This document shows, piece by piece, positions 1 to 64,000 of a stretch of 64,000 nucleotides of DNA. The DNA lies in assembly GCF_000801335.2 (NCBI RefSeq), contig NZ_JSEH01000002.1:62001-126000 (forward strand), in the 5' to 3' direction. The position numbers and the translations under genes are program-made. Positions within the stretch are counted from its first letter, which is position 1, and every line of letters begins with the position of its first letter. This DNA comes from Desulfovibrio sp. TomC (GTDB lineage: Bacteria > Desulfobacterota > Desulfovibrionia > Desulfovibrionales > Desulfovibrionaceae). The notes beneath the pieces are model-generated. The model saw only the letters and a program-made list of their open reading frames with translations. It ran no database searches and was not told where the DNA came from.

Positions 1-109
1 ACTCTGGGCATTCCTTTTGTTGTCACTAATGTTTATTCGATATTCGGCATGCAACTCAAGATAATAAGAGATTTAATGCCTATTTAGCAAGATATGGCAT
101 AGGTCGGGG

Positions 110-138
110 TTGCCTACACAATGTGCAAGACTTATTGT
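110..138 (+). promoter_or_regulatory. Candidate sigma-70-like promoter of the multiheme cytochrome gene
   Basis: TTGCCT at 110-115 and TATTGT at 133-138 are separated by 17 bases, each matching four of six consensus bases. The first 210 bases are clearly more AT-rich than the rest of the window, as expected of a promoter region. This is pattern matching only. Confidence 0.3.
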
Positions 139-211
139 CTAAAATGCGGCTTTGGTAGTAACGAAACAAAGAAACAGTTTGTAGATAATCAGTTTCAATT
201 CAGGAGAACAT

Positions 212-1819
212 ATGGGGCGAAGGTCTGTTTGGCGCATCGTTTTATTCTCGGCAGCTTTACTCATAGGGATGTCCGGGACGCCATCCTGGGCGGCGTCCGA
301 TGACTGGCTGCTTATGAACGTAGCCCCGATCGTGGCTGGTCGCATGAAGTTGACTGGAAATCATGCCGCGCGAGTAGCCAACCTTGATCCCGCCAATCCC
401 ACGGCAACCTGTCTCGTTTGCCATCAGACGCAGGCCGCGACCATGGGGGCTTCAGCGCATTACCGCTGGCGAGGCGACGCCGGCGGAATGTCCAATCTCA
501 CGGGTGATGTAGGCAAGCTCGGGGGGATGAACGACTTTTGCATCTTCCCGGACTTTAACTGGCTTGCCAAGTTCACCAACCTTGACGGCAAGCCCGTTGA
601 CGGCGGCTGTGCAGCCTGCCACGCCGGTCTTGGCAAGAAACTCGACGCGACCGAATTGGCCACCCCCACCCTGACCAATATCGACTGTCTCATTTGCCAC
701 TCCAAAAGCTACAAGCGTACTGTGGACGCGACCAACGGCACCGCCCATTTCGTGTTCGACACCGCAACCATGAACTTGTCCGCACGGCAGGCCGCCGCCG
801 ATCTCTCCCGACCCGGTCGGGACGCCTGCTTGCGCTGCCACGTCAGTTCCGGAGGAGGCAACAATTTCAAGAGAGGCGACATTGAACCCATTTTGGCTGA
901 TCCTCCCCGCACCCATGACGTGCATATGTCTGCCGCCGGGGCCAACCGTGTGTGCGTGGACTGCCACAAGACCACCAATCACCGCATCGCCGGTCGGGGG
1001 ATAGACCTGCGGGAAGTGGACAATCCCACCCAGACCGTGAGTTGCACGATGAGCGGCTGCCATGCCGCCAGCCCGCATGCCGACGCCAAACTCAACACGC
1101 ACACGGCCAAGGTCGCCTGCCAGACCTGCCATATCCCCCGGTTCGCCAAGTCTTCGCCCACGGACATGTTCCGGGATTACTCCAACGCCGCCCAGGTCAA
1201 CGCCAAGCGGCTCTATGAGCCCTGGATCGACTTTAAGTCCGACCAGACCCCGACCTACCGTTGGTCCAACGGCAAGAGCACCTTCTACGTCTTCGGTCAG
1301 CCTATCCAGGTTCAGTCCGACGGCTACGTGCTTATGGCCGGTCCCAATGGGGACATTAACGACACGGCAGCCAAGATCCTGCCCTTCAAACACCATGTGG
1401 CCAAACAGCCGCTGGATCCTGCCACCAACCGCCTGCTCCCCCTCAAAATGGGGGTGCTCTTTCAGACTGGTAACATTGATCAGGCCATCATTCAGGGGGC
1501 CGCAGCCATTGGCTGGCCCTATTCCGGCTACACCTTTGCCGATACCGAGCGTTTCCTCGGACTCTATCATGGCGTCGCTCCAAAAGAGCAGGCACTCACC
1601 TGCGCCGTCTGCCACGTCAGTAGCGGGCAAGGTCCCTTGGACTTCAATGCTCTGGGGTATGCGCGCAAATATGCCGATTTGCACGTCCTGTGCACCCAGT
1701 GCCATGAGGACAAGTCCAGTGAGTGGTCAGCTTCACAGTTGTTTACGGCTGTGCATAAAAAGCATGTGCAGGACAAGCGATACGATTGCTCACGTTGCCA
1801 CAACTTTACCCGGGGCTAG
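212..1819 (+). CDS. Periplasmic ten-heme c-type cytochrome
   Basis: A 535-residue exported cytochrome. Residues 1-26 form a signal peptide (basic start, hydrophobic core, PSWA before the likely cut). Nine CXXCH heme sites and one CX4CH site (CTMSGCH) are visible: CLVCH (residues 67-71), CAACH, CLICH, CLRCH, CVDCH, CTMSGCH, CQTCH, CAVCH, CTQCH and CSRCH near the C-terminus. A heme-free stretch of roughly 150 residues separates the seventh and eighth sites. The layout recalls octaheme tetrathionate-reductase-like and other multiheme electron carriers or reductases, but I cannot assign a substrate. A CAGGAGA ribosome site lies just ahead of the ATG. No partner gene is adjacent; the next cluster runs the other way. 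The role as periplasmic electron carrier or terminal reductase is inferred from the hemes alone. Confidence 0.9.
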   Translation: MGRRSVWRIVLFSAALLIGMSGTPSWAASDDWLLMNVAPIVAGRMKLTGNHAARVANLDPANPTATCLVCHQTQAATMGASAHYRWRGDAGGMSNLTGDVGKLGGMNDFCIFPDFNWLAKFTNLDGKPVDGGCAACHAGLGKKLDATELATPTLTNIDCLICHSKSYKRTVDATNGTAHFVFDTATMNLSARQAAADLSRPGRDACLRCHVSSGGGNNFKRGDIEPILADPPRTHDVHMSAAGANRVCVDCHKTTNHRIAGRGIDLREVDNPTQTVSCTMSGCHAASPHADAKLNTHTAKVACQTCHIPRFAKSSPTDMFRDYSNAAQVNAKRLYEPWIDFKSDQTPTYRWSNGKSTFYVFGQPIQVQSDGYVLMAGPNGDINDTAAKILPFKHHVAKQPLDPATNRLLPLKMGVLFQTGNIDQAIIQGAAAIGWPYSGYTFADTERFLGLYHGVAPKEQALTCAVCHVSSGQGPLDFNALGYARKYADLHVLCTQCHEDKSSEWSASQLFTAVHKKHVQDKRYDCSRCHNFTRG

Positions 1820-1943
1820 TGCGACTTCCCTCGATGGGCTGGTAAGCGACGAGCAGTTGCCGATGCGGGCGGAGAGGTGAAAAGCAGGGGAGGGCGTTCG
1901 GACGATTTGGACTTGGCGACGTGTTTGTGATGGCGCAATCAGG

Positions 1944-2012
1944 CTTGAATTCAAGTCTGCCGGGGAGTCTCTTTGGCTACAAAGCACTGGTGCACAACGA
2001 GCCATAGCCAAA
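1944..2012. terminator. Inverted repeats between convergent genes
   Basis: A perfect 12-base palindrome (CTTGAATTCAAG, 1944-1955) and a second inverted repeat (TTTGGCTA at 1972-1979 with TAGCCAAA at 2005-2012) sit between the convergent cytochrome and activator genes. Neither has a strong T-run, so a transcription-termination role is only a guess. Confidence 0.3.
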
Positions 2013-2042
2013 TTGCGGCTCCGGAACAGGGAAACGCTTTGT

Positions 2043-3836
2043 TTACCCAGCACGCCGGGGAAAATCCAGACACGTCACGAAGAGGCGGTCAAAGCCTTCC
2101 AGAGTGCTCAGTTCCAGAAAGCGCACGTTTTGGGCCAGGGCTTCCATGTCGCCGCGCGCCGCTTGTGACAGCAGGGCCAGGCAGGCCCCGCTTTTCGAGG
2201 TGTTGCCCAGATAGGCGACCTTCTCGCCCAAGGTTCGGGGGATAATGCCGCAGCCGGTCAGGCTGGCCACCGGCAGATGCGCGCCGAACTGGCCGGCGAT
2301 AAGCACCCGGTCGATGGCATCGAGAGTCAGGCCGGCCTGCTCGAGCAGGGCGTAAAGGCCCGAGAGCAGCGCCCCCTTGGCCAGTTGCACCTGCCGGATG
2401 TCTTTTTGGGTGACAACAACCGGCGAGTCCCCGGCCACCAGCCGCAGCGCCGGCTTGCCGTCCCAGGTGCAGAGGTGGGCGCGGCGGGGATCATCAGCGG
2501 CCAGAGTCTGCTCCTTGACCAGATTGCCGCGGGGCAAGATGAGTCCGATTTCCAGAAAGGTACGAATGGCGGCCAGGATGCCGCTGCCGCACAGCCCTGT
2601 CGGCGGGGCGTTTCCGATGGTCGTCAGGACCAGACCGGCTTGCGTGACGGCCACATCCTCGATGGCCCCTAACGAGGCGCGCATCCCGCAGGAAATGTTC
2701 ATGCCCTCCAGGGCCGGCCCGGCGGCGCAGGAACAGGCGAGCAAACGTCCACCGTTGGCCAGGACCATCTCCCCGTTGGTGCCGATGTCGATAAAAAGCG
2801 TGGCGCCCGGGGCCTGGGCCAGCCCCGCGGCCTGCATCCCGGCCACGATGTCCGCGCTGATGTAGGCGGAAACCGAGGGCAGGCAGTAAAGCCTCGCCCC
2901 GGGTGCGGCCGTGAGGCCGATTTCAGCAGCCGGCAGGCTTATAGCGTCGGTAAAGACCGGGGTAAACGGTGCCCGGCCCAGGGAAGACGGGTCGATCCCC
3001 AGGAGAAGATGCAGCATGGTCGTGTTTGCGGCTACGGCCAGGGTGTCGATGGCCCCGGGCGGCAGGCCCGCCTCGGCGGCCAGCTCCCCGGCCAGGGTGT
3101 TGACGCAGGCAACCACGGCCTGCTGCAGGGTGCAGACCCGCTCTTCGGGCTGTTCCATGACAAAGCCCAGGCGGCTGAGCACATCAAAGCCCTGGCTCGT
3201 TTGGGGATTTATGGCCGAGCGCGCCGCCAGCTCCCGGCCGGTGTCCAGGTCAAGGAGGGCTGCGACCACGGTGGTCGTGCCAATGTCCACTGCCAGGCCG
3301 CAACGCCGGCCGGCCCTGTCCCCGGCCTGCACGGCGACCAGTCTGCCGTCGTCAAAGGTCGCGGTCAGACTGTCGTCATCCCAGTCCAACCCGCGCAGCA
3401 GCCGGGCGGGAATCCTTTTTTCCCCCAAGGCGGCCGCCAGACGCACGGCGTGGGAGGCGGCCGGTTGCGGCTCCAGCCTGACGGCCTTTTTGACCAGGGC
3501 CGGCTCCAGCCGAAAGGGCGGCAGATACCCGTCGGACAGGATGGCGCTTTCCGTGGCGGCCTGGGGCAGGGTTACGTCCAGATCGGCTTCGGGAAAAAGC
3601 GTGCAGGCCAGACGGCGGCCCAGGGCCAGTTCTTCTTCTGTGAAGAGAGCACATTCCTGTTCTGTTGGAGGGGGGACATTGGTCCCGGCCACAGCCACGG
3701 CGCATTTGCCGCACAGGCCGGCCGCGCCGCAGGGGCTTGGGAGCATCAGGCCGGCGGCGGCCAGGGTTTCAAGCAGCGACCGGCCGGGCCGGTTGTCTAG
3801 GACCCGGCTGCGCTTAAGGATCCGAATGGCGGGCAT
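2043..3836 (-). CDS. RACo-type reductive activator of corrinoid proteins (2Fe-2S plus ASKHA ATPase)
   Basis: 597 residues. The first 95 carry a plant-type ferredoxin 2Fe-2S site with C36, C42, C45 and C78. A linker follows, then a long ASKHA/DUF4445-type ATPase part with the motif AVDIGTTTVVAALLD and a second glycine-rich region (FIDIGTNGEM). This is the architecture of RACo/RamA-like proteins, which use ATP to reduce an inactive Co(II) corrinoid back to Co(I) so that methyl transfer can resume. Its start overlaps the end of the upstream methyltransferase gene by 23 bases, so it is the last gene of the minus-strand methyl-transfer cluster. The obvious client is the corrinoid protein at 4862-5548. 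Confidence 0.9.
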   Translation of the reverse strand: MPAIRILKRSRVLDNRPGRSLLETLAAAGLMLPSPCGAAGLCGKCAVAVAGTNVPPPTEQECALFTEEELALGRRLACTLFPEADLDVTLPQAATESAILSDGYLPPFRLEPALVKKAVRLEPQPAASHAVRLAAALGEKRIPARLLRGLDWDDDSLTATFDDGRLVAVQAGDRAGRRCGLAVDIGTTTVVAALLDLDTGRELAARSAINPQTSQGFDVLSRLGFVMEQPEERVCTLQQAVVACVNTLAGELAAEAGLPPGAIDTLAVAANTTMLHLLLGIDPSSLGRAPFTPVFTDAISLPAAEIGLTAAPGARLYCLPSVSAYISADIVAGMQAAGLAQAPGATLFIDIGTNGEMVLANGGRLLACSCAAGPALEGMNISCGMRASLGAIEDVAVTQAGLVLTTIGNAPPTGLCGSGILAAIRTFLEIGLILPRGNLVKEQTLAADDPRRAHLCTWDGKPALRLVAGDSPVVVTQKDIRQVQLAKGALLSGLYALLEQAGLTLDAIDRVLIAGQFGAHLPVASLTGCGIIPRTLGEKVAYLGNTSKSGACLALLSQAARGDMEALAQNVRFLELSTLEGFDRLFVTCLDFPRRAG

Positions 3837-4869
3837 GGTTTTTCCCAGGGGTGTGGCCGGCCACGGTCGTCAGCATGGCCTGCAGGTTGGCCAGGGGCGA
3901 GGCGTTGCCCATGCCGCAGGCCGGGGAAACGATATCCACGCCGCATTCCAGGCAGTGTCGGGTCAGCGCGGCCACCTTGTCCGGGCTGCCGGATTCCAGG
4001 GCAAAGGTGCTGACATTACCCATAAGCGCGGTCTGCGGGAGGTGCTCCCGGGCTTTTTGGAGGCTAACCACGGCGTCAAAGCTCAGGGCGTCGCAGCCAA
4101 GGCCGGCCAGCAGATCGAAGACCTTGTGCATCTTGCCGCAAATATGGACGATAATCCCGGCCTGGGGATAGGCTTGGCGCAGACCCGTGCTGATCCTGAC
4201 CAGGGCCGGAATCTCGTATTGGGCAAACAGGGCCGGGCCGAGAATCTCGCCCGTGCCACTGGGGTCGGACAGGGCGATGACGTCTGCCCCTGCTTCCAAC
4301 TGGCCCAGGCCAAAAGCCAGGATAGAGTCGGTCAGGCGGTCCAGGAAGGCGTGGGCCTGCCCAGGGTTTCGGCGCAGTTCCTTGTACAAGGTGGTCGGTT
4401 CAAGCAGGCTGCCGGCCAGACTCATGGGACCGGTCAGGTTGCCGATGATCGGCACGCAGCCGCCCAGGGCCGCCAGAAGCCGGATGGCCTCAAGGACCAC
4501 GGCCGGCCGGCCAGCGCCGGGATCAAACGGCGGCAGGCGCTCCCATTGGGAGGCGGAGTCGATGGCGTAGCCAACAACATGAGGCTCATAGGTCAGTGTG
4601 CCCAGGTCGACCTGTGCGCCCAACGCTTCGGCTTCCACGGTCATGCAAAAGGGCAGGCCGTAATTTTCAAAGCACCGGGCGTCATGGGCCGCTGTGGCCA
4701 GCCGGGCCATGCGCACCGGGTCGGTGTGGGCCTCGGGCAAAAACAGGCCGGAGACCTCCATCAGTTCTCGGGTCACCATGTTCATCATGCCGCCGGGGCA
4801 GATGCACGGGGGCCGATCCACGGGTTCCCGGGCCAGGGCCTTTAAAAGCCGCGTTTTTGCGTCAAGCAT
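3814..4869 (-). CDS. URO-D-fold methyltransferase (MtaA/CmuA-like), copy 1
   Basis: 351 residues of the uroporphyrinogen decarboxylase superfamily. It starts with the typical KTRLLKALAREPVDRPP and has a probable zinc site: VHICGK in the middle and a cysteine in SPACGMGN near the C-terminus. Members next to corrinoid proteins move methyl groups between a methyl donor or acceptor and cob(I)alamin rather than decarboxylating porphyrins. The frame is open further upstream, but I start at the ATG at 4869: its ATG overlaps the stop region of the corrinoid gene by eight bases and gives the family N-terminus. Substrate unknown. It is translationally coupled to both neighbours. Confidence 0.88.
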   Translation of the reverse strand: MLDAKTRLLKALAREPVDRPPCICPGGMMNMVTRELMEVSGLFLPEAHTDPVRMARLATAAHDARCFENYGLPFCMTVEAEALGAQVDLGTLTYEPHVVGYAIDSASQWERLPPFDPGAGRPAVVLEAIRLLAALGGCVPIIGNLTGPMSLAGSLLEPTTLYKELRRNPGQAHAFLDRLTDSILAFGLGQLEAGADVIALSDPSGTGEILGPALFAQYEIPALVRISTGLRQAYPQAGIIVHICGKMHKVFDLLAGLGCDALSFDAVVSLQKAREHLPQTALMGNVSTFALESGSPDKVAALTRHCLECGVDIVSPACGMGNASPLANLQAMLTTVAGHTPGKNHARHSDP

Positions 4870-5548
4870 CTCGGCTGTCCCGGGCCAGTTGGTCGAGTTC
4901 GGCGGCCAGGAGCCGGCGGGCCACGGCGACCGCGCCCACGGCATTGTCGGCGTAGGCGTCGGCCCCGATTTTTTTGGCAAAGGCCGGGGACACCGGCGCG
5001 CCGCCGATGATGACCTTCACCGACTCGCGCAGGTTTTCTTTTTCCAGCAAGGCCACAATGCGGCCCATGTTGGCCATGGTGGTGGTCATGAGCGTGGACA
5101 GGCACAAAAGGGACGCACCCACCTCCTTGGCCTTGGCGATAAAGGCCTCGACCGGGACGTCGCGGCCCAGATCGTACATCTCAAAGCCGGCCGTCTCCAG
5201 CATGATCTTCACCAGATTCTTGCCGATATCGTGGGTGTCGCCCTCGACCACCCCGATCACAGCCCGGATCTTGCGGGCGCGCTTTTCCGATTCAGGCAGA
5301 TGCGGCTTGAGTTCGGCCAGACCGGCATACATGGCGTCGGAGCACAGCAGCAGATCGGAGACGAAATACTCTTCTTCCTCATAGAGCGTCCCGGCCCGGT
5401 TCATGCCGTCAACGAGGCCATCCAGGATGCCTTCCAAGGCAGGATGCCCAGCGCCGACATAGGCCCGGGAAACGTCGATCACGCGCTCGTCTTCCATGTT
5501 GACCACGCAGTCCGACAGGTGATGCAAGAGTTCGTGCTTGTCATTCAT
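4862..5548 (-). CDS. Corrinoid (B12-binding) methyltransferase subunit, MtaC/MtbC-like
   Basis: 228 residues. Residues 1-90 form the helical methionine-synthase-type cap domain. The rest is a Rossmann-like cobalamin domain with the base-off signature DTHDIG (D104, H106, G109) and later GGAPV. Such proteins hold the corrinoid that shuttles a methyl group between two methyltransferases. It is the only corrinoid carrier in a cluster with three URO-D-fold methyltransferases, so it presumably serves them all. The RACo-type activator two genes downstream would rescue it after oxidation. The family is certain; the methyl donor is not. Confidence 0.93.
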   Translation of the reverse strand: MNDKHELLHHLSDCVVNMEDERVIDVSRAYVGAGHPALEGILDGLVDGMNRAGTLYEEEEYFVSDLLLCSDAMYAGLAELKPHLPESEKRARKIRAVIGVVEGDTHDIGKNLVKIMLETAGFEMYDLGRDVPVEAFIAKAKEVGASLLCLSTLMTTTMANMGRIVALLEKENLRESVKVIIGGAPVSPAFAKKIGADAYADNAVGAVAVARRLLAAELDQLARDSRDA

Positions 5549-5599
5549 GCCGTTCTCCCAAAGAGAGGTTCTCGCCGTCTTGTGTTTTGTCGTGCGGCA

Positions 5600-6460
5600 T
5601 CAGGCCGGGACAAGCTGTTTGATGACGCCTTTTTTCAAGAAATGGCCGGTGTTTTTCAGGCAGGCTTCACCAAGGGGCAGGCCGCTTTTGCCGGCAGCCA
5701 GACACCCTTGGCCGTAGGCCATCGGACGCCCAAGGGGCAGGTCCTGCCACTGCGCCCGGCCTTCGCTGACCAGGGCGTGGGCTATCTTGGGGCAGACATG
5801 CACGGCGGCCTTGCCCCCAACGTCGGCTTGGAGCCGGCCCAACAGGGGCAGGACAAACCGGTCCGCCATAAAGGCAAAGCGTTTGGGACCCAGGATGGAC
5901 AGGACACCGGTGGGATCGGCGTAGCCAAGCACCGAAACGCCCGCCTTGGCTGCCGCCAGGACGTAGCCAGCAAGGTCGTCTTGCAGCCGGGTGAGCACCT
6001 CGGCCATAAGCACAGCGTCTCTGCGCCACTCCCTGATGACCACCGCCAGCTCCATGAGCCAGTTGAGGATGGTCAGGGGGCCGCTTATTTCCAGGGCCAC
6101 GGGTTGGCCGGCCCCAGCCAGCAGGGAGCAGGCCCGAAGCACCTGCCCCATGCGTCCGGCGGCGGTGTCCAGGGGCGGGAGTCGCAACACCTCGCCCAGG
6201 GAGGACCACACGAATGCTCCCGCCCTGGGGCCGGTCACGGCGTCTCCCAGCCGGATGAACGCCCCGAGGGCCTCGGCTTCTACGGTGCAGCAAAAGGGCA
6301 GTTGGCAAAGGGCAGCGCCTTTGTGTTCCTTGATCCCCTGGGACAGGCGGGCCATGGCTGCCCCGTCCGTGTGGATGTCGGGAAAGGTCAATCCCAGCCG
6401 GGCCAGGAGTCCGGCTTCGACCCCGGTTGCATCAAGGTGTCCGCAAGCTGGTTCGGGCAT
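5600..6460 (-). CDS. URO-D-fold methyltransferase-like protein, shortened, copy 2
   Basis: 286 residues, roughly 65-75 shorter than its two paralogues in the cluster. It lacks the usual N-terminal ARERVLAAL-like segment and begins almost at the conserved PEPACGHLDATG stretch. Mid-protein conservation is good (PFCCTVEAEALGAF, closely matching PFCMTVEAEALGA in copy 1). A possible zinc site remains (VHVCPK and a cysteine in AYGQGC). It lies five bases after the ABC ATPase gene and 51 bases before the corrinoid gene, so it is part of the operon. It could be an active methyltransferase of a short subfamily or a partner/regulatory subunit. Confidence 0.8.
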   Translation of the reverse strand: MPEPACGHLDATGVEAGLLARLGLTFPDIHTDGAAMARLSQGIKEHKGAALCQLPFCCTVEAEALGAFIRLGDAVTGPRAGAFVWSSLGEVLRLPPLDTAAGRMGQVLRACSLLAGAGQPVALEISGPLTILNWLMELAVVIREWRRDAVLMAEVLTRLQDDLAGYVLAAAKAGVSVLGYADPTGVLSILGPKRFAFMADRFVLPLLGRLQADVGGKAAVHVCPKIAHALVSEGRAQWQDLPLGRPMAYGQGCLAAGKSGLPLGEACLKNTGHFLKKGVIKQLVPA

Positions 6461-6465
6461 GCCGG

Positions 6466-7284
6466 TCAGGCTCCGGGTCCGTTGGCCCGGCCATTGCCGT
6501 TGGCGGCCTTCAACTGGATGATTTCCTCGTTGATGATCCGGATCAGATCATTTCGCAGCTCCACAATCTGCGGGTCCTTGTACATGGCGCCGCGATCGAG
6601 CCGCTTGTCCCGGGAAAAGGCGTGGCGGTAGATGATTCTGCTTGGCGACTGGCCGAGAATGGCAATGTCCGTGGCCAGATAGAGGGCCTCGTCCACATCG
6701 TGGGTGACGAAGAAAATGGTTTTGCGCTGGGCCGTCTCTTTTTGCCAGAGGTCGAGCACCAGTTCCTGAAGTCTGGCCCGGGTTACGGCGTCCAGGGCGG
6801 CAAATGGCTCGTCCATAAGCAGAATTGGCGGATCAATGCCAAAGGCCCGGGCAATGGCGCAGCGCTGGCGCATCCCGCCGGAAAGCTCCCTGGGGAACTT
6901 GTCGTAACAGGCGGCGTCCAATTCCACCTCGGCTAGGCGGCGCAGGGCTTTGGCCCGACGCTCGGCTGCGGACAAGGACGGAAACTTCTGTTTGAGGGCA
7001 ATGGTGATATTGTCGCCAGCGCTCATCCAAGGGAACAGGCCGTAGTCCTGAAACACCACGCCGCGCTCCAGCCCCGGCCCGGTAACCGGCTCCCCATCGA
7101 CCAGAATCTGTCCGGATTTGGGTTTTTCCAGTCCGGCCAGCAGACGCAGCAAGGTGCTCTTGCCGCAACCCGACTGGCCAAGCAGGCAAACGAAGGCTCC
7201 AGCCTCCACGTCCAGGTTGATGCCGCCCAGGATCTGGGCCGTGTCGTAGGCAAAACACAGCTCCTCAAGAGTCACATTCAACAA
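6466..7284 (-). CDS. ABC transporter ATPase, nitrate/sulfonate/taurine type
   Basis: 272-residue cytoplasmic ATPase with Walker A GQSGCGKST, signature LSGGMRQR, Walker B LLMDEPFAALDA and the switch histidine in FVTHDVDEAL. The sequence class (SsuB/TauB/NrtD-like) fits the permease at 8477-9235 and the NMT1-like binding protein at 9318-10373. It is separated from the permease by a URO-D-fold gene, which shows that import and methyl transfer are interleaved in one transcription unit. It powers uptake of an unidentified small substrate. Confidence 0.92.
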   Translation of the reverse strand: MLNVTLEELCFAYDTAQILGGINLDVEAGAFVCLLGQSGCGKSTLLRLLAGLEKPKSGQILVDGEPVTGPGLERGVVFQDYGLFPWMSAGDNITIALKQKFPSLSAAERRAKALRRLAEVELDAACYDKFPRELSGGMRQRCAIARAFGIDPPILLMDEPFAALDAVTRARLQELVLDLWQKETAQRKTIFFVTHDVDEALYLATDIAILGQSPSRIIYRHAFSRDKRLDRGAMYKDPQIVELRNDLIRIINEEIIQLKAANGNGRANGPGA

Positions 7285-7328
7285 AACGTCCAGCCTCCAG
7301 CATTCGTTTTACTTCTCTTCGCGGCTCG

Positions 7329-8420
7329 TTAGGCTTCCGGCCCGTCGCTTGGGAGCCGATCCAACATATCCCTGACGGTGTCGGGCCTGACCGGGTAGCC
7401 CACTTCCCGCACCACCTGCAGCATGGCGTCGATGTTCCGAAGCGGCGTTTCCACCGGCAGGCTGCAGCCGGACATGACCACGTAGCCCTTGGGGCTGTCG
7501 TAGGCGTCCAGAATGCACTGCAAAGTCTTGCGGCGCACATCGACCACCGTCCCGCCGTACATGACGCTGGCCGGGTCGACATGGCCGAGAATTTTCGTTT
7601 TATGGCCGATGGTTAGGCAGCAGTCTTTGAGGTTGACCACATTGTCCACGCTAAACCCGCCAACGCCGAGATCCGCGATGTCGTGCCAGATGCGTTTGGT
7701 TGCGCCGCAGATGTGGATGACCGGGGATTTGCCGTGGCTTTTGATGTAATCGACCAGTTCCTTGAGATACGGCAGGGAGAACTCCCGGAAGGCGGCCGGG
7801 CTGACCACGGTGCACGAGGACATGGGTTCGGAGATGGTCGGCGACAGCCCTTTGCCAATGGCGGCCTCGGCGTAGGCCAGGCAGGTCTCCAGGGACACCC
7901 GGCACAGCTTGTGGAAGGCTTGCGGGTTCTTGCGCATGAGCCGGAAGGATTCGTCGACCCCATAGAGGAAAAAGGCGTTGGTGAACGGACCGACAATGCC
8001 GGCGGAACAGCCGACCTCGTGGCCGATGGCCGCAAGGAGGATGTCCATGGCTTCGAGGTAGACGGGCAACCGGCCGTCCTTGCGGGGATCGGCCGGCCGC
8101 AGACAGTCGATGGCCGCGACACTGGCAACGGCCGGGGCGGCCAGATCGACGGTATGGTCCTCGGGGCAGGTCACTTTGGCCCCCATGGCCTCGGCCCAGG
8201 CGAAAAGATCGGTAAAAATCCGCACGCCGTCATAGCCAAAGCGCCGGTAGGAGGCGATCTGGGCCTTAGCCAGCACCTCGGGATCGGTGTTGAACTGGGA
8301 AATCTTGCAGCCGTAGATCCTGGCCGCGCCGTTGGCCACGTTGGGGTTGCACGGCAGCCGGTCCGCTTCCCTACCCTGGGCAATGGCGGCCGCCCGCTCA
8401 ACTGGAGTCATTTCGTGCAT
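7329..8420 (-). CDS. URO-D-fold methyltransferase (MtaA-like), copy 3
   Basis: 363 residues, full length for the family. It begins MHEMTPVERAAAIAQGREADR, a typical URO-D-fold methyltransferase start. The probable zinc ligands are in VIHICG and in the C-terminal VVMSGCSLP. It diverges from copy 1 enough to suggest a different donor or acceptor. It lies between the ABC permease (56 bases upstream) and the ABC ATPase (44 bases downstream), which ties it functionally to the imported compound. It could be the enzyme that takes the methyl group from the imported substrate. This is inference; no separate MtaB, MtbB or MttB-type first methyltransferase is present. Confidence 0.87.
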   Translation of the reverse strand: MHEMTPVERAAAIAQGREADRLPCNPNVANGAARIYGCKISQFNTDPEVLAKAQIASYRRFGYDGVRIFTDLFAWAEAMGAKVTCPEDHTVDLAAPAVASVAAIDCLRPADPRKDGRLPVYLEAMDILLAAIGHEVGCSAGIVGPFTNAFFLYGVDESFRLMRKNPQAFHKLCRVSLETCLAYAEAAIGKGLSPTISEPMSSCTVVSPAAFREFSLPYLKELVDYIKSHGKSPVIHICGATKRIWHDIADLGVGGFSVDNVVNLKDCCLTIGHKTKILGHVDPASVMYGGTVVDVRRKTLQCILDAYDSPKGYVVMSGCSLPVETPLRNIDAMLQVVREVGYPVRPDTVRDMLDRLPSDGPEA

Positions 8421-8476
8421 GGGTTCTTCTTCCTGGTGCCTGCGTTTGCGGGGCGCTGGCTCTTTCGTGAACTGGT

Positions 8477-9235
8477 TTAGCTGTTAAGGGTCCAGGCCAA
8501 GGCCCGACTTTTGATCAGGTCAAAGAGGATTATGATGCCGACCAGAATAAGAGCCATGAAGATGAAGCCGACAATGACCATGTCAAAGCGGGCAAAGTCC
8601 GAATAGTACTGGACGAAATAGCCCATGCCCGACGTGGCCCCGAACATTTCGGCCACGGTGAGCAAAATGAAGGAGAATTTGAGCGCAATGGAACACCCGG
8701 CAAAGATGGTGGGAGCGGCAGCGGGCAAGACCACGCGAAACATTTTTTCAACGCCCCGGATTTCCAGGGTGGCGGCGTTGTCCAGATAGCGTTTGTCGAT
8801 GGTGACCACCCCGGCGATGGTGGTCCCGAGGATAGGCCAGAACGCCCCCAGGAAAATGACGAACACCGAGGCGGAGTAAAAGGTGGAGAAGGCGTGGATG
8901 GCAAAAGGGGTGATCAGGGTCACCGGCACGGCGCTTAAAGCGGTGATGTAGGGGGTGATTGTGCGGCGAAGCGGCACGACAAGGCCGATGACCACGCCAA
9001 GGCTCACGCCGAGGACCACGGCCAGGGCATAGGCGGGGACCAGGAGCCTAAGTGAACTCAGCAGTCCCTCAAACAGCTTGCCGACAGATTTTGCAAACGC
9101 CGGCAGCACCTTGCTGGGGCCGACAAAAAGAAACGGGTCCAGAACGCGAAACGCGTCAGTTAATAGCCAGTAGCCGAGAATGATGCCGATACCGATCAGG
9201 CAAATACCCCAATTCTGCTTGAACGCCTTTTTCAC
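8477..9235 (-). CDS. ABC transporter permease, nitrate/sulfonate/taurine type
   Basis: About 252 residues with six hydrophobic segments typical of binding-protein-dependent permeases (GICLIGIGIILGYWLL at the start, and the EAA-type loop around LEIRGVEKMFRVVLPAAAP that contacts the ATPase). The frame is open to 9370 but overlaps the binding-protein gene there. I chose the GTG at 9235 because GGAGG sits five bases before it. Works with the ATPase at 6466-7284 and the binding protein at 9318-10373. Confidence 0.88.
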   Translation of the reverse strand: MKKAFKQNWGICLIGIGIILGYWLLTDAFRVLDPFLFVGPSKVLPAFAKSVGKLFEGLLSSLRLLVPAYALAVVLGVSLGVVIGLVVPLRRTITPYITALSAVPVTLITPFAIHAFSTFYSASVFVIFLGAFWPILGTTIAGVVTIDKRYLDNAATLEIRGVEKMFRVVLPAAAPTIFAGCSIALKFSFILLTVAEMFGATSGMGYFVQYYSDFARFDMVIVGFIFMALILVGIIILFDLIKSRALAWTLNS

Positions 9236-9317
9236 CCGATCCTCCAGGAATGCGGCGGCTGCGCCATGTCCGGTCGCAGCCGCCGCGTGTGCTCGCGCAA
9301 GCGACGTCGTTTTGCTG

Positions 9318-10373
9318 TTACAGGTTGTACTGGTTGTACATTTCGAGCTTTTTCTTGAAGAACGGATCATCCGGGTACTGGGCCAGCAGCGAATCCAGGG
9401 CGGATTTGTAAATGGCGGTATTTAAGTGGTCGTCGATGGCGACGGTTTGGTCCTTGATGTAGTCAAACGACTGCATCTTCTTCCACATGGTGACGACATT
9501 GTTCTTGTAAGGGTCGGTCTCGTAGATGAGGTGCGGGCTTTGCACAAAGCTGCGTACGAGCCCTTCGGGCATATCGAGCTCTTTCATCGTGAGCTTGACC
9601 ACCGTGTCCATGCCGCCCGGCGACTGCATGTCGCGTTCGGCGCGCAGATAGGCGCGCAGCAGTTTTTTGAGGAGTTCGGGGTTGGCGCCCATCCATTCGG
9701 TCTGGGACAGCATCCGGCAGCAGGAGTGGTTGGGCCACAATTCGTCCGGCCAAAGGACAATCCGCATCCCGGATTCGTTGATCTGCGGCTCAAAGCCAGT
9801 AGACACCGCGCCAAATTCGCACTGGCCGCTGCGCACGGCTTCCATGACGTCCTGGTTCCGCTTGATCTCGACGAAGGTGACGTCCTTGTTGAGGTCAAAC
9901 CCGGCGTCATGGAGGATGCCTTTGAGGACGATGTCCGGTGTTCCGCCGCGCATGATGGCGATTTTTTTGCCCCGAAACGACTCGATGCCCTTGTATTCCG
10001 TGCCCGGCAGCGCGAACACCGGGGTTGCGCCGATGATCATGTAGCCGCCGAAGATGGAAAATTTCTGTCCGTTGGCGATTTGGATGAGCGGACCGCCCGT
10101 ACCATAGGTGGAGATGACGTCCACCTTGCCGGAACTGAGCGCTGAAAAGGCATCGGTGCCGTTATTGATGTAGACCATCTCGACGTCGATGCCTTCATCG
10201 TCCAGGTAGCCCTTATCCTTGGCCAGGAATTGGAAGACTTGGCCGGAAGTTGCCTGGGCCGCCACTTTGATCTTGGGCTTGTCGCCGGCCGCGTCGGCCG
10301 TGGCCGCAAACCAGCCGGCGCCAAGGCACAGGCCAATGACCAGGGCGGCAAGCGATCGTGCAGTCTTCGTCAT
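9318..10373 (-). CDS. ABC transporter periplasmic substrate-binding protein (NMT1/SsuA-like)
   Basis: 351 residues with a signal peptide (MTKTARSLAALVIGLCLG, then AATADAA). The mature protein reads as an NMT1/SsuA-type binding fold: KVAAQATSGQVFQFLAKDKG, EGIDVEMVYINNGTDAF and LSSGKVDV. The start at 10373 is preceded by AAAGGAG seven bases away; the longer open frame has no such site. It should capture the imported compound in the periplasm. Relatives bind sulfonates, nitrate, pyrimidine precursors or aromatic acids, so ligand class cannot be read from sequence. Its gene follows the double-cubane protein gene by 125 bases. Confidence 0.9.
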   Translation of the reverse strand: MTKTARSLAALVIGLCLGAGWFAATADAAGDKPKIKVAAQATSGQVFQFLAKDKGYLDDEGIDVEMVYINNGTDAFSALSSGKVDVISTYGTGGPLIQIANGQKFSIFGGYMIIGATPVFALPGTEYKGIESFRGKKIAIMRGGTPDIVLKGILHDAGFDLNKDVTFVEIKRNQDVMEAVRSGQCEFGAVSTGFEPQINESGMRIVLWPDELWPNHSCCRMLSQTEWMGANPELLKKLLRAYLRAERDMQSPGGMDTVVKLTMKELDMPEGLVRSFVQSPHLIYETDPYKNNVVTMWKKMQSFDYIKDQTVAIDDHLNTAIYKSALDSLLAQYPDDPFFKKKLEMYNQYNL

Positions 10374-10498
10374 GAAACGCTCCTTTGGGGGGATAGGGTG
10401 TTGCTTCCGTTCGGCAGCAGAAAAGTCTTCCGGGCACCAAGTCCGGGACTGTCGTCCGACTCCGGGCGTCCGCGATGCCTGGCCTCTCCCGCGCCTGC

Positions 10499-11638
10499 TC
10501 ACAGCAGTTCCAGGAAGGCTTCGATGCGTGTGCGGAGTTGTTCCGTGTCGGATTCGGAGTAGTCCGTCTCAATGTGCAGCGTGGGCAGACCATGCGTCTC
10601 CAGCATGTGCGCCGTAACCAGCGGCGACTCCACGTTGTAGGTGTGGCAGCACTGCCAGGTGAGATCGATGATGCCATGGGGGCGAAATTCCTTGGTCAGC
10701 CGGTCGAGCAGGGCAAATCGGCCGGTATTGGGCGTCATCACCGAGCAGGGAATGCGCAGGTAGCGCCGGGCAATGGCGGTCAGCGGGTCGCCTGTCTCGT
10801 CAACGAGCAGGTCGAAATTTTTGACGCCCGAGCAGTTTTCAGCGGCTACGACCACGCCTCCGCTTTCCTCGACCAGCCGGACGACCTTTTCCGACCCGCG
10901 CCCGACCGGACAGCCGGTCAGGAGGATGCGCCGGGCATTAGCGGCCACGCAGGACTGGCCGGCGGCAACCAGGGCATTCAGTTCGGCCAGCAGTTCATGC
11001 AGCGTGGCGGCATAGGCGGAGGGATCGGCGCAAAAGCCCTTGGCTTCACTGACCAGCATCATGTCCAGACCGCTTATGGGAAGACAGGCGCCGGCGGCTG
11101 TGGACAACAGCCGAACCAGCAGCCGGCGCACCTCGTTTTGGATGCGGATTTCCTCGCAAAGGCCCTCAGGCGTGACGGAGTTGCCGGTGGCCGCCTCCAG
11201 GAACTCCTGGAAGCGTTGCACTTCGCCTCGCCAGTAGGCGTCCTGGGCAGGACCGATAGCGGCCGGGAGATGCATCAGATGCAGTGGCTTGATCTTGGAG
11301 AGGTGCTCGTACATCTTCTTTTTCCCGTCGCAGGTGGTCTCGCCCACGAGCAGGTCCGAGGCGGCAAAGTAGGGGCAGGCGCCGGTGACGGCGTAGCCAT
11401 AGCTCGACTTGATCAGCGGACAGAGGTTGGCGGGCAACGTCCGCTCGGCCGCCGGGATGGGAGCCTGCTTCTTGCCGCAAAGGCCAACGGGTATGGCTCC
11501 GGCGGCGCGGACCAGTTCGACCGGGGCAAAGGTGCAGTAGATGCCGACGACCAGCGCCCCGGCGTCCTTCATGGGTTCGATGTCCGCCAGAAAGCGGTCG
11601 GCCAGTCCATCGAACCGTTCCAAAATCGCTGCTCGCAT
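10499..11638 (-). CDS. 2-hydroxyacyl-CoA dehydratase D-component family / double-cubane cluster protein
   Basis: 379 residues of the HgdB/FldB/YjiM family. Conserved cysteines include C35 (GIYCTFAPVEL), C54, C73 (NLCPLIKSSYG), C88 (ACPYF) and C103 (TTCDGKKKMYE), the usual cluster-ligand positions. Relatives are either dehydratase subunits or double-cubane [8Fe-9S] reductases that act on small molecules. They need an ASKHA-type ATPase to push low-potential electrons in. Here that activase gene is broken just upstream (11683-11953), and the only other ASKHA protein is the RACo-like activator at 2043-3836. It is the first intact gene of the methyl-transfer/import cluster. Substrate unknown; a single subunit argues against a classical dehydratase. 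Confidence 0.85.
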   Translation of the reverse strand: MRAAILERFDGLADRFLADIEPMKDAGALVVGIYCTFAPVELVRAAGAIPVGLCGKKQAPIPAAERTLPANLCPLIKSSYGYAVTGACPYFAASDLLVGETTCDGKKKMYEHLSKIKPLHLMHLPAAIGPAQDAYWRGEVQRFQEFLEAATGNSVTPEGLCEEIRIQNEVRRLLVRLLSTAAGACLPISGLDMMLVSEAKGFCADPSAYAATLHELLAELNALVAAGQSCVAANARRILLTGCPVGRGSEKVVRLVEESGGVVVAAENCSGVKNFDLLVDETGDPLTAIARRYLRIPCSVMTPNTGRFALLDRLTKEFRPHGIIDLTWQCCHTYNVESPLVTAHMLETHGLPTLHIETDYSESDTEQLRTRIEAFLELL

Positions 11639-11682
11639 TATGCCTCCAGGCCATGTGTCCTATGCAAAAGGGCGGCGGCGGG

Positions 11683-11953
11683 TCAGGCCGCGTCAAGCGC
11701 GCCCGCACAGTCCAGATCGTCCGGAAGCCGGGGCTCCTCGCCCAAGACTTCGTCAAGGAGCCGCACAATGCAGGGGTCTCGGGCTAGGCCGCCGGTCACT
11801 TTTCCCTGGACGCTACGGCACTGGCGCAAGCCGTCGTACCTCGTCGGAACCCTGAGCGACCGTACGGATTCTTCCGTCGCAAAGCGTGACAGACCCTATC
11901 GTGCGCGAACAGATGTCGACGACGATGGCACGACTGCCTGGCGCCAGGCGCAC
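11683..11953 (-). pseudogene. Remnant of an ASKHA activase (HgdC/YjiL-like), internally deleted and frameshifted
   Basis: Two pieces of one known family survive in different frames. From a possible GTG at 11953, a 46-codon frame to the stop at 11813-11815 contains VVDICSRTIGSVTLCDGRI, matching the N-terminal phosphate-binding motif of ASKHA activases (normally DIGSRTIK...DGRI). In another frame, ending at the stop at 11683-11685, comes GKVTGGLARDPCIVRLLDEV and then CAGALDAA, which matches the C-terminal VTGGVAKN...ALEEELG...GALGAA stretch. About 180-200 central residues are missing. Such activases are encoded beside HgdB-like proteins, and the intact HgdB-like gene begins 44 bases downstream. 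The assignment rests on motif recognition, not a database search. Confidence 0.72.
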
Positions 11954-12039
11954 GTCGTCCGTTGGCCTGTCCGCCCAGGGAGAAGAGTCGACCAGCGCGA
12001 GAGAGTGTTTGAGTCTAAGGCGAGAAACAGTGTCTGTAA

Positions 12040-12060
12040 AATCGATAGTTTTGATCGATT
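12040..12060. promoter_or_regulatory. Perfect inverted repeat upstream of the methyl-transfer cluster
   Basis: AATCGAT at 12040-12046 and ATCGATT at 12054-12060 are perfect inverted arms around a seven-base spacer. The site lies about 90-105 bases upstream of the activase remnant that once headed the cluster, a distance typical of enhancer sites for sigma-54 activators. I saw no clear GG-N10-GC sigma-54 promoter between it and the genes, so the link to the adjacent response regulator is inference. Apart from the remnant, the interval 11639-12150 holds nothing else I can name. Confidence 0.4.
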
Positions 12061-12150
12061 CGTGTCGCAGTAATCAGGAAAACCGCGCATCCATCTGTCA
12101 GTGGCCAGGGGCAAATGTGCGGCAGGGAAGGAGGGGGGTGGGGCGGTCCG

Positions 12151-13569
12151 TTAATCGGGGATGGCGAGAGCGCTTTTTTTGAGCAGGGCGTAGAAATGGG
12201 AGCGCGAGAGCCCGGAGATCTCCAGCATGGCCGCCACGTCGCGGCCGTGTTCGCGCAACAGTCCTTCCAGGTAGCGTCGTTCCATGGCTTCCTTGTATTC
12301 CTTAAGGGTGCGTCGGCCGACTGGACTTGTTTCCATGGGGAAAAACCCTGCCGAAGCCATGGAGCGCCGCTCGCCGCTCTGATTGCCCCGCTCCAAGGTC
12401 GATTTGGTCACCTTGATGCGGACATTTTGGGGCAGGTGCATACTGTAGAGGGTTTTTTCCCGTCCGGAAGCCAGAAAGGCGCGCTCCACCACGTTTCGCA
12501 ACTCACGCACGTTGCCCGGCCAGTCATAGGCCTCCAACATGGCCAGGAATTCCGCGTCAAAGCCTTTTTGCGGCAGGGCGTATTCGGCCGCCAGGGCATC
12601 GGCAAAGGCCAGGGTGAGCGGCTTGATGTCTTCCACCCTGCTGCGAAGGGGAGGGAGGGACACTTCAATGGTCTTGAGCCGAAAATACAGGTCGCGGCGA
12701 AATTCTCCGGCCTCGACCATGGCTTCGAGGTCGCGGTTGGTGGCGGCAATGATTCGGAAATCGCTGCGGATTTCGGTGATGCCGCCCACCGGCCGGAAGG
12801 TTTTTTCGTGGAGTACGCGCAAGAAGGTCTTTTGCAGCGAGGTCGGCATCTCACCCACCTCGTCCAAGAAAAGCGTGCCCCCATCGGCCAGCTGGGCCAG
12901 CCCCACCCGGTCGGCGTCGGCCCCGGTGAAGGCCCCTTTCTTGTGGCCAAAGAGCGTGCTTTCCACCAGGGATTCGGTCAGCGAAGCGCAGTCCACGGTG
13001 ACGAAGGCCTTGTTGGCCCGGGCGCTGTTGGCGTGAATGAGCCGGGCGAAAAGTTCCTTGCCGGCCCCGGTTTCGCCGGTCACCAGCACGGCGGCGTTGG
13101 ATCCGGCGGCATGGGCCACCTGATCGAGGCACGGCTGCATCCGGGGGCTGGCCGTCACGCAGCCGGTCAGGGTCAGAGAGACCGGCGTATGGTCGCAACG
13201 GCGTTCCTCGCGGTACTTCAGCGCCCGCTTGAGGGTGAGCATCATCTCCTTTACCGGCGAGGGCTTGACCAGATAGTCCCAAACCCCTTCCTGAATGGCC
13301 AGTTCCGCGCCGTCCGGGTCGCCAATGCCGGTGAGGATGATGACCTCCGGGGCGTCAGGCAGGCGCTTGATGGCGGGCAGGGCGGCCAGTCCGTTGCCGT
13401 CGGGCAAACGCACGTCCAGAAATACGACGTCGAAACGCTCCCGGGCGAGCAGGTCCATGCCGGCCTCCAGGGTACCGGCGGCATCGCTGGTCAGGCGCAT
13501 CTTGCGCGTGAGGCTCATAATGGTGTCGCGGACTTCGGAGTCGTCGTCGATGATGCACACGGATTTCAT
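12151..13569 (-). CDS. Sigma-54-dependent response regulator (NtrC family)
   Basis: 472 residues in three parts. The receiver domain (1-120) has acidic residues DDD8-10 and the phospho-acceptor D52 in FLDVRLPDGNG. The AAA+ domain (about 135-370) has Walker A GETGAGKE (165-172) and GAFTGA (212-217), the loop that contacts sigma-54. A Fis-type helix-turn-helix forms the C-terminus (EISGLSRSHFYALLKKS). It activates sigma-54 promoters when phosphorylated. Its start overlaps the kinase stop by four bases (ATGA), so the pair is co-translated. The methyl-transfer cluster is the next set of genes on the same strand and is the likely target, though no matching promoter was recognised. Confidence 0.94.
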   Translation of the reverse strand: MKSVCIIDDDSEVRDTIMSLTRKMRLTSDAAGTLEAGMDLLARERFDVVFLDVRLPDGNGLAALPAIKRLPDAPEVIILTGIGDPDGAELAIQEGVWDYLVKPSPVKEMMLTLKRALKYREERRCDHTPVSLTLTGCVTASPRMQPCLDQVAHAAGSNAAVLVTGETGAGKELFARLIHANSARANKAFVTVDCASLTESLVESTLFGHKKGAFTGADADRVGLAQLADGGTLFLDEVGEMPTSLQKTFLRVLHEKTFRPVGGITEIRSDFRIIAATNRDLEAMVEAGEFRRDLYFRLKTIEVSLPPLRSRVEDIKPLTLAFADALAAEYALPQKGFDAEFLAMLEAYDWPGNVRELRNVVERAFLASGREKTLYSMHLPQNVRIKVTKSTLERGNQSGERRSMASAGFFPMETSPVGRRTLKEYKEAMERRYLEGLLREHGRDVAAMLEISGLSRSHFYALLKKSALAIPD

Positions 13570-16500
13570 GCGGCTATCGTTTGGGGCTTGGCGTCGAGCA
13601 CCTCGCGGATGGCTGCCGAGATGATCGCCTGATTGTAGGGTTTGAGCACGACTTTCTTGATGTTGCCGGCCAATTTTTTGTCCTCGATGTCGCCCATGCG
13701 CCCGGAAACCAGGATGATCGGCAGGTTCGGGGCCATCTCGGCGGCGCGTCGGGCCAGCTCCAGGCCGTTGACGTCGGGCATGTCGAAGTCGGTGATGCAG
13801 ACGTCAAAAGCATCCGGTGCGGCCTGAAGAGCCGCCAGGGCCTCCAGGGCGTTACCGTGGGCGGTGACTTCGTGGCCGAGCTGGGCCAGCACCCGGGGGA
13901 TGGTCAAGAGCTGGTCTTCATCGTCCTCGACAAAAAGGATGCGGTCGCGCCCCCGGTTGGGAGTGGGCCTTGTCTGGACGGCCGGGGCGTCGGCCGTGGC
14001 GAGGAGCGGCAGATAGATGTCAAAGCCGGTTCGCTCGCCTGGTTGGCTGGCCACCCGGATGCCGCCCCGGTGGCTCTTGACGATGCCGCGAACCACAGCC
14101 AGCCCGAGTCCCGTGCCTTCGCCCTTTTGCTTGGTGGAGAAAAACGGATCGAAGATCTTGTCCACAATGTCGCCGGCAATGCCCGGACCGGTATCCACCA
14201 CCGACAGGCGGGCGTAGCGGCCGGCCCTGGTCCCGACCTGTCCGGCCTGGGTTTCGTCGAGTTCGTCCTCGGTCAGCGACAAGGTGAGCCGGCCGCCGGA
14301 TTCGCGCATGGCTTGGAAGGCGTTGGTGCACAGGTTCATGACGATTTGGTGGAGTTGGGTGGGATCGGCCCGGCAGGTCACGGGGGTGGCCGGCATGTCC
14401 ACGACGACTTTGATGTGGCGCGGTATGGAGGCTTTGAGCAGGCCGGCCACCTCGTGCATCACGTCGGCCACGTTTATCGGCGCAAACCCGGCCTGGGACG
14501 GTCGGGTAAAGGACAGGATCTGCTTGACCAGCCGGCTGCCCCGTTCGCCGGCCTTGAGCACCCGGCGCAGATCATCCTCCATGGCGTCGCCGGGAGGCAG
14601 GTCCATAAGCGCCAGTTCGGTGGAGTTGATGATTGAGGTCAGAATGTTGTTGAAATCGTGGGCAATGCCGCCGGCCAGGGTACCGATGGCTTCCATTTTC
14701 TGGGATTGGAGCAGCTGCCGTTCCAGGCTGACCTTTTGGGTCACGTCATCGGCGGTGGACAGGACGCCGACCACCGCCCCCCGGTCGTCATGGAGCGGGA
14801 CCTTCTTGATTTCCAGGAGCACGTCGGCGCCCCGGACGTTACGGGCGGCCAGTTCACCGGCCACCGGGCGGTTGTGGTGCATGACATCGATGTCGGTGGC
14901 CCGCACTGCGTCCACATCCTCGGGACGCAGGGGCAGGGCGGTGTCGTCGTGGCCCATCAGGGCAGCGAGGTCGGTGAAGCCGAAAAATTCGGTAAAGGCC
15001 CGATTGGCTCCCATATAGCGCAAGGCCTTGTCTTTCCAGGACACCAGCTGGGGGATGTTGTCGAGAACGAGGCGCAGCATCTCCTGGGATTCGCGAAGTG
15101 CGCGTTCGGCCTCGTGGCGCATGGTCACGTCTTCGACCACGCCTTCGACATAAGCCAGATAGCCGTCGCGGTTGGCAATAAGGCGCATGTTGATGTTGGC
15201 TGTGACCTGCCGGGTATCGGGGCGCACAAACCGGGTTTCAAATTTGACAGTGGCGGCTTCGTCCACGGCTGATTCGAGCAGGGAGGCAAATCGGTCGCGA
15301 CCGGAAAAGAGCACATCCATCATGTCGCCGCGCCGGCGCAGCAGGGTGTCGAGGTCATCGACCCCGAGCATGGCCAGCATGGCCGGATTGACATCGACGG
15401 CCCGGCCGTCCGGGGTCATACGGAAGATCCCCAGAGCGGAATTTTCAAAGATGCCGCGGTATTTTTCTTCGGCTTGACGCAGTTTTTCCGCCGCCCCCTT
15501 GAGTTCGGAAACATCGTAGAGCACGCCGACCAAGCCGGCGATTTCCTTTTTGGCGTTTTCGTAGACGGCCCGGTGCAGGATGACGGAATGGGGCGTGCCG
15601 TCGGCGGCCAGAATCTCGGTCTCGCCCACCCGAACCCCGGGCTGGCGCAGCAGGCCGGCGTCCTCGTCGTCGAGGGCGCGGGACAGCGGCGAGTCGGCCA
15701 CGGCCTCACAGTCCCGGATGGACGCCGCGTCGTCGCCAGTGCCGCACCAGAAGCGGAAGGCCGGATTGCAGCCTCGGTAGCGTCCGGTCTCGTCCTTATA
15801 GTAGATCGGAATCGGGATGGTGTTGACCAGGGTTTCCAGGAACGACACCTGGTCCTTGATTTTTTCCTCCACCGAGCGGCGGCGCAGGATGTTGGTCACC
15901 AAGAGGACCATGACGTAACACAGAATGAGGACGCTTATGATGATGGTCCAGAAGACCGCAATATTAATGTGATAGAAGGGGTACGGTTCATTGATGAGGG
16001 TAAAGCCGGAGGGCAGCTTGTCCGTGGTGATGCCAAGGCGCAGCATCTCCCGGAAGTCGAAGATGAAGGTGTCGTCGGTGTTGGCGACAATGGGCAGTTG
16101 GGACAAGGGGACGCCGTGCAAAAGCTTGTCGGCCATGGCGGCGGCGATGCGGCCTTCCTCGAAGCCGCTATGCAGGCGGCCGCCGACGATGCCGTGGCCG
16201 AGCATGAACTGCCAGGCGCTGTATATGGGGACGTCGGAATTGGCCCGGATGGCGGCCAGGACCTCGTTGACCGAATAGACGTCTTTCTCGGTGTCCTTGT
16301 AAAACGGAATCAGAAAGATCATGGCGTCGTCGGGGAGCGAGCGGACCCGGTCCAGGATGCCTGAGAGAGTCAGGGCGTCTTCGTATTCGAATGTGAGCCG
16401 TCCGGCAAAATCGGGTTCCACAGCCCGCAACTGGTTGCCGATGGCCACGCCCGTGACCGAGCTATCGCCGAAAATGACCAGCCGGTCGCGGCCGGGATGG

Positions 16501-16976
16501 AAGCGCAGGGCCAGTTCCAGGGTGGCGCGGATGTCGGGATTTTCCAGGACGCCGGTAAAATTGGGGTGACCATCAAGCCAGGCGGTCTTGAAATCGTTGA
16601 CCCCGCAAAAGACCACCGGCGTGCCGGGAAACAGCTCGTCATGGTACTGGCGCAGAAAGTCGAAGGCATAGTTGTCCGAGGCCAGGATGACCTCGAAGCG
16701 GGTATTGCGGTATTTGAGCTTGTAGAAATCGTGGAGCATCCCGCGCAGGATCGGGTCGGCGTATTTCTTCGAGTCCATGTACTCGATTTGCAGGTCCACG
16801 TTGAAGTCGGAATTGGCAAAAGCCTCACGCACCCCGGTCAGAATCTCGTCGGACCATTGATAGCCGTTCTGGTAGGAATTAAAAAAAAGGACGTTTTTGC
16901 GAATCTTTTCCGCCCGGGCCGCCAAGGGGTGGGCCAGGAGAAAAAGGGCGAGGCAGAACAAAAGCCTTCGGACCAT
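13566..16976 (-). CDS. Hybrid sensor histidine kinase with ABC-substrate-binding-type periplasmic domain
   Basis: 1136 residues. The order is: signal/anchor (1-23); a periplasmic ABC_sub_bind-like sensor (about 28-330, starting KNVLFFNSYQNGYQWSDEI); one membrane helix (about 340-367); three PAS domains; a HisKA box with H773 in GGIAHDFNN; a HATPase with DTGPGIAGD and GEGTGLGLAVV; and a C-terminal receiver (about 1010-1136) with phospho-acceptor D1063 in CITDFDMPDVNG. The sensor fold binds small molecules outside the cell, so the protein probably senses the compound the neighbouring ABC system imports. It passes phosphate to the overlapping NtrC-type regulator; the extra receiver suggests a relay or a brake. 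Confidence 0.93.
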   Translation of the reverse strand: MVRRLLFCLALFLLAHPLAARAEKIRKNVLFFNSYQNGYQWSDEILTGVREAFANSDFNVDLQIEYMDSKKYADPILRGMLHDFYKLKYRNTRFEVILASDNYAFDFLRQYHDELFPGTPVVFCGVNDFKTAWLDGHPNFTGVLENPDIRATLELALRFHPGRDRLVIFGDSSVTGVAIGNQLRAVEPDFAGRLTFEYEDALTLSGILDRVRSLPDDAMIFLIPFYKDTEKDVYSVNEVLAAIRANSDVPIYSAWQFMLGHGIVGGRLHSGFEEGRIAAAMADKLLHGVPLSQLPIVANTDDTFIFDFREMLRLGITTDKLPSGFTLINEPYPFYHINIAVFWTIIISVLILCYVMVLLVTNILRRRSVEEKIKDQVSFLETLVNTIPIPIYYKDETGRYRGCNPAFRFWCGTGDDAASIRDCEAVADSPLSRALDDEDAGLLRQPGVRVGETEILAADGTPHSVILHRAVYENAKKEIAGLVGVLYDVSELKGAAEKLRQAEEKYRGIFENSALGIFRMTPDGRAVDVNPAMLAMLGVDDLDTLLRRRGDMMDVLFSGRDRFASLLESAVDEAATVKFETRFVRPDTRQVTANINMRLIANRDGYLAYVEGVVEDVTMRHEAERALRESQEMLRLVLDNIPQLVSWKDKALRYMGANRAFTEFFGFTDLAALMGHDDTALPLRPEDVDAVRATDIDVMHHNRPVAGELAARNVRGADVLLEIKKVPLHDDRGAVVGVLSTADDVTQKVSLERQLLQSQKMEAIGTLAGGIAHDFNNILTSIINSTELALMDLPPGDAMEDDLRRVLKAGERGSRLVKQILSFTRPSQAGFAPINVADVMHEVAGLLKASIPRHIKVVVDMPATPVTCRADPTQLHQIVMNLCTNAFQAMRESGGRLTLSLTEDELDETQAGQVGTRAGRYARLSVVDTGPGIAGDIVDKIFDPFFSTKQKGEGTGLGLAVVRGIVKSHRGGIRVASQPGERTGFDIYLPLLATADAPAVQTRPTPNRGRDRILFVEDDEDQLLTIPRVLAQLGHEVTAHGNALEALAALQAAPDAFDVCITDFDMPDVNGLELARRAAEMAPNLPIILVSGRMGDIEDKKLAGNIKKVVLKPYNQAIISAAIREVLDAKPQTIAA

Positions 16977-17108
16977 GGGGACTCACGGGAAAGAGGTGCG
17001 GGGCTTGCCAGCCCGGGAGTGCTCTGTCCCATCAGTTTGTCACGACCGGCCCGGAAGTCAAGCATCTGGCCGGATCGTAGCGGCTGGCCGGGTGGGGCGG
17101 CTGGCGGA

Positions 17109-17137
17109 TTGAAAAAAGGTGGGAAACAGGGTATGGT
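17109..17137 (+). promoter_or_regulatory. Candidate promoter of the tRNA-Sec gene
   Basis: TTGAAA (17109-17114) and TATGGT (17132-17137) are exactly 17 bases apart, and the -10 element ends 13 bases before the tRNA 5' end, so transcription would start a few bases upstream of the tRNA. Confidence 0.5.
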
Positions 17138-17150
17138 CCTTCTTTGCGAG

Positions 17151-17244
17151 GGAAGCGTTTCGTCACCGGTGTGGCGCCCGGACTTCAAATCCGGTGTGTG
17201 GTCGAGAGGTCACAGGTAGGTTCGACTCCTATACGCTTCCGCCA
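17151..17244 (+). tRNA. selC: tRNA-Sec (anticodon TCA)
   Basis: A 94-base tRNA with an eight-base-pair acceptor stem (GGAAGCGT at the 5' end pairing with ACGCTTCC), discriminator G and an encoded CCA end. The anticodon arm is CCGGA-CTTCAAA-TCCGG with anticodon TCA at 17185-17187. A long variable arm and a T-loop GGTTCGACTCC follow. The eight-pair acceptor and UCA anticodon identify selenocysteine tRNA, which reads UGA in mRNAs carrying a SECIS element. No selA, selB or selD and no recognisable selenoprotein are in the window. Longer open frames drawn across this locus (for example a start for the ArsR gene at 17119) are excluded by it. Confidence 0.96.
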
Positions 17245-17250
17245 TTCCAG

Positions 17251-17267
17251 GATATTTTTAAAATGTC
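17251..17267. promoter_or_regulatory. Candidate ArsR operator upstream of arsR
   Basis: GATATTTTTAAAATGTC is a 17-base near-palindrome with one mismatched pair, starting seven bases after the tRNA end and about 110 bases before the arsR start. Its core TTTTTAAAAT is repeated exactly in the palindrome downstream of arsR (17758-17785). Two copies of so AT-rich a string around one repressor gene suggest autoregulation. Confidence 0.5.
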
Positions 17268-17379
17268 GTCTACTTGTTCTCCCTGTTTGGACATACGTTC
17301 GAAACGATCCGTCCCTCGCTCTCTCCTTCGTATTTTTCGTTTCGTCCGTTGCGGTCCGCTGGCGGGTCCCAGGAGCCTC

Positions 17380-17730
17380 ATGACCTCAATGCCTCCCGAT
17401 CTGGCCCAGCGGGCCAAAGTCTTCAAAGCCTTGGGCCATCCCAGCCGCCTGCTCATGGTCGAGGCCCTGGGTCGAGGAGCGCTTTGCGTGTGTGAGCTGC
17501 GCGACCTTGTCGGCTCGGATATGTCCACGATCTCCAAGCACCTAAGCGTCCTCCGAGAAGCCGGCATCGTTGCCGACGAGCGTCGAGGCACGAGCGTCTA
17601 CTATTCGTTGCGCATGGGCTGCGTCACAGCCTTTCTCAGTTGCGTGGGACGATTTCTGGATCAACAGCTGGAAGAACAAATCCTGTATCTTGAGGACTTG
17701 CGCAAACAGTCCGGCCGTCCGGCCTCCTGA
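17380..17730 (+). CDS. ArsR-family metal(loid)-responsive repressor
   Basis: 116 residues. Winged-helix ArsR/SmtB protein with the metal-binding pair in ALCVCELRDLVG (Cys-Val-Cys at the start of the recognition-helix region, the classical arsenite/antimonite site) and the DNA-reading helix DMSTISKHLSVLREAGIV. It should leave DNA when a thiol-binding metal(loid) is bound. The frame is open back to 17119, but that overlaps tRNA-Sec. I use the ATG at 17380, with AGGAG four bases upstream and the usual family N-terminus after it (DLAQRAKVFKALGHPSRL). Palindromes on both sides are likely operators, controlling itself and the transporter gene downstream. Confidence 0.9.
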   Translation: MTSMPPDLAQRAKVFKALGHPSRLLMVEALGRGALCVCELRDLVGSDMSTISKHLSVLREAGIVADERRGTSVYYSLRMGCVTAFLSCVGRFLDQQLEEQILYLEDLRKQSGRPAS

Positions 17731-17757
17731 GGGGGACTGTTTTTTTTCTTGCCTTAC

Positions 17758-17785
17758 TGACACGAATTTTTTAAAATCCGTGTCA
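17758..17785. promoter_or_regulatory. Large palindrome between arsR and the MOT1 gene, likely ArsR operator
   Basis: A 28-base palindrome: perfect seven-base arms TGACACG (17758-17764) and CGTGTCA (17779-17785) enclose a nearly symmetrical AATTTTTTAAAATC centre. Only one flanking pair and the central pair do not match. It shares TTTTTAAAAT with the site at 17251-17267. It lies 75-100 bases ahead of the transporter start, where a repressor would block a promoter. Confidence 0.6.
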
Positions 17786-17859
17786 TAGGTTTTGGCGTAT
17801 TCTCCTGGCCGCCCGGTCAAGGCTGGCGGCTCCCAACCGTGCAACAAGGCAGCGGACCC

Positions 17860-19041
17860 ATGCAAGACGGCGACAACGCATCCCAGGGCCTGTCGACGGC
17901 ATCGGATCGCCTTCCCGGCGAAAAAACCCGCAACCGCTACGACCACATGGAATGGGCCGGCGCTTTTGGCGACATCGGCACGCTTATTCCCTTTGTCGTG
18001 GCCTATATCACCATCCTCGGCGTCGATCCGCTGGGGCTTCTCTTCATGTTCGGCATCAGCAAAATAGCGGCCGGACTGTTCTACAAAACCCCCATTCCCA
18101 TCCAGCCCATGAAGGCCATCGGCGCGGCTGCCGTGGCCGGCGGCATAACGCCTGCCGCGCTTTTCGGCTCGGGCCTGACCACCGGGCTTTTCTGGCTCAT
18201 CATTGGCCTGACCGGCACCATCGACCATGTGGCCAAACTGGCCACCAAGCCGGTCGTTCGCGGCATCATGCTCGGCCTTGGCATGTCCTTTGTGGTGGAG
18301 GGCATCCACCGCATGGTGGCCTCGCCGGTGTTGGCCGGCATCGCCTTGACCGTCACCTTCGTACTGCTGTCCAACCCCAAAATTCCAGCCATGTTCGTGC
18401 TGCTCCTGATCGGCGTCGTGGCGGCCGTCATTGGCAACCCGGCCCTCTGGAACGAATTGGCCCAGGTCAGCATCGGGTTTCGCCTGCCGGAGTTCGGCCT
18501 GCATCAGGTGCATTGGGACGACATCGTGACCGGCACGCTGCTGTTCACCCTGCCGCAGATTCCGCTGACCCTCGGCAACGCCGTGGTCGCCATTGCGGCC
18601 GAGAATAATGAACTGTTCCCGGATCGGCCCGTCACCGAGCGCACCATGTGTATCAGCCAGGGCATCATGAACCTGATTTCGCCGCTCTTTGGCGGGGTGC
18701 CCATGTGCCACGGAGCCGGCGGCATGGCCGGGCACGTGCGCTTCGGGGCGCGCACCGGCGGCTCCCTGGTCATTCTCGGGTCCATCGTCATCGTCATTGC
18801 GCTCTTTTTCAGCCAGTCGGTGGCCGTCATCTTCAAGATGTTCCCGCCGGCCATTCTCGGCGTTATCCTGTTTCTGGCCGGGGCCGAACTGGCCATCACG
18901 GTGCGCGACATCGGCAACAAGCGCGATGAGTTCTACACCATGATTGTGGTGGCCGGCTTTGCCATGTGGCACATGGGCGTGGCTTTTGTAGTCGGGGTCA
19001 TTTTGGACAATGCGCTGCGACGCAAGTGGATTCGCCTCTAG
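17860..19041 (+). CDS. MOT1-type putative molybdate/sulfate transporter
   Basis: About 393 residues with ten or eleven hydrophobic segments. Two family signatures are clear: EWAGAFGDIGTLIPFVVAY followed by PIPIQPMKAIGAAAV, and GGVPMCHGAGGMAGHVRFG. These mark the MOT1 branch of the SulP-related transporters, which carry molybdate or sulfate. A GTG at 17839 is also in frame; I prefer the ATG at 17860, though neither has a strong ribosome site. The gene lies behind a palindrome and an ArsR gene, an unusual regulator for this family. A rho-independent terminator follows at 19099. Molybdate or tungstate supply would suit the molybdopterin enzyme at the window end, but the substrate is not proven. 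Confidence 0.85.
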   Translation: MQDGDNASQGLSTASDRLPGEKTRNRYDHMEWAGAFGDIGTLIPFVVAYITILGVDPLGLLFMFGISKIAAGLFYKTPIPIQPMKAIGAAAVAGGITPAALFGSGLTTGLFWLIIGLTGTIDHVAKLATKPVVRGIMLGLGMSFVVEGIHRMVASPVLAGIALTVTFVLLSNPKIPAMFVLLLIGVVAAVIGNPALWNELAQVSIGFRLPEFGLHQVHWDDIVTGTLLFTLPQIPLTLGNAVVAIAAENNELFPDRPVTERTMCISQGIMNLISPLFGGVPMCHGAGGMAGHVRFGARTGGSLVILGSIVIVIALFFSQSVAVIFKMFPPAILGVILFLAGAELAITVRDIGNKRDEFYTMIVVAGFAMWHMGVAFVVGVILDNALRRKWIRL

Positions 19042-19098
19042 GGCCCCCTCTGTCCCGGGACGCTTCGCCCGGGTTGCAAGACGTCTTGCCTGTTCGGG

Positions 19099-19140
19099 CC
19101 TGGGCGCTGGAGAAAACCTCCTGCGCCCAGGTTTTTTTTT
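19099..19140 (+). terminator. Rho-independent terminator after the MOT1 gene
   Basis: CCTGGGCGC plus TGGAG pairs with CCTCC plus TGCGCCCAGG around an AAAA loop, followed by nine T residues. A textbook terminator in the direction of the transporter gene. The next 300 bases, up to 19449, contain no gene I can support. Confidence 0.9.
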
Positions 19141-19366
19141 GCCGTGCTGGCGGTCAGGGTTGCCCTGGCCGCTGCCGGCGCCCAGGGCAACCCCGCAAAA
19201 GCCGATCCACAGGGCCAGCCCAGGAGACTGCCGGCTGTCCCCGGACATTTCAGGCCGACAGCAGGCACGCCAGGGCTGTGCGTTTGGACGGCCTGTGTTC
19301 CCTCACGCCCTGCGCTCTGCAGACTTCGTTTTAGTCGCCAAACCGGAAGAACCCCCGTGCGACCCC

Positions 19367-19400
19367 TTGTCAAAGGAATTGATCCCGTATACTTTCCTTT
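19367..19400 (+). promoter_or_regulatory. Candidate promoter with an embedded inverted repeat, ahead of the permease operon
   Basis: TTGTCA (19367-19372) and TATACT (19388-19393) form a plausible promoter, though the 15-base spacer is short. AAAGGAA (19372-19378) and TTCCTTT (19394-19400) form a perfect inverted repeat around the -10 element, which could be an operator. A metal regulator often acts on promoters with poor spacing. The common core of the two arsR palindromes is absent here. Confidence 0.35.
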
Positions 19401-19449
19401 TTGACCAAATAGCAAACAATGGCCGTCAGGGGGCCGGGGGAGAGACGTC

Positions 19450-20595
19450 GTGGAAAACAATGGCCAATCTGGGGGATGCGCCTGCGGGCAGGGACCTGTC
19501 ATTGGCATTGCGCCACAGCCCGAGGACGGGACAGTGGCCGGGGTGGTTCTGGAGAGCGTGGAAACAGGCAGCCGGTGGCCGTCTTTTGGCCGGCTGGCCG
19601 TGGGCCTTTGCGGGCTGGCCGCCTGGTTTCTCGTCTACGGCCGGCTGCTCTCCGTTTCACAGTTTTTCACCTATTCGGTGTTGGGGCTGGAACACGGTTC
19701 GCACCTGGGGGATTCGGTCGAATTTTTCCTGTACGACACGCCCAAGGTGCTCATGCTCCTGACCTTGGTGGTCTTTGGTGTGGGCATCATCCGCTCGTTT
19801 TTCACCCCGGAACGCACCCGGCGTGTCCTGGCCGGCAAACGTGAATCCGCCGGCAACGTCATGGCGGCGCTCCTTGGCATTGTCACGCCTTTTTGCTCCT
19901 GCTCGGCTGTGCCGCTTTTTATCGGGTTTGTCTCGGCCGGCGTACCCCTTGGCGTGACTTTTTCGTTTCTCATCTCCGCGCCCATGGTCAATGAGATTGC
20001 CGTGGTGCTGCTTTATGGCCTGCTGGGGTGGAAGGTGGCTGCCCTTTATATGGGCATGGGGCTTGTCGTGGCCATTGTGGCCGGCTGGGTTCTGGGGAGG
20101 CTTAACCTCGAACGCCAGGTCGAGGACTGGGTGCTGGCCATCCGGGCCGGCGGCGGGGACGCCCCGGTTGCGGACATGACGGCCAACGATCGCATCAACT
20201 ATGGTATTGAGGCGGTCAAAGAGATTCTGGGCCGTACCTGGAAATGGGTGATCCTCGGCATTGCCGTCGGGGCCGGCATCCACGGCTATGTGCCCGAGGG
20301 GTTCATGGCCGGCATCATGGGAGAGGCCAACTGGTGGTCCGTGCCCCTGGCCGTGGTCATCGGCATTCCCATGTATTCCAATGCGGCCGGCATCGTGCCG
20401 GTGGTGGAGGCGCTTTTGTCCAAGGGCGCGGCCCTGGGCACGGTGCTGGCCTTCATGATGGCGGTTATCGCCTTGTCGCTGCCTGAGATGGTTATTTTGC
20501 GCAAGGTCCTCAAGGTGCCCTTGCTGTTGATTTTTGCCGGCATTGTCGGTCTTGGCATCCTGCTTGTGGGGTATCTCTTCAACGCAATTCTGTAA
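19450..20595 (+). CDS. ArsP/DUF318-type membrane permease
   Basis: 381 residues, eight or so membrane segments. The signature is the cysteine-rich turn TPFCSCSAVPLFIGF followed by GVTFSFLISAPMVNEIAV, and in the second half IPMYSNAAGIVPVVEALLSKG. This is the DUF318/ArsP permease family, whose studied members export organoarsenicals or other metal(loid)s. The N-terminus carries a short Cys pair (GGCACGQG) that may be a metal handover site. The start is a GTG with a GGGGGAGAG stretch upstream; no ATG fits better. It leads a three-gene unit with the two small redox-fold proteins that follow, 10 and 18 bases apart. Confidence 0.85.
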   Translation: MENNGQSGGCACGQGPVIGIAPQPEDGTVAGVVLESVETGSRWPSFGRLAVGLCGLAAWFLVYGRLLSVSQFFTYSVLGLEHGSHLGDSVEFFLYDTPKVLMLLTLVVFGVGIIRSFFTPERTRRVLAGKRESAGNVMAALLGIVTPFCSCSAVPLFIGFVSAGVPLGVTFSFLISAPMVNEIAVVLLYGLLGWKVAALYMGMGLVVAIVAGWVLGRLNLERQVEDWVLAIRAGGGDAPVADMTANDRINYGIEAVKEILGRTWKWVILGIAVGAGIHGYVPEGFMAGIMGEANWWSVPLAVVIGIPMYSNAAGIVPVVEALLSKGAALGTVLAFMMAVIALSLPEMVILRKVLKVPLLLIFAGIVGLGILLVGYLFNAIL

Positions 20596-20605
20596 GGAGG
20601 CTCGT

Positions 20606-20929
20606 ATGCGCTTTTTAGCCCAACTGTTCCCGGAGTTCGCGACGAAGCTGGATGAAATGGACGCGCTGTACGCTGAGAAGCGTCTCATTGATGAAAAAAC
20701 TTATCAGTTCATTTGCTTTGCTGTGTCCGTCAAAGCCCGGTCAAAACCGTGTGTGCTCAAGCATTTCAAGGGCGCACTCGACGCCGGAGCCAGCCTGCAG
20801 GAGTTGGCCTATATTCTGGCTCTGGTCATGCGTGAGGCGGCCGGGGCTGATGACTGCTGGACCCATGACGTTTTGGGCGACGTGGCCGACATCATTGCCG
20901 GAAAAATCGACTGCGGCTGCAAGAAATAG
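20606..20929 (+). CDS. Carboxymuconolactone decarboxylase/AhpD-fold protein
   Basis: 107 residues, small all-helical AhpD-like fold, recognisable from KPCVLKHFKGALDAGASLQEL and ILALVMREAAGADDCWTHDV. AhpD enzymes use a CXXC pair with a relay histidine; here the first position is Ser (SKPC), so one redox cysteine appears to be missing. The C-terminus DCGCKK has another cysteine pair. The start at 20606 has TAAGGAGG seven bases ahead. It lies between the ArsP-like permease and the mini-thioredoxin, which suggests a shared metal or thiol chemistry role. Confidence 0.8.
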   Translation: MRFLAQLFPEFATKLDEMDALYAEKRLIDEKTYQFICFAVSVKARSKPCVLKHFKGALDAGASLQELAYILALVMREAAGADDCWTHDVLGDVADIIAGKIDCGCKK

Positions 20930-20947
20930 CGGCCGGGAGGGGGCTTC

Positions 20948-21178
20948 ATGCTGATTCAGGTTCTTGGCACGGGCTGTGCCAAATGCAACGAGCTGGAGAA
21001 ATTGGTGAAGGAGGTCGTGGCCGAGAAGGGCAGCGACGCAACGGTCGAGAAGGTGTCGGATTTACAGCAGATCGCCATGTTGGGCGTCTTTACGACCCCG
21101 GCCCTGGTGATCGACGGCGCGATCAAAGCCGTGGGCGGCATTCCGAACCGGAAGGATATTGCGACCTGGATCGGCTGA
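20948..21178 (+). CDS. Small thioredoxin/glutaredoxin-like protein (redox-active disulfide protein)
   Basis: 76 residues, the mini-thioredoxin family (MTH895/TM0996-like). The redox site is C-A-K-C at GTGCAKCNELEKL, and the cis-proline loop is VFTTPALVIDG. Such proteins accompany ArsP/DUF318 permeases in many genomes and may supply or take electrons, or pass thiol-bound metal(loid). Last gene of the unit; a strong terminator follows at 21227. Confidence 0.9.
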   Translation: MLIQVLGTGCAKCNELEKLVKEVVAEKGSDATVEKVSDLQQIAMLGVFTTPALVIDGAIKAVGGIPNRKDIATWIG

Positions 21179-21226
21179 TTGTTCTGACGGGCATCGCACG
21201 CCCGCGGATGGAGAGCGATTGCGAGT

Positions 21227-21267
21227 CCCCGGACAGCGTTTTGCAAGCGTTGTCCGGGGGCTTTTTT
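21227..21267 (+). terminator. Rho-independent terminator after the permease operon
   Basis: CCCCGGACA (21227-21235) pairs with TGTCCGGGG, with a partly paired loop GCGTTTTGCAAGCGT, followed by GCTTTTTT. It faces the ftsY gene, which comes from the other side. Confidence 0.9.
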
Positions 21268-21368
21268 CGTGCGCCAGGGAGCTGCGGAAAGTGAAAAGCC
21301 GCTGGTGTGACGGCCAGTGGCTTTTGGGTCTGCTACAGCGGTTGTCAACCGGGAACTCTGGCGACAGG

Positions 21369-23273
21369 CTAGTCGTCCACCCCTAAAAGCGCCTTGGCGA
21401 AATCCTGGCCGTCAAAGGGGCGCAGGTCTTCCATCTTTTCGCCCAGCCCGATGTAGGTGATGGGCACGCCAAAGGACAGGGCGATGCCGACCACAACGCC
21501 GCCCTTGGCCGTGCCGTCGAGCTTGGTCAGGATGATCTCGTCCACGCCGGCCGCTTCCTTGAAGAGCTTGACCTGGGACAAGGCATTCTGGCCGGTGGTG
21601 GCGTCGAGCACCAGCACCGAGCGATGCGGCGCTCCTGGATGTTTCTTGCCCACCACCCGGTGGATTTTATGTAGTTCTTCCATGAGGTTGGTCTTGGTGT
21701 GCAGCCGGCCGGCCGTGTCCAGATAGAGCACGTCAAACCCTTCGGCCAGGGCCTTGTCCATGGCCTCGTAGGCCACAGCCGCCGGATCGGAATTGGCGCC
21801 CTTGCTGTAAAACTCCGCCCCCACCCGTTTGGCCCAGATTTGCAGCTGCTCGATGGCTGCGGCCCGGAAGGTGTCGCCAGCGGCGATGAGCACCTTTTTG
21901 CCGCGCATCATGTCCCGGTGGGCCAACTTGGCAATGGTGGTGGTCTTGCCCACGCCGTTGACGCCGATCATCATGACCACCTCGGGCGGATTGATGGCCC
22001 GGATGGTTTTGTTGGGCCGGAAAAGCTCGGAAAGCTCTTCGCGCAAGATTTCCTTGAACACGGCCGGATCGGTGGTGCCGCGCTTGCGGACCTTTTCACG
22101 CAGATTGCCCAGCAGTTTGGCTGCCGGTTCGAAGCCGACATCGGCCATGATGAGGATTTCCTCGAGTTCCTCCCAGAAGGCCTCGTCAATGACGCTGTGG
22201 CGGCCAAGCATCCCGTCGATGCGCTTGACGATCTGTTCCTTGGTCTTGGCCAGCCCTTCGGAGAGCTTGAGGAACAGCCGGTTGCGCTCGTCTTCCTCGT
22301 CTTCCAGATCAAGGGCCAGGGAGAGGCGGTACTGGAGTTCGGAGCGAAACAGCTCCACCTCGTCGTACTCCATAAGCGCCACCCAGTCGGCGAACTTGGC
22401 CACAAAGGCGTCGGCCTCGCCGGCCGGGGCTTCCAGACTCTCAAAGAGAAAGTGCAGGCGTTCCCACAAAACCGGACCGGCCGTGTCCACATCGGCCAGC
22501 AGGATGTCGAGCCACACGGACAGCTTGGGCTCGGCTTGGCGCAGGGCCAGAATCAGGGAATTGCGCCAGACGGTTTGTTCGGACTCGGCGATCGGCTGCG
22601 CGTTGGCGGTGGGCTTGGCGACCGGCGGCACTGCGGCTGCCGGCGTCGGCTGCGTTTGGGGAGCAGAGGCCGACGACGCGTCGGGGGCAGGTTGGGCCGC
22701 CGGTTGGGCCTCGGGAATGGAAGCCGGCTGGGAAGCGGGAACGGGCGGCGCTTGCGGCGTTGGTTCGGCGAATGGCTGTGTCGCGGGCTGAGGGGCGGAT
22801 TGTCGGACCGGTTCCGGTTCGACAACCGATTCGGCCGGGGTCATCGGCTGGGCCACAGGCTGGGGTGTTGCCGCACTGGCCGGCTTCATCTCCGGTTTGG
22901 GCGCTGCAACGGCGGGATGCGCTTCGTCCGTGCGCGGTTCGGACCGGGGAGTAGTGGCTGGTTTGGCCTGCGCGGCCGGGCTGCCGGCAGCCTCGGCCGG
23001 CTCGGCCTCGGGAATTGCCGCTGCGAAAGGCTCCAGCGCGTCGTCCGCGACGGGTGCAGGGGCCTTTTCCGGTGCGATTGCCGATACGGCCTGTGATTCG
23101 GAGGACGGGGAGGCGGCCGGAGTCTCGGCCTCGGCAGCGGCGGCGGCAACCGGGGCCGGGGTTTGCGGCGGGGACGGCTGCTCGGCGGTCTGTTCCGGAG
23201 CGGCGGACTGGGCGGCGTCATCCGGGGCGTCGTCGGCCTTCCAGAATTTCTTCAGCTTGGAAAAAAAACCCAT
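21369..23273 (-). CDS. ftsY: Signal recognition particle receptor FtsY
   Basis: 634 residues. The last 300 are the SRP-type NG GTPase: P-loop GVNGVGKTTTIAKLAH, DTAGRLHTKTNLMEELHK, TKLDGTAKGGVVVG. The protein docks ribosome-SRP complexes at the membrane for insertion of membrane proteins. A basic start (MGFFSKLKKFWKADD) precedes about 200 residues very rich in Ala, Pro, Glu and Gln (about 20-220), probably disordered and much longer than in the shortest FtsY proteins. The acidic A-domain equivalent lies there. Start at 23273 is the only one giving the family's MGFFSKLK-like beginning. Confidence 0.97.
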   Translation of the reverse strand: MGFFSKLKKFWKADDAPDDAAQSAAPEQTAEQPSPPQTPAPVAAAAAEAETPAASPSSESQAVSAIAPEKAPAPVADDALEPFAAAIPEAEPAEAAGSPAAQAKPATTPRSEPRTDEAHPAVAAPKPEMKPASAATPQPVAQPMTPAESVVEPEPVRQSAPQPATQPFAEPTPQAPPVPASQPASIPEAQPAAQPAPDASSASAPQTQPTPAAAVPPVAKPTANAQPIAESEQTVWRNSLILALRQAEPKLSVWLDILLADVDTAGPVLWERLHFLFESLEAPAGEADAFVAKFADWVALMEYDEVELFRSELQYRLSLALDLEDEEDERNRLFLKLSEGLAKTKEQIVKRIDGMLGRHSVIDEAFWEELEEILIMADVGFEPAAKLLGNLREKVRKRGTTDPAVFKEILREELSELFRPNKTIRAINPPEVVMMIGVNGVGKTTTIAKLAHRDMMRGKKVLIAAGDTFRAAAIEQLQIWAKRVGAEFYSKGANSDPAAVAYEAMDKALAEGFDVLYLDTAGRLHTKTNLMEELHKIHRVVGKKHPGAPHRSVLVLDATTGQNALSQVKLFKEAAGVDEIILTKLDGTAKGGVVVGIALSFGVPITYIGLGEKMEDLRPFDGQDFAKALLGVDD

Positions 23274-23491
23274 GGGGTGACATCCTTTTGGAGGGACAGG
23301 AGGTTTGTGCTATTGGAAGCGCTGTACGGCGCAGCCCAAAAGTATAGCCGCTGGGCGCATGGGAAGCAACCGCCGCGTCAGGCGTGAATTAGCCGTCTTC
23401 CGGCCGCCCTGGCGGTTGTGGTCGGGGCGGGCGTTGTGGCAAAAGATAGCGACGCCCGGAACGCACTGTGCGGGCGCAGGAGAACACCGCT

Positions 23492-23998
23492 ATGGGCATT
23501 GCCCCCGGGACAGGCGTCGCGCTGCTGGAAAAGCGCTGCATCGAGGCCGCCATGCTGGCTGACGTCTATGCCGTTTTGCAAGAGCGCCAGGGCCGCGACG
23601 CCGCCCTGGCCGTTATTGAGGAAACCGTGGCCCGAGCCTCTTTTGCCGCCGGCAAAGCCTTTGCCGCCACGGCTCCGGATGGGCCAAACTTGGCTCATTT
23701 CGCCACGGTGACCAGCCTGTGGCAGCGCGGCGAGGCGCTTTGCATCGAAAACGTGCGCCAGACTCCGGACCGGCTGTCCTTTGAGGTGACCCGCTGCCGC
23801 TACGCCGAGAGCTACCGGGCCATGGGCCTGCCTGAAGAACTTGTCGTACGCATCTCCTGTCTGCGCGACGGGGACTTTGCCGCCGGCTACAGTCCCGCTT
23901 TGACCTTTGCCCGCCCGGCCACCATCGCCTCGGGCGCCCCTGCTGTCCCTTCACCTTCACCTGGAACGACGCATGAGCACACGACGCACCACCGTTAA
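23492..23998 (+). CDS. L-2-amino-thiazoline-4-carboxylate hydrolase-like protein, 3' end frameshifted
   Basis: Annotated as 168 residues of the ATC hydrolase-like family, recognised from FEVTRCRYAESYRAMGLPEEL and ISCLRDGDFAAGYSPALTF. AGGAGA sits ten bases before the ATG at 23492. The family normally ends with a Cys-containing CDFRF-like motif. In the frame read here the end is a meaningless PSPSPGTTHEHTTHHR. Adding one C to the C-run at 23937-23940 would instead give ASGAPCCPFTFTWNDA and a stop that overlaps the asnS ATG as ATGA. So the gene is either frameshifted in nature or the sequence lacks one base. Function in this organism is unknown; the enzyme class opens cyclic amino-thiazolines on the route to cysteine. 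Confidence 0.75.
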   Translation: MGIAPGTGVALLEKRCIEAAMLADVYAVLQERQGRDAALAVIEETVARASFAAGKAFAATAPDGPNLAHFATVTSLWQRGEALCIENVRQTPDRLSFEVTRCRYAESYRAMGLPEELVVRISCLRDGDFAAGYSPALTFARPATIASGAPAVPSPSPGTTHEHTTHHR

Positions 23999-25361
23999 GG
24001 CGGCTCTCAATAGCCCTGCCCCGTGTCCCGAAATCCGCGTCATGGGCTGGGTGCGCACCCGCCGCGACGCCAAAGGCTTTTCTTTCCTGGAAATAAACGA
24101 CGGCTCCTGCCTGTCCAACCTACAGATCGTCATCGACGACGCGGTTGAAGGGGCGGCCCTGGTCAAAGAACTCGGCACCGGGGCGTCCGTGGCCGTCACC
24201 GGCGAACTGATCGCCTCGCCAGGCAAGGGGCAGCGCTACGAGGTCCGGGCCATGGCCCTGGAATTGCTGGGGCCAGCCGACCCGGAAACCTATCCGCTCC
24301 AGAAAAAACGCCATTCCGACGAGTTTTTGCGCACCATTGCCCATCTGCGCCCGCGCACCAACAAGTATGGGGCCATGCTGCGCATCCGTTCGGCCCTGGC
24401 CCACGGCATTCACGCCTATTTTGCCGAGCACGGTTTTGCCCTGGTCCACACCCCGGTTATTACCGGTTCGGACTGCGAAGGGGCCGGCGAGATGTTCCGG
24501 GTGACGTCTCTTGGACCGGAAGCGGCGGCACTGCCGGTTGCCGAGCGCATAAGCCAGGACTTTTTCGGCAAGGAAGCCATGCTCACCGTCTCGGGCCAGC
24601 TTTCGGCCGAGCCGCTGGCCTGCGCCCTGGGCCGGGTCTACACCTTCGGGCCGACTTTCCGGGCCGAACACTCCGATACCTCGCGCCACGCCGCCGAGTT
24701 CTGGATGCTCGAACCGGAAATGGCCTTTGCCGATCTTGAAGACAATATGGATCTGGCCGAATCCCTGGTCACCCATCTGGTGCGTCTGGTCATGGACGAG
24801 TGCGCCGAGGATTTTGGCCTGTTTGCCAAGTATGTGGACCCGACTCTGCCGGCCACGCTCGAAAACCTGCTGGCCAATCCCTTTGTGCGCCTGCCCTATG
24901 GCGAGGCTGTGGACATACTGGCCGCCAGTTCCAGGAAATTCCAATATCCCGTGTCCTTCGGACTTGATCTGCAAAGCGAGCACGAGCGCTATCTGGCTGA
25001 AGAGCATTTCAAACGTCCGGTCATCGTGTATGATTATCCCAAGGATATCAAAGCCTTTTACATGCGCCAAAACGATGATGGCTGCACGGTGGGGGCTATG
25101 GACGTGCTGGTCCCGGGGATTGGCGAGTTGGTTGGCGGCAGCGCCCGCGAAGAGCGCCTCGACCGGCTGGAAGCCCGCATCCGGGAGCTGGGTCTGCCTC
25201 TTGAGGCCTATTGGTGGTATCTCGACACGCGCCGGTTCGGCACGGTGCCCCACGCCGGCTTCGGCCTGGGGTTTGAGCGGCTTGTCATGCTCGTCACCGG
25301 CATCGGCAATATCCGCGACGTCATGGCCTTTCCGCGCACCTGGCGGCATCTGGAATTCTAG
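23973..25361 (+). CDS. asnS: Asparaginyl-tRNA synthetase
   Basis: 462 residues. An OB-fold anticodon domain (about 20-120; VMGWVRTRRDAKGFSFLEINDG) precedes a class II catalytic core with motif 2 around TFRAEHSDTSRHAAEFWMLEPE and motif 3 GFGLGFERLVMLVTG. The YPKDIKAFYMR signature is typical of AsnRS rather than AspRS. It charges tRNA-Asn in translation. I start at the ATG at 23973 rather than further upstream because it gives the normal N-terminus and the ATGA junction with the preceding (frameshifted) gene. Confidence 0.97.
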   Translation: MSTRRTTVKAALNSPAPCPEIRVMGWVRTRRDAKGFSFLEINDGSCLSNLQIVIDDAVEGAALVKELGTGASVAVTGELIASPGKGQRYEVRAMALELLGPADPETYPLQKKRHSDEFLRTIAHLRPRTNKYGAMLRIRSALAHGIHAYFAEHGFALVHTPVITGSDCEGAGEMFRVTSLGPEAAALPVAERISQDFFGKEAMLTVSGQLSAEPLACALGRVYTFGPTFRAEHSDTSRHAAEFWMLEPEMAFADLEDNMDLAESLVTHLVRLVMDECAEDFGLFAKYVDPTLPATLENLLANPFVRLPYGEAVDILAASSRKFQYPVSFGLDLQSEHERYLAEEHFKRPVIVYDYPKDIKAFYMRQNDDGCTVGAMDVLVPGIGELVGGSAREERLDRLEARIRELGLPLEAYWWYLDTRRFGTVPHAGFGLGFERLVMLVTGIGNIRDVMAFPRTWRHLEF

Positions 25362-25367
25362 CGGCGC

Positions 25368-25444
25368 GTTCTCAACAACAGCTGGACGGTTTTTGAGAAC
25401 AGACAGAAGACATTGCGCCTGTGGCTGCATACCCAGGCGCAATG
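25368..25444. terminator. Two hairpins between convergent asnS and a histidine kinase gene
   Basis: GTTCTCAA (25368-25375) with TTGAGAAC (25393-25400), then CATTGCGCCTG (25411-25421) with CAGGCGCAATG (25434-25444), are perfect inverted repeats in the 159-base gap. No clean T-run follows either, so they may act as a bidirectional or rho-assisted end. Confidence 0.5.
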
Positions 25445-25520
25445 GAAGCGTTCGGACGCAACACGAGCCAATCCAGACGAGGGCGGTGCGCCTTTTGGGG
25501 GAGCCGGGGCGTGGGGTGTT

Positions 25521-27899
25521 TTACGAACACGCCTCGCAAGACGTTTCCAGACAGGCTTCGGCCACCGGGAGGCGCACGTAAAAGCTGCTGCCTGCCCCGG
25601 GTTGCGACTCGGCCCAGATGTTTCCGCCGTAGTGACGAACAATCTGGCGGCAAATGGCCAGCCCCAGGCCCGTGCCCTTGATGGCCGGGCTGACAATGGT
25701 GTCGCCGCGTCCCACCTGATGAAACCGGTCGAAGATCGACTCCAGTTGATCCGACGGAATCCCGACGCCCTGGTCGCGAACCACAAGAAGCACGGACTTG
25801 CCGTCGCGCCGGACGTCTACGCTCACCTCGCCCTGTTCGGTAAACTTGATGGCGTTTTGCAGTAGATTCGAGACCACCTGCACCAGCTGGTCCGGGTCCA
25901 TAAGGAGTTGTGGGGCCGTCTCGTCGGCAGTAAAGCGGAAATGAATTTCCGGACGCTGGGCGAGCTGCCCCTCAATGGTGTGGACGGCCTGGCGCGTCAC
26001 GCTGACGGGATCAATGCACGCATCACGCCATTGCATGTTGCCGGACTCGATGCGATTGAGATCCAGAACGTCGTTAATAAGCCGCGTGAGACGCTCGGCT
26101 TCGCCGTAGACCACGCCCAGGTTGTGCCCAATGCGTTTGCCGCGGGCTGCCAACGCCTCGTCGTGACTGCACAACGGCTGGAAGTGTTCGGAAAATTCCC
26201 GGCCGATCAGCTTGGCAAAACCCAGTATCGAGGTAAGCGGGGTGCGCAGTTCATGGGAGACAGTGGACAGGAAGGCTGATTTGAGGCGGTCAAGCTCGCT
26301 CATGCGAATATTGGCCTCGGCCAGTTCCATGGCTTGCAGCCGCAGCTCCCGGGTACGTTCCTCCACCTCGGCTTCCAGCCGTTGCTGGTGGCGGCGCAAT
26401 TCCTCTTCCACCGCCTTGCGGGCGGTCAGGTCGGAAAACATGCCCAGGGCTCCAAGAAATTGTCCCGAGGCGTCGTAGAGCGGACTGGCCGAAATGAGCA
26501 CCCAAAGCGGTGTGCCGTCCTTGCGTTGCATCTGCTGCTCAAACACGTCGCTCAAGCCCTGGCGACGGCGATGCTGCTGGTGTTTGGCCTCGGCCAGACT
26601 TTCCTCGGGCAAGAAATCGACCAGTCGTCGGCCAGACATCTCTTCGGGACGATAGCCGAGCATGTCGGCCATGCGTTGGTTGACGAAGGTGGTGGCATAG
26701 TCGCCGTCAAAGACCCACACGCCTTCGTGGGCGGTCTCCACAATGCGGCGGAACATTGCCTCGCTCTCGCGCAACGCCGTTTCCGAGCGGTGACGCTCGG
26801 TCACGTCTCGGATGACCTCGATAGCGCCGGTGACCTTGCCGGCCTCGTCGTACAGGGCGACCGCCTTGGCCCAGACCTGCCGGATGCCGCCGGGCAGGGT
26901 CGAAAGGACCACCTCGGCAATAATCTCACCAGGAGCATGGTCGGCCACAGTATAGCGGGCATCGGGGTGGGGGACCACACCCCGGGCATAATCAATGAGC
27001 AGTGGGGTCGGGCGACCATAAAAGGCCTCGCCGTAGGCAAAATCGCCCTTGCCGAGCATGTCGGCGGCGGCGACGCCGGTCAGCTTTTCCAGGGCCTTGT
27101 TCCAGAAGGTGACCTTGCCGGCGCTGTCCACCACCAGGGTGGGGTCAGGGAGAAAGTCTATTATTTCTGCAAGTTTACGGTCACTTTGCTTGACTTGGCT
27201 CTGGGCTTGGCGCAGTTCGCCGATACGCCGCGACTGCTCGAAATTGGTGACGGCCAGGGCCGAAAGATGGTTGGCAAAATGGTACAGTGCCTGACAGATT
27301 TTTTCGAAACGGGCATGCGATATGCGCGGGACGGCAGCCAAGGCTTCCCGGAAAGCCGTCTCATCGGCTCCGATTTCCCGAGCATAGGCCATCATGGATT
27401 CGGTGTCGGCGGATTCGTCGACCACCTGCCCCACCAGCCAGTTGGCGATGTGCCGGTTCCCAACGAAGATGGGCGTACCGCCGTCAAGCAGCCCGCCGCT
27501 TAAGCAATGGCGGATAGTCGGACCATTGACGGAACCGTGGCCGAGGCAGGCGTCAGAGCGGGTGCAGTTGATCCGGCCCTTTTCAGTTCCCCGGATGATG
27601 GTGGCGCAAAGCGTGGTGAAGTTGCTGGGCTGGGTCAGGGGCAGGCCTTGCGGATCGGTGATAAGCGAGGCCACGCCGGCGGCTTCGGCAAAGGCATCCT
27701 GAATGCGTTGGATCTCTTCAAGGCAAAAGATGTCTTCAAAACGGACAGTTTCCGGGTCCCGGGGCCAGGGCGTCCCAGCAGAGGGAGCCCCGTTTAGGTC
27801 ACAGCCAGACGGCGGGGGAGGTGCGTTCGACTCGGCTGGGTCCTTGGGCATGGCGTCCCTGGGGGTTCGTGTTGTGCTTACATCCCATTCATAAGCCAT
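25521..27899 (-). CDS. PocR-domain PAS sensor histidine kinase
   Basis: 792 residues with no membrane segment. About residues 50-225 form a PocR ligand-binding domain (FEDIFCLEEIQRIQDAFAEA, then TQPSNFTTLC and conserved cysteines in RINCTRSDACLG). Two PAS domains follow, then HisKA with H549 in VSHELRTPLTS and a HATPase with DQGVGIPSD and GTGLGLAIC. PocR domains sense small organic ligands (in PocR itself, 1,2-propanediol). The output regulator is not adjacent. The start may be the ATG at 27899 or an internal Met 16 residues on. The gene stands alone after the repeat-rich gap 27900-28317. Confidence 0.9.
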   Translation of the reverse strand: MAYEWDVSTTRTPRDAMPKDPAESNAPPPPSGCDLNGAPSAGTPWPRDPETVRFEDIFCLEEIQRIQDAFAEAAGVASLITDPQGLPLTQPSNFTTLCATIIRGTEKGRINCTRSDACLGHGSVNGPTIRHCLSGGLLDGGTPIFVGNRHIANWLVGQVVDESADTESMMAYAREIGADETAFREALAAVPRISHARFEKICQALYHFANHLSALAVTNFEQSRRIGELRQAQSQVKQSDRKLAEIIDFLPDPTLVVDSAGKVTFWNKALEKLTGVAAADMLGKGDFAYGEAFYGRPTPLLIDYARGVVPHPDARYTVADHAPGEIIAEVVLSTLPGGIRQVWAKAVALYDEAGKVTGAIEVIRDVTERHRSETALRESEAMFRRIVETAHEGVWVFDGDYATTFVNQRMADMLGYRPEEMSGRRLVDFLPEESLAEAKHQQHRRRQGLSDVFEQQMQRKDGTPLWVLISASPLYDASGQFLGALGMFSDLTARKAVEEELRRHQQRLEAEVEERTRELRLQAMELAEANIRMSELDRLKSAFLSTVSHELRTPLTSILGFAKLIGREFSEHFQPLCSHDEALAARGKRIGHNLGVVYGEAERLTRLINDVLDLNRIESGNMQWRDACIDPVSVTRQAVHTIEGQLAQRPEIHFRFTADETAPQLLMDPDQLVQVVSNLLQNAIKFTEQGEVSVDVRRDGKSVLLVVRDQGVGIPSDQLESIFDRFHQVGRGDTIVSPAIKGTGLGLAICRQIVRHYGGNIWAESQPGAGSSFYVRLPVAEACLETSCEACS

Positions 27900-27975
27900 T
27901 TCTGAAGTTTCTTACAACGGTTAATTTCTCCGCAAGGAAACCGCACCCGTATGTGCAGTCACGACCAGCGTGGAC

Positions 27976-28012
27976 GTGTCGACTTGGGCGGGCTGTGTCG
28001 ACTTGGGCGGGG
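27976..28012. repeat. 19-base tandem repeat
   Basis: The unit GTGTCGACTTGGGCGGGCT at 27976-27994 is followed directly by GTGTCGACTTGGGCGGG. It lies in the 418-base non-coding gap upstream of the PocR kinase gene. Confidence 0.8.
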
Positions 28013-28140
28013 ACAGCGCAGTACAGCGTGTGGTGGAATCCCGCAGCAACAAGCAACGGGGGGGGCGCCGGGGCAGCCGTGTTGCACGCTGAGGGCTTCC
28101 CGGCGACGGAAAACGGCTGATGAGGCACAGGTGCAGCCAT

Positions 28141-28290
28141 GCCGTGCATGCGTGGGAAATCCAACAGACGCGTTGGTACCCGGCAGCCTCGGCACGTCCA
28201 AGCCGTGCACGCGAAGAGGGCAATCTCCTTCCCTGACTCCGGCGGCCAGTACCTGTCCCCATGCCGCGCACACGAAGGAGGCAATCCCGC
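28141..28290. repeat. Degenerate repeats with about 61-base period
   Basis: Three related segments, near 28141 (GCCGTGCATGCGTGGGAAAT), 28202 (GCCGTGCACGCGAAGAGGGC) and 28263 (GCCGCGCACACGAAGGAGGC), each continue into a variant of AATCYCC. They fill the rest of the gap between the glycosyltransferase stop and the kinase promoter region. No coding potential was seen. Confidence 0.6.
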
Positions 28291-28317
28291 GCGGCGCGGC
28301 ATGGTCGCTGTGTCGGA

Positions 28318-30795
28318 TCAGGCCGCATGGACCATGCGGGGCGCAGGCTTTTGAACCGTTTTCTCGGTAACAATCGTATGGGCTGTCTGCCCCGGAGTCG
28401 CTTCGTACATGTCCCAGTAGTCTTCAAAGGCCTGTTCGATGGTGCGTTTCTCGGCATAGGCCCGGCCGGCCCGGCCCATGGCCCGCATGAGTTCCGGATC
28501 GGCCAGCAAGCCCTCCATGGCTGCAAAAAGGGCCTCGGCGTCGCCGGCCGGGACGACCACGCCGGTTTCGCCTGGCAGGATGTTTTCCATGGGGCCGCCC
28601 TGGTTGGTGACGATGATGGGCAGGCCCGAAGCCTGGGCTTCGAGGACCACATTGCCAAAGGTGTCCGTGGCGCTGGGGAAAACGAACAGGTCGCTGGCCG
28701 CGAAAAGGGCCGCCAGTTCTTCGCCTTCGCGGTAGCCGGTAAAAACCGTGGGCGTTCCTTCAAGGAGGTTTCGCAAAGCATCCAGATACGGCCCGTCGCC
28801 CACAATGGTCAGGACTGCATCGGGATAGGTTGCGTTTAAGCGGCGAAAGGCCGCGGCCAGCAGGTGCAGGTCTTTTTCCCGGGAGACCCGGCCGGCGTAG
28901 AGGATGCGCGGCCCGTTGCCCAGGCCGAAGCGCTCGGCCACAGCCTCGGACCGTTTGTCCGGCGAAAAGCGGCCGACATCCACGCCCCGGGGAAAGAGCC
29001 GCAGCTTGGCCGGGTCCAGTCCCTTTTCCTCAAGCTCCCGGCCGGTCTCCTTGGAAGGGACGTAGACGAGGTCCATCTGGTTGTAATACCAGATGATAAA
29101 TTTCCAGGTCAGATCTTCCATGGCCTCGTCGCCGGTGAGAATCTGGGCATACTGGGGCAGGGCCGTGTGGTAGGTGCCGTAGATGGGCAGACGCAGGGTC
29201 TTGGCGATGCCAAGCGCCGCCAGTCCGATGGGACCGGGCGTGGCGGAATGGATGCGGTTGAAATTGCCGGCGTAAACGAAGTGGAGCATTTCCAGCAGCG
29301 GCGGATAAAAGAGCGTCTGTTCCGGATATTCGTCAAGATGGTAGACGCCGATGGGTTTGAAGTTTTGCACGCCCGGCTCGAAAACGCGGGGGCCGTGGTC
29401 GCAGGTGACGATGCTCAGCGTCTTGCCGGTCTTGATGGCCAGTTCGGCTTGCTGACGCAGCGTCCCGGAGACGCCGTTTATTTCGTGGAAGGTGTCGGTG
29501 AAGTGGGCCACGCGCACGGCGTCGTCCTTGCCGTTTTTGCCGGTGAGCGCCCGTCTGGCCTCGCTGCTGAACTGGCGATCCTTGGTAAAGATGGAATAGG
29601 CCAGGAAGTAGGGAGCGAGCATGGTGTAAAGCGCTCCGGCCGAGCCCAGGGTGCCGAAGATGTCAAAGACATTGGCCCCGCTGACGTGGTCAAGCAGCGT
29701 GCCGGCGAAGTGGGAGGCCACCCGGTTGGTGGCCCGGTTGACGAAGGAGAACCAGCCGTTTTCCAGGTTTTCGCCGTTTAACACCCCGGCCTGGGCGAAT
29801 TCCATCAGAGTGGAGTCGGCCCGGATGAGCGATTCCGTTTCCATGCGGATAAGATCGCGAAGCGGCGTGCTGGCGCTCGGCCGCCGCCGGGACAGCCCCC
29901 GGGCGATGCGGGTGCGCAGGCGGAAGGCCAGCCCGACATTGGCTTGGTCGCCGGGTTCGAGGAACCGGTCCACCACCTTGAGCGTTACGTCCTTGTCCAG
30001 GAAGCGGTCGATGCCGAAGCGGTGTTTATAGTACTGGTAGGCGATGCTGTAGAGATTGCGGGCCATGGTGCGCGGCGTGCTGGAGACTCCCCGGGCTGAG
30101 GCTGCGCCGTTTTCCAGGCCGTCCAGGAACTGGGCCAGATCGGTTGCGCCGTCCACCTCGGTGTAGGTGGAGGCGATGGTCAGCGCGCTGTGGTCGTCGG
30201 AGCCGCCGATGAGATTTTTGCGCCATGGCTGGGTGTAGCCCGGGTCGATGCCGTATTTCTCTGCCAACCGCCAGATGGTATCGGCGTCAACGTTGGGGAT
30301 GATGTCGCGCAGGCACTCGTTTTGCCAGGCGTCGCGGGCTCCGTTGATCTCGAAGTTGCGAAACAGCAACAGCAGTTTCTCGAAATTGGGCACCGTAATC
30401 CGGTCGTTGACCCCGAACAGCGGGTGGGCCACGGCATGGTGGATGCCCTCCTGGCGCAGGTAATCCACCAGATCATAGATGTTTTCGCGCAGCCGCTGGA
30501 ACTCGCGGTGCTTGGCCTCGTCGATGTCAAAGACCAGCACATGGACCTTGCAGCGGTCTTCCGGAAAATACGAGGTGATTTCCTCACTGACAAACGTCCC
30601 CGGCAGATGGGCGATGGACAGTGCGCCCTCGATGCGGTTGTGGTCGGAGATGGTCACCAGCCCCATGCCTTTGCGTCGGGCCTCTTCGTAAATACGCAGG
30701 GGTTCGGTGAAGCTCTCGGGGCAGTTGAGCTTTTGCAAGACCCACTGGGAGGGGCGGGTGGAAAATTTGGAGTGCACGTGCAGGTCGATTTTCAT
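28318..30795 (-). CDS. PHP-domain / GT4 glycosyltransferase fusion protein
   Basis: 825 residues. The N-terminal 230 are a PHP-type metal-dependent phosphoesterase domain with the ligands HVHSKFS, SDHNRIEG, AHPLFGVND and GGSDDHSAL. A middle part of about 200 residues has no clear family and contains hydrophobic stretches. From about residue 440 a GT4 glycosyltransferase follows: HFTDTFHEINGVSGTLRQ, ILYAGRVSREKDLHLLAAAF, GDGPYLDAL and the nucleotide-sugar site SATDTFGNVVLEAQASGLP. It probably transfers a sugar to a lipid or polysaccharide, while the PHP part may remove a phosphate. I start at 30795, with AAGGAG seven bases ahead, not at the longer frame start 30915. Confidence 0.88.
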   Translation of the reverse strand: MKIDLHVHSKFSTRPSQWVLQKLNCPESFTEPLRIYEEARRKGMGLVTISDHNRIEGALSIAHLPGTFVSEEITSYFPEDRCKVHVLVFDIDEAKHREFQRLRENIYDLVDYLRQEGIHHAVAHPLFGVNDRITVPNFEKLLLLFRNFEINGARDAWQNECLRDIIPNVDADTIWRLAEKYGIDPGYTQPWRKNLIGGSDDHSALTIASTYTEVDGATDLAQFLDGLENGAASARGVSSTPRTMARNLYSIAYQYYKHRFGIDRFLDKDVTLKVVDRFLEPGDQANVGLAFRLRTRIARGLSRRRPSASTPLRDLIRMETESLIRADSTLMEFAQAGVLNGENLENGWFSFVNRATNRVASHFAGTLLDHVSGANVFDIFGTLGSAGALYTMLAPYFLAYSIFTKDRQFSSEARRALTGKNGKDDAVRVAHFTDTFHEINGVSGTLRQQAELAIKTGKTLSIVTCDHGPRVFEPGVQNFKPIGVYHLDEYPEQTLFYPPLLEMLHFVYAGNFNRIHSATPGPIGLAALGIAKTLRLPIYGTYHTALPQYAQILTGDEAMEDLTWKFIIWYYNQMDLVYVPSKETGRELEEKGLDPAKLRLFPRGVDVGRFSPDKRSEAVAERFGLGNGPRILYAGRVSREKDLHLLAAAFRRLNATYPDAVLTIVGDGPYLDALRNLLEGTPTVFTGYREGEELAALFAASDLFVFPSATDTFGNVVLEAQASGLPIIVTNQGGPMENILPGETGVVVPAGDAEALFAAMEGLLADPELMRAMGRAGRAYAEKRTIEQAFEDYWDMYEATPGQTAHTIVTEKTVQKPAPRMVHAA

Positions 30796-30950
30796 GACTG
30801 CTCCTTGGGACGGGCGGCGCTTGTCCGGGCAACGTCGTTGTTTTCGGCTTGTAGCGCCGCCAGCGTTTCGGTCGGATTGCGTTTGGCCGCAGTTTTGTTG
30901 ACGCGGTTTCGCCAATTGTCACGGAAATGTCGCTTGCCCAGGAGCACGCC

Positions 30951-31166
30951 ATGTTCCATGTGGTGGCCATGGAAGGCAGAAGGAAAACGGCCAGGTTGCC
31001 TGAATCCGAGCGGCGCGAACTGTTGCGGGAGGGCCGTGCGGTCTTGTTGTCGTTGGGGGAAGGGCGTCTGGCCAACGAGTATTGCCGGCTGGCTGAGACG
31101 AAATCCACCCGGGAAGAGATGGCCGAGCTTTTAGTGACCTGCATTGTCTCCCGCCATTCCCGCTGA
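30951..31166 (+). CDS. Small helical protein of unknown function
   Basis: 71 residues, strongly charged and helical (SERRELLREGRAVLLSLGEGRLANEYC). An ATG at 30927 is also in frame, but AGGAG at 30940-30944 lies seven bases before the ATG at 30951. I do not recognise a family. It lies between the divergent glycosyltransferase gene and a GGDEF protein gene (57 bases downstream), so it may be co-transcribed with the latter. Confidence 0.6.
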   Translation: MFHVVAMEGRRKTARLPESERRELLREGRAVLLSLGEGRLANEYCRLAETKSTREEMAELLVTCIVSRHSR

Positions 31167-31223
31167 TCTGCTCCTGTTGTTCCGGGGACGGTCGTAAAGC
31201 TATCGTCCAAAAGAGATGTCTGC

Positions 31224-33557
31224 ATGGAATGGACAAACGAAACAGGGCTCTACGTCAAAGGGGCGCTCCAGACGCGGCCAGCCCCCCGGAGCGGGCAGGC
31301 GGACGGGGAGTCGCACGGTCTGTCTGGCCCTGCCGGTCTGTGCCGCGACCTTGGCCCCCGGGCCGGCGCCGACATCGGGGTCGTCACGGTGGAGATTGCC
31401 GAGTTCTCCCGGATTCTCCCTGAGATCGATCTCCAGGTCGGCTACGAAATTCTGCGCCTGCTGGCCGAAGCGGTCCGTGATGGCTTTGCCCGTCATTTTG
31501 CGGGGTGTACGGTGCTGCGCCTCCAGGAGACAGGGGTCGCAGCCTATGCCTGTTTTTTCTCACCCCGGTCCTGTTCCTGTGACGGCGACGTGGTGCTGGC
31601 CTCCTTTGCCGCCTTTCGTACAGCCCTGTCAGAAACCCTGTCCCGCCGCTTTTCGCACATGGCCGGCCGCCAGCTGGCCGTGGACATCGGTTATGCCCGT
31701 CTGGACGCCAGTTCCGGCGGTCCGGACCCCCGGCATATCCTCAAGGCCCTGTGCCAGGCCCAGTGCATGGGCAAAGACAAATTCGACGCCGAGCGCCGCC
31801 AGCTTTACCAGATGTTCGAGCGTCTGCTTGTGACCCGGGAACTCGATGTTCGCTATCAGCCTGTGGTCGACTTGTCGGCTGGGGGCGTCCTTGGCTGGGA
31901 AGTCTCGTTGCGTGGCGGGGGAGCTGGTCCATTTGCCGATCCTTCGCATCTTTGGAGGTTTGCCGCACAGTGTGGCGAAGAGGCCTCGCTTGACCGGGTG
32001 TTCCGGGAGCTGGCCCTGGCCCATCTGGGCGCGATAGGCGTGCAGCAAAAGTTGTTTCTGCCCATCCGCCACGCCAGTCTTGACGCCCCGGCTTTCGCAC
32101 CGTCGCACTTGGCTGGTGAATTGGAACGCCTGGGCCTTGGCCCGGCCAATCTGGTGCTATGCATTTCCGAAAAGACCGGTCCCGGGGAGTTGGCCTGTGT
32201 GTTCGAACGCCTTGAGGTCCACCGGGGGGCCGGATTCGAACTGGCCGCCGACGAGGTCGGCGGCGGGGCGTCCAATCTGCTGCTGCTGTCCCGGACCCGT
32301 CCCGATTGGATCAAGACCTGGCCGGGATTGACCGAAGCCGTGGAAGCCAATCCCTTCAAACGGGTGATGCTCGAAACCCTGGCCCTGTTGGCCGAGAAGA
32401 TCGGGGCGCGCATGGTCGTTGGCGGCGTGGCTTCCGAGCTGGCCCTGTCCACGGTGACCTCCATGGGCGTCGCTGCCGCGCTTGGGCCGCATTTCGGCGC
32501 ACCAGCCTGTCCCAAACCGGAGACCGTTGGGGAGCTGCCGCCCAAAGCCAGTTTCGACATCCTTGGCGGCGTGGCTTGGCACTGTTCGGCTCCCATTGGC
32601 AACCTGGCCGAGGAATGCCTGACTGTGGATGAGCAAACCACGGTGGATGAGGTCAAGGAGCTCTTGGACGAGCGACCGCCCATCACGAATGTCGTGGTGG
32701 CGTCCAACCGCCGCCCGATCGGCCTCGTCATGAATTACCATCTGGATCGGCGGCTTAGCACCCGCTATGGCAACTCCCTGTTCGCGCATAAGTCCGTTAC
32801 CCGGATCATGAACCCGAGTCCGCTTTTGGCCGAGGCCTCCCAGGCTGTGGAGGCCGTGGCCCGACAGGCCATGAATCGCGAGGCCTCCATGGTCTATGAC
32901 GACATCGTGGTGGTTGACGGCGAGGGACTGCTGGTCGGAACGGTGTCGGTGCAAAAGATGCTCGATTCTCTGGCCCAGGTGCAGGTGGAGTTGGCCAAGG
33001 GTTCAAATCCCCTGACCGGACTTCCCGGCAACATGGCCATTGAACAGGAAGTGAACAGACGGGCCAAAATCGCCCTGCCGATCAGCTGCGTGTATGTCGA
33101 TCTGGACCATTTCAAGGTTTACAACGACGCCTACGGCTTCACCAATGGCGACAAGGTCATTTTGCTGACCGCCCGGGTTCTGGCCGAGGCCCTGCGCGGC
33201 CGGCCGGACTGTTTCCTGGGGCATGTCGGCGGCGACGATTTTGTCTGCATCACCCCCCGGGAGGAAGCCGAGTCGTTATGTCGACAGACTATAGAGGCCT
33301 TTGCCGGGGCCGTTCTTGCCCATTACTCCCCGGAGGATCAGGCCAGGGGAGCCATTTCCGGCAAGGCCAGGGACGGCACGCCGGGTATGTTCCCGCTGGT
33401 GTCGCTGTCCATGGGCATTGTGGACTGTGCCTTTGAGGTTCCTTTTAGTGCGGAGGAGTTCAGCCAGCGGGTGGCGGAGGTGAAGAAGTTCGCCAAAACC
33501 AGGCCCGGCAACTCCTGTGTGCGCGACCGGCGTGCGCCGCTTGGTGCGAAGATTTGA
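31224..33557 (+). CDS. Composite c-di-GMP protein: degenerate GGDEF, degenerate EAL, CBS pair, GGDEF
   Basis: 777 residues without membrane segments. Residues about 55-195 look like a nucleotide-cyclase fold lacking the GGDEF motif. About 200-440 is an EAL-type fold in which the catalytic EAL is EVS (LGWEVSLRG), so phosphodiesterase activity is unlikely. About 450-590 is a pair of CBS modules ([32 protein letters not shown]) that may bind adenine nucleotides. The C-terminal GGDEF domain keeps an active-site-like GGDDF ([12 protein letters not shown]) and [16 protein letters not shown]. Probably a diguanylate cyclase controlled by nucleotide binding. The layout matches known GGDEF-EAL-CBS proteins of this lineage. 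Confidence 0.87.
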
Positions 33558-33693
33558 TTTTTCAGGCTGTTGTCGATTGTCACCGATTTGCCACAAAGCC
33601 ATGGCGCGATCGTCATGGGCAGGCTGCATATCGAGTACGGCCGGGACGGTCTGCGGACCGTACGGGCACATCGCGCAAGGATGGCTTGCCCCT

Positions 33694-34455
33694 ATGCAGC
33701 ATAGCGTCAAAATGGCCGCAGAGACTCTGGATTTCTATTACGGCCGGTTTCGGGCTCTGGAAGGCATCAATCTCGAAATCCCGGAACATCAGGTCACGGC
33801 CCTGATCGGTCCTTCGGGCTGCGGCAAATCCACTTTTTTGCGGTGCTTAAACCGCATGAACGACCTTATTCCCGGGACCCGCACCGAAGGGGCCGTGCTG
33901 CTCGACGGCGTCAAGGTCAACGTGCCAAGCCTTGATGTGGTCGAACTGCGGCGCAAGGTGGGCATGGTTTTTCAAAAACCCAATCCTTTCCCCAAGAGCA
34001 TTTTTGAAAATGTGGCCTACGGACTGCGGGTGAGCGGGGTGAGCGATCGCAATTTCATTTCCGCCCAGGTGGAAAAAAGTCTGATCTCGGCCGGTCTTTT
34101 TACCGAGGTCAAGGACCGGTTGCACGATTCGGCCCTGGGCCTGTCCGGCGGCCAGCAACAGCGCCTGTGCATCGCCCGGGCGGTGGCCCTGGAGCCGGAA
34201 GTGCTCCTCATGGACGAACCGGCCTCGGCTCTGGATCCCATCGCCACCCAGAAGATTGAAGAACTCATCGCCGAACTCAAGCGCAACTACACCATCGTCA
34301 TCGTCACCCACAGCATGCAGCAGGCAGCCCGGGTCTCAGACCTCACCGCCTTTTTCTACATGGGCAAACTCGTCGAAGTCGGCCCCACCGAAGCCATATT
34401 CACCCGTCCGGCCAACCAGCAGACCGAAGATTACGTGACCGGCCGTTTTGGCTAG
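33694..34455 (+). CDS. pstB: Phosphate ABC transporter ATPase PstB
   Basis: 253 residues. Walker [10 protein letters not shown], the PstB hallmark [36 protein letters not shown], signature LSGGQQQR, Walker [16 protein letters not shown]. It drives high-affinity phosphate import with PstC/PstA, which are not in the window, so the operon is split. The ATG at 33694 gives the family length; the frame is open upstream to 33517 but reads nonsense there. phoU follows after 70 bases. Confidence 0.94.
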
Positions 34456-34525
34456 ACCGCGTCCGGCCGTCTTCAGCCCTGTCCGTGACGCCAAACGAGA
34501 GACGCCCAGACGTCGGGAGCGCATA

Positions 34526-35191
34526 ATGGAAACCAGATCCCATTTTCATGCTGAATTGGAGGCCCTCAAGGGGCGTGTCGTGGCCTTGTGCGGCCTGGTC
34601 GAGGCTTCGCGCCAGGGCGCTGTGGCCGCCTATCTCGACCATGATCTGATCACGGCCAAGCAGGTTATCGAGGGGGACCGGGTCATCAACCAGCAGACCT
34701 GCGACATTGACGAGGCCTGCCTGAAGCTTCTGGCTCTGGAGCAGCCTGTGGCCCTGGATCTGCGCCGCATTGTCGGCTACGCCCGGGTCGTAATCAACTT
34801 GGAGCGGCTGGCTGACGAGGCGGTCAATATCGCCGAGGGCACCCTGGCCGGGGCCGGGCTGCCGGGGGATTGCGACGCCACGGTGCTGGAACTTTCCGGG
34901 CATGTGGCCCGCATGTTCGCCTTGGCGACCAAGGCCTTTGTCGACGACGACGTGGACGCGGCCATGGATGTCTGCCGTTTCGACGAACAGGCCAGAGAAT
35001 TGGCCGTTTCCGCCATGCGCTGCATCACCGAGGCGCTATCCCAGTGCCATGCGTCGCCCGAAGCCGGGGTGCGGGCCATACTGGCCTGCCGCAGTTTCGA
35101 GCGCATGGCAGCCCACGCCGCCAATCTCGGCGAGATTCTGGTTTTTATCGTCAAAGGCGTCATACTCAGTCAGAAATGCCAACCCCGTTAA
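34526..35191 (+). CDS. phoU: PhoU-type phosphate regulator
   Basis: 221 residues, all helical, two PhoU repeats. Typical segments are FHAELEALKGRVVALCGLVE, VIEGDRVINQQTCDIDEACL, LEQPVALDLRRIVGYARVV, NLERLADEAVNIAEG and FERMAAHAANLGEILVFIVKG. PhoU keeps the phosphate kinase PhoR off and restrains Pst import when phosphate is plentiful. GGGAG precedes the ATG at 34526. The 3' end overlaps the following HprK-related gene by 16 bases, which implies coupled translation and a functional link. Confidence 0.93.
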   Translation: METRSHFHAELEALKGRVVALCGLVEASRQGAVAAYLDHDLITAKQVIEGDRVINQQTCDIDEACLKLLALEQPVALDLRRIVGYARVVINLERLADEAVNIAEGTLAGAGLPGDCDATVLELSGHVARMFALATKAFVDDDVDAAMDVCRFDEQARELAVSAMRCITEALSQCHASPEAGVRAILACRSFERMAAHAANLGEILVFIVKGVILSQKCQPR

Positions 35192-36267
35192 TTGTGAACC
35201 CAACACCCACGTCGGATTCCAGGCTGACGACCTGTGCCGCCATTGTCGCTGCCAGCCGGATGGCTTTGCCCTATACCCTGGATCTGCTCCTGGCCGGGGT
35301 TCGTCTGGCCGTTGGCACCAACAGCCCGGCCCTGGCCGAGGCTCTGGCCCGCCACTATGCAGAATTCCCCGGCGACGGGGGCGAACCCGACGTGGCGGTG
35401 TGGGCCATCGACGGGGACTCTCCCCGGTTTGATCTGCCATTTGCGCTCTACGGCGAGAGCGGAGCCAAGGAAGAGTATGTTGATCTGCCCGACGGCCGGG
35501 TGGTGCGCAAGCGTCGCACCGGCCTGTGGCTGGTCTTCGGGCCGGCCGGCAACTACGTGCTTGGGCCGTGCGCCGAACAGCCGCAGCAGGTAGTCAACGC
35601 CATAAACGCCCGTCTGGCTGACTTTGAATTGTGTCGGGGAGCGCGCCTGCTCCACGCCGCCGGGGTGGCCACCGCCTCGGCCGGTCTGGCCATTTCCGGA
35701 TTTGCCGGCGCCGGCAAATCCACTCTGGCCCTGGAGATCATGCGCCATGGCGCGGATTTTCTCACCAATGACCGGGTGCTCGTCAACGCGGACGCCTCGG
35801 GGCTGTATCTCACCGGCATCGCCCGGGCCCCCCGGGTCAACCCCGGTACGATCCTGGCCAACGACAGGCTGGAAAGCTTGCTGCCCGAGGATGAGCGCGC
35901 GGCCTATGCCGGGCTGCCCAAGCGGGAGTTGTGGGGCCTTGAGCGCAAATACGACGTGCCCATTGCCGCTTGTTTCGGCCCCGGACGGGTGCGGCTTCGG
36001 GCCCGGTTGACCGCCCTGGTGGTGCTGGCCTGGAAACCCGGCGGCGGGGCTCTTGAGGCGCAGTGGACCACGCTTGTCCAGCGCAGCGAGTTGTTGCCGG
36101 CCCTGGTCAAGGACCTGGGGGTGCTCTTCGGACACGGTCCCCTTCCGGCTGACGTCGACGGCTATCTGACCCTGCTTGGACAGTGTCCGGTCTTGGCTGT
36201 CTCCGGCGGGGTGGATTTCCCCCGGGCCGCCGCCTTGTGTCTGGATGTCCTTGGCCGGGGGGCATGA
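35176..36267 (+). CDS. HprK-related kinase B (GAK system)
   Basis: 363 residues. The C-terminal half is an HPr-kinase-like P-loop kinase: Walker A GFAGAGKST (175-183), then DFLTNDRVLVN and VNPGTILANDRL. The N-terminal 150 residues have no HPr-kinase sensor domain. This matches the 'HprK-related kinase B' family, found with a CofD-like protein, an ATP-grasp enzyme and small XXXCH proteins in the so-called GAK gene set, whose product is unknown. Here only the CofD-like gene follows. The start at 35176 lies inside phoU (16-base overlap) and no other start gives a better N-terminus. Confidence 0.85.
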   Translation: MPTPLIVNPTPTSDSRLTTCAAIVAASRMALPYTLDLLLAGVRLAVGTNSPALAEALARHYAEFPGDGGEPDVAVWAIDGDSPRFDLPFALYGESGAKEEYVDLPDGRVVRKRRTGLWLVFGPAGNYVLGPCAEQPQQVVNAINARLADFELCRGARLLHAAGVATASAGLAISGFAGAGKSTLALEIMRHGADFLTNDRVLVNADASGLYLTGIARAPRVNPGTILANDRLESLLPEDERAAYAGLPKRELWGLERKYDVPIAACFGPGRVRLRARLTALVVLAWKPGGGALEAQWTTLVQRSELLPALVKDLGVLFGHGPLPADVDGYLTLLGQCPVLAVSGGVDFPRAAALCLDVLGRGA

Positions 36268-36310
36268 GCCGTTTCTCGTCCCGCATATACGCCGCCACAA
36301 AGGAACCGTT

Positions 36311-37522
36311 GTGCCAGAGAGCAAATCCTCCCCCCGGGTGACCATCGCCCGGACCGTCCGTTTACCTGATCCGTCGCGGGCGGCGCTTTTCCGTCGCGCG
36401 CCCGAACTCGGACCCAGGCTCCTCTTTTTCAGCGGCGGGACGGCGCTTCGCCATCTGAGCGAAACCCTGATTGAATATACCGCCAAATCCATTCACCTCA
36501 TAACGCCCTTTGATTCCGGCGGCTCCTCGGCCGTTTTGCGCCGGGCCTTTGCCATGCCGGCCGTGGGCGACCTGCGCAATCGGATCATGGCCCTGGCCGA
36601 CCGCTCCATCACCGGCAATCCGGCGGTCTTTGATCTCTTTGCCTTTCGTCTGCCCAAAGACGCCTCCCAGGACGAACTGGTCGCCCGTTTCGGACGCCTG
36701 ATCAGCGGCGAGGACCCGCTTATCCGGCGCGTGCCCGATCCCTTGCGCAAGATCATCCGCACCCATCTGCGTTTTTTCGAGGCCCGTCGCCCCAAGGATT
36801 TTGATCTGCGTGGGGCCAGTATCGGCAACTGCATCCTGACCGGCGGCTATTTCAACTACAACCGGATGCTTGATCCGGTCATTTATCTCTTCATGCAGCT
36901 GGTGGAAGCCAGGGGCGTGGTGCGGCCCATCGTCAACGCCGACCTGCATCTGGCTTGCCAACTGGCCGACGGCCAGATCCTTATCGGGCAGCATCGCATG
37001 ACCGGCAAGGAAGCCGCGCCCATCGCCTCGCCCATCACAAAGCTGTGGCTGACGGCCACCCTTGACGATCCGACGCCGGTCACCGTGCGCATTCGGGAAA
37101 AAACCGACAAACTCATCCGGCAGGCCGACGTGATCTGCTATCCCTACGGCAGCTTCTATTCGAGCCTTTTGGCCAATCTGCTGCCCCAGGGCGTCGGCGA
37201 CGCCGTTGTCGCCACCAACTGTCCCAAGGTCTACATCCCAAACCTCGGCCACGACCCCGAACAACAGGGACTGACCGTGGCCGGGCAGACGGCGCGGCTC
37301 CTTGAAGCCCTCCAGACCGGTTGCGCCCGCTCCTGTCGCCGTGAGGACCTATTGCACTTCGTGGTGGTGGACAGCAAAGGCGCACGCTACGACGCGCCCC
37401 TGGATATTGCCGCCGTCAGGCGTCTTGGGGTGGAAGTCGTGGACGTGCCGCTGGCCAGGGACGACAATCCCGGCCAAGCCGACAGCCGCAAGGTGGCCGA
37501 GCTGTTGTTGTCGCTGGCCTGA
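36311..37522 (+). CDS. GAK-system CofD-like protein
   Basis: 403 residues of the CofD/YvcK superfamily: LLFFSGGTALRHLSETLIEY, HLITPFDSGGSSAVLRRAF and PYGSFYSSLLANLLPQG. CofD transfers a phospholactyl or related group to a deazaflavin; the GAK branch has no known product. I begin at the GTG at 36311, with AAAGGA seven bases upstream; the frame is open to 36176 but overlaps the kinase gene. With the preceding HprK-related kinase it forms the core of a small, uncharacterised phosphotransfer pathway, here behind pstB-phoU. Confidence 0.85.
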   Translation: MPESKSSPRVTIARTVRLPDPSRAALFRRAPELGPRLLFFSGGTALRHLSETLIEYTAKSIHLITPFDSGGSSAVLRRAFAMPAVGDLRNRIMALADRSITGNPAVFDLFAFRLPKDASQDELVARFGRLISGEDPLIRRVPDPLRKIIRTHLRFFEARRPKDFDLRGASIGNCILTGGYFNYNRMLDPVIYLFMQLVEARGVVRPIVNADLHLACQLADGQILIGQHRMTGKEAAPIASPITKLWLTATLDDPTPVTVRIREKTDKLIRQADVICYPYGSFYSSLLANLLPQGVGDAVVATNCPKVYIPNLGHDPEQQGLTVAGQTARLLEALQTGCARSCRREDLLHFVVVDSKGARYDAPLDIAAVRRLGVEVVDVPLARDDNPGQADSRKVAELLLSLA

Positions 37523-37646
37523 AAAACCTTGTCCCGGGCTGCGGGTTCCATCCGCGGGCCGGCCAGATCCGGAACGCGCGGCGGCGAACAGTGGCGGAGT
37601 TGCTGGGCCCGGCCCTCGCCAGACAAGAGCCGGACTTTGGCGCAAC

Positions 37647-37686
37647 ACATCCGGCGCACCCCCTGTGTGGTAGGTGCGCCGGATGT
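37647..37686. terminator. Strong hairpin between convergent genes
   Basis: Perfect 14-base arms ACATCCGGCGCACC (37647-37660) and GGTGCGCCGGATGT (37673-37686) around a 12-base loop, between the CofD-like gene and the hemerythrin gene. There is no T-run on either side; a bidirectional stop or RNA-protecting hairpin is likely. Confidence 0.65.
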
Positions 37687-37716
37687 ATCGTTTGGATCTT
37701 CGGAGAAGGGTTGGCG

Positions 37717-38136
37717 TTAGCCGGAAAGCGCCTGAGACCGTACGAATTGCCCCAGCGCCTTGTCTTCGAGCTGGATGTGGCTGATGAACCATTCCTCGAG
37801 AAAAGCCAGGATGTCGGCCAGCATCTGCTCACTGACTACGCCGAATTCGTTCTCGATTTCAAAGAAAATGACGTGGTTGACAAACAGCTCGTGCTGCTGT
37901 CGGTGGGCTTCCAGGTCAGGGTAGGCCAAATCCAGCATGAGTTCCATCTCAAGCTCGAAATGATCATGCAGATAGCTGCGTAAAAATTGCAGGACCTGAG
38001 TGGCCGCGGCCTCGTCGGATCGGTTTTTATGGGTGGTCAGCTCATTTATGAGGGCAATGATGGATTTGTGCTGGGCATCGATTTCATCGACGCCAATGGC
38101 CAGGGAATCGTCCCATGCAATCATGTGATGCTCCAT
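37717..38136 (-). CDS. Bacteriohemerythrin
   Basis: 139 residues, four-helix di-iron oxygen-binding protein. Ligands are visible in order: DAQHKSI, HDHFELEMEL, HRQQHELF and HIQLED, the family pattern of five His and two carboxylates. It starts MEHHMIAWDDSLAIGVDEID; Met at 38136 or the Met four residues later are both possible. It binds O2 in the cytoplasm, storing or delivering it, a sensible defence in a strict anaerobe. It stands alone, convergent with the CofD-like gene. Confidence 0.93.
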   Translation of the reverse strand: MEHHMIAWDDSLAIGVDEIDAQHKSIIALINELTTHKNRSDEAAATQVLQFLRSYLHDHFELEMELMLDLAYPDLEAHRQQHELFVNHVIFFEIENEFGVVSEQMLADILAFLEEWFISHIQLEDKALGQFVRSQALSG

Positions 38137-38379
38137 ACGTCTTGGCGGATGCGTCCTTGCCTGATACAGACGAGTGATCTCAGGTATCCCCAAATCATGC
38201 CATAGCGCATAATGAAGTCAAGAGTGCTTCCAAAGATTGTCGTCCCCACTTGTGTTCCAGGCCGGACTGGCTCAGGAGAAAAGGACTTTTTCTCTTGTCA
38301 GACTTCCCAACGTCGGCAGGATGCGTGTAGGGTCAATTCCAGTGGGTTGTCCCGAGAGAATTATTTTTGGAGTAAAACC

Positions 38380-39216
38380 ATGTTCGATGTCCGTATGCTT
38401 GCTGCACTTATTGCCGTTGCCACCCTGTTGTTGCCCGCTTGCCGGACCGGACAGACCACCGCCTCCGCGATGGCCCGACCCATGGCGCAACAGACGCCGG
38501 CTGTTGGTCCCTCGCCTCTGGCCGGTTCCAGCCAACTCGTCCTGGTGGTGGCCGAGGGATTTAACGACAACCAGGCCAGGTTGCGCCGTTTCGAGCGTAA
38601 GGGGGCCGGTGCGTGGCGGCCGATTGGCGACGACGTGGCCGTGACCCTGGGCAAAAACGGTCTGGCCTGGGGGCGGGGGCTGCTCAGTGCGGTTCCGGCG
38701 GATGGTCCGACCAAGGTGGAGGGCGATGGCCGGTCGCCGGCCGGGGTGTTCACCTTCAGCACGGCTTTTGCCTACAACCCGGCGGACACGTGGCAGCCGA
38801 CCAAGATGCCCATGCACCGGGTCACGGACCAGACGGTGTGCGTGGAGACCATCAATTCCAAATGGTATAACCGCATCGTGGACGAGAACACGGTGCCGGA
38901 TGTGGATTGGACCTCGCCTGACCGGATGTTGCGGCCTGACGGGCTGTACCGGTATGGCCTCATGGTCGACCACAATGCCCCGGATACCCGTCCTGGATCA
39001 GGATCGTGCATCTTTTTCCATTTGTGGCGTCGGCCCGGGGCGCCTACCGTTGGCTGTACGGCCATGAACGAACCGGCCATGCAGGCTGTGCTGGCCTGGA
39101 TGGACGCTTCCAAGAAACCGCTCCTGGTGCAGTTGCCGCGCGCCGAGCTGGAGCGGCTGGCCCTGGTCTGGGGCACGCCGGAGCTGGTGGCCGAAAGGGC
39201 GGTCAAGGGCGATTAG
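38380..39216 (+). CDS. L,D-transpeptidase (YkuD-like) lipoprotein
   Basis: 278 residues. A lipoprotein signal (LAALIAVATLLLPAC, cut before Cys) precedes a YkuD-type catalytic domain with the motif IFFHLWRRPGAPTVGCTAM: His and the Ser/Thr-x-Gly-Cys active site with Thr in place of Ser. Such enzymes make 3-3 cross-links in peptidoglycan or attach proteins to it; some relatives only remodel the cell wall. GGAG is eight bases before the ATG at 38380. The frame is open upstream to 38212, but the signal sequence fixes the start. Confidence 0.88.
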   Translation: MFDVRMLAALIAVATLLLPACRTGQTTASAMARPMAQQTPAVGPSPLAGSSQLVLVVAEGFNDNQARLRRFERKGAGAWRPIGDDVAVTLGKNGLAWGRGLLSAVPADGPTKVEGDGRSPAGVFTFSTAFAYNPADTWQPTKMPMHRVTDQTVCVETINSKWYNRIVDENTVPDVDWTSPDRMLRPDGLYRYGLMVDHNAPDTRPGSGSCIFFHLWRRPGAPTVGCTAMNEPAMQAVLAWMDASKKPLLVQLPRAELERLALVWGTPELVAERAVKGD

Positions 39217-39290
39217 GGGAATTGCACTGCGGGAATTGCGCCGCCTCTCACGCTCGGGGCGGCGAGCACCGAACGGTGTTGGGTGAAGGC

Positions 39291-40109
39291 TCAGGCCGCT
39301 TCGGGGTCTTTCCCCTGCTTTTTGAGGGAGTAGTTGAGGAGCTTGCGGGCTTCGACAAATTCCGGGGACAGGCGAAGGGCCAACCGCGAGGCCTTTTCGG
39401 CCTTGTCCCAGCGCTCCCAGTCCACGTAGAGCCGACCCAGGTTGAAATAGAGATTGGGGTCGGACTTGGCAAATTCCGCAGCCCGCATGAAATACTTCTC
39501 GGCGAGGTCGTATTTGCGCAGTTTGCGCAAGACAATGGCGATGCGGTTGTAGTGATGGATCTGGTCCGGGGAGAGTTCAATGGCCTCGTCAAGATAGGTG
39601 AAGGCCTCTTCAAACAGTTCGCCGCCAATAAAAAGCTCGGCGATGCGGGCACGCAGATCGGCGTCGCGGGGATATTCCCGGGCCAGCTTTTCAAGCAGGA
39701 TCTTGGCTTCGTCGAAGCGCTTTTCCTCGATAAGGAGCTTGCCTTCGGCCAGCCCTTTCTCGATGCGTTGCTCCATGTCGGCCATCATGTCTTTGGCCTC
39801 TTCCACGGCCGAGGCCTGGAGTTCGGTCAAGACATTGAGCAGCTGTTCGGTCAGTTCTTTTTCGCTGCCGGGTTTGTAGTCGAGGATGAGCGGATAGATT
39901 TTTCGCAGGTTGCGGTCGCCGTTTAAGTGCAGCACCGCATCCAGGATGATCTTGGCGAACTCTTCTTTTTCAGAACGGATCAGCGGGGTGCGCATGACCG
40001 CGCCAACGGCTTCATACAAGGCCGAGACGGCCGGCAGGGGTTTACCCTGCTTCAGGAACGTCCCGACCTTGTTGATCTGCGACCGGGCTTTGGTCAGTTC
40101 AGCGGACAT
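39291..40109 (-). CDS. TPR-repeat protein
   Basis: 272 residues with four or five tetratricopeptide units in the second half (for example FDEAKILLEKLAREYPRDAD, FEEAFTYLDEAIELSPDQIH, YDLAEKYFMRAAEFAKSDPN). The first 100 residues are helical without a clear family. No signal peptide. It lies 27 bases after carA on the same strand and may be co-transcribed. A protein-protein scaffold is the likely role; partners unknown. It shares style with two TPR proteins at 56-58 kb. Confidence 0.85.
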   Translation of the reverse strand: MSAELTKARSQINKVGTFLKQGKPLPAVSALYEAVGAVMRTPLIRSEKEEFAKIILDAVLHLNGDRNLRKIYPLILDYKPGSEKELTEQLLNVLTELQASAVEEAKDMMADMEQRIEKGLAEGKLLIEEKRFDEAKILLEKLAREYPRDADLRARIAELFIGGELFEEAFTYLDEAIELSPDQIHHYNRIAIVLRKLRKYDLAEKYFMRAAEFAKSDPNLYFNLGRLYVDWERWDKAEKASRLALRLSPEFVEARKLLNYSLKKQGKDPEAA

Positions 40110-40136
40110 TGATCCCCGGTATGGCGGCGCTCGTGG

Positions 40137-41264
40137 TTACTTACCCGTCTCCCGGCGCACGAGGTTGCGGAAACGGTTAAAGAAGTAGCGGCTGTCATGC
40201 GGCCCCGGCGCGGCTTCCGGATGGTACTGAATGGCGATGACAGGCTTCGTCTTGTGGGCAAAACCCTCAAGAGTATTGTCGTTTAAGTTGACATGGGTCA
40301 ACTCTACGTCGGACAGGCTTTCGATGTCCACGCAAAAACCATGGTTTTGCGAGGAAATTTCGATCCGTCCGGTCTCCAGGTCCTTGACCGGATGGTTGAG
40401 GCCATGGTGCCCGAATTTGAGTTTGAAGGTCCGCCCGCCAAGGGCCAGTCCCAGGAGCTGATGGCCCAGGCAGATGCCGGCCAGAGGATATTCATCGACC
40501 AGCAGCGAAGTGGTATGAACCAGATCGGTCAGGGCGGCCGGGTCGCCGGGGCCGGGGGAGAGAAACACGGCGTCCGGGTTGAGCTTGCGCACGGCCTCGG
40601 CCGAAGTGGTGTAGGGCACGACCAGCATGTCGAACCCCTGGGCGGTGAGTAACCGCAGGATGTTCCACTTGATGCCCATGTCGAAAACCACCAGCCGCGG
40701 TCCGGTTCCGGGCCAGGCATAAGCCCCGTCGACGATTGCGGCCGGGACCATGGCCGAACCCGTCCAGGTGAAAGGCGCGTCGCAGCACACCCGGTCGGCC
40801 AGTCCCAGACCCTCCATGGACGGCAGACCCTTGGCCGCGTCCACGATGCGTTGGGGATCGGACACGTCGGTCGAGATGTAGCCGCGCATGGCCCCGTGCA
40901 GGCGCAGATGGCGGGTGAGCGCCCGGGTGTCGATGCCTTCGATGCCGGTAATGCCCTGGCTGGTCAGATAGTCGGGCAGGGTCATGGTGGAGCGCCAGTT
41001 GGACGGCTCCTTGCAACATTCCTTGACGATGAACCCGGCCACGCGGATGTGGGCTGATTCCACGTCGTCGGGGTTGATGCCGTAGTTGCCGACATGGGGA
41101 TAGGTCATGCAAACCATTTGTCCGGTATAGGACGGGTCGGTGAGCACTTCCTGATAACCGGTCATGCCGGTGTTGAAGATGACTTCACCGCCGGCGCGGC
41201 CCTCGCCGGTAAAAGTGTGGCCGTGAAACAAGGTGCCGTCTTCGAGGGCCAGGATGGCTTTCAT
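40137..41264 (-). CDS. carA: Carbamoyl-phosphate synthase small (glutaminase) subunit
   Basis: 375 residues. The N-terminal domain ([20 protein letters not shown]) precedes a class I glutamine amidotransferase with the nucleophile in GICLGHQLL and the His-Glu pair in [19 protein letters not shown] is the CarA-specific stretch. It delivers ammonia to CarB for carbamoyl phosphate, used for arginine and pyrimidines. carB is not in the window. Confidence 0.97.
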
Positions 41265-41371
41265 GCGTGTCTCCGAGCGTATGCGCTATGTGCCGCTCTG
41301 TGCGGCCGGCGGCAGGGTATATCGGAACGGGGCCGGCGTAAAGGCCGGGAGTCCCCGGGGGCAGCGCTCAC

Positions 41372-42286
41372 TTAAGGCCTCTTGGCCCGGTGCGCAAGGC
41401 CAAGTTCGATCAGTCGGGCAATGAGGTCGGGAAAAGACAGGCCGGCGGTCCTGGCCGAACGGGGCAGGAGGCTGGTCGGGGTCATACCCGGAAGCGTATT
41501 GACTTCCAGGAGTTTGAGACCATTTTCGGTCAAAATGAAGTCTGACCGGCTGTAGCCGGAAAGGCCCAGGGCGGCGTGGGCGGCCAGGCTGATGCGGCCA
41601 AGCGCCTCGGTGACGGCCGGGGCTACCGGGGCCGGGCAGATCTCCTCGGCCGCGTCCGGTTCGTATTTGCTGGCATAGTCGAAAAAATCTCCCGCCTTGG
41701 GACGGATCAGGATAGGGGGCAGGGCGACGTCGCCCAGTACCGCACAGGTCAGTTCCGGCCCGGCCAACCCTTCTTCAATGAGTGCGTCGTCGCCGGAATC
41801 GAAAATCCGGGTCAGAGCGGCCGGCAGTTCGTCGGCCGTCCGCACCAGGGTCATGAGGATACTTGAGCCGCCGAGGTTGGGTTTGACAAACCAGGGCAGC
41901 GGGAAGTCGGGCTTGCAATCCGTGGCGCTGTCGCGCGGCAAAAAAGCCCACCGAGGCGTGTCCAGGCCGGCCTCGGCGAAAAGCTGCTTGGAAGCGGCTT
42001 TGGAAAGCGCCAAAAAGGACCCGGCCGGGCCGCTGCCCTGGTAGGGGATGCCGGCGGCGTCGAGCAGGGCCTGGGGCAGCCCATCCTCGCCCGGCGCGCC
42101 GTGGAGATTTAAGAAGGCGAAATCGCAGGTCTTGGCCGTGCGGACAAAACCCGGGAAATCCCGGGACAGATCATGGGGGACGACCTCGTGGCCAAGGTTT
42201 GTCAGCGCCTTTTCGATTTGTGCGGCGCCGGACAGCGATACCGCTCGTTCACTCGACCAGCCGCCCGCAACCAAAAGTACTTTCAT
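41372..42286 (-). CDS. ddl: D-alanine--D-alanine ligase
   Basis: 304 residues of ATP-grasp type. [20 protein letters not shown] opens the protein (the usual GGxSxEREVSLxSG). The ATP loop is [10 protein letters not shown], and metal ligands lie in [18 protein letters not shown]. It makes the D-Ala-D-Ala dipeptide of peptidoglycan. The open frame runs to 43024, but the ATG at 42286 fits the family start. It overlaps the HD-hydrolase gene by 38 bases. Confidence 0.96.
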
Positions 42287-42905
42287 GGATGTCCATGCCC
42301 ACTGTTTCGGCCAAGGCGCGTTCGATGGCCTCGGCCTGGGTGAAGGACTCGCGGATGCGGGTCCGGATGTATTCCGTCGTGCCGTAGCGTACGAGCAGAT
42401 CGTCGAACCGGGACTCCAGAGGCACGATCTGGTTGTGCTTGACCCGCTTGTCGCTGTAAATAAGCGTGAGCGGCAGGAAATCGGCCCGCAAATCGATGGG
42501 ATGGGGCCAGGAGACATGGCATAGCACCCCCTGGGCCAGGGCCGGATTGCCGGTCGCTTCCTGGACCCAGGCCGCGCCAAGCTGGCAGTGGTTGCCGCCG
42601 TGGCTGATGGTGTAGGTTTTGGCCAGATCGTGGAGCAGGGCCGCGGCGCGAACTTCGGCCACGTTGACCGCAAGACCGGCCTGCAGCGCCATTTCGGCCA
42701 GGGCCGTGGCCACGCAGGCCACCAGTTCGCTGTGGACCCGGATATTGGACAGCATGCCGTAGGCGTCCCACAACTCCCGGCACTGGGCATCGGTCGGGAT
42801 GGTCGAGATGCGGGGCATCTCGGCCGGTATGGGGCCGAGGGCCGGCGAGTCGTTTGCTTGCGCCGCATTCGGCGCGGCAAGGTGTGTCTGGGTACGTTTG
42901 GGCAT
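42249..42905 (-). CDS. HD-domain metal-dependent phosphohydrolase
   Basis: 218 residues. The HD motif is in [20 protein letters not shown], with more metal-site histidines in [11 protein letters not shown]. The conserved N-terminus [20 protein letters not shown] resembles HDIG-type proteins. Substrate unknown; many hydrolyse nucleotides. No ribosome site is obvious; I use the Met at 42905, but a later Met (MPRIST...) is possible. The 3' end overlaps ddl, so the two are probably expressed together. Confidence 0.85.
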
Positions 42906-43022
42906 GGGAATGCCGGGCGTGTCTGAAAAAAACGGTTCGCTCCCGGCCTCGGTCCTGATACCAACCCCTGGGAAAAAAGCAAAGGCCGGCGTGGCCCATG
43001 GCCAAGCCGGCAGGGAAATCGC

Positions 43023-43388
43023 ATGAAAAAGTTTCGCGTTCGCTACGAGACCAAGCTCCAGGAAACCCGGGAAGGCGTCGAGGTGGTGACGGCCTCGGGC
43101 AAGGGGCAGGCCATGTTCGCTGTCCAGGCCATGCTCCATCCCACCGCCCGCACCGATGAACCCTATTTTTACTATGAGCCGCTCTCCATCCGGCCGCTGG
43201 ACACCCCGGAAACCTATGAGGTCAGCTACCGCACCAAGATCGAAAAAGCGGTGTCCGGCGACGTCGAAGTGGCGGCCGAGGATGCCGAAAAGGCCGTCAA
43301 CAAGGCCCGGTTCGCCGTGCACCAGGAGTTGATCCCGCCCAAGTGCTTCAAGGCCCTGGACGTGGTCGAGATCGGCGAGGGCGCGTAA
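43023..43388 (+). CDS. Small protein with internal duplication, unknown function
   Basis: 121 residues. Two similar halves: [19 protein letters not shown]... (residues 4-38) and [20 protein letters not shown]... (65-103), each one strand pair followed by a helix ending in FAVQAML/FAVHQEL. The middle is a Pro-rich linker. No family recognised and no catalytic motif visible. It starts right after a divergent promoter region shared with the HD hydrolase and precedes hypC by 98 bases. Confidence 0.8.
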
Positions 43389-43401
43389 CAGGCCCCGGGT
43401 T

Positions 43402-43430
43402 TTGACAAGTATTCGTTCCGTGCGCATATG
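43402..43430 (+). promoter_or_regulatory. Candidate sigma-70-like promoter of hypCD
   Basis: A perfect TTGACA at 43402-43407 and CATATG at 43425-43430, spacing 17. The -10 element matches only three of six positions. Lies 57 bases ahead of the hypC start. Confidence 0.5.
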
Positions 43431-43486
43431 TTCCGCACACGGCCTGCCTTGCAGAGTGCCGCCAACCGCCAGCCCCGGAGGTCCCC

Positions 43487-43714
43487 ATGTGTCTTGCCGT
43501 TCCCATGGAAGTTACTGCCATCCATGACAAAATAGCCGATGTCGAGATCGGCGGCGTGACCCGCCAGGTCCGACTTGACCTCATTGATGCGGCCCCGGCC
43601 CTGGGCGATTTCGTCATTGTCCACGCCGGCTTCGCCATCCGTCGCCTGGACCGGGACGACGCCCTGGAGACCATCAAGCTCTTTCAGGAAGGGTTGGGCC
43701 TTGAACTCATTTGA
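43487..43714 (+). CDS. hypC: Hydrogenase maturation factor HypC
   Basis: 75 residues. MCLAVPMEV is the family start with the essential Cys2 exposed after Met removal; GGVTRQVRLDLI and GDFVIVHAGFAI follow. HypC carries iron and CN/CO ligands with HypD during assembly of the [NiFe] hydrogenase active site. GGAGG lies close to the ATG. It overlaps hypD by 14 bases. No hydrogenase structural genes are in the window. Confidence 0.96.
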   Translation: MCLAVPMEVTAIHDKIADVEIGGVTRQVRLDLIDAAPALGDFVIVHAGFAIRRLDRDDALETIKLFQEGLGLELI

Positions 43715-44792
43715 CGCCTTCAAGGACCCGGCCCTGTGCCGGGCGCTCCTGGATCGGCTGCGAGCCGAGGCCACCGAGCCGTTTCGGTTCATGGAAGTCT
43801 GCGGCACCCATACCGTATCCATCTTCCAGTCCGGGCTGCGCAGCCTGCTGCCGGCCACCATCACCCATGTGACCGGCCCGGGCTGTCCGGTCTGCGTTAC
43901 CCACGAATCGGAAGTGGCCTGTTTCCTGGAACTGGCCGGCCGCGACGATGTCGTCATCGCCACTTTCGGCGATCTCATGCGCGTGCCCGGTCCCAAGGGC
44001 AAAAGCCTCAAGACCGCCCAGGCCGACGGGGCGCGCATCGAGGTGGTCTATTCGCCCATAGACGCCCTGGCCGTGGCTGCGGCCAATCCCGGGCGCACCG
44101 TGGTTTTCCTGGGCGTCGGCTTTGAGACCACGGCCCCGGCCGTAGCCGCCACCATCCGGCTGGCCCGGGAACAACAGCTGACAAACTTCCGGGTGCTGTG
44201 CTTCCACAAGCTGGTGCCGCCCGCCCTGGAGGCCCTGCTGGCCGACCCGGACATCAATATCGACGCCTTCATTTTGCCCGGCCATGTCTCGGCCATCATC
44301 GGCGCGGTCCCGTACGCTTTTTTGGCCGACCGCTATGAGATGCCGGCGGTCATCACCGGCTTTGAGCCGCTGGACATCCTCGCCGCACTCCTGGAAATCG
44401 TGGCCATGCGCCAAAGCGGCCAACCGGCCGTGGTCAACGCCTACACCCGGGTGGTGGCCGATGACGGCAATCCCGTGGCCCGGGCGGTGATGGACGAAGT
44501 CTTTATGCCGGTCGATGCCCTGTGGCGCGGCCTTGGGCTGCTGCCCGGCAGCGGGCTGGCCATTCGCCCGGAATTCGCCGCCTTCGACGCCCTGGGCCTG
44601 CCCGGCGTGGCCCTGCGCGAGACCCCACCCCTGGCCGGCTGCCGCTGCGGCGACGTGCTCAAAGGCAAAATGGCCCCCAATGAGTGCCCGCTGTTCGACA
44701 AGGCCTGCACCCCGGCCACGCCCGTTGGACCGTGCATGGTCTCCACCGAAGGCGGCTGCGCAGCCTTTCACAAGTACAAGCTTGATTTGTAA
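43701..44792 (+). CDS. hypD: Hydrogenase maturation protein HypD
   Basis: 363 residues. Conserved CGTHTVSIF, GPGCPVCVT and C-terminal cysteine cluster (GCRCGDVLKG, NECPLF, EGGCAAFHKY) that holds the 4Fe-4S site. HypD builds the Fe(CN)2CO unit with HypC and HypE. The start appears to be the TTG at 43701, inside hypC; AGGAAGGG lies about nine bases upstream and the product has the usual length. An ATG-free start would otherwise force an implausible overlap. Confidence 0.94.
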   Translation: MNSFDAFKDPALCRALLDRLRAEATEPFRFMEVCGTHTVSIFQSGLRSLLPATITHVTGPGCPVCVTHESEVACFLELAGRDDVVIATFGDLMRVPGPKGKSLKTAQADGARIEVVYSPIDALAVAAANPGRTVVFLGVGFETTAPAVAATIRLAREQQLTNFRVLCFHKLVPPALEALLADPDINIDAFILPGHVSAIIGAVPYAFLADRYEMPAVITGFEPLDILAALLEIVAMRQSGQPAVVNAYTRVVADDGNPVARAVMDEVFMPVDALWRGLGLLPGSGLAIRPEFAAFDALGLPGVALRETPPLAGCRCGDVLKGKMAPNECPLFDKACTPATPVGPCMVSTEGGCAAFHKYKLDL

Positions 44793-44816
44793 GTGGGCAT
44801 AGATAGGATAAAGAAT

Positions 44817-45106
44817 GCCTCCGGCGGCCGGGGGGATGATCCCCCCGGACCCCTGCAATGGGAGAAGTTTTAAAGGGGGTCTTGGCGCGCTCTGGCAATC
44901 CGGTATGGTGTGGGCCATGGCAGTTTGCGGCCGTGGTCGGAGGGGCAGGACGCTGATGGCCCGTGGTGCATCCAGTGCATTGCGAAACAGCTCGTTTTGC
45001 ACACTCCGGCGATTTCGGGCAAAAGACCGCACAGACGCCCATAACACTGCAAACGCTGATCTGAGTGGGTTTCCAAAAGGGGTCCCCCCTTTGGCCGCCG
45101 GAGGCA
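44817..45106. repeat. Inverted-repeat-bounded element between hypD and hypE
   Basis: TGCCTCCGGCGGCC (44817-44830) and its exact reverse complement GGCCGCCGGAGGCA (45093-45106) bound a 290-base segment that fills most of the hypD-hypE gap. Each end also carries a hairpin: CCGGGGGGAT/ATCCCCCCGG (44828-44848) and CCAAAAGGGG/CCCCCTTTGG (45074-45094, imperfect). The interior has no gene I can support. A third copy of the 14-base end sits at 52779-52792. It looks like a non-coding mobile-type or REP-like element inserted into a hyp operon. Confidence 0.75.
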
Positions 45107-45143
45107 AGCCTCCCTCACGAACCTCACTTGCAAAGGTTTATCC

Positions 45144-46145
45144 ATGGACAAGGTTTTGCTCGATTACGGCAGCGGCGGCCGGGCTTCCCACCGGTTTGTG
45201 GCCGACCTTTTCTTCAAGTATCTCGGCAACGATATTCTGGCCCGCATGGATGACGCAGCCGTGTTGTCCCTGACCGGGCCGGTGGCCATGAGCACGGACA
45301 GTTTCGTGGTCGATCCCATCTTTTTTCCGGGCGGCAACATCGGCTCCCTGGCTGTGCATGGCACGGTCAACGATGTGGCCATGATGGGGGCGCGGCCCCT
45401 GTACCTGACCTGCGGCTTTATCCTGGAAGAAGGACTGCCCATGGACGATCTGGCCCGCATCGTGGCCTCCATGGGCGAGGCGGCGCGGCAGGCCGGGGTG
45501 CGGATCGTGGCCGGCGACACCAAGGTGGTGCCCCGCGGCGCGGCGGACAAGATTTTCATCAATACCACCGGCATCGGCGAGATCATGGTCGATCCGGCTC
45601 CCAGCGGGCATCGGGCGGCCCTGGGCGATGTGGTCATTGTGTCCGGCACCATGGGCGATCATGGGCTGGCCATCCTGTCCACCCGCGAGGGCCTGTCCTT
45701 TGATTCCCCGGTGGTCAGCGACAGCGCCGCCCTTGGCGGACTGGTCGGCAAGCTCCTGGCAGCTGTGCCTGGGGTGCATGTGTTGCGTGATCCGACCCGC
45801 GGAGGCCTGGCCACGACGCTCAATGAAATCGCCGGACAGTCGAACGTCGGCATCGAACTGATGCAGGCCGACATCCCGGTCGATCCGGCCGTGACCGGCG
45901 GTTGCGCCGTGCTTGGGCTGGACCCGCTGTATCTGGCCAATGAAGGCAAATTCCTGTGCATCCTGCCCGAAGCCGAGGCCCAGGCGGCCCTGGCCGTCTT
46001 GCGGGCCGATCCGCTCGGGACTGGAGCCGTGGTCATCGGCCGGGTGACGGGCGAACACGCCGGCAAGGTGGCCATGGTGACCCCCCTTGGCGGCAAACGG
46101 CTGCTCGGCATGCTTGAGGGCGAACAGTTGCCGCGCATCTGCTAG
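45144..46145 (+). CDS. hypE: Hydrogenase maturation protein HypE
   Basis: 333 residues of the PurM-like ATPase family. [39 protein letters not shown] and the C-terminal PRIC, whose Cys receives the carbamoyl group and is dehydrated to thiocyanate, the source of cyanide ligands. HypE works with HypF (absent here) and HypC/HypD. An element of about 290 bases separates it from hypD. The gene is followed by dapB after 40 bases. Confidence 0.95.
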
Positions 46146-46185
46146 GCAGGCCGGCGACGTAATTTTTAACAGCAGGAGCGCAAAC

Positions 46186-46974
46186 ATGAGCGTATGCGAT
46201 GTGGTGATCATGGGGGCCTTGGGCCGCATGGGCGCGACCCTGGTGCGGCTGGTCCAGGCCGATCCGGCGATCTTCCGGCTGGTCGGGGCCTTGGAGCGCA
46301 AGGGCTGTACGGCCGATCTGGCCAATCTGAACTGCGAAGTGGGCGACGATCTGACCACGGTGCTGGCCAAATGCCCGGGAGCGGTCATCATCGATTTCAC
46401 GGCCCCGGAAAATTCGGTCAACGTGGCCAAAATCGCCGCCGCCTCGGGTAATCCCGTGGTTATCGGCACCACGGGCCTTACTGCGGAGCAGATAGCGTCC
46501 CTGGCCGTATCGGCCACAAAAACGTCCATCTTTTTCGCCCCCAACATGAGCGTGGGCTTAAACGTGCTGCTTGCCGTCCTGCCCGAGCTCGTGCGCAAAC
46601 TTGGGCCGGCCTACAACCTTGAAGTGATGGAAATTCACCACAATAAGAAAGTCGACGCCCCCAGCGGCACGGCCATCAAGCTCGGCCAGTGTCTGGCCGA
46701 AGCTCGGGGTGCGGACTATGACGCGGTCAAGCGCCACACCCGCGACGGCATCATCGGGGCGCGCACCAGCGAAGAGATCGGCGTGGCCTCGATACGCGGC
46801 GGCGACGTCGTGGGCGACCACACCGTCTATTTCTTTGGACCGGGCGAACGCATTGAGGTGAAGCACCAGGTGCACACCCGTGACACCCTGGCCCAGGGGG
46901 CCTTGCGCGCCGTCCCCTGGATTGCTGCCCAGAAGCCCGGTCGGCTCTACGCCATGGCCGACATGCTGGCCTGA
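46186..46974 (+). CDS. dapB: 4-hydroxy-tetrahydrodipicolinate reductase
   Basis: 262 residues. N-terminal Rossmann fold with [10 protein letters not shown], then [19 protein letters not shown] and the substrate signature [13 protein letters not shown]. It reduces the DapA product in lysine and diaminopimelate synthesis. CAGGAG is eight bases before the ATG at 46186. A terminator follows. Co-transcription with hypE is likely from the 40-base gap. Confidence 0.96.
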
Positions 46975-47003
46975 TTTTTTTTGGAAAGGCGGTTGCACCA
47001 AGG

Positions 47004-47049
47004 GCACGGCTGTTCCTGCGGGAGCGGCCGTGCTTTTTTCATCAGTTGG
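47004..47049 (+). terminator. Rho-independent terminator after dapB
   Basis: GCACGGC (47004-47010) pairs with GCCGTGC (47037-47043), followed by TTTTTT. Confidence 0.8.
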
Positions 47050-47234
47050 GAGTGCCGGGACTGGCTGCGGGGGCTGCCCTCCCGGCCCGGGTGCTTGCTG
47101 TGTTTGCCAGAGCTTGCTGTTGACCGGAAACTACGGCGTTGGTCGCCAAGGAACGCGCGTCCTTGTTGGGCAGGTTGCAGTGCTGCCCGTGCTGTCGCAG
47201 CGGGTGTATCTTTATTTTGTAAAAGGGAGGGGGG

Positions 47235-47528
47235 ATGACGGAAACCAACGCGGGCTGGTGGGTGCTGGCGGTTGGCGGCCCCTACGATGCAGACGATTTC
47301 GACCAGCGCGAGCGGGCACGCACCCGGTTGCGCCAAGAATTGCTGCTCCAGGCCATTGTGCCCGACGACTACGTCTGGGTCTGGGACGAGACCGACACGG
47401 CCCAGCTCGTGCTGCGAAGCTTTGGCAACCGCGCGGCAGCCGAGTCCTACGCCGCGTATTTGAGCGGTCGTGGCGTTGTTGCCCGGGTGACGCCGATTAT
47501 GGACGAGCCCGGCGAGAATGTTGGCTGA
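47235..47528 (+). CDS. Small protein of unknown function
   Basis: 97 residues, acidic and aromatic-rich at the start (GWWVLAVGGPYDADDFDQRE, YVWVWDETDTA), with a C-terminal segment RAAAESYAAYLSGRGVVARV that recalls a single beta-alpha-beta unit. GGGAGGGGGG lies directly before the ATG. No family or neighbour-based clue. Codon use looks like the rest of the window, so I keep it as a real gene. Confidence 0.6.
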   Translation: MTETNAGWWVLAVGGPYDADDFDQRERARTRLRQELLLQAIVPDDYVWVWDETDTAQLVLRSFGNRAAAESYAAYLSGRGVVARVTPIMDEPGENVG

Positions 47529-47590
47529 GGCGGGAGGGCTGCATGGTGTGCGCACCAGAGGACGAATCGGCCTGAAGCTGCCGATCGCGG

Positions 47591-47697
47591 AGAAGGAGTG
47601 TACTTCATCGGTCCCTTGTCTGTCGCCACCCAAGACGGGCCAGGAGATGCGGGTGAGGAGCAGGAGTGTGCGTCATCGGTTCCTTGCCTGTCGCCTC
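47591..47697. repeat. Two imperfect direct repeats, about 40 bases, 67 apart
   Basis: AGGAGTGTACTTCATCGGTC (47594 onward) and AGGAGTGTGCGTCATCGGTT (47662 onward) are followed in both by CCTTGYCTGTCGCC. No open frame spans them sensibly. Confidence 0.7.
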
Positions 47698-47850
47698 CGT
47701 GTGCGTATTCTCCGGACAACCTGTCGCCGGCCTGGGTCAAACGTGTTCCCAACCTGACGTCGGTCTGTTCTCAACGTCCCCCCGCCTGTCGCCACTGTGT
47801 TCGTAACGCTCCCCGACCTGTCGCCTTAATGTGCAAAACTCCCCTCAGGC
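47688..47850. repeat. Degenerate tandem repeat, 32-33-base period
   Basis: Units begin with CTGTCGCC or a variant at 47688, 47721, 47754, 47786, 47818 and 47850, spaced 33, 33, 32, 32 and 32 bases. Later parts of the unit share a GTGTTC..AACGTYCCC pattern. Weaker versions continue towards 47950. The units differ in many positions, so this is not a CRISPR array. It could be an array of protein-binding sites or a decaying repeat. Confidence 0.65.
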
Positions 47851-47950
47851 TGTTCGTTTCGTGTTCCTATCTGGTTCCTATCCGGCCGAGGCCTGTTCGA
47901 AAGGTGTCGCCAACGCGCCCTGAAATGTTCTTTTGTTGTTCCTTGTCTGT

Positions 47951-48110
47951 GCGTAACTAGAATAATAGCATAAAATAACACGCTAAAATTGTTTTATAGC
48001 CGGCTGGCAGCGATCTTCCGACCTGTGCCTCCTGTGTTCACAGGCTGTGCACAGTCTGTTCGAAAACATTCTAATAAACTAAAATAATTAACTATACTTA
48101 AGAGAGAAAA
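47951..48110 (+). promoter_or_regulatory. AT-rich stretch with palindromes and a -10-like element ahead of lhr
   Basis: In GC-rich DNA, 47953-47999 and 48068-48110 are strikingly AT-rich. Between them lie CTGTGTTCACAG (48032-48043) and the perfect palindrome CTGTGCACAG (48045-48054). TATACT at 48093-48098 could be the lhr -10 element; no good -35 was seen. The whole 47529-48153 gap contains no gene I can support. Confidence 0.4.
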
Positions 48111-48153
48111 GGCAACCCTTGGAAAAAAAAACCAGGCCGGTCATACTCAGCCC

Positions 48154-51100
48154 ATGCCATTGCCATTTCATCCGCTGGTCAGCGATTGGTTCACCCGCCA
48201 GGTCGGCCAACCCACCGACATCCAGACCCGGGCCTGGCCGCGCATCGCCGCCGGCGAACACGTCCTGGCCGTGGCTCCGACCGGGTCCGGCAAGACCCTG
48301 ACCGCCTTCCTGGCCGCCCTGGACGCCCTGGCCACCGGCCGCTGGCCCACCGGCCAGACCAGCGTGGTCTATGTCTCGCCGCTCAAGGCTCTCGGCAGCG
48401 ACGTGCGGGCCAATCTGGTGCGCCCGCTTACCGGCCTGCGCCAGACCTTTGCCGCTGCCGGCGTTGCCTTCCCCCACATCCGGGCCGAAATCCGCTCCGG
48501 CGACACCCCGGCCGATGCCCGACGGCGGATGCTGCGCCAGCCCCCGGAAATTCTCATCACCACCCCGGAATCGCTGAACCTGCTCCTGAGTTCCAAGGGC
48601 GGCCGGGGGATGCTTGGGGCGGTGCGGCTGGTCATTCTCGATGAAATCCATGCCGTGGCCGGGTCCAAACGCGGCGTGTTTCTTCTGGCCGGGGTGGAAC
48701 GGTTGGCTTTGCTGGCTGGTGAATTCCAGCGCGTGGCCCTCTCGGCCACGGTGTCGCCGCTGGCAACCGTTGCCGCCATGGTCGGCGGCTTCCGGCCCGC
48801 TGGCGAAGCGGCCGATGGGGCACTTGTCCCGCGCCCGGTGGCGGTGGTGGCCAGCCCGGCCGAGAAGCGGCTGGAGTTGCGGGTGGAGTACGCCTCCTGG
48901 GACGAGCGGGAGACGCCGGAGGCCTCGTTTCTGACCCTGGTTGCGGCCAGGGTGCGCCGGCGCATTGCCGCCAATCGCACCACGCTCGTGTTCGTCAACA
49001 GCCGCAAACTCTGCGAAAAGCTCACCCGGCTGGTCAACGCCGATCTGGACGAGCCGCTGGCCCACGCCCACCACGGGTCCCTGGCCAAGGAGCTGCGCCA
49101 GGCCGTGGAAGCGCGCCTCAAGACCGGGGAGCTTCGGGCGGTGGTGGCCACCAATTCTTTGGAACTTGGCATCGACATCGGGTCCGTGGACGAGGTTCTG
49201 CTGGTTGAATGTCCTCCAACCGTGAGCGCGGCGGTCCAGCGCATTGGTCGCTCGGGCCATGGCGTGGGCGAGGTCAGCCGGGCGATTTTTCTCCCCACCT
49301 CGGAAAAGGACCTGCTTGAAGCGGCAGTCATGGCCAAGGCGGCGGCCGGACGCGACATCGAGCCGCTACGACCGGTGGAGGCCCCGCTCGATGTCCTGGC
49401 CCAGGTGTTGGTGGCCATGCTCGGGGTTGAGACCTGGGACGTGGACGGGCTGTATGTGGCCGTGCGCCGCTGCTGGTCCTACCGTGACCTGGGCCGCACG
49501 GCCTTTGACCTGACCCTTGGCATGTTGGCCGGGCGCTATGCCGCCACCCGCCTGCGCGAACTCTCGCCCCTGGTGGCCATCGACGCCCTTGACGGCACGG
49601 CCTCGGCCCGGGCCGGGGCGCTTTTGCGGCTTTACGCCTCGGGCGGGGTCATTGCCGACCGGGGCTACTACGCCCTGCGCCGCCAGGACCTGGGCACGCG
49701 CCTGGGCGAACTCGACGAGGTCTTTGTCTGGGAAGCGCGTCTGGGCCAGGTCTTCGCCTTTGGGGCGCACAACTGGCGCATCGAGCGCATCACCGACGCC
49801 GATGTCTTTGTTGCGCCAGCCCCGGCCGGGGCGGTGCCGGCTCCCTTCTGGCTGGGCGATCCCCGCTCCCGGGACCGTCATTTCTCCGCCCGCATCGGCG
49901 ATTTTCTGGAAGAGGCCGACGCCCGGCTGGGTGATCCCGCCTATGTCCGAGAACTGGAGACAGACTATTGTTTGGAACCGGCCGCCGCCCAGGTCCTGGT
50001 CGGCTACCTGCGCCGCCAGCAGGAGGCCACTGGCGCGGCCCTGCCCCATGCCCGCCATCTGCTCATTGAAGTGACCGACACCGGCCCGGGTGGTGCGCCC
50101 GGCAATCAGGTCATCCTGCATGCGCCCCTGGGACTGGCCGTTACCGCGCCGCTTGGGCTGGCCCTGGAAACCGGCCTGGAGGCGCTGACCGGGCATCCGG
50201 TCCCGGTCTTTGCCGGCAACGACTGCGTGGCCGTCACCCTGCCCGGCGATATCGATCCCCTGGCTGTGTTGTCGGCGGTGCCGGCCCGGGACGTGGGCGA
50301 ACTGGTGCGGGCGCGTCTGGAAGGCTCAGGCGCGTTTGGCGCGGCTTTCCGAGAGGCTGCCGGCCGGGCCTTGCTGTTGCCCCGCGACGGTTTTGGCAAA
50401 CGCCAGCCGCTGTGGATCACCCGGCTGCGGGCGCGAAAGCTCCTGGCCGCCGTGGCCGACTATGGCGACTTTCCCATCGTGCTGGAGGCCTGGCGCACCT
50501 GTCTGGTCGATCTTTTCGATCCGGCCGGGCTGGCCGAATTCCTGGGGGCCGCCCAGTCCGGGGGGCTGGCCGTCACGGTGGCCAAAACCCGGGTGCAAAG
50601 CCCCTTTGCCGCCGATCTCGTCTGGCGGCACATCACCGAATACATGTACTTGACCGATGCCGGCACAGCCGCCGGCCCAACCGGGGCGCGGCCGGATCTG
50701 GTGGCCGAGGTGGCCCGCGGTCCGGATCGGCCGGCCGTGTCCGAAGCGGTTGCCGCCGCTTTTGAGCAAAGACGCCAGCGTCTCTATCCGGGCTATGCCC
50801 CGGGCAGTGCGGCCGAACTCCTGGAGCACGTCAAAGAACGCATCTGCCTGCCCCAGGCCGAGTGGCGGGCCATCCTGGACGCCATGGCCCGCGACCATGG
50901 CCTGACGGCGGATTCTCTGGAAACGGCTCTGGCCGCCAAACTGGCCTGCATTGAACCGATCCCCGGCGGAGAAGGGCTGGTGGTCGCCCTGGAGCGGGCC
51001 GTTGCCGTGGCCCAGGCCTTTTGGCGCGACGTTGCCCTGGTCCGGCCCATGGCTGCAACGGCCAAGTTGCCGCGTCGGCGCACCGGGGCAGAGGATGACG

Positions 51101-52638
51101 AACGAGCCGCCCGGGAAGGGCTTTTGGGGCAGTGGCTCTCCTTTTACGGTCCCCGCAGCCTGGACTCCCTGGTCGGGCTGCTGGGGCTTTCGCCGGCAAT
51201 CCTTCAAGCGTTGCTTGAGGATTTGCAGGCGGCCGGCGAGGTGGTGGCAGGGCGGCTGCTCACCGGCCGGGAGGAGGTGCACTGGTGCGATGCAGCCAAT
51301 TTCGAGACCTTGCTCCGTCTGGCCCGGGCGGCCAGGCGTCCGGTCCTGACCGCGCTGCCGGCCGGACATGTGCCCTATTTCCTGGCCATCTGGCAGGGGC
51401 TTGCCCGGCCGGCCGTCGATCCGTCCGGCCTGGCCGAACGGGTGGAGCGATTGAGCTGTCTGCCGCTGCCGGCCGGGCTGTGGGAGACCGAGGTGTTGCC
51501 GGCTCGTTGTCCGACCTATGACCCGGCCCGACTCGACGCTGCCCTGGAGGCGTCGGGCCTGCAGTGGTTCGGGGCAGGGAAACAGAAGGTGCTCTTTGCC
51601 CGGCCAGACGACCTCGATCTGGCCGGATTTACCCCTCGCACCGCCGAGAGCGGGCTTTTCCCGGATATTCGGGCCGGCTATGATTTTTCGAGTCTGCTGG
51701 AGATCACGGGCCTCTCGCCCAAGGCCCTGACCGAACGGCTGTGGCAGGCGGTCTGGAAGGGTGAGGCGGCCTGCGACGGCATGGCCGTGTTGCGCCGGGG
51801 CGTGGCCAATGGGTTTACGGCCGAGGAGGCGTTCACCCGGTCTGCCCGGGGCGGACGGCAGGCGTTTCGGCGCACGTCGCCCGGGCGGTTTGCCGGCTCG
51901 TTGCCCCTGGCCGGGGTATGGCGGGCGCTTCGGGTGCCGCCCTTGCCGGATTATCCCGTGGCCCTGGAAGCCCTGGCCATGGACCGGGCCCGGCTGCTCC
52001 TTGCCCGCTACGGCGTGGTCTGCCGCGACATGCTGGCCCGCGAGGTCCCGGCTCTGGGCTGGAGTGGGGTTTTTCGGGCCTTGCGGCGCATGGAATTATC
52101 CGGCGAAGTCGTGTCCGGCGAGTTCTTCGCCGGCCTGTCCGGGCCGCAATTTGCCGACGGCCGGGCTGTCCGCCTGCTTACGGCCGGGCTTTCGGGCGAC
52201 GAGCCGTGGTGGATTGCCGGACGCGACCCGGCCGCTTTCTGGGGCGCGGTGGACCAGACTGGTTCTCATGCCCTGGCTGGCGTTGGCGGGCATACGGTCC
52301 CGGCGGACCTTGTTCTGCCGCGTCGCACCGCCGGGACCTGGGTCTCCTTTGCCGGGGCGCGTCCGGTCGCGGTTTTCGAGGCCGGCGGCGGACGCATGAC
52401 CCTGGGGCTGTCCCCGGATGCAACCGGACTGCCGGCTGCCCTGGCTCCGCTTGTCCACGTGCTCACCCGGCGAACTGCACCCGAGTCGCGGCTGGTTGTC
52501 GCCACCATAAACGACGTCCCGGCCGGGGAGAGCCCGTACCGGGACGTCTTGCGGCTGCTTTTTGAGGTGGTGGGGGAGCGCCGGGGTCTGACGCTCTATC
52601 GCAGGCGCACCGACCCAGGTGTACCGGAGCCTGGGTGA
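48154..52638 (+). CDS. lhr: Lhr-type DEAD/DEAH ATP-dependent helicase
   Basis: 1494 residues, close to the long Lhr class (about 1500). Helicase motifs in order: Q-motif region DIQTRAW, Walker A APTGSGKT (41-48), SPLKALGSD, TTPESLN, DEIH, LSATVSPL, and motif VI QRIGRSGH. Long C-terminal winged-helix and Lhr-specific domains follow. Lhr unwinds RNA:DNA hybrids and is tied to DNA repair in several bacteria. No good ribosome site precedes the ATG; the start may be slightly off. Downstream is a repeat copy and then a gene on the other strand. Confidence 0.95.
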   Translation: MPLPFHPLVSDWFTRQVGQPTDIQTRAWPRIAAGEHVLAVAPTGSGKTLTAFLAALDALATGRWPTGQTSVVYVSPLKALGSDVRANLVRPLTGLRQTFAAAGVAFPHIRAEIRSGDTPADARRRMLRQPPEILITTPESLNLLLSSKGGRGMLGAVRLVILDEIHAVAGSKRGVFLLAGVERLALLAGEFQRVALSATVSPLATVAAMVGGFRPAGEAADGALVPRPVAVVASPAEKRLELRVEYASWDERETPEASFLTLVAARVRRRIAANRTTLVFVNSRKLCEKLTRLVNADLDEPLAHAHHGSLAKELRQAVEARLKTGELRAVVATNSLELGIDIGSVDEVLLVECPPTVSAAVQRIGRSGHGVGEVSRAIFLPTSEKDLLEAAVMAKAAAGRDIEPLRPVEAPLDVLAQVLVAMLGVETWDVDGLYVAVRRCWSYRDLGRTAFDLTLGMLAGRYAATRLRELSPLVAIDALDGTASARAGALLRLYASGGVIADRGYYALRRQDLGTRLGELDEVFVWEARLGQVFAFGAHNWRIERITDADVFVAPAPAGAVPAPFWLGDPRSRDRHFSARIGDFLEEADARLGDPAYVRELETDYCLEPAAAQVLVGYLRRQQEATGAALPHARHLLIEVTDTGPGGAPGNQVILHAPLGLAVTAPLGLALETGLEALTGHPVPVFAGNDCVAVTLPGDIDPLAVLSAVPARDVGELVRARLEGSGAFGAAFREAAGRALLLPRDGFGKRQPLWITRLRARKLLAAVADYGDFPIVLEAWRTCLVDLFDPAGLAEFLGAAQSGGLAVTVAKTRVQSPFAADLVWRHITEYMYLTDAGTAAGPTGARPDLVAEVARGPDRPAVSEAVAAAFEQRRQRLYPGYAPGSAAELLEHVKERICLPQAEWRAILDAMARDHGLTADSLETALAAKLACIEPIPGGEGLVVALERAVAVAQAFWRDVALVRPMAATAKLPRRRTGAEDDERAAREGLLGQWLSFYGPRSLDSLVGLLGLSPAILQALLEDLQAAGEVVAGRLLTGREEVHWCDAANFETLLRLARAARRPVLTALPAGHVPYFLAIWQGLARPAVDPSGLAERVERLSCLPLPAGLWETEVLPARCPTYDPARLDAALEASGLQWFGAGKQKVLFARPDDLDLAGFTPRTAESGLFPDIRAGYDFSSLLEITGLSPKALTERLWQAVWKGEAACDGMAVLRRGVANGFTAEEAFTRSARGGRQAFRRTSPGRFAGSLPLAGVWRALRVPPLPDYPVALEALAMDRARLLLARYGVVCRDMLAREVPALGWSGVFRALRRMELSGEVVSGEFFAGLSGPQFADGRAVRLLTAGLSGDEPWWIAGRDPAAFWGAVDQTGSHALAGVGGHTVPADLVLPRRTAGTWVSFAGARPVAVFEAGGGRMTLGLSPDATGLPAALAPLVHVLTRRTAPESRLVVATINDVPAGESPYRDVLRLLFEVVGERRGLTLYRRRTDPGVPEPG

Positions 52639-52756
52639 TTCCCGTCAAGTGCGAACACCAACGGTTAGGCCCCCGGCCCCCTCTCCTCTTTTCTTACGCA
52701 ACTGTCGTTCCTCGACTTGGCAACGCGCCCAGTCAGATCAAAGAACCCCAGGTGGG

Positions 52757-52792
52757 ATTCCAAAGGGGTCACCCCTTTGGCCGCCGGAGGCA
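52757..52792 (+). repeat. Third copy of the GGCCGCCGGAGGCA repeat with hairpin
   Basis: CCAAAGGGGT (52760-52769) and ACCCCTTTGG (52771-52780) form a perfect hairpin around one C. GGCCGCCGGAGGCA runs on from it, sharing the terminal GG, at 52779-52792. Same core as both ends of the element at 44817-45106. It lies in the lhr downstream gap (52639-52818) and may also terminate transcription. Confidence 0.75.
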
Positions 52793-52818
52793 TTCCCCCA
52801 GCTTCTCTTCATCTCCCC

Positions 52819-53211
52819 CTAACGGGCCGCCCGGCCTGTGCCGTGGTACATCTTGGCTTCGGTCTTGGCCGGTTTTTTCTGCAGGTATGTGTAGCGTTTG
52901 CCGGCCACTTCGGCAAAGCGGGCCAGGATGGCCGGCAGATCGGACTCCTGAAGCTCCGCAGCCAGGGGCGCGTGGCGGCCAAGGCGCGGGGAGAGCGTAT
53001 AGCCCGGGGCCTGTCCCGGGGTCAGGACAATGTCCTCGTAGAGAATTTCAAAGGCCTCGCTGTGTCCAGCCACGACGCCGTTTAAGAGCTCCAGCATGGT
53101 GTAGACAAAAAATTTCTGCACATCGGCCGTTGATTCGGCCAATCCCATGCTTTCGCGGAATTTTGGGGTCAATTCGTTCTCAAGTTTGGTAAACGAAGCC
53201 ATTCTGGTCAT
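52819..53211 (-). CDS. Protein of unknown function
   Basis: 130 residues, starting MTRMASFTKLENELTPKFRE. Mostly helical, with basic Lys-rich segments near the end (AGKRYTYLQKKPAKTEAKMY). GGAGG is four bases before the ATG at 53211; the frame is open to 53463 but reads nonsense there. I do not recognise a family. It is divergent from the glutamate dehydrogenase gene, so the two may share a control region. Confidence 0.75.
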   Translation of the reverse strand: MTRMASFTKLENELTPKFRESMGLAESTADVQKFFVYTMLELLNGVVAGHSEAFEILYEDIVLTPGQAPGYTLSPRLGRHAPLAAELQESDLPAILARFAEVAGKRYTYLQKKPAKTEAKMYHGTGRAAR

Positions 53212-53359
53212 AGAGCCTCCCTGTTTGGGGTTAGGATAGTCATAGCGCACAATAGGTGGACAGGGGAAGGGCGCTTGCCATTTTCTGCGCCTTTGGCCAT
53301 GAGGTGGTTTCGTGGGGAAGGCCTGCCGCGTTTCGCCAACTTTCGCCAAGGAGCTGCCT

Positions 53360-56350
53360 GTGACCCTGCCTGAACGTCCCAATGCCGCCTCTTTCGCCCG
53401 GGTCGTCAACCGGGAACTGCGCAGCGAATCCGATGCACTGGTCCCCTGGTTTCTGGCCAACATGCCGGCCTATTATTTTCGCACCCACGCCCCGGCCGAA
53501 CAGGCCCGCCATATCCGGGCCGTGATTTCCGGCGAGGTGCTCTCCGGCGGCCAGTCGGCCACCTTGTGGAATCACGAGCGGACCCGCGTCACCCGCATTG
53601 CCCCGGCCGGAACGCAAGCCCTGCTGGAGCATCTGGCGGAACGCGCCGGCGACAATATCCGCACCTCCCGCCTCTACGCCTCCCAGGATGGCCGGTTGCG
53701 CCTGGACACCTTTTTGCTGGAGCCGCAGGAGCCGGTCGGGAGCGGCAGCCGGGCCATGCGGCAGGCCGTTCGCCTCATGGAATCCGGCGGCCATCTCGAC
53801 CCCAGGCTTCGCCAGGATTTCATCGCCTTTTTGCGCGGCGCACCGGCGGATTACGTGGAGAAGTTCGATCCTCTCCGGGCGGCCCGCCACTTTGCCCTGG
53901 CCAAAGAACTGGAAGGGGAGGACGGCGTGCGGGTTGAGCTGCACCTGCTGGCCGAAAATACCGAGAGCCGGCTGGTGGTGGCCATGCGCGAACCGCCGCG
54001 AAGCGGGCTGTTGTTGCAGGTGGCCCGCACGGTCCTGGCCGAGGAGCTCGACATCCTGCGCGGCTATTCCGACCGCTTTGTCCTCCCGGACGGCGATGTC
54101 TCGGTCATAAGCCTCTATGTGGCCAAGGACGGCCTGGCGATTGACGCCGGGCATCCAGCCTGGAAGCGGTTGCGGGTGCGCCTTCGCCGAGTCAAATGGA
54201 CCGTGCCGATGGTCCTGGACGCCCTGACCCGGGAATACGGCCTGACCCCGGAAGAAACCGAGCTGACGGCTGCCGGGTGCGAATGCGTGCGCCAGTTTTT
54301 GGTCGGCCACAATCCCCATGCCTTTAGTTCCTACAACGTCAATCAGGCCGTGCTGCGTCATGTGCCCCAGATCCGGGCCTGTCTGGTCGCCTTCGACGCT
54401 AGGTTCAACCCGGCCCTGGCCGACCGCCATCGGCAGACCGAAGCCGCCGAGGCCGCAGCCCGGGCCGACATTGCGGCTGTCGAGGACGAGGTGGCCCGGC
54501 GCATCCTCTTGGGCCTGCTCGCTTTGTGGCGGCATACCCGGCGCACCAACGCCTACCTGCCAGAGCGTTTCGGACTGGCGTTTCGTCTCGACCCGGCGGT
54601 CATCGAGGCGATTTCCGGCCAATTGCCCGGAGATGGCGAGCAGCTGCCCCATGCCCTGTTTTATTTGAGCGGCCCGCACATGCGCGGCTTTCATGTGCGC
54701 TATCGGGAAATGGCCCGGGGAGGGGTGCGTCTGGTGCGGGCCAAAACCTCGGCCCAGCTTGAGGCCGAGGCCGGGCGTCTGTACGCCGAAGCCAAGAATC
54801 TGGCCCTGTCCCAGCAGTTTAAAAACAAGGACATTCCCGAGGGCGGGGCCAAGGCCGTGCTGCTGCTTGGTCCCGGGGCCGATGCCACGCTGGCGCTTAA
54901 AAGCGCTGTGGACGGCCTGCTCGACCTGCTGGTCCTGGATGAGGGCGGGGAGAAGAGCCTGCCTGGGGTGGTGGACCATCTTGGCCACCCGGAACTCGTC
55001 TATCTTGGCCCCGACGAAGGCATCACGCCGGATCACATCCGTTGGATCGTGCGCCGGGCCGTAGAACGCGGCTATGGCTGGCCGCGCACGTTTATGAGCT
55101 CCAAGCCCGAAGGCGGCATCAACCACAAACGCTATGGCGTCACCAGTCTTGGCGTGCTGGAGTTCGCCGATGCTTTTTTGCGCGAGGCCGGCATCAACCC
55201 CGACGCTGCGACCTTTACCGTCAAGCTGACCGGCGGACCGGCCGGGGATGTGGCCGGCAATGCTTTGCTTGAGCTTTTTGCCCGCTACGGCGACCGGGCC
55301 AGGGTGGTGGCGGTCAGCGATGGACACGGCGCAGCCTATGATCCGCGCGGACTGGATCATGCCGAACTGGCCCGCCTGGTTGCGGCCGAACACCACATTG
55401 CCGGCTTTTCCCCGGACCGGCTTTCCGGCGACGGCGCTTTTGTGGTGCGTTCCGACACCCCCGGCGGAGCCAAGATTCGCAGCAGCCTGCACAATACGGC
55501 GGCAGCCGATCTCTTCATTCCGGCAGGTGGCCGGCCCGACACCATAAACGACGGCAATTGGCGGGAATTTTGCGATTCTGCCGGCCGTCCTTCGGCCCGG
55601 GTCATCATCGAGGGGGCCAACCTGTTCCTGACCGGCCCGGCCCGACAGCATCTGGAAGCGGCCGGCGCGCTGATCGCGCCGGGCCCCTCGGCCAACAAGG
55701 CCGGGGTGATCTGCTCGTCATATGAAATCCTGGCCGGCATGGCCATGAGCGAGGCCGAGTTCGCAGCCTGCAAGCGCCGGTATGTCCCGGAGGTGCTTGC
55801 CATCCTGCGCCAGAAATGTCGGGCTGAGGCCGGGCTGCTGTTGCGCGAGCGGCGGCTTTCCGGCGGCCGGATCGGGCTTGTGGCTTTAAGCCGCGACGTC
55901 TCTGCCGAGATTACCGCCCTCAAGGACGCCATTGGTCAGGCCCTGGCCCGGGAGGCCCCGACCGTGGCCGACGTGATCGGCGACAAACTGCTGCGGCGTC
56001 TTGTGGCCGAACACTGCCCGCCGCTGGTGGCCGCCCGCTTTTTCGACCAACTGCTGGCCACGGCCCCGGCATCGTATCTCCATGCGGTCATTGCCGCCCA
56101 TGCCGCTTCCAGCATTGTCTACGCCGAAGGGTTGGGCTGGCTGTCGCGGCTGGTCGGATTGCGGGATCTCATGTCCGTGGTGCGGACCTACTTTGCCACA
56201 GCCGACGTGTTGGCCGGCCAGCTTGCGGCCATTGCCAAGAGCCGGCTGCCGGGCCGTCTGGAGATAGCCCACGTTTTGGCCCGTACCGGGCACAAGACGC
56301 TGTGCGAGGAGGCGTTGGCTTTGGATGGTCCAAGGCCCGGAGAGGTTTAG
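53360..56350 (+). CDS. NAD-specific glutamate dehydrogenase, large type
   Basis: About 996 residues, the 115-kDa class rather than the 180-kDa one. The catalytic part in the second half contains MARGGVRLVRAK, SKPEGGINHKRYGVTSLG, VKLTGGPAGDVAGNALLE (the NAD fold) and IIEGANLFLTGPA. It interconverts glutamate and 2-oxoglutarate plus ammonia, normally in glutamate breakdown. The N-terminal half is regulatory and not well conserved. I choose the GTG at 53360 (AAGGAG seven bases before) over the GTG at 53312. It ends four bases into the opposite TPR gene. Confidence 0.93.
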   Translation: MTLPERPNAASFARVVNRELRSESDALVPWFLANMPAYYFRTHAPAEQARHIRAVISGEVLSGGQSATLWNHERTRVTRIAPAGTQALLEHLAERAGDNIRTSRLYASQDGRLRLDTFLLEPQEPVGSGSRAMRQAVRLMESGGHLDPRLRQDFIAFLRGAPADYVEKFDPLRAARHFALAKELEGEDGVRVELHLLAENTESRLVVAMREPPRSGLLLQVARTVLAEELDILRGYSDRFVLPDGDVSVISLYVAKDGLAIDAGHPAWKRLRVRLRRVKWTVPMVLDALTREYGLTPEETELTAAGCECVRQFLVGHNPHAFSSYNVNQAVLRHVPQIRACLVAFDARFNPALADRHRQTEAAEAAARADIAAVEDEVARRILLGLLALWRHTRRTNAYLPERFGLAFRLDPAVIEAISGQLPGDGEQLPHALFYLSGPHMRGFHVRYREMARGGVRLVRAKTSAQLEAEAGRLYAEAKNLALSQQFKNKDIPEGGAKAVLLLGPGADATLALKSAVDGLLDLLVLDEGGEKSLPGVVDHLGHPELVYLGPDEGITPDHIRWIVRRAVERGYGWPRTFMSSKPEGGINHKRYGVTSLGVLEFADAFLREAGINPDAATFTVKLTGGPAGDVAGNALLELFARYGDRARVVAVSDGHGAAYDPRGLDHAELARLVAAEHHIAGFSPDRLSGDGAFVVRSDTPGGAKIRSSLHNTAAADLFIPAGGRPDTINDGNWREFCDSAGRPSARVIIEGANLFLTGPARQHLEAAGALIAPGPSANKAGVICSSYEILAGMAMSEAEFAACKRRYVPEVLAILRQKCRAEAGLLLRERRLSGGRIGLVALSRDVSAEITALKDAIGQALAREAPTVADVIGDKLLRRLVAEHCPPLVAARFFDQLLATAPASYLHAVIAAHAASSIVYAEGLGWLSRLVGLRDLMSVVRTYFATADVLAGQLAAIAKSRLPGRLEIAHVLARTGHKTLCEEALALDGPRPGEV

Positions 56351-57084
56351 ATCTTGATCCGTGGAGTGTCCAGACGGACCGGGGTGTTCCAGATGCGTTC
56401 GAGCAGGCGTTTGGCCTCGGCCAGGTCGGGATTAAGCGCCAGGGCCTCTTTGGCCATGCCTTCGGCCTCGGGCAGCTGGTTTTGCTCGAAATAGACCCGG
56501 GCGATGTTGAGCAGAAGATGGTCGTCGTCGCGGGAGAGCTCGCGAGCCCGGAAATAGTACTTGAGGGCCTCGGCGAACAGGCCTTTTTTGCGCAGATTGA
56601 TGCCGAATTCGTTGAACAGGTGCTTGTGCTGCGGTTCAAAGGCCTCTTCCAGCCGGACCAGTCGGTCGAAGATATAGGTGGCCTTGTCGGTTTTGTTCAA
56701 GGCCAGATAGACCAGTCCCAGGCCGAAATTGGCCCGGATGTTGTCTTCGTCGATGCGCTTGATCTTTTGATATTCCTGCTCGGCATTGGCGTACTTGGCC
56801 GTTGTGCGGTAGTGGTCGCCAACGAGCAGGGGCTGACTGAGCATGCGATAGCTCAGGTCAGGTTCGAGATGATATTCCTCAAAGAGCTTGTCGCGGGTGA
56901 TGACAACGGCTTTGCCCTGGCGCTTGAAATCCATGTCCAGGCTTTGCACCTCGAACCGGTCATTGTCGATTTCCTTGACAAACCAATAGGTTTCGGAAAG
57001 GGCGGTATTTTTGGTAACGCCAAAACCGACCGTAATGGTCGTCTTGAGCGAAAAAATGCCGGTAATCCGGTTTTCCTGGGTCAT
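56347..57084 (-). CDS. TPR-repeat protein
   Basis: 245 residues. An N-terminal beta-rich stretch (NRITGIFSLKTTITVGFGVT) precedes TPR units (YANAEQEYQKIKRIDEDNIR, LFAEALKYYFRARELSRDDD, PEAEGMAKEALALNPDLAEA). Start at 57084, 19 bases after the receiver-TPR gene, so the two are one operon. Function unknown; likely a scaffold that works with that protein. The 3' end overlaps the glutamate dehydrogenase stop. Confidence 0.85.
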   Translation of the reverse strand: MTQENRITGIFSLKTTITVGFGVTKNTALSETYWFVKEIDNDRFEVQSLDMDFKRQGKAVVITRDKLFEEYHLEPDLSYRMLSQPLLVGDHYRTTAKYANAEQEYQKIKRIDEDNIRANFGLGLVYLALNKTDKATYIFDRLVRLEEAFEPQHKHLFNEFGINLRKKGLFAEALKYYFRARELSRDDDHLLLNIARVYFEQNQLPEAEGMAKEALALNPDLAEAKRLLERIWNTPVRLDTPRIKI

Positions 57085-57103
57085 GGGGGCGGCCTGTGTG
57101 TCC

Positions 57104-58183
57104 TCAGACGTCCATGGCCAGACGGTCCTGGCCGGCGTCGGTGGCAGCCGTTTTCGGGGGTGCGGAAAGTTGATCGTATTGCTTGGCGTGTAATTTGGCA
57201 AGGAGCTGGGCGGCTTCGGGGAAAGGATTGCGAACCTGGATGGCTCGCTCCAGATGCTTGATGGCCTGGGCATAGTCCTTGGCAAAAATGCAGGCCTTGG
57301 CGATGTTGTACAAGAGATTTTCGTCCTGGGGCGTCAGGGTCAGGGCCTGCGCATAGGCGTGCATGGCCCCGGCGTAGTCGCCCTTTTTGCGCAGGTCGAT
57401 GCCCAGCGAATTGTATGGATTGATGGCGTCGGGATTGGCTTCAAGGATTTCGGCAAACAGTTCCTTGAGTTCGGCCAGGCGGTCCTGCAGGGCCAGAATT
57501 TCGGCTGATTTGTCCAGGAAAGCCCGGTAGTTGACATCGTCTCCCTTGCCTTTATAGGCCTGGGCCATGCCCTGGTAGGCCTCGGCGTACATGGAATTGA
57601 GGGCCACGGCCTTGTTAAAGGCCACGATGGCCTTGCCGAATTTCTGACGGTGCAGATAGTCCATGCCCTTGTCAAACCAGGCAAGCGACTCGTTTTCCTC
57701 TTCCACAATTTCGGAAAACTCCTGCAAGGCCTCGTCAAACTTTCCCTGTTGGACCAGTTCCTTGGCCGTATCCAGCTGTTCCGACTCGACGATGTCGGCG
57801 TTAGTCGTTTCAATAGCCAGCTGCAGATGGCGTTCAAAGGTGGTGCGGGAATAGGGTCGGATAATATAGCCGTTGCAACCAGCGGCAATGGCTTTGGTGA
57901 CATGCTGAATTGTACTTTCCGGCGTGACCATGATGACGGGCAGCAGCTTGGATTTTGTGGCCTTTCGCAAGGCGCGCAGGCAGGCATACCCGTCCATGCC
58001 CTTGACTGCCGCATCGATGAGGACAACCTGGACCGTGTCTTCTTGAATCGGTTGGAGCAGGTCTTCCAGTTCATCGCTCACGAGAATGGTTTTGACCTTG
58101 AGCTCGAGACAACACTTCTTGTCTCTGGTGGCATGGTGCTGATTATTGGTCAGGATGGCGATGGAGAGGTCTTGCGTTTCCAT
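57104..58183 (-). CDS. Response-regulator receiver fused to TPR repeats
   Basis: 359 residues. Residues 1-130 form a CheY-like receiver: VQVVLIDAAVKGMDGYACLR has the phospho-acceptor Asp (LIDAAVKG) and PVIMVTPES the switch Thr. Several TPR units follow (FDEALQEFSEIVEEENESLA, GDYAGAMHAYAQALTLTPQD). No DNA-binding or enzyme output, so it probably acts by phosphorylation-dependent protein contacts. Start 58183 is the Met that begins the receiver fold (METQDLSIAILT). The gap upstream (58184-58638) holds no gene I can support. Confidence 0.88.
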   Translation of the reverse strand: METQDLSIAILTNNQHHATRDKKCCLELKVKTILVSDELEDLLQPIQEDTVQVVLIDAAVKGMDGYACLRALRKATKSKLLPVIMVTPESTIQHVTKAIAAGCNGYIIRPYSRTTFERHLQLAIETTNADIVESEQLDTAKELVQQGKFDEALQEFSEIVEEENESLAWFDKGMDYLHRQKFGKAIVAFNKAVALNSMYAEAYQGMAQAYKGKGDDVNYRAFLDKSAEILALQDRLAELKELFAEILEANPDAINPYNSLGIDLRKKGDYAGAMHAYAQALTLTPQDENLLYNIAKACIFAKDYAQAIKHLERAIQVRNPFPEAAQLLAKLHAKQYDQLSAPPKTAATDAGQDRLAMDV

Positions 58184-58638
58184 GGTGCGCTCGGTTGGCC
58201 GGAGGATGTTTGTCCCTGTTGGTCTGGAGTCATAAGCAGGGGTAATCCCTGAAAAGAGCCCCGGAACCAAGGGAAAACCGGCAACCGTAGGCGAAAAACA
58301 CTTTAGCATGGATTGCAGCGGAACCCAAGAGAAAAGCGAGAGCGTGCCTCACACCCGGGCCAGAGCCTCCTGCGCAAGCGCTGGTTCTGTCCTTGGCGCT
58401 GGATTCGTTTGTGTGGCAACCACCTCGTCTGAACTGCTGCAATCCCGCTTCGGCGTGCAGCACCGGCACAGTGCCAACGAGTCCCGATCTGTGCGTCGCT
58501 CTCCGGACGCACCGAGGCAAGGGGCTTCGTTACGCCAAGGCCGTACCTGCGGCATCCGTTCTTGAGACACACCCGGACGGAAGGATGGTCTTTGGGCGAA
58601 AGCAGGACTTTTGTTTGTTTCAGGAGCAGGCGGCGTAC

Positions 58639-60540
58639 CTACCAACCGCCTCCACCTCCTCCCCCACCCCCGCCGCCGGAACTCCCGCCCCCGCCGCTGC
58701 CCGATACTGACCCCGGAGCTGTGGCCGAGGAACTGATGGCTGTGGAAAACCCCGAGCCCAGATTGTCGGCAAAGCCGGAGAAATCGCCCGAGGCAAACCC
58801 GTGGCCCACGTACCACGACGGGCTGTAGCCCTCGGCCGCTGCCCGGTTGAGGACATCGGCGAACTGGTCCGCCCAGGCGTTTTCCACATCCAGGGCCAGG
58901 GCGTAGGGCAGATAGCGCTCAAAAAGTTCCGGGGTGCGTTCGGGTGGGTTCAACAACTCCAGACGCTCGCGTTCCCCCACGGACAGGTACAGGCGAAAGC
59001 CTTCCAACGCGTCCATGATCCGGCGGCCTTCCTGGGTCGGGGCCTTGAGCAGATGCCAGAAGAGGGCGTTTAGCGCCGCGATAAGCATCAGACAGCCTGC
59101 GGCAGGGAGCGAAACGGCCACGGACAAAAAGGCCAGCCCGGCCACTTCGCCGATGAAAAACGGCACGGCGAGCAGGCAGGTGAAGACGGCGGCGAGAATG
59201 GTCATGAAACGTGGGCGCGCCCGGGCTCGGCGCAGGGCTCGCCAAGCCCGCAGGCCAAGTGCGGCCACGGCAAAGGTCCAAAAGCCGATCCAGGAAAAAA
59301 AGATGCCGGCCATTTCCGGGTCCTTGGCCCGAAATGCGGTCAGCCCGAAGGCGAGGAGCGACAGGGCCGCGCCCACGCAATAGAAACTCCGGTTGACCCG
59401 AAAAAACGACCCTTTATAGCTGCTCTGCAGGGCGCGTTCCAGACTTTCGCGGGCCTTGCGAATGCGGGCGTGATTTTCCTGTTCCATGCGCAAAGCCGGC
59501 AAGGCTCCCAGGAGGTCGTCGCGGATGTCGCGCTGCCAGGAGCCCTTGGGGAAGACGTTTTTGCCCCGGCCCACAATGTAGACGTCCTCGGCATCCTCAA
59601 TGGTCACGCCGCCGGTCACGGCCATCTCCACCAGGCCGGCGGCAAAGGTTTTGTCGTCAAATCCCATGCGCCGCACATAGCGGGTAGCCGGGGCGGAAAG
59701 ATCGGCCGGCGGGGTGAAAAGCGGGATGGTCAGGCCGCGCTTCGGGTCGCGCCCGACCAGATACCAGGCAGTCAGGAAAAAGACCGTCACCACCGCCAGA
59801 CCGGCGGCTGCCATGTGAAAGGCCTGGCCGGACAGGGCTCGTTCCAGTGGCGTTGGCAGGGTGATAAAGCCTTTGGGAAAGGCCACGGCCACGGTCAGTC
59901 CCTGGCCGGGCGGCAGAGGCCGGGTTGTTTCGCAGAAAAAAATGCCCGGCGTGGTGTGGATGGTGTAGTCGCGGCCCTTGGCCCCGGCCGGGCCGGTGTA
60001 GGCGGCGGATTGCCTGATGTCGGCTCCGGGGGGCAGGTGGATTTCGGCGGCGGCCTTGTCGATGGGCAGGCGCCAGCCATTGCCGGTGACGTTCCAGTAC
60101 AGTTCGTCGTAGCCGTCAAACAGGCCGATCTGGCCGTCGGTGGCGTAGGTCAGCTCGTAGACGTGCTCGCCTGGGGGAATGTTGACGCCTTTCTTGCCCA
60201 TGTACACGTTGACGCCGTTTCCGGCGGACGCCGTATGATAGTCTTCGCTGTGGCCGTCGCGGCGCACGGACAGGACGCGAAAATCCACGGTCGCCGATTT
60301 GCCGTCGGGAGTGGTGTACCGGGTGGGAAATTCCCGGACGATGCCCTGGCGGATGCTGGCCCCGGTGGCCAGGACGCGGATGGTTTCGGTGACGGTCAGG
60401 TCCGCTGTCGCAGCGATGACGACGCGGCTGTCAAAGGACAGGATGCGTTCGGGGGCTGCGGCGGCCGGACCTGCCCAGGCCGCGGCGGGAAGGACGAGCG
60501 CGAAAAAGAGCTGGACGGCGGCGAAGGCGTTGCGGATCAC
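58639..60540 (-). CDS. DUF2207-domain membrane protein with Gly-rich tail
   Basis: 633 residues. Signal peptide (LFFALVLPAAAWAGPAAAA), a DUF2207 extracellular domain (RILSFDSRVVIAATADLTVT, VYELTYATDGQIGLFDGYDE), then membrane helices near 230, 390 and 440. The last residues are almost pure Gly and Ser (starting GSGSGGGGSSGGGG). Starts at a GTG inside the lemA stop (GTGA overlap), so it is translationally coupled to lemA, the usual partner. The pair is widespread but its function is not established. A Pro-rich frame on the other strand at 58562-58828 is only the complement of the Gly tail. Confidence 0.9.
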   Translation of the reverse strand: MIRNAFAAVQLFFALVLPAAAWAGPAAAAPERILSFDSRVVIAATADLTVTETIRVLATGASIRQGIVREFPTRYTTPDGKSATVDFRVLSVRRDGHSEDYHTASAGNGVNVYMGKKGVNIPPGEHVYELTYATDGQIGLFDGYDELYWNVTGNGWRLPIDKAAAEIHLPPGADIRQSAAYTGPAGAKGRDYTIHTTPGIFFCETTRPLPPGQGLTVAVAFPKGFITLPTPLERALSGQAFHMAAAGLAVVTVFFLTAWYLVGRDPKRGLTIPLFTPPADLSAPATRYVRRMGFDDKTFAAGLVEMAVTGGVTIEDAEDVYIVGRGKNVFPKGSWQRDIRDDLLGALPALRMEQENHARIRKARESLERALQSSYKGSFFRVNRSFYCVGAALSLLAFGLTAFRAKDPEMAGIFFSWIGFWTFAVAALGLRAWRALRRARARPRFMTILAAVFTCLLAVPFFIGEVAGLAFLSVAVSLPAAGCLMLIAALNALFWHLLKAPTQEGRRIMDALEGFRLYLSVGERERLELLNPPERTPELFERYLPYALALDVENAWADQFADVLNRAAAEGYSPSWYVGHGFASGDFSGFADNLGSGFSTAISSSATAPGSVSGSGGGGSSGGGGGGGGGGGW

Positions 60541-61109
60541 GCCCCGGCTCCAGCATCGAAGCTGATGTGCGGGGCTGTTCGATCAGCCGGGTCGTCGAGT
60601 TCGAAATAGGGCAGAACGGAAAAACCGAATGGTCCTGAGACAAGATTGGCCGGAAATGTCTCGACTCGGTTGTTCTGGGCCCGAGCTGCGCCGTTGTAAT
60701 AGCGTCTCGCCATCTGAATGTCCGTTTCGATGCTGGCCAGTTCCTGTTGCAAGGAAGCAAAATTCTCGCTGGCCCGCAGCTGTGGATAGCTTTCGGCCAC
60801 GGCAAACAGTCGCCCCAGGGCCTGGGTCAGTTCGCCTTCCAGTCGGAAACGGGCACTGTCGTCCGGGGCGGCGGCAATTTTGGAACGCAGTCCCGTCACC
60901 GATTCCAGTACGCCGCGCTCATGCCCCATATACCCTTTGACGACGGCTACCAGATTGGGAATGAGATCGGCCCGGCGTTTGAGTTGCACGTCCACGCCGC
61001 TTTTGGCTTCCCCGGCCAGATTGCGGCCACGGACGAGACCATTGTACAGGGAAACGGCGTACAGGCCGAGCAGCACGAGAACGCCGAGAAGGACAAAAAG
61101 GGCGATCAT
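60537..61109 (-). CDS. lemA: LemA family protein
   Basis: 190 residues. One N-terminal membrane helix (MIALFVLLGVLVLLGLYAVS) and a LemA helical body: YNGLVRGRNLAGEAKSGVDV, QLKRRADLIPNLVAVVKGYM and AESYPQLRASENFASLQQEL. GGAG before the ATG at 61109. Coupled to the DUF2207 gene. Role unknown; likely a membrane-anchored assembly factor. Confidence 0.94.
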   Translation of the reverse strand: MIALFVLLGVLVLLGLYAVSLYNGLVRGRNLAGEAKSGVDVQLKRRADLIPNLVAVVKGYMGHERGVLESVTGLRSKIAAAPDDSARFRLEGELTQALGRLFAVAESYPQLRASENFASLQQELASIETDIQMARRYYNGAARAQNNRVETFPANLVSGPFGFSVLPYFELDDPADRTAPHISFDAGAGA

Positions 61110-61275
61110 GGGATTTCTCCTTGGCATAATGCTTGGGACAGGAACTCCGTTCTCTCTGTACGAGAAATCGGGGCGGCTGCGCAACTGGTGCGGCCTTGTG
61201 GGGAATTCTTCCCATGGCGGTCGACGGATGGTAGAGACCGAATGACGGGACGATCCGGCACAGGGGGCGGAAAAC

Positions 61276-63312
61276 ATGGGCGTTATCGGCATCTGGCCGG
61301 ATGGATTGGAAGATACGGACGTGGCTGATCTGCTGCCTGCGGTCGGACACGAGATGATACGGATTGCGGTTGGTTCGGCTTTTCCCGGGGCCATTGACGT
61401 CCTCGTGGCCGACGTCCGGACCGTCCTGGCCCAGGCCGGCCAACTGGCTGCCTGCCAAGCCCGGGGTGGAGAACGCCATTTTTCCGTGCTCGCCGTCATG
61501 GCCGCAACAGCCAACGACGCTGCCGTGCAGGCCGTCTTGGCCGTGGCCGATGAAGTCATCCGCCGGCCGGTCGGAGCGGCGGAACTGACGGCCCGGCTTG
61601 GACGACTGCTTGCCTGTCGGGAACAGACCTTGGCCATGGGCAAACTGCGGGCATGCGGCGATGGCCAGCAGGCCGCTCTGGCAGCCGCCACAGCCGACCT
61701 GTCGCGTCGGGTCAAGGCCTTGCACTGCCTCTCCGAGGTCCACGCCGTGATCCAGCGTTTCGGCCAACCCCGGGAGCAGCTGTTCCAGGGAATCGCGGCC
61801 CTTATCCCGCCCGCCATGCACCGGCCCGAAGCGATCCATGCCCGGGTGTTGGCCGATGGCGGGCAGTTTGTCTCTCCGGACTTTCGCCAGGGACCGTGCC
61901 GGCTGCGCTTCCCGCTCGCCGGATCGGGGCAACCGGATGCCGCCCTGGAAGTCTTTTCCGACGAGGGAGATCCTGACTCCGTGGGGGGCTCCTTTCATGC
62001 GGACGAAGTCGAACTCGTGCGGCTCGTGGCCCAGCGGCTGGATCGCACCCTGGCCCGGCTGGGAGCCGAAGCCGCCTTGGCCCGGGAACGCGAATTTTCC
62101 GCCCTGCTCATGAACACTCTGCCCGGCGGGGTGGTGCGGCTCAACCGGGCCGGGGCCATTGTCTTTTGCAATCCCCGGGCTGCGGCTGTTCTCGAACTGC
62201 AAAATCGCAATCTCGGCTCTCCCGCATACGACGATCCAGGTTTCGGGACGAGGGATGTGGACGGAGGACCCCTGGCTGCGGGTGAGCACCCTTTTGCCCG
62301 GGTCCTGGCCACGGGCCGGCCGGTGTATGACATGGTGCTTTCCCTTGCCCGACCGGTGGGTGGCCGGCGTTTTGTCTCGATGAGCGCGGCTCCTCTGTTT
62401 GCCCCGGACGGCGCGGTGGATGAAGTCGTGTTGAGCCTTGTCGACGTCACCGGCCAGAAGTCCATGGAGCGCCAATTGGCCCATGCCCTCAAGATGGAGT
62501 CGCTTGGGCAACTCGCGGCCGGCATCGCTCACGAAATCAATACCCCGGTGCAGTATGTGGGCGGCAACCTGGAATTTCTGGGCAACACCTTTGGCCGTTT
62601 GCTGGAACTGCTCGACAAACTGGCGGCTTCGGCTCTGGCCGGGCAGGGGGAGCCACAGGGGAATCAGCGCCTGGCCGAGGAACTGGCCGAGCTTCTTGGC
62701 GACGAGGAATTGCGGTTTTTGCTGGAAGAAACGCCGGCCGCCATCCAGGAATCCAAGGAAGGCCTCGATCGGGTGGCTGCCATTGTCCTTTCCATGAAAC
62801 GCTTTGCCCATCCGGGCAATGCGGCGGCCCTGCCTGTGGACGTGGCCCAGGCCGTGGCCGACACCCTGGCCGTTTCCCGCAGCGCCTGGAAGTTTGCAGC
62901 CGACGTCAGCGTGGAAATTGACGCCGATGTGCCGCCGGTCCTGTTTGTTCCGGGCGATTTCAATCAGATTCTGCTCAACATTGTGGTCAACGCCGCCCAG
63001 GCCGTTGAGGAAAAGTTCGCTCCAACCGGCCGCAAGGGCCATATCGCCATCCGGGCGGCGCAAAGCGCCGGCGGCGTGGAACTGGTCATTGCCGATGATG
63101 GTCCCGGTATTCCGGCCGCCATCCGCCAGCGAATCTTCGATCCTTTTTTCACCACCAAGCCCGTGGGCAAGGGGACCGGGCAGGGCTTGGCCATTGTCCA
63201 CTCCCTTGTGGAGCGTCACAAGGCCGGGCTGGAGGTCCTCTCGAAGCCTGGGGAGGGGACCAGTTTCGTGTTGCGCCTGCCCGTGGCTGAGCAAGCCAAA
63301 ATCGGCCTCTGA
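61276..63312 (+). CDS. Sensor histidine kinase with receiver-like N-terminus and PAS domain
   Basis: 678 residues, cytoplasmic. The N-terminal 120 resemble a degenerate receiver ([20 protein letters not shown]). The middle contains a GAF-like region and a PAS domain ([20 protein letters not shown]). HisKA box with H419 in [19 protein letters not shown]. HATPase motifs [13 protein letters not shown] and [18 protein letters not shown] follow. This HEINTPVQY type is common in deltaproteobacteria. No response regulator is adjacent; it lies 79 bases before the molybdopterin gene. Confidence 0.9.
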
Positions 63313-63391
63313 TCACGGTTGCAGGCGGTCGCGCCGGCGGGTATCCTGGCCTGCGGCGTCGTGGCCTTTTGGGGCGACGCCAGGAGGATAC

Positions 63392-64000
63392 ATGCCAACC
63401 GGAGCAACTCCCGTTGTTGCCACCTGCACCCGCGATTGTCCGAGCGCCTGCGGGCTTCTGGCCCATGTCGAAAACGGCCGGGTGGTCAAACTGACCGGCA
63501 ATCCCGACCACCCCGTCAACCTGGGCACGGTCTGCCGCAAAGTGCCGGCTTTTGTGCGCCGCATGAACAGCCCGCATCGGGTGCTCACGCCGCTTCGCCG
63601 CCGCAATGGTTCCTGGACGGCGGTTTCCTGGAAAGACGCCCTGGACGAGATGGCCGACCGGCTCAAGGATTGCGTGGAGCGGCTCGGGCCGGAGTCCATT
63701 CTCTATTATATGGGTTTCGGCGAGCGCACGGCGCTTAAAATCCTCAACGCCCGGTTTTTCGCCCATCTCGGAGGGGTCACCACCCTGCGCGGCACCTTGT
63801 GCGGCGGCACCGGCTACGCCGCCCAAAGCCTGGATTACGGTCCCCGCGTCTCCCACGATCCGGTCGATCTGGCCAATGCCCGCACCATCGTCTTGTGGGG
63901 CCGCAATCCCGCCGCCACCCAGTTCGGGCTTATGCCACACCTGCGTAAGGCCCGGCAGCGGGGCGCCAAGGTGGTGCTCATCGATCCGCGAAACAGCGAA
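63392..64000 (+). CDS. Molybdopterin-dependent oxidoreductase, N-terminal part (cut by window end)
   Basis: 203 codons are visible and the frame runs off the end. Near the start a 4Fe-4S motif CTRDCPSACGLL and a fourth Cys in GTVCRKV are seen, then the molybdopterin domain (PLRRRNGSWTAVSWKDALDE, VLIDPRNSE). The position that often ligates molybdenum is probably in TLRGTLCGGTGYAAQ, with Cys rather than Sec. The substrate cannot be told from this part. CAGGAGG is four bases before the ATG at 63392. It is a DMSO-reductase-family enzyme; a formate-dehydrogenase-like role is one option. Confidence 0.85.
   Translation, partial: MPTGATPVVATCTRDCPSACGLLAHVENGRVVKLTGNPDHPVNLGTVCRKVPAFVRRMNSPHRVLTPLRRRNGSWTAVSWKDALDEMADRLKDCVERLGPESILYYMGFGERTALKILNARFFAHLGGVTTLRGTLCGGTGYAAQSLDYGPRVSHDPVDLANARTIVLWGRNPAATQFGLMPHLRKARQRGAKVVLIDPRNSE

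Follow-up and report, generated by a model that had tools for sequence, protein, structure and literature searches.

What might a bacterium do with an ABC importer, a corrinoid methyl-transfer system and a double-cubane-cluster protein encoded side by side? The question arises from the window, by which we mean the whole 64,000-nucleotide stretch of Desulfovibrio sp. TomC analyzed here, in which a preliminary description had proposed uptake and reductive demethylation of an unknown methylated compound. By profile matches, all of the families that it named are present at 2043-11638 on the minus strand, in a run of nine genes that reads from 11638 to 2043 with no intergenic gap above 125 nt:

10499..11638, minus strand: DCCP, double-cubane-cluster protein (HgdB/YjiM-like), the first gene; NF040772, PF06050
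9318..10373, minus strand: SBP, NMT1/SsuA-family periplasmic binding protein; PF09084, with TIGR01728 under its cut-off
8477..9235, minus strand: ABC importer permease; PF00528, start taken from homologs
7329..8420, minus strand: UroD1, URO-D-fold methyltransferase; PF01208 at 262.2 bits, and tree
6466..7284, minus strand: ABC importer ATPase; PF00005; clade A loci (defined below) likewise keep it next to the binding protein
5600..6460, minus strand: UroDs, short URO-D protein, Mlp1-like; PF01208 at 62.0 bits, and tree
4862..5548, minus strand: Corr, methyltransferase corrinoid protein; PF02310 and PF02607
3814..4869, minus strand: UroD3, MtaA/MtbA-like methyltransferase, Mlp3; PF01208 at 263.8 bits, NF004889, and tree
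2043..3836, minus strand: RACo, corrinoid reductive activase (Fer2 and ASKHA); PF14574, PF17651, PF00111
17151..17244, plus strand: tRNA-Sec, outside the operon and 5.5 kb from the cluster, context only

All three URO-D proteins score above the PF01208 cut-off of 23.9 bits. On the basis of homologs and start codons, three starts were revised: the binding protein most likely begins at 10373, with a signal peptide (formerly 10502), the permease near 9235 (formerly 9370) and the third URO-D protein at 4869 (formerly 4980). With these starts the gaps are 125, 82, 56, 44, 5 and 51 nt and the overlaps 8 and 23 nt, which bears out the tight packing described earlier; import, corrinoid methyl transfer and the double-cubane protein probably share one predicted operon. 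The gene order travels across genomes in full in a sister genome (G013), where DCCP-SBP-permease-UroD1-ATPase-UroDs-Corr-UroD3-RACo is kept at 85-95% identity gene by gene, and in part in a second (G012), where the order from SBP to UroD3 is kept, the DCCP is divergent and the analyzed stretch ends inside UroD3. As for regulation, no sigma-54-like site lies between 11638 and 12151 (the scan gave fewer matches than chance, 24 vs 31), and the one sigma-70-like site (12040-12012), like the terminator matches, is at chance level. For the two-component system at 12151-16976, considered as a regulator of the cluster, the sister locus L025 has no response regulator or histidine kinase match.

The core of the run (corrinoid protein, RACo and MtaA-like URO-D proteins, with no folate methylase nearby) qualifies as an mlp gene cluster (MGC) in the sense of Kountz & Balskus 2023 (PMC10418091), who proposed such clusters for methyl-selenide demethylation and their MtaA-like proteins as taking a methyl group from selenium or sulfur. 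This placement alters two emphases of the preliminary description. Profile searches confirm that MtaB, MtbB and MttB are absent from the nine proteins, but lacking a classical first methyltransferase is usual for MGCs (PMC10418091); and the pairing of corrinoid chemistry with an HgdB-like protein, singled out as most novel, was already in print, because the same paper reports double-cubane proteins in MGCs (results and Fig. 5 legend).

The genes of the cluster run in one direction with no divergent gene between them and gaps under 2 kb, and no tetrahydrofolate methylase gene lies within 20 kb. The genome holds just two genes with a pterin-binding domain (PF00809), at C1:281 kb and C2:215.6 kb, with the cluster at C2:64.0-73.6 kb; their open frames have 436 and 806 residues, and the longer is, we presume, perhaps MetH. 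This scarcity bears on whether the system serves growth, with energy or carbon drawn from demethylating methylated amines, methoxyaromatics or sulfonates. Certain sulfate reducers can use C1 compounds, and the importer belongs to a sulfonate-type family. We nevertheless find growth on a methylated compound hardly credible, because neither PF00809 gene lies within 20 kb; in addition, UroD1 and UroD3 both carry the soft-metal His-Cys-Cys zinc motif, which is associated with S or Se, not O (PMC10418091).

Among the methyltransferases, UroD3 matches NF004889 at 378.6 bits (cut-off 244) and MtaA 4ay7 at E 1.1e-52, its solved relatives being 4ay7/4ay8, and UroD1 and UroDs match the same models below cut-off. 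In a quick tree that sampled 118 of 317 rows and gave long-branch warnings, UroD3 joins the third Mlps of C. drakei, C. carboxidivorans and S. ovata in a set of 18 rows (SH-aLRT 92); it shares 54% identity with the third Mlps of the Clostridium loci. UroDs groups with the short Mlps of C. drakei and S. ovata, and the idea that this 286-aa protein is a truncated or broken gene was ruled out, because relatives encoded in other clusters mostly have about 285-295 aa, the usual length for Mlp1-like proteins. UroD1 belongs to a clade of 30 rows (SH-aLRT 100) that is separate from the clade of 10 rows (SH-aLRT 98) with C. drakei Mlp2. Type 1 MGCs encode both Mlp3, represented here by UroD3, and Mlp2, which by the tree is missing here, the authors' network-based Mlp2 sub-cluster being possibly wider; since UroD1 lies outside the C. 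drakei Mlp2 clade, we call the cluster an MGC variant and not a type 1 MGC.

An NMT1/SsuA-type importer accompanies the UroD1 lineage in 23 of its 30 loci. We refer to the close relatives of UroD1 as clade A (H236, C238 and C319 are invariant in its 7 aligned rows) and to the sister clade as clade B. Three clade A genomes (G438, G547, G527) carry clade B copies too and are counted in A alone; G404 (L128) was put in clade A from a partial gene; and 7 of the 19 clade B genomes (G539, G453, G511, G460, G480, G499, G624) were placed by score, not by the tree, their loci lying outside the 14 analyzed.

In the binding protein a CCR motif contains a pair of vicinal cysteines, C218-C219 when counted from the M at 10373, and the AlphaFold model of the protein (pLDDT 88) has an SsuA/ThiY-like fold. 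Such cysteines occur in 36/36 importer binding proteins recruited from MGC-type and double-cubane loci, 16 of which were in the recruiting profile, compared with 3/21 other NMT1 proteins. The 36 exclude duplicates (L075 = L025; L234 repeats L213) as well as L268-L270, which were left out because they had been chosen for having the motif. Ten genomes gave 65 NMT1 matches, 30 of which were assigned loci; removing seven MGC-linked ones, L259 (part of the G438 island) and L246 (not recovered) left the 21 controls, three of them gapped at the motif position. A profile alignment, the one hint at the geometry of the pocket, places the cysteine pair within the CCCFC iron motif of Thi5, described in excerpts of PMC10512395. 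By tblastn the importer was found in 4/80 anchor loci, every one with a close UroD1, and the profile search adds distant Cys-Cys binding proteins in L082 and L105, both lacking a close UroD1. The Fisher values calculated in the analysis take no account of shared ancestry.

Vicinal thiols are a good match for As(III) and Hg(II), so the binding protein might instead import methylated arsenic or mercury for the corrinoid system to demethylate. Sao genes are indeed listed among MGC selenium genes (PMC10418091, Fig. 5 legend), and SaoX, the binding protein of the proposed selenocysteine-assisted organometal system, has weak matches within the group. Yet the best SaoX score among six proteins, 47.2 bits, is far below the cut-off of 300, and SaoX membership of the window protein was rejected, no match appearing even at E 10. 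Nor was any arsenic or mercury gene seen among the genes annotated in the cluster and in parts of L085, L078, L036 and L034. We regard organometal handling as distinctly improbable.

Our preferred reading, which we put at about an even chance, is that the locus is a variant MGC through which selenium is recovered from a methylated selenium compound. Uptake and demethylation, as first proposed, are thereby retained, and the substrate class is not wholly unknown: methylated selenium is the best guess, with sulfur as its rival. With its Cys-Cys site the binding protein would capture a thiol-reactive methyl-selenium species (methylseleninate, for instance, or a mixed methyl-selenosulfide), which the ABC importer would carry into the cell. 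The DCCP, energized by an HgdC-type activator encoded elsewhere, might then reduce it to methylselenol. Judging from homology to Mlps, UroD1, possibly with UroDs, would take the methyl group off zinc-bound selenium and place it on Co(I) of the corrinoid protein; UroD3, like MtaA/MtbA, would pass it to a thiol or sulfide; and RACo, again by homology, would repair oxidized corrinoid. The freed selenide could enter selenophosphate and selenocysteine. More tentatively, and somewhat short of even confidence, we suggest that a family of Cys-Cys SsuA/NMT1-fold ABC importers captures methylated Se or S compounds, perhaps covalently, each paired with a low-potential reductase: double-cubane for Se and nitrogenase-like for S.

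Several associations point to selenium. SelA is found in 16/16 genomes with clade A UroD1, including that of the window, compared with 10/19 with clade B, in genomes that are related, not phylogenetically independent, and mostly without stated completeness. Selenium genes surround the cluster in Anaerospora and Rhodoblastus, with tRNA-Sec close by. Strict selenium markers are near 6/16 clade A loci: L085, with yedF and yedE over cut-off, an sclA-like match below it, DCCP, activator and tRNA-Sec, and SelA on the same contig; L078/L168, with tRNA-Sec and SelA on the contig and nifS, an activator-like gene and DCCP beside the cluster; L213/L234, L215 and L216, with yedE, yedF or sclA-like matches; and the window, with tRNA-Sec. 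Counting DCCP as well, 10/16 clade A loci have a DCCP or a selenium gene beside the cluster, and 6/16 have neither DCCP nor strict selenium marker in the stretches analyzed, some of them short contigs.

Other observations weigh against selenium. Volatile methyl-selenides may need no importer. Selenocysteine genes were considered as part of the window locus and rejected: tRNA-Sec alone is close, and ten more proteins scanned with NCBIfam at E 1e-10 (nine at 17.5-33.6 kb, one at 212-1819) comprise FtsY, a histidine kinase, a glycosyltransferase, a diguanylate cyclase-type protein, an octaheme cytochrome and five without a match. The selenium neighborhood of the window may even be chance, because G013 has no tRNA-Sec within the 8.4 kb analyzed upstream and the analyzed stretches of G013 and G012 hold no YedE, YedF or SclA.

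The main rival is a sulfur version of the same scheme, suggested by sister clusters near nitrogenase-like genes. The importer would bring in methylated sulfur as a thioether, disulfide or sulfinate-like compound, the DCCP or another reductase would free a methylthiol, and the Mlps would pass the methyl group from one sulfur compound to another, so that sulfur or methionine is recovered. All 14 analyzed clade B loci share the importer type and the Cys-Cys motif, and 9/19 clade B genomes have no SelA match, so neither importer nor motif is selenium-specific. NifD/NifH-like matches occur in 7/14 of these loci and near the L268 importer; in L231 they are confirmed by Pfam and accompanied by a PLP-dependent PALP-family enzyme. 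The binding protein is kin to SsuA/TauA, and methionine salvage has been proposed for MGCs in organisms without selenium traits (PMC10418091). Against sulfur stand the SelA and neighborhood counts of clade A: clade B has DCCP, activator, YedE or YedF in 0/14 loci, with one weak SclA-like match (27%, L227). The published Mlp2 was, moreover, 4.3-fold slower with sulfide than with selenide (PMC10418091). We consider the sulfur version doubtful, though a serious contender.

By profile (NF040772, 484.9 bits vs cut-off 350, full-length) and by cysteines 35, 73, 88, 103, 269, 298 and 331, conserved in 37/37 aligned rows (window and some duplicate loci included), the window DCCP is a double-cubane cluster protein; its nearest solved structure is 6eno (E 1.7e-79). 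Excerpts of PMC11971306 give the biological role of the double-cubane protein as unknown. No activator gene lies in the window cluster; the one in the analyzed stretches of the same genome adjoins a second DCCP (L039). DCCP alone is not a selenium mark, because YedE/YedF/SclA matches occur near 1/15 Desulfovibrionales loci with the window-type DCCP (window, L025-L038) and 0/5 loci with the other type (L039, L041-L044). In the single case, L036, a DCCP ortholog and a Cys-Cys importer have yedE and the gene of a Se/S carrier (DUF3343) as neighbors, and the stretch contains no MGC.

Such loci raise the possibility that a DCCP unit and an importer-MGC unit merely stand side by side, an arrangement compatible with the other readings. 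The Desulfovibrionales DCCP ortholog neighbors other Cys-Cys importers in stretches devoid of an MGC (L026, L027, L033-L038), the G012 copy is oriented divergently from the rest of the cluster, and DCCP matches occur in only 18/80 anchor loci. However, DCCP accompanies clade A clusters in 9/16 loci over Desulfovibrionales, Rhodoblastus, the class of Anaerospora and Clostridia, and importer and methyltransferase genes are interleaved in the window, the ATPase gene sitting between UroD1 and UroDs. Two neighboring units are, in our view, unlikely.

If selenium salvage is correct, anaerobes would have a dedicated uptake route for methylated selenium, double-cubane cluster proteins a testable physiological role, and importers that travel with corrinoid methyltransferase clusters devoid of a classical methyl-donor enzyme an explanation; Se and S versions would be distinguishable from sequence by UroD1 clade and adjoining reductase. 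If the importer-family proposal holds, organoselenium salvage would become a function of DCCP, and UroD1 would represent a fourth lineage of Mlps acting on a substrate of its own.

Our literature search found no paper on a Cys-Cys importer of this kind, and an earlier description is possible. The main text of PMC10418091 (version 4) mentions no NMT1/SsuA-type importer: its one instance of ABC is in the title of a reference, and methionine transporters are the sole transporter mention (version 3 counts one 'ABC transporter').

Known systems resemble parts of the locus. The Carboxydothermus hydrogenoformans DCCP and DCCP reductase (6eno, 7yyl, 7yzm) represent the family of the window DCCP, which aligns over residues 20-379 with its cysteines conserved. 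In Calderihabitans, according to excerpts of PMC7306483, the DCCP and DCCP reductase genes adjoin, whereas the window cluster has no activator gene. Cys-Cys sister importers lie near nitrogenase-like genes, possibly of the methylthio-alkane reductase type, for which the first 20 kb of the window give no match. In excerpted accounts (PMC11097638, PMC10418091), an mlp-type gene is needed for dimethyl-selenide use in Methanococcus voltae, and SdmABC of M. voltae and M. maripaludis, used under selenium starvation, likewise combines a corrinoid protein with URO-D-fold methyltransferases; SdmABC is archaeal, and these descriptions, our sole basis of comparison, mention no DCCP or interleaved importer for it. 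The Clostridium ljungdahlii Mlp2 transfers the methyl group of methylcobalamin to selenide (PMC10418091). Closest are the type 1 MGCs (PMC10418091), which share with the window several Mlps, one corrinoid protein, one Ram/RACo, a single strand and the lack of a folate methylase, and in Clostridium drakei (L092) also the Mlp1 and Mlp3 relatives and the Corr-Mlp3-Ram order; a double-cubane neighbor is common to the window cluster and published MGCs. The window differs in having UroD1 in the place of Mlp2 and an interleaved NMT1/SsuA-type importer with a Cys-Cys binding protein. The core and its pairing with DCCP have been known since 2023; the variant with importer and UroD1 looks new.

The run of genes reported in the preliminary description is real. 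Pfam and NCBIfam confirm nine genes on the minus strand, from 11638 down to 2043, in the order double-cubane cluster protein (DCCP), NMT1/SsuA-type binding protein, permease, UroD1, ABC ATPase, UroDs (a short URO-D protein), corrinoid protein (Corr), UroD3 (an MtbA/MtaA-like URO-D protein) and RACo, with intergenic gaps of at most 125 nt after start correction and two overlapping gene pairs. All nine genes recur at 85-95% identity in Desulfovibrio sp. DV (L075), the nearest named record. As UroD1 has matches at E 1e-60 in just 4 of the 199 genomes of the class searched (the window's genome counted; three in one genus), the cluster is rare and patchy. Its surroundings are as follows:

212-1819, plus strand: c-type octaheme cytochrome, assigned to the tetrathionate-reductase family by a TIGR04315 match under the cut-off; it converges on RACo
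12151-16976, minus strand: NtrC-type response regulator and large PAS sensor kinase, same strand as the cluster and immediately upstream of it
17151-17244, plus strand: tRNA-Sec, 5.5 kb from the cluster, with the kinase and regulator between

The two-component genes could be regulators of the cluster or unrelated to it; at the corresponding place in the sister locus (L025) no match for them was found. Away from the cluster, the same genome encodes another URO-D protein, its fourth, and a homolog of the corrinoid-binding type (32%), both on contig C6 (L003/L040).

By the criteria of Kountz & Balskus (PMC10418091, version 4), this is an mlp gene cluster (MGC), Mlp denoting MtaA-like URO-D proteins. 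Clostridium drakei, a species named in that paper, has the order UroDs-like, UroD1-like, Corr, UroD3, RACo (L092). A tree of 118 URO-D proteins places the window's UroDs among the short first Mlps and its UroD3 among the third Mlps. UroD1 falls outside the C. drakei second-Mlp group in its own clade of 30 rows (SH-aLRT 100), which divides into clade A (16 rows, support 99), where the window belongs, and clade B (14 rows, support 84). Since a type 1 cluster in the strict definition has Mlp2 and Mlp3 (PMC10418091) and UroD1 stands apart from the C. drakei second Mlp, we class the cluster, on sequence grounds and with the C. drakei protein as the Mlp2 reference, as an MGC variant and not as type 1.

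The NMT1-type importer goes with UroD1. In the loci of the best 80 among 429 UroD3 relatives, tblastn detects the binding protein together with the permease four times: at L075, L078 (Rhodoblastus acidophilus), L081 and L085 (Anaerospora hongkongensis). All four belong to the six loci whose UroD1 is close (60% or more); the other 74 give no such match, and a profile search adds a more distant binding protein in two of them (L082, L105). Of 16 clade A loci examined, nine have a binding protein; three of those without one (L215, L217, L128) end on short contigs or close to a contig end, and the stretches examined at L083 and L218-L220 contain none. Each of the 14 fetched clade B loci has an importer of this type that is more distantly related.

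A Cys-Cys-Arg is common to all 16 binding proteins of our first alignment, and in a profile search of MGC or DCCP loci, which were not picked for the motif, Cys-Cys occupies its position in 36 of 36. These include eight Desulfovibrionales loci (L026, L027, L033-L038) where a window-type DCCP lies near such an importer with no MGC in the stretch. Other NMT1 proteins (21, from ten genomes) have Cys-Cys in three cases, lack it in 15 and have a gap in three; no Cys-Cys binding protein was found at four loci with a window-type DCCP (L028, L029, L031, L032). Structure prediction gives the binding protein an SsuA- and ThiY-type fold, and the profile places Cys-Cys inside the CCCFC motif of yeast Thi5, an iron-binding motif (PMC10512395). 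In genome G438, a single 20-kb stretch (L213) encodes a DCCP, its activator, and importer genes with three distinct Cys-Cys binding proteins.

We read the cluster as probably salvaging selenium from a methylated selenium compound. Every one of the 16 genomes whose UroD1 belongs to clade A has SelA, as have 10 of the 19 with clade B; of 250 genomes in the class of Anaerospora, 43 have SelA over the cut-off. YedE, YedF and DUF3343 are selenium genes (PMC5322559). The Anaerospora cluster is flanked by yedF, a DCCP, a DCCP activator, yedE, a gene resembling cysteine desulfurases and selenocysteine lyases that scores under the SclA cut-off, and a nifB-like gene (just below cut-off), with tRNA-Sec 4.8 kb past RACo and SelA on the same contig. 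In Rhodoblastus, the DCCP gene, one resembling an activator, and nifS are divergent from the importer, with tRNA-Sec about 5 kb and SelA about 13 kb from the DCCP; G438, G444 and G527 have yedE, yedF or sclA-like matches nearby. The window's tRNA-Sec is the sole tRNA gene found in it; tRNA-Sec also lies near homologous clusters in L085 and L168, and is absent from the 8.4 kb fetched of the sister genome (G013). Counting against the link, of the 15 loci in Desulfovibrionales that have a window-type DCCP, just one shows a YedE, YedF or SclA match: L036, whose DCCP-importer pair adjoins a Se/S carrier gene and yedE.

The main rival, that the window holds a sulfur version of the cluster acting on methyl-sulfur compounds, fits what is seen in clade B. 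Nitrogenase-like matches occur in 7 of 14 clade B loci (at L231, Pfam-confirmed NifH-like and nitrogenase component 1-type proteins with a PALP-family enzyme), DCCP, its activator, YedE and YedF in 0 of 14, and two genomes with clade B clusters, G185 (92% complete) and G370 (95% complete), have no SelA match. This agrees with the methionine salvage suggested for clusters in organisms lacking selenium traits (PMC10418091). At L268 in G185, NifH-like and component 1-type genes directly precede a Cys-Cys NMT1-type importer, a possible sulfur counterpart.

Under the selenium reading, the substrate would enter through the importer, the DCCP might reduce it to methylselenol, the methyl group would pass to the corrinoid and then to a thiol, and the selenide would go to selenocysteine. 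The DCCP step is a guess, as the biological role of DCCPs, which reduce acetylene, hydrazine and azide, is given as unknown (PMC11971306). UroD1 (H236, C238, C319) and UroD3 (H242, C244, C318) both retain the complete soft-metal zinc motif; UroDs keeps His-x-Cys and not the third ligand region. One Mlp2 transfers methyl from methylcobalamin to selenide, and 4.3-fold more slowly to sulfide (PMC10418091). The cluster has no DCCP activator gene; a candidate energiser is the HgdC-type activator match adjoining a second DCCP (41% identical) on contig C8 of the same genome (L039). In G017 (L041), a DCCP of this second type and its activator share a 20-kb stretch with NifH-, NifD- and NifB-like matches.

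The novelty cue of the preliminary description is real, though the corrinoid and double-cubane pairing it stressed as the main novelty is already in print (PMC10418091). As far as our literature searches reach, three things are new: the lineage that pairs UroD1 with the importer, the split of this lineage into one clade linked to selenium and another probably linked to sulfur, and the family of Cys-Cys importers, which also occurs alongside DCCPs without methyltransferases.
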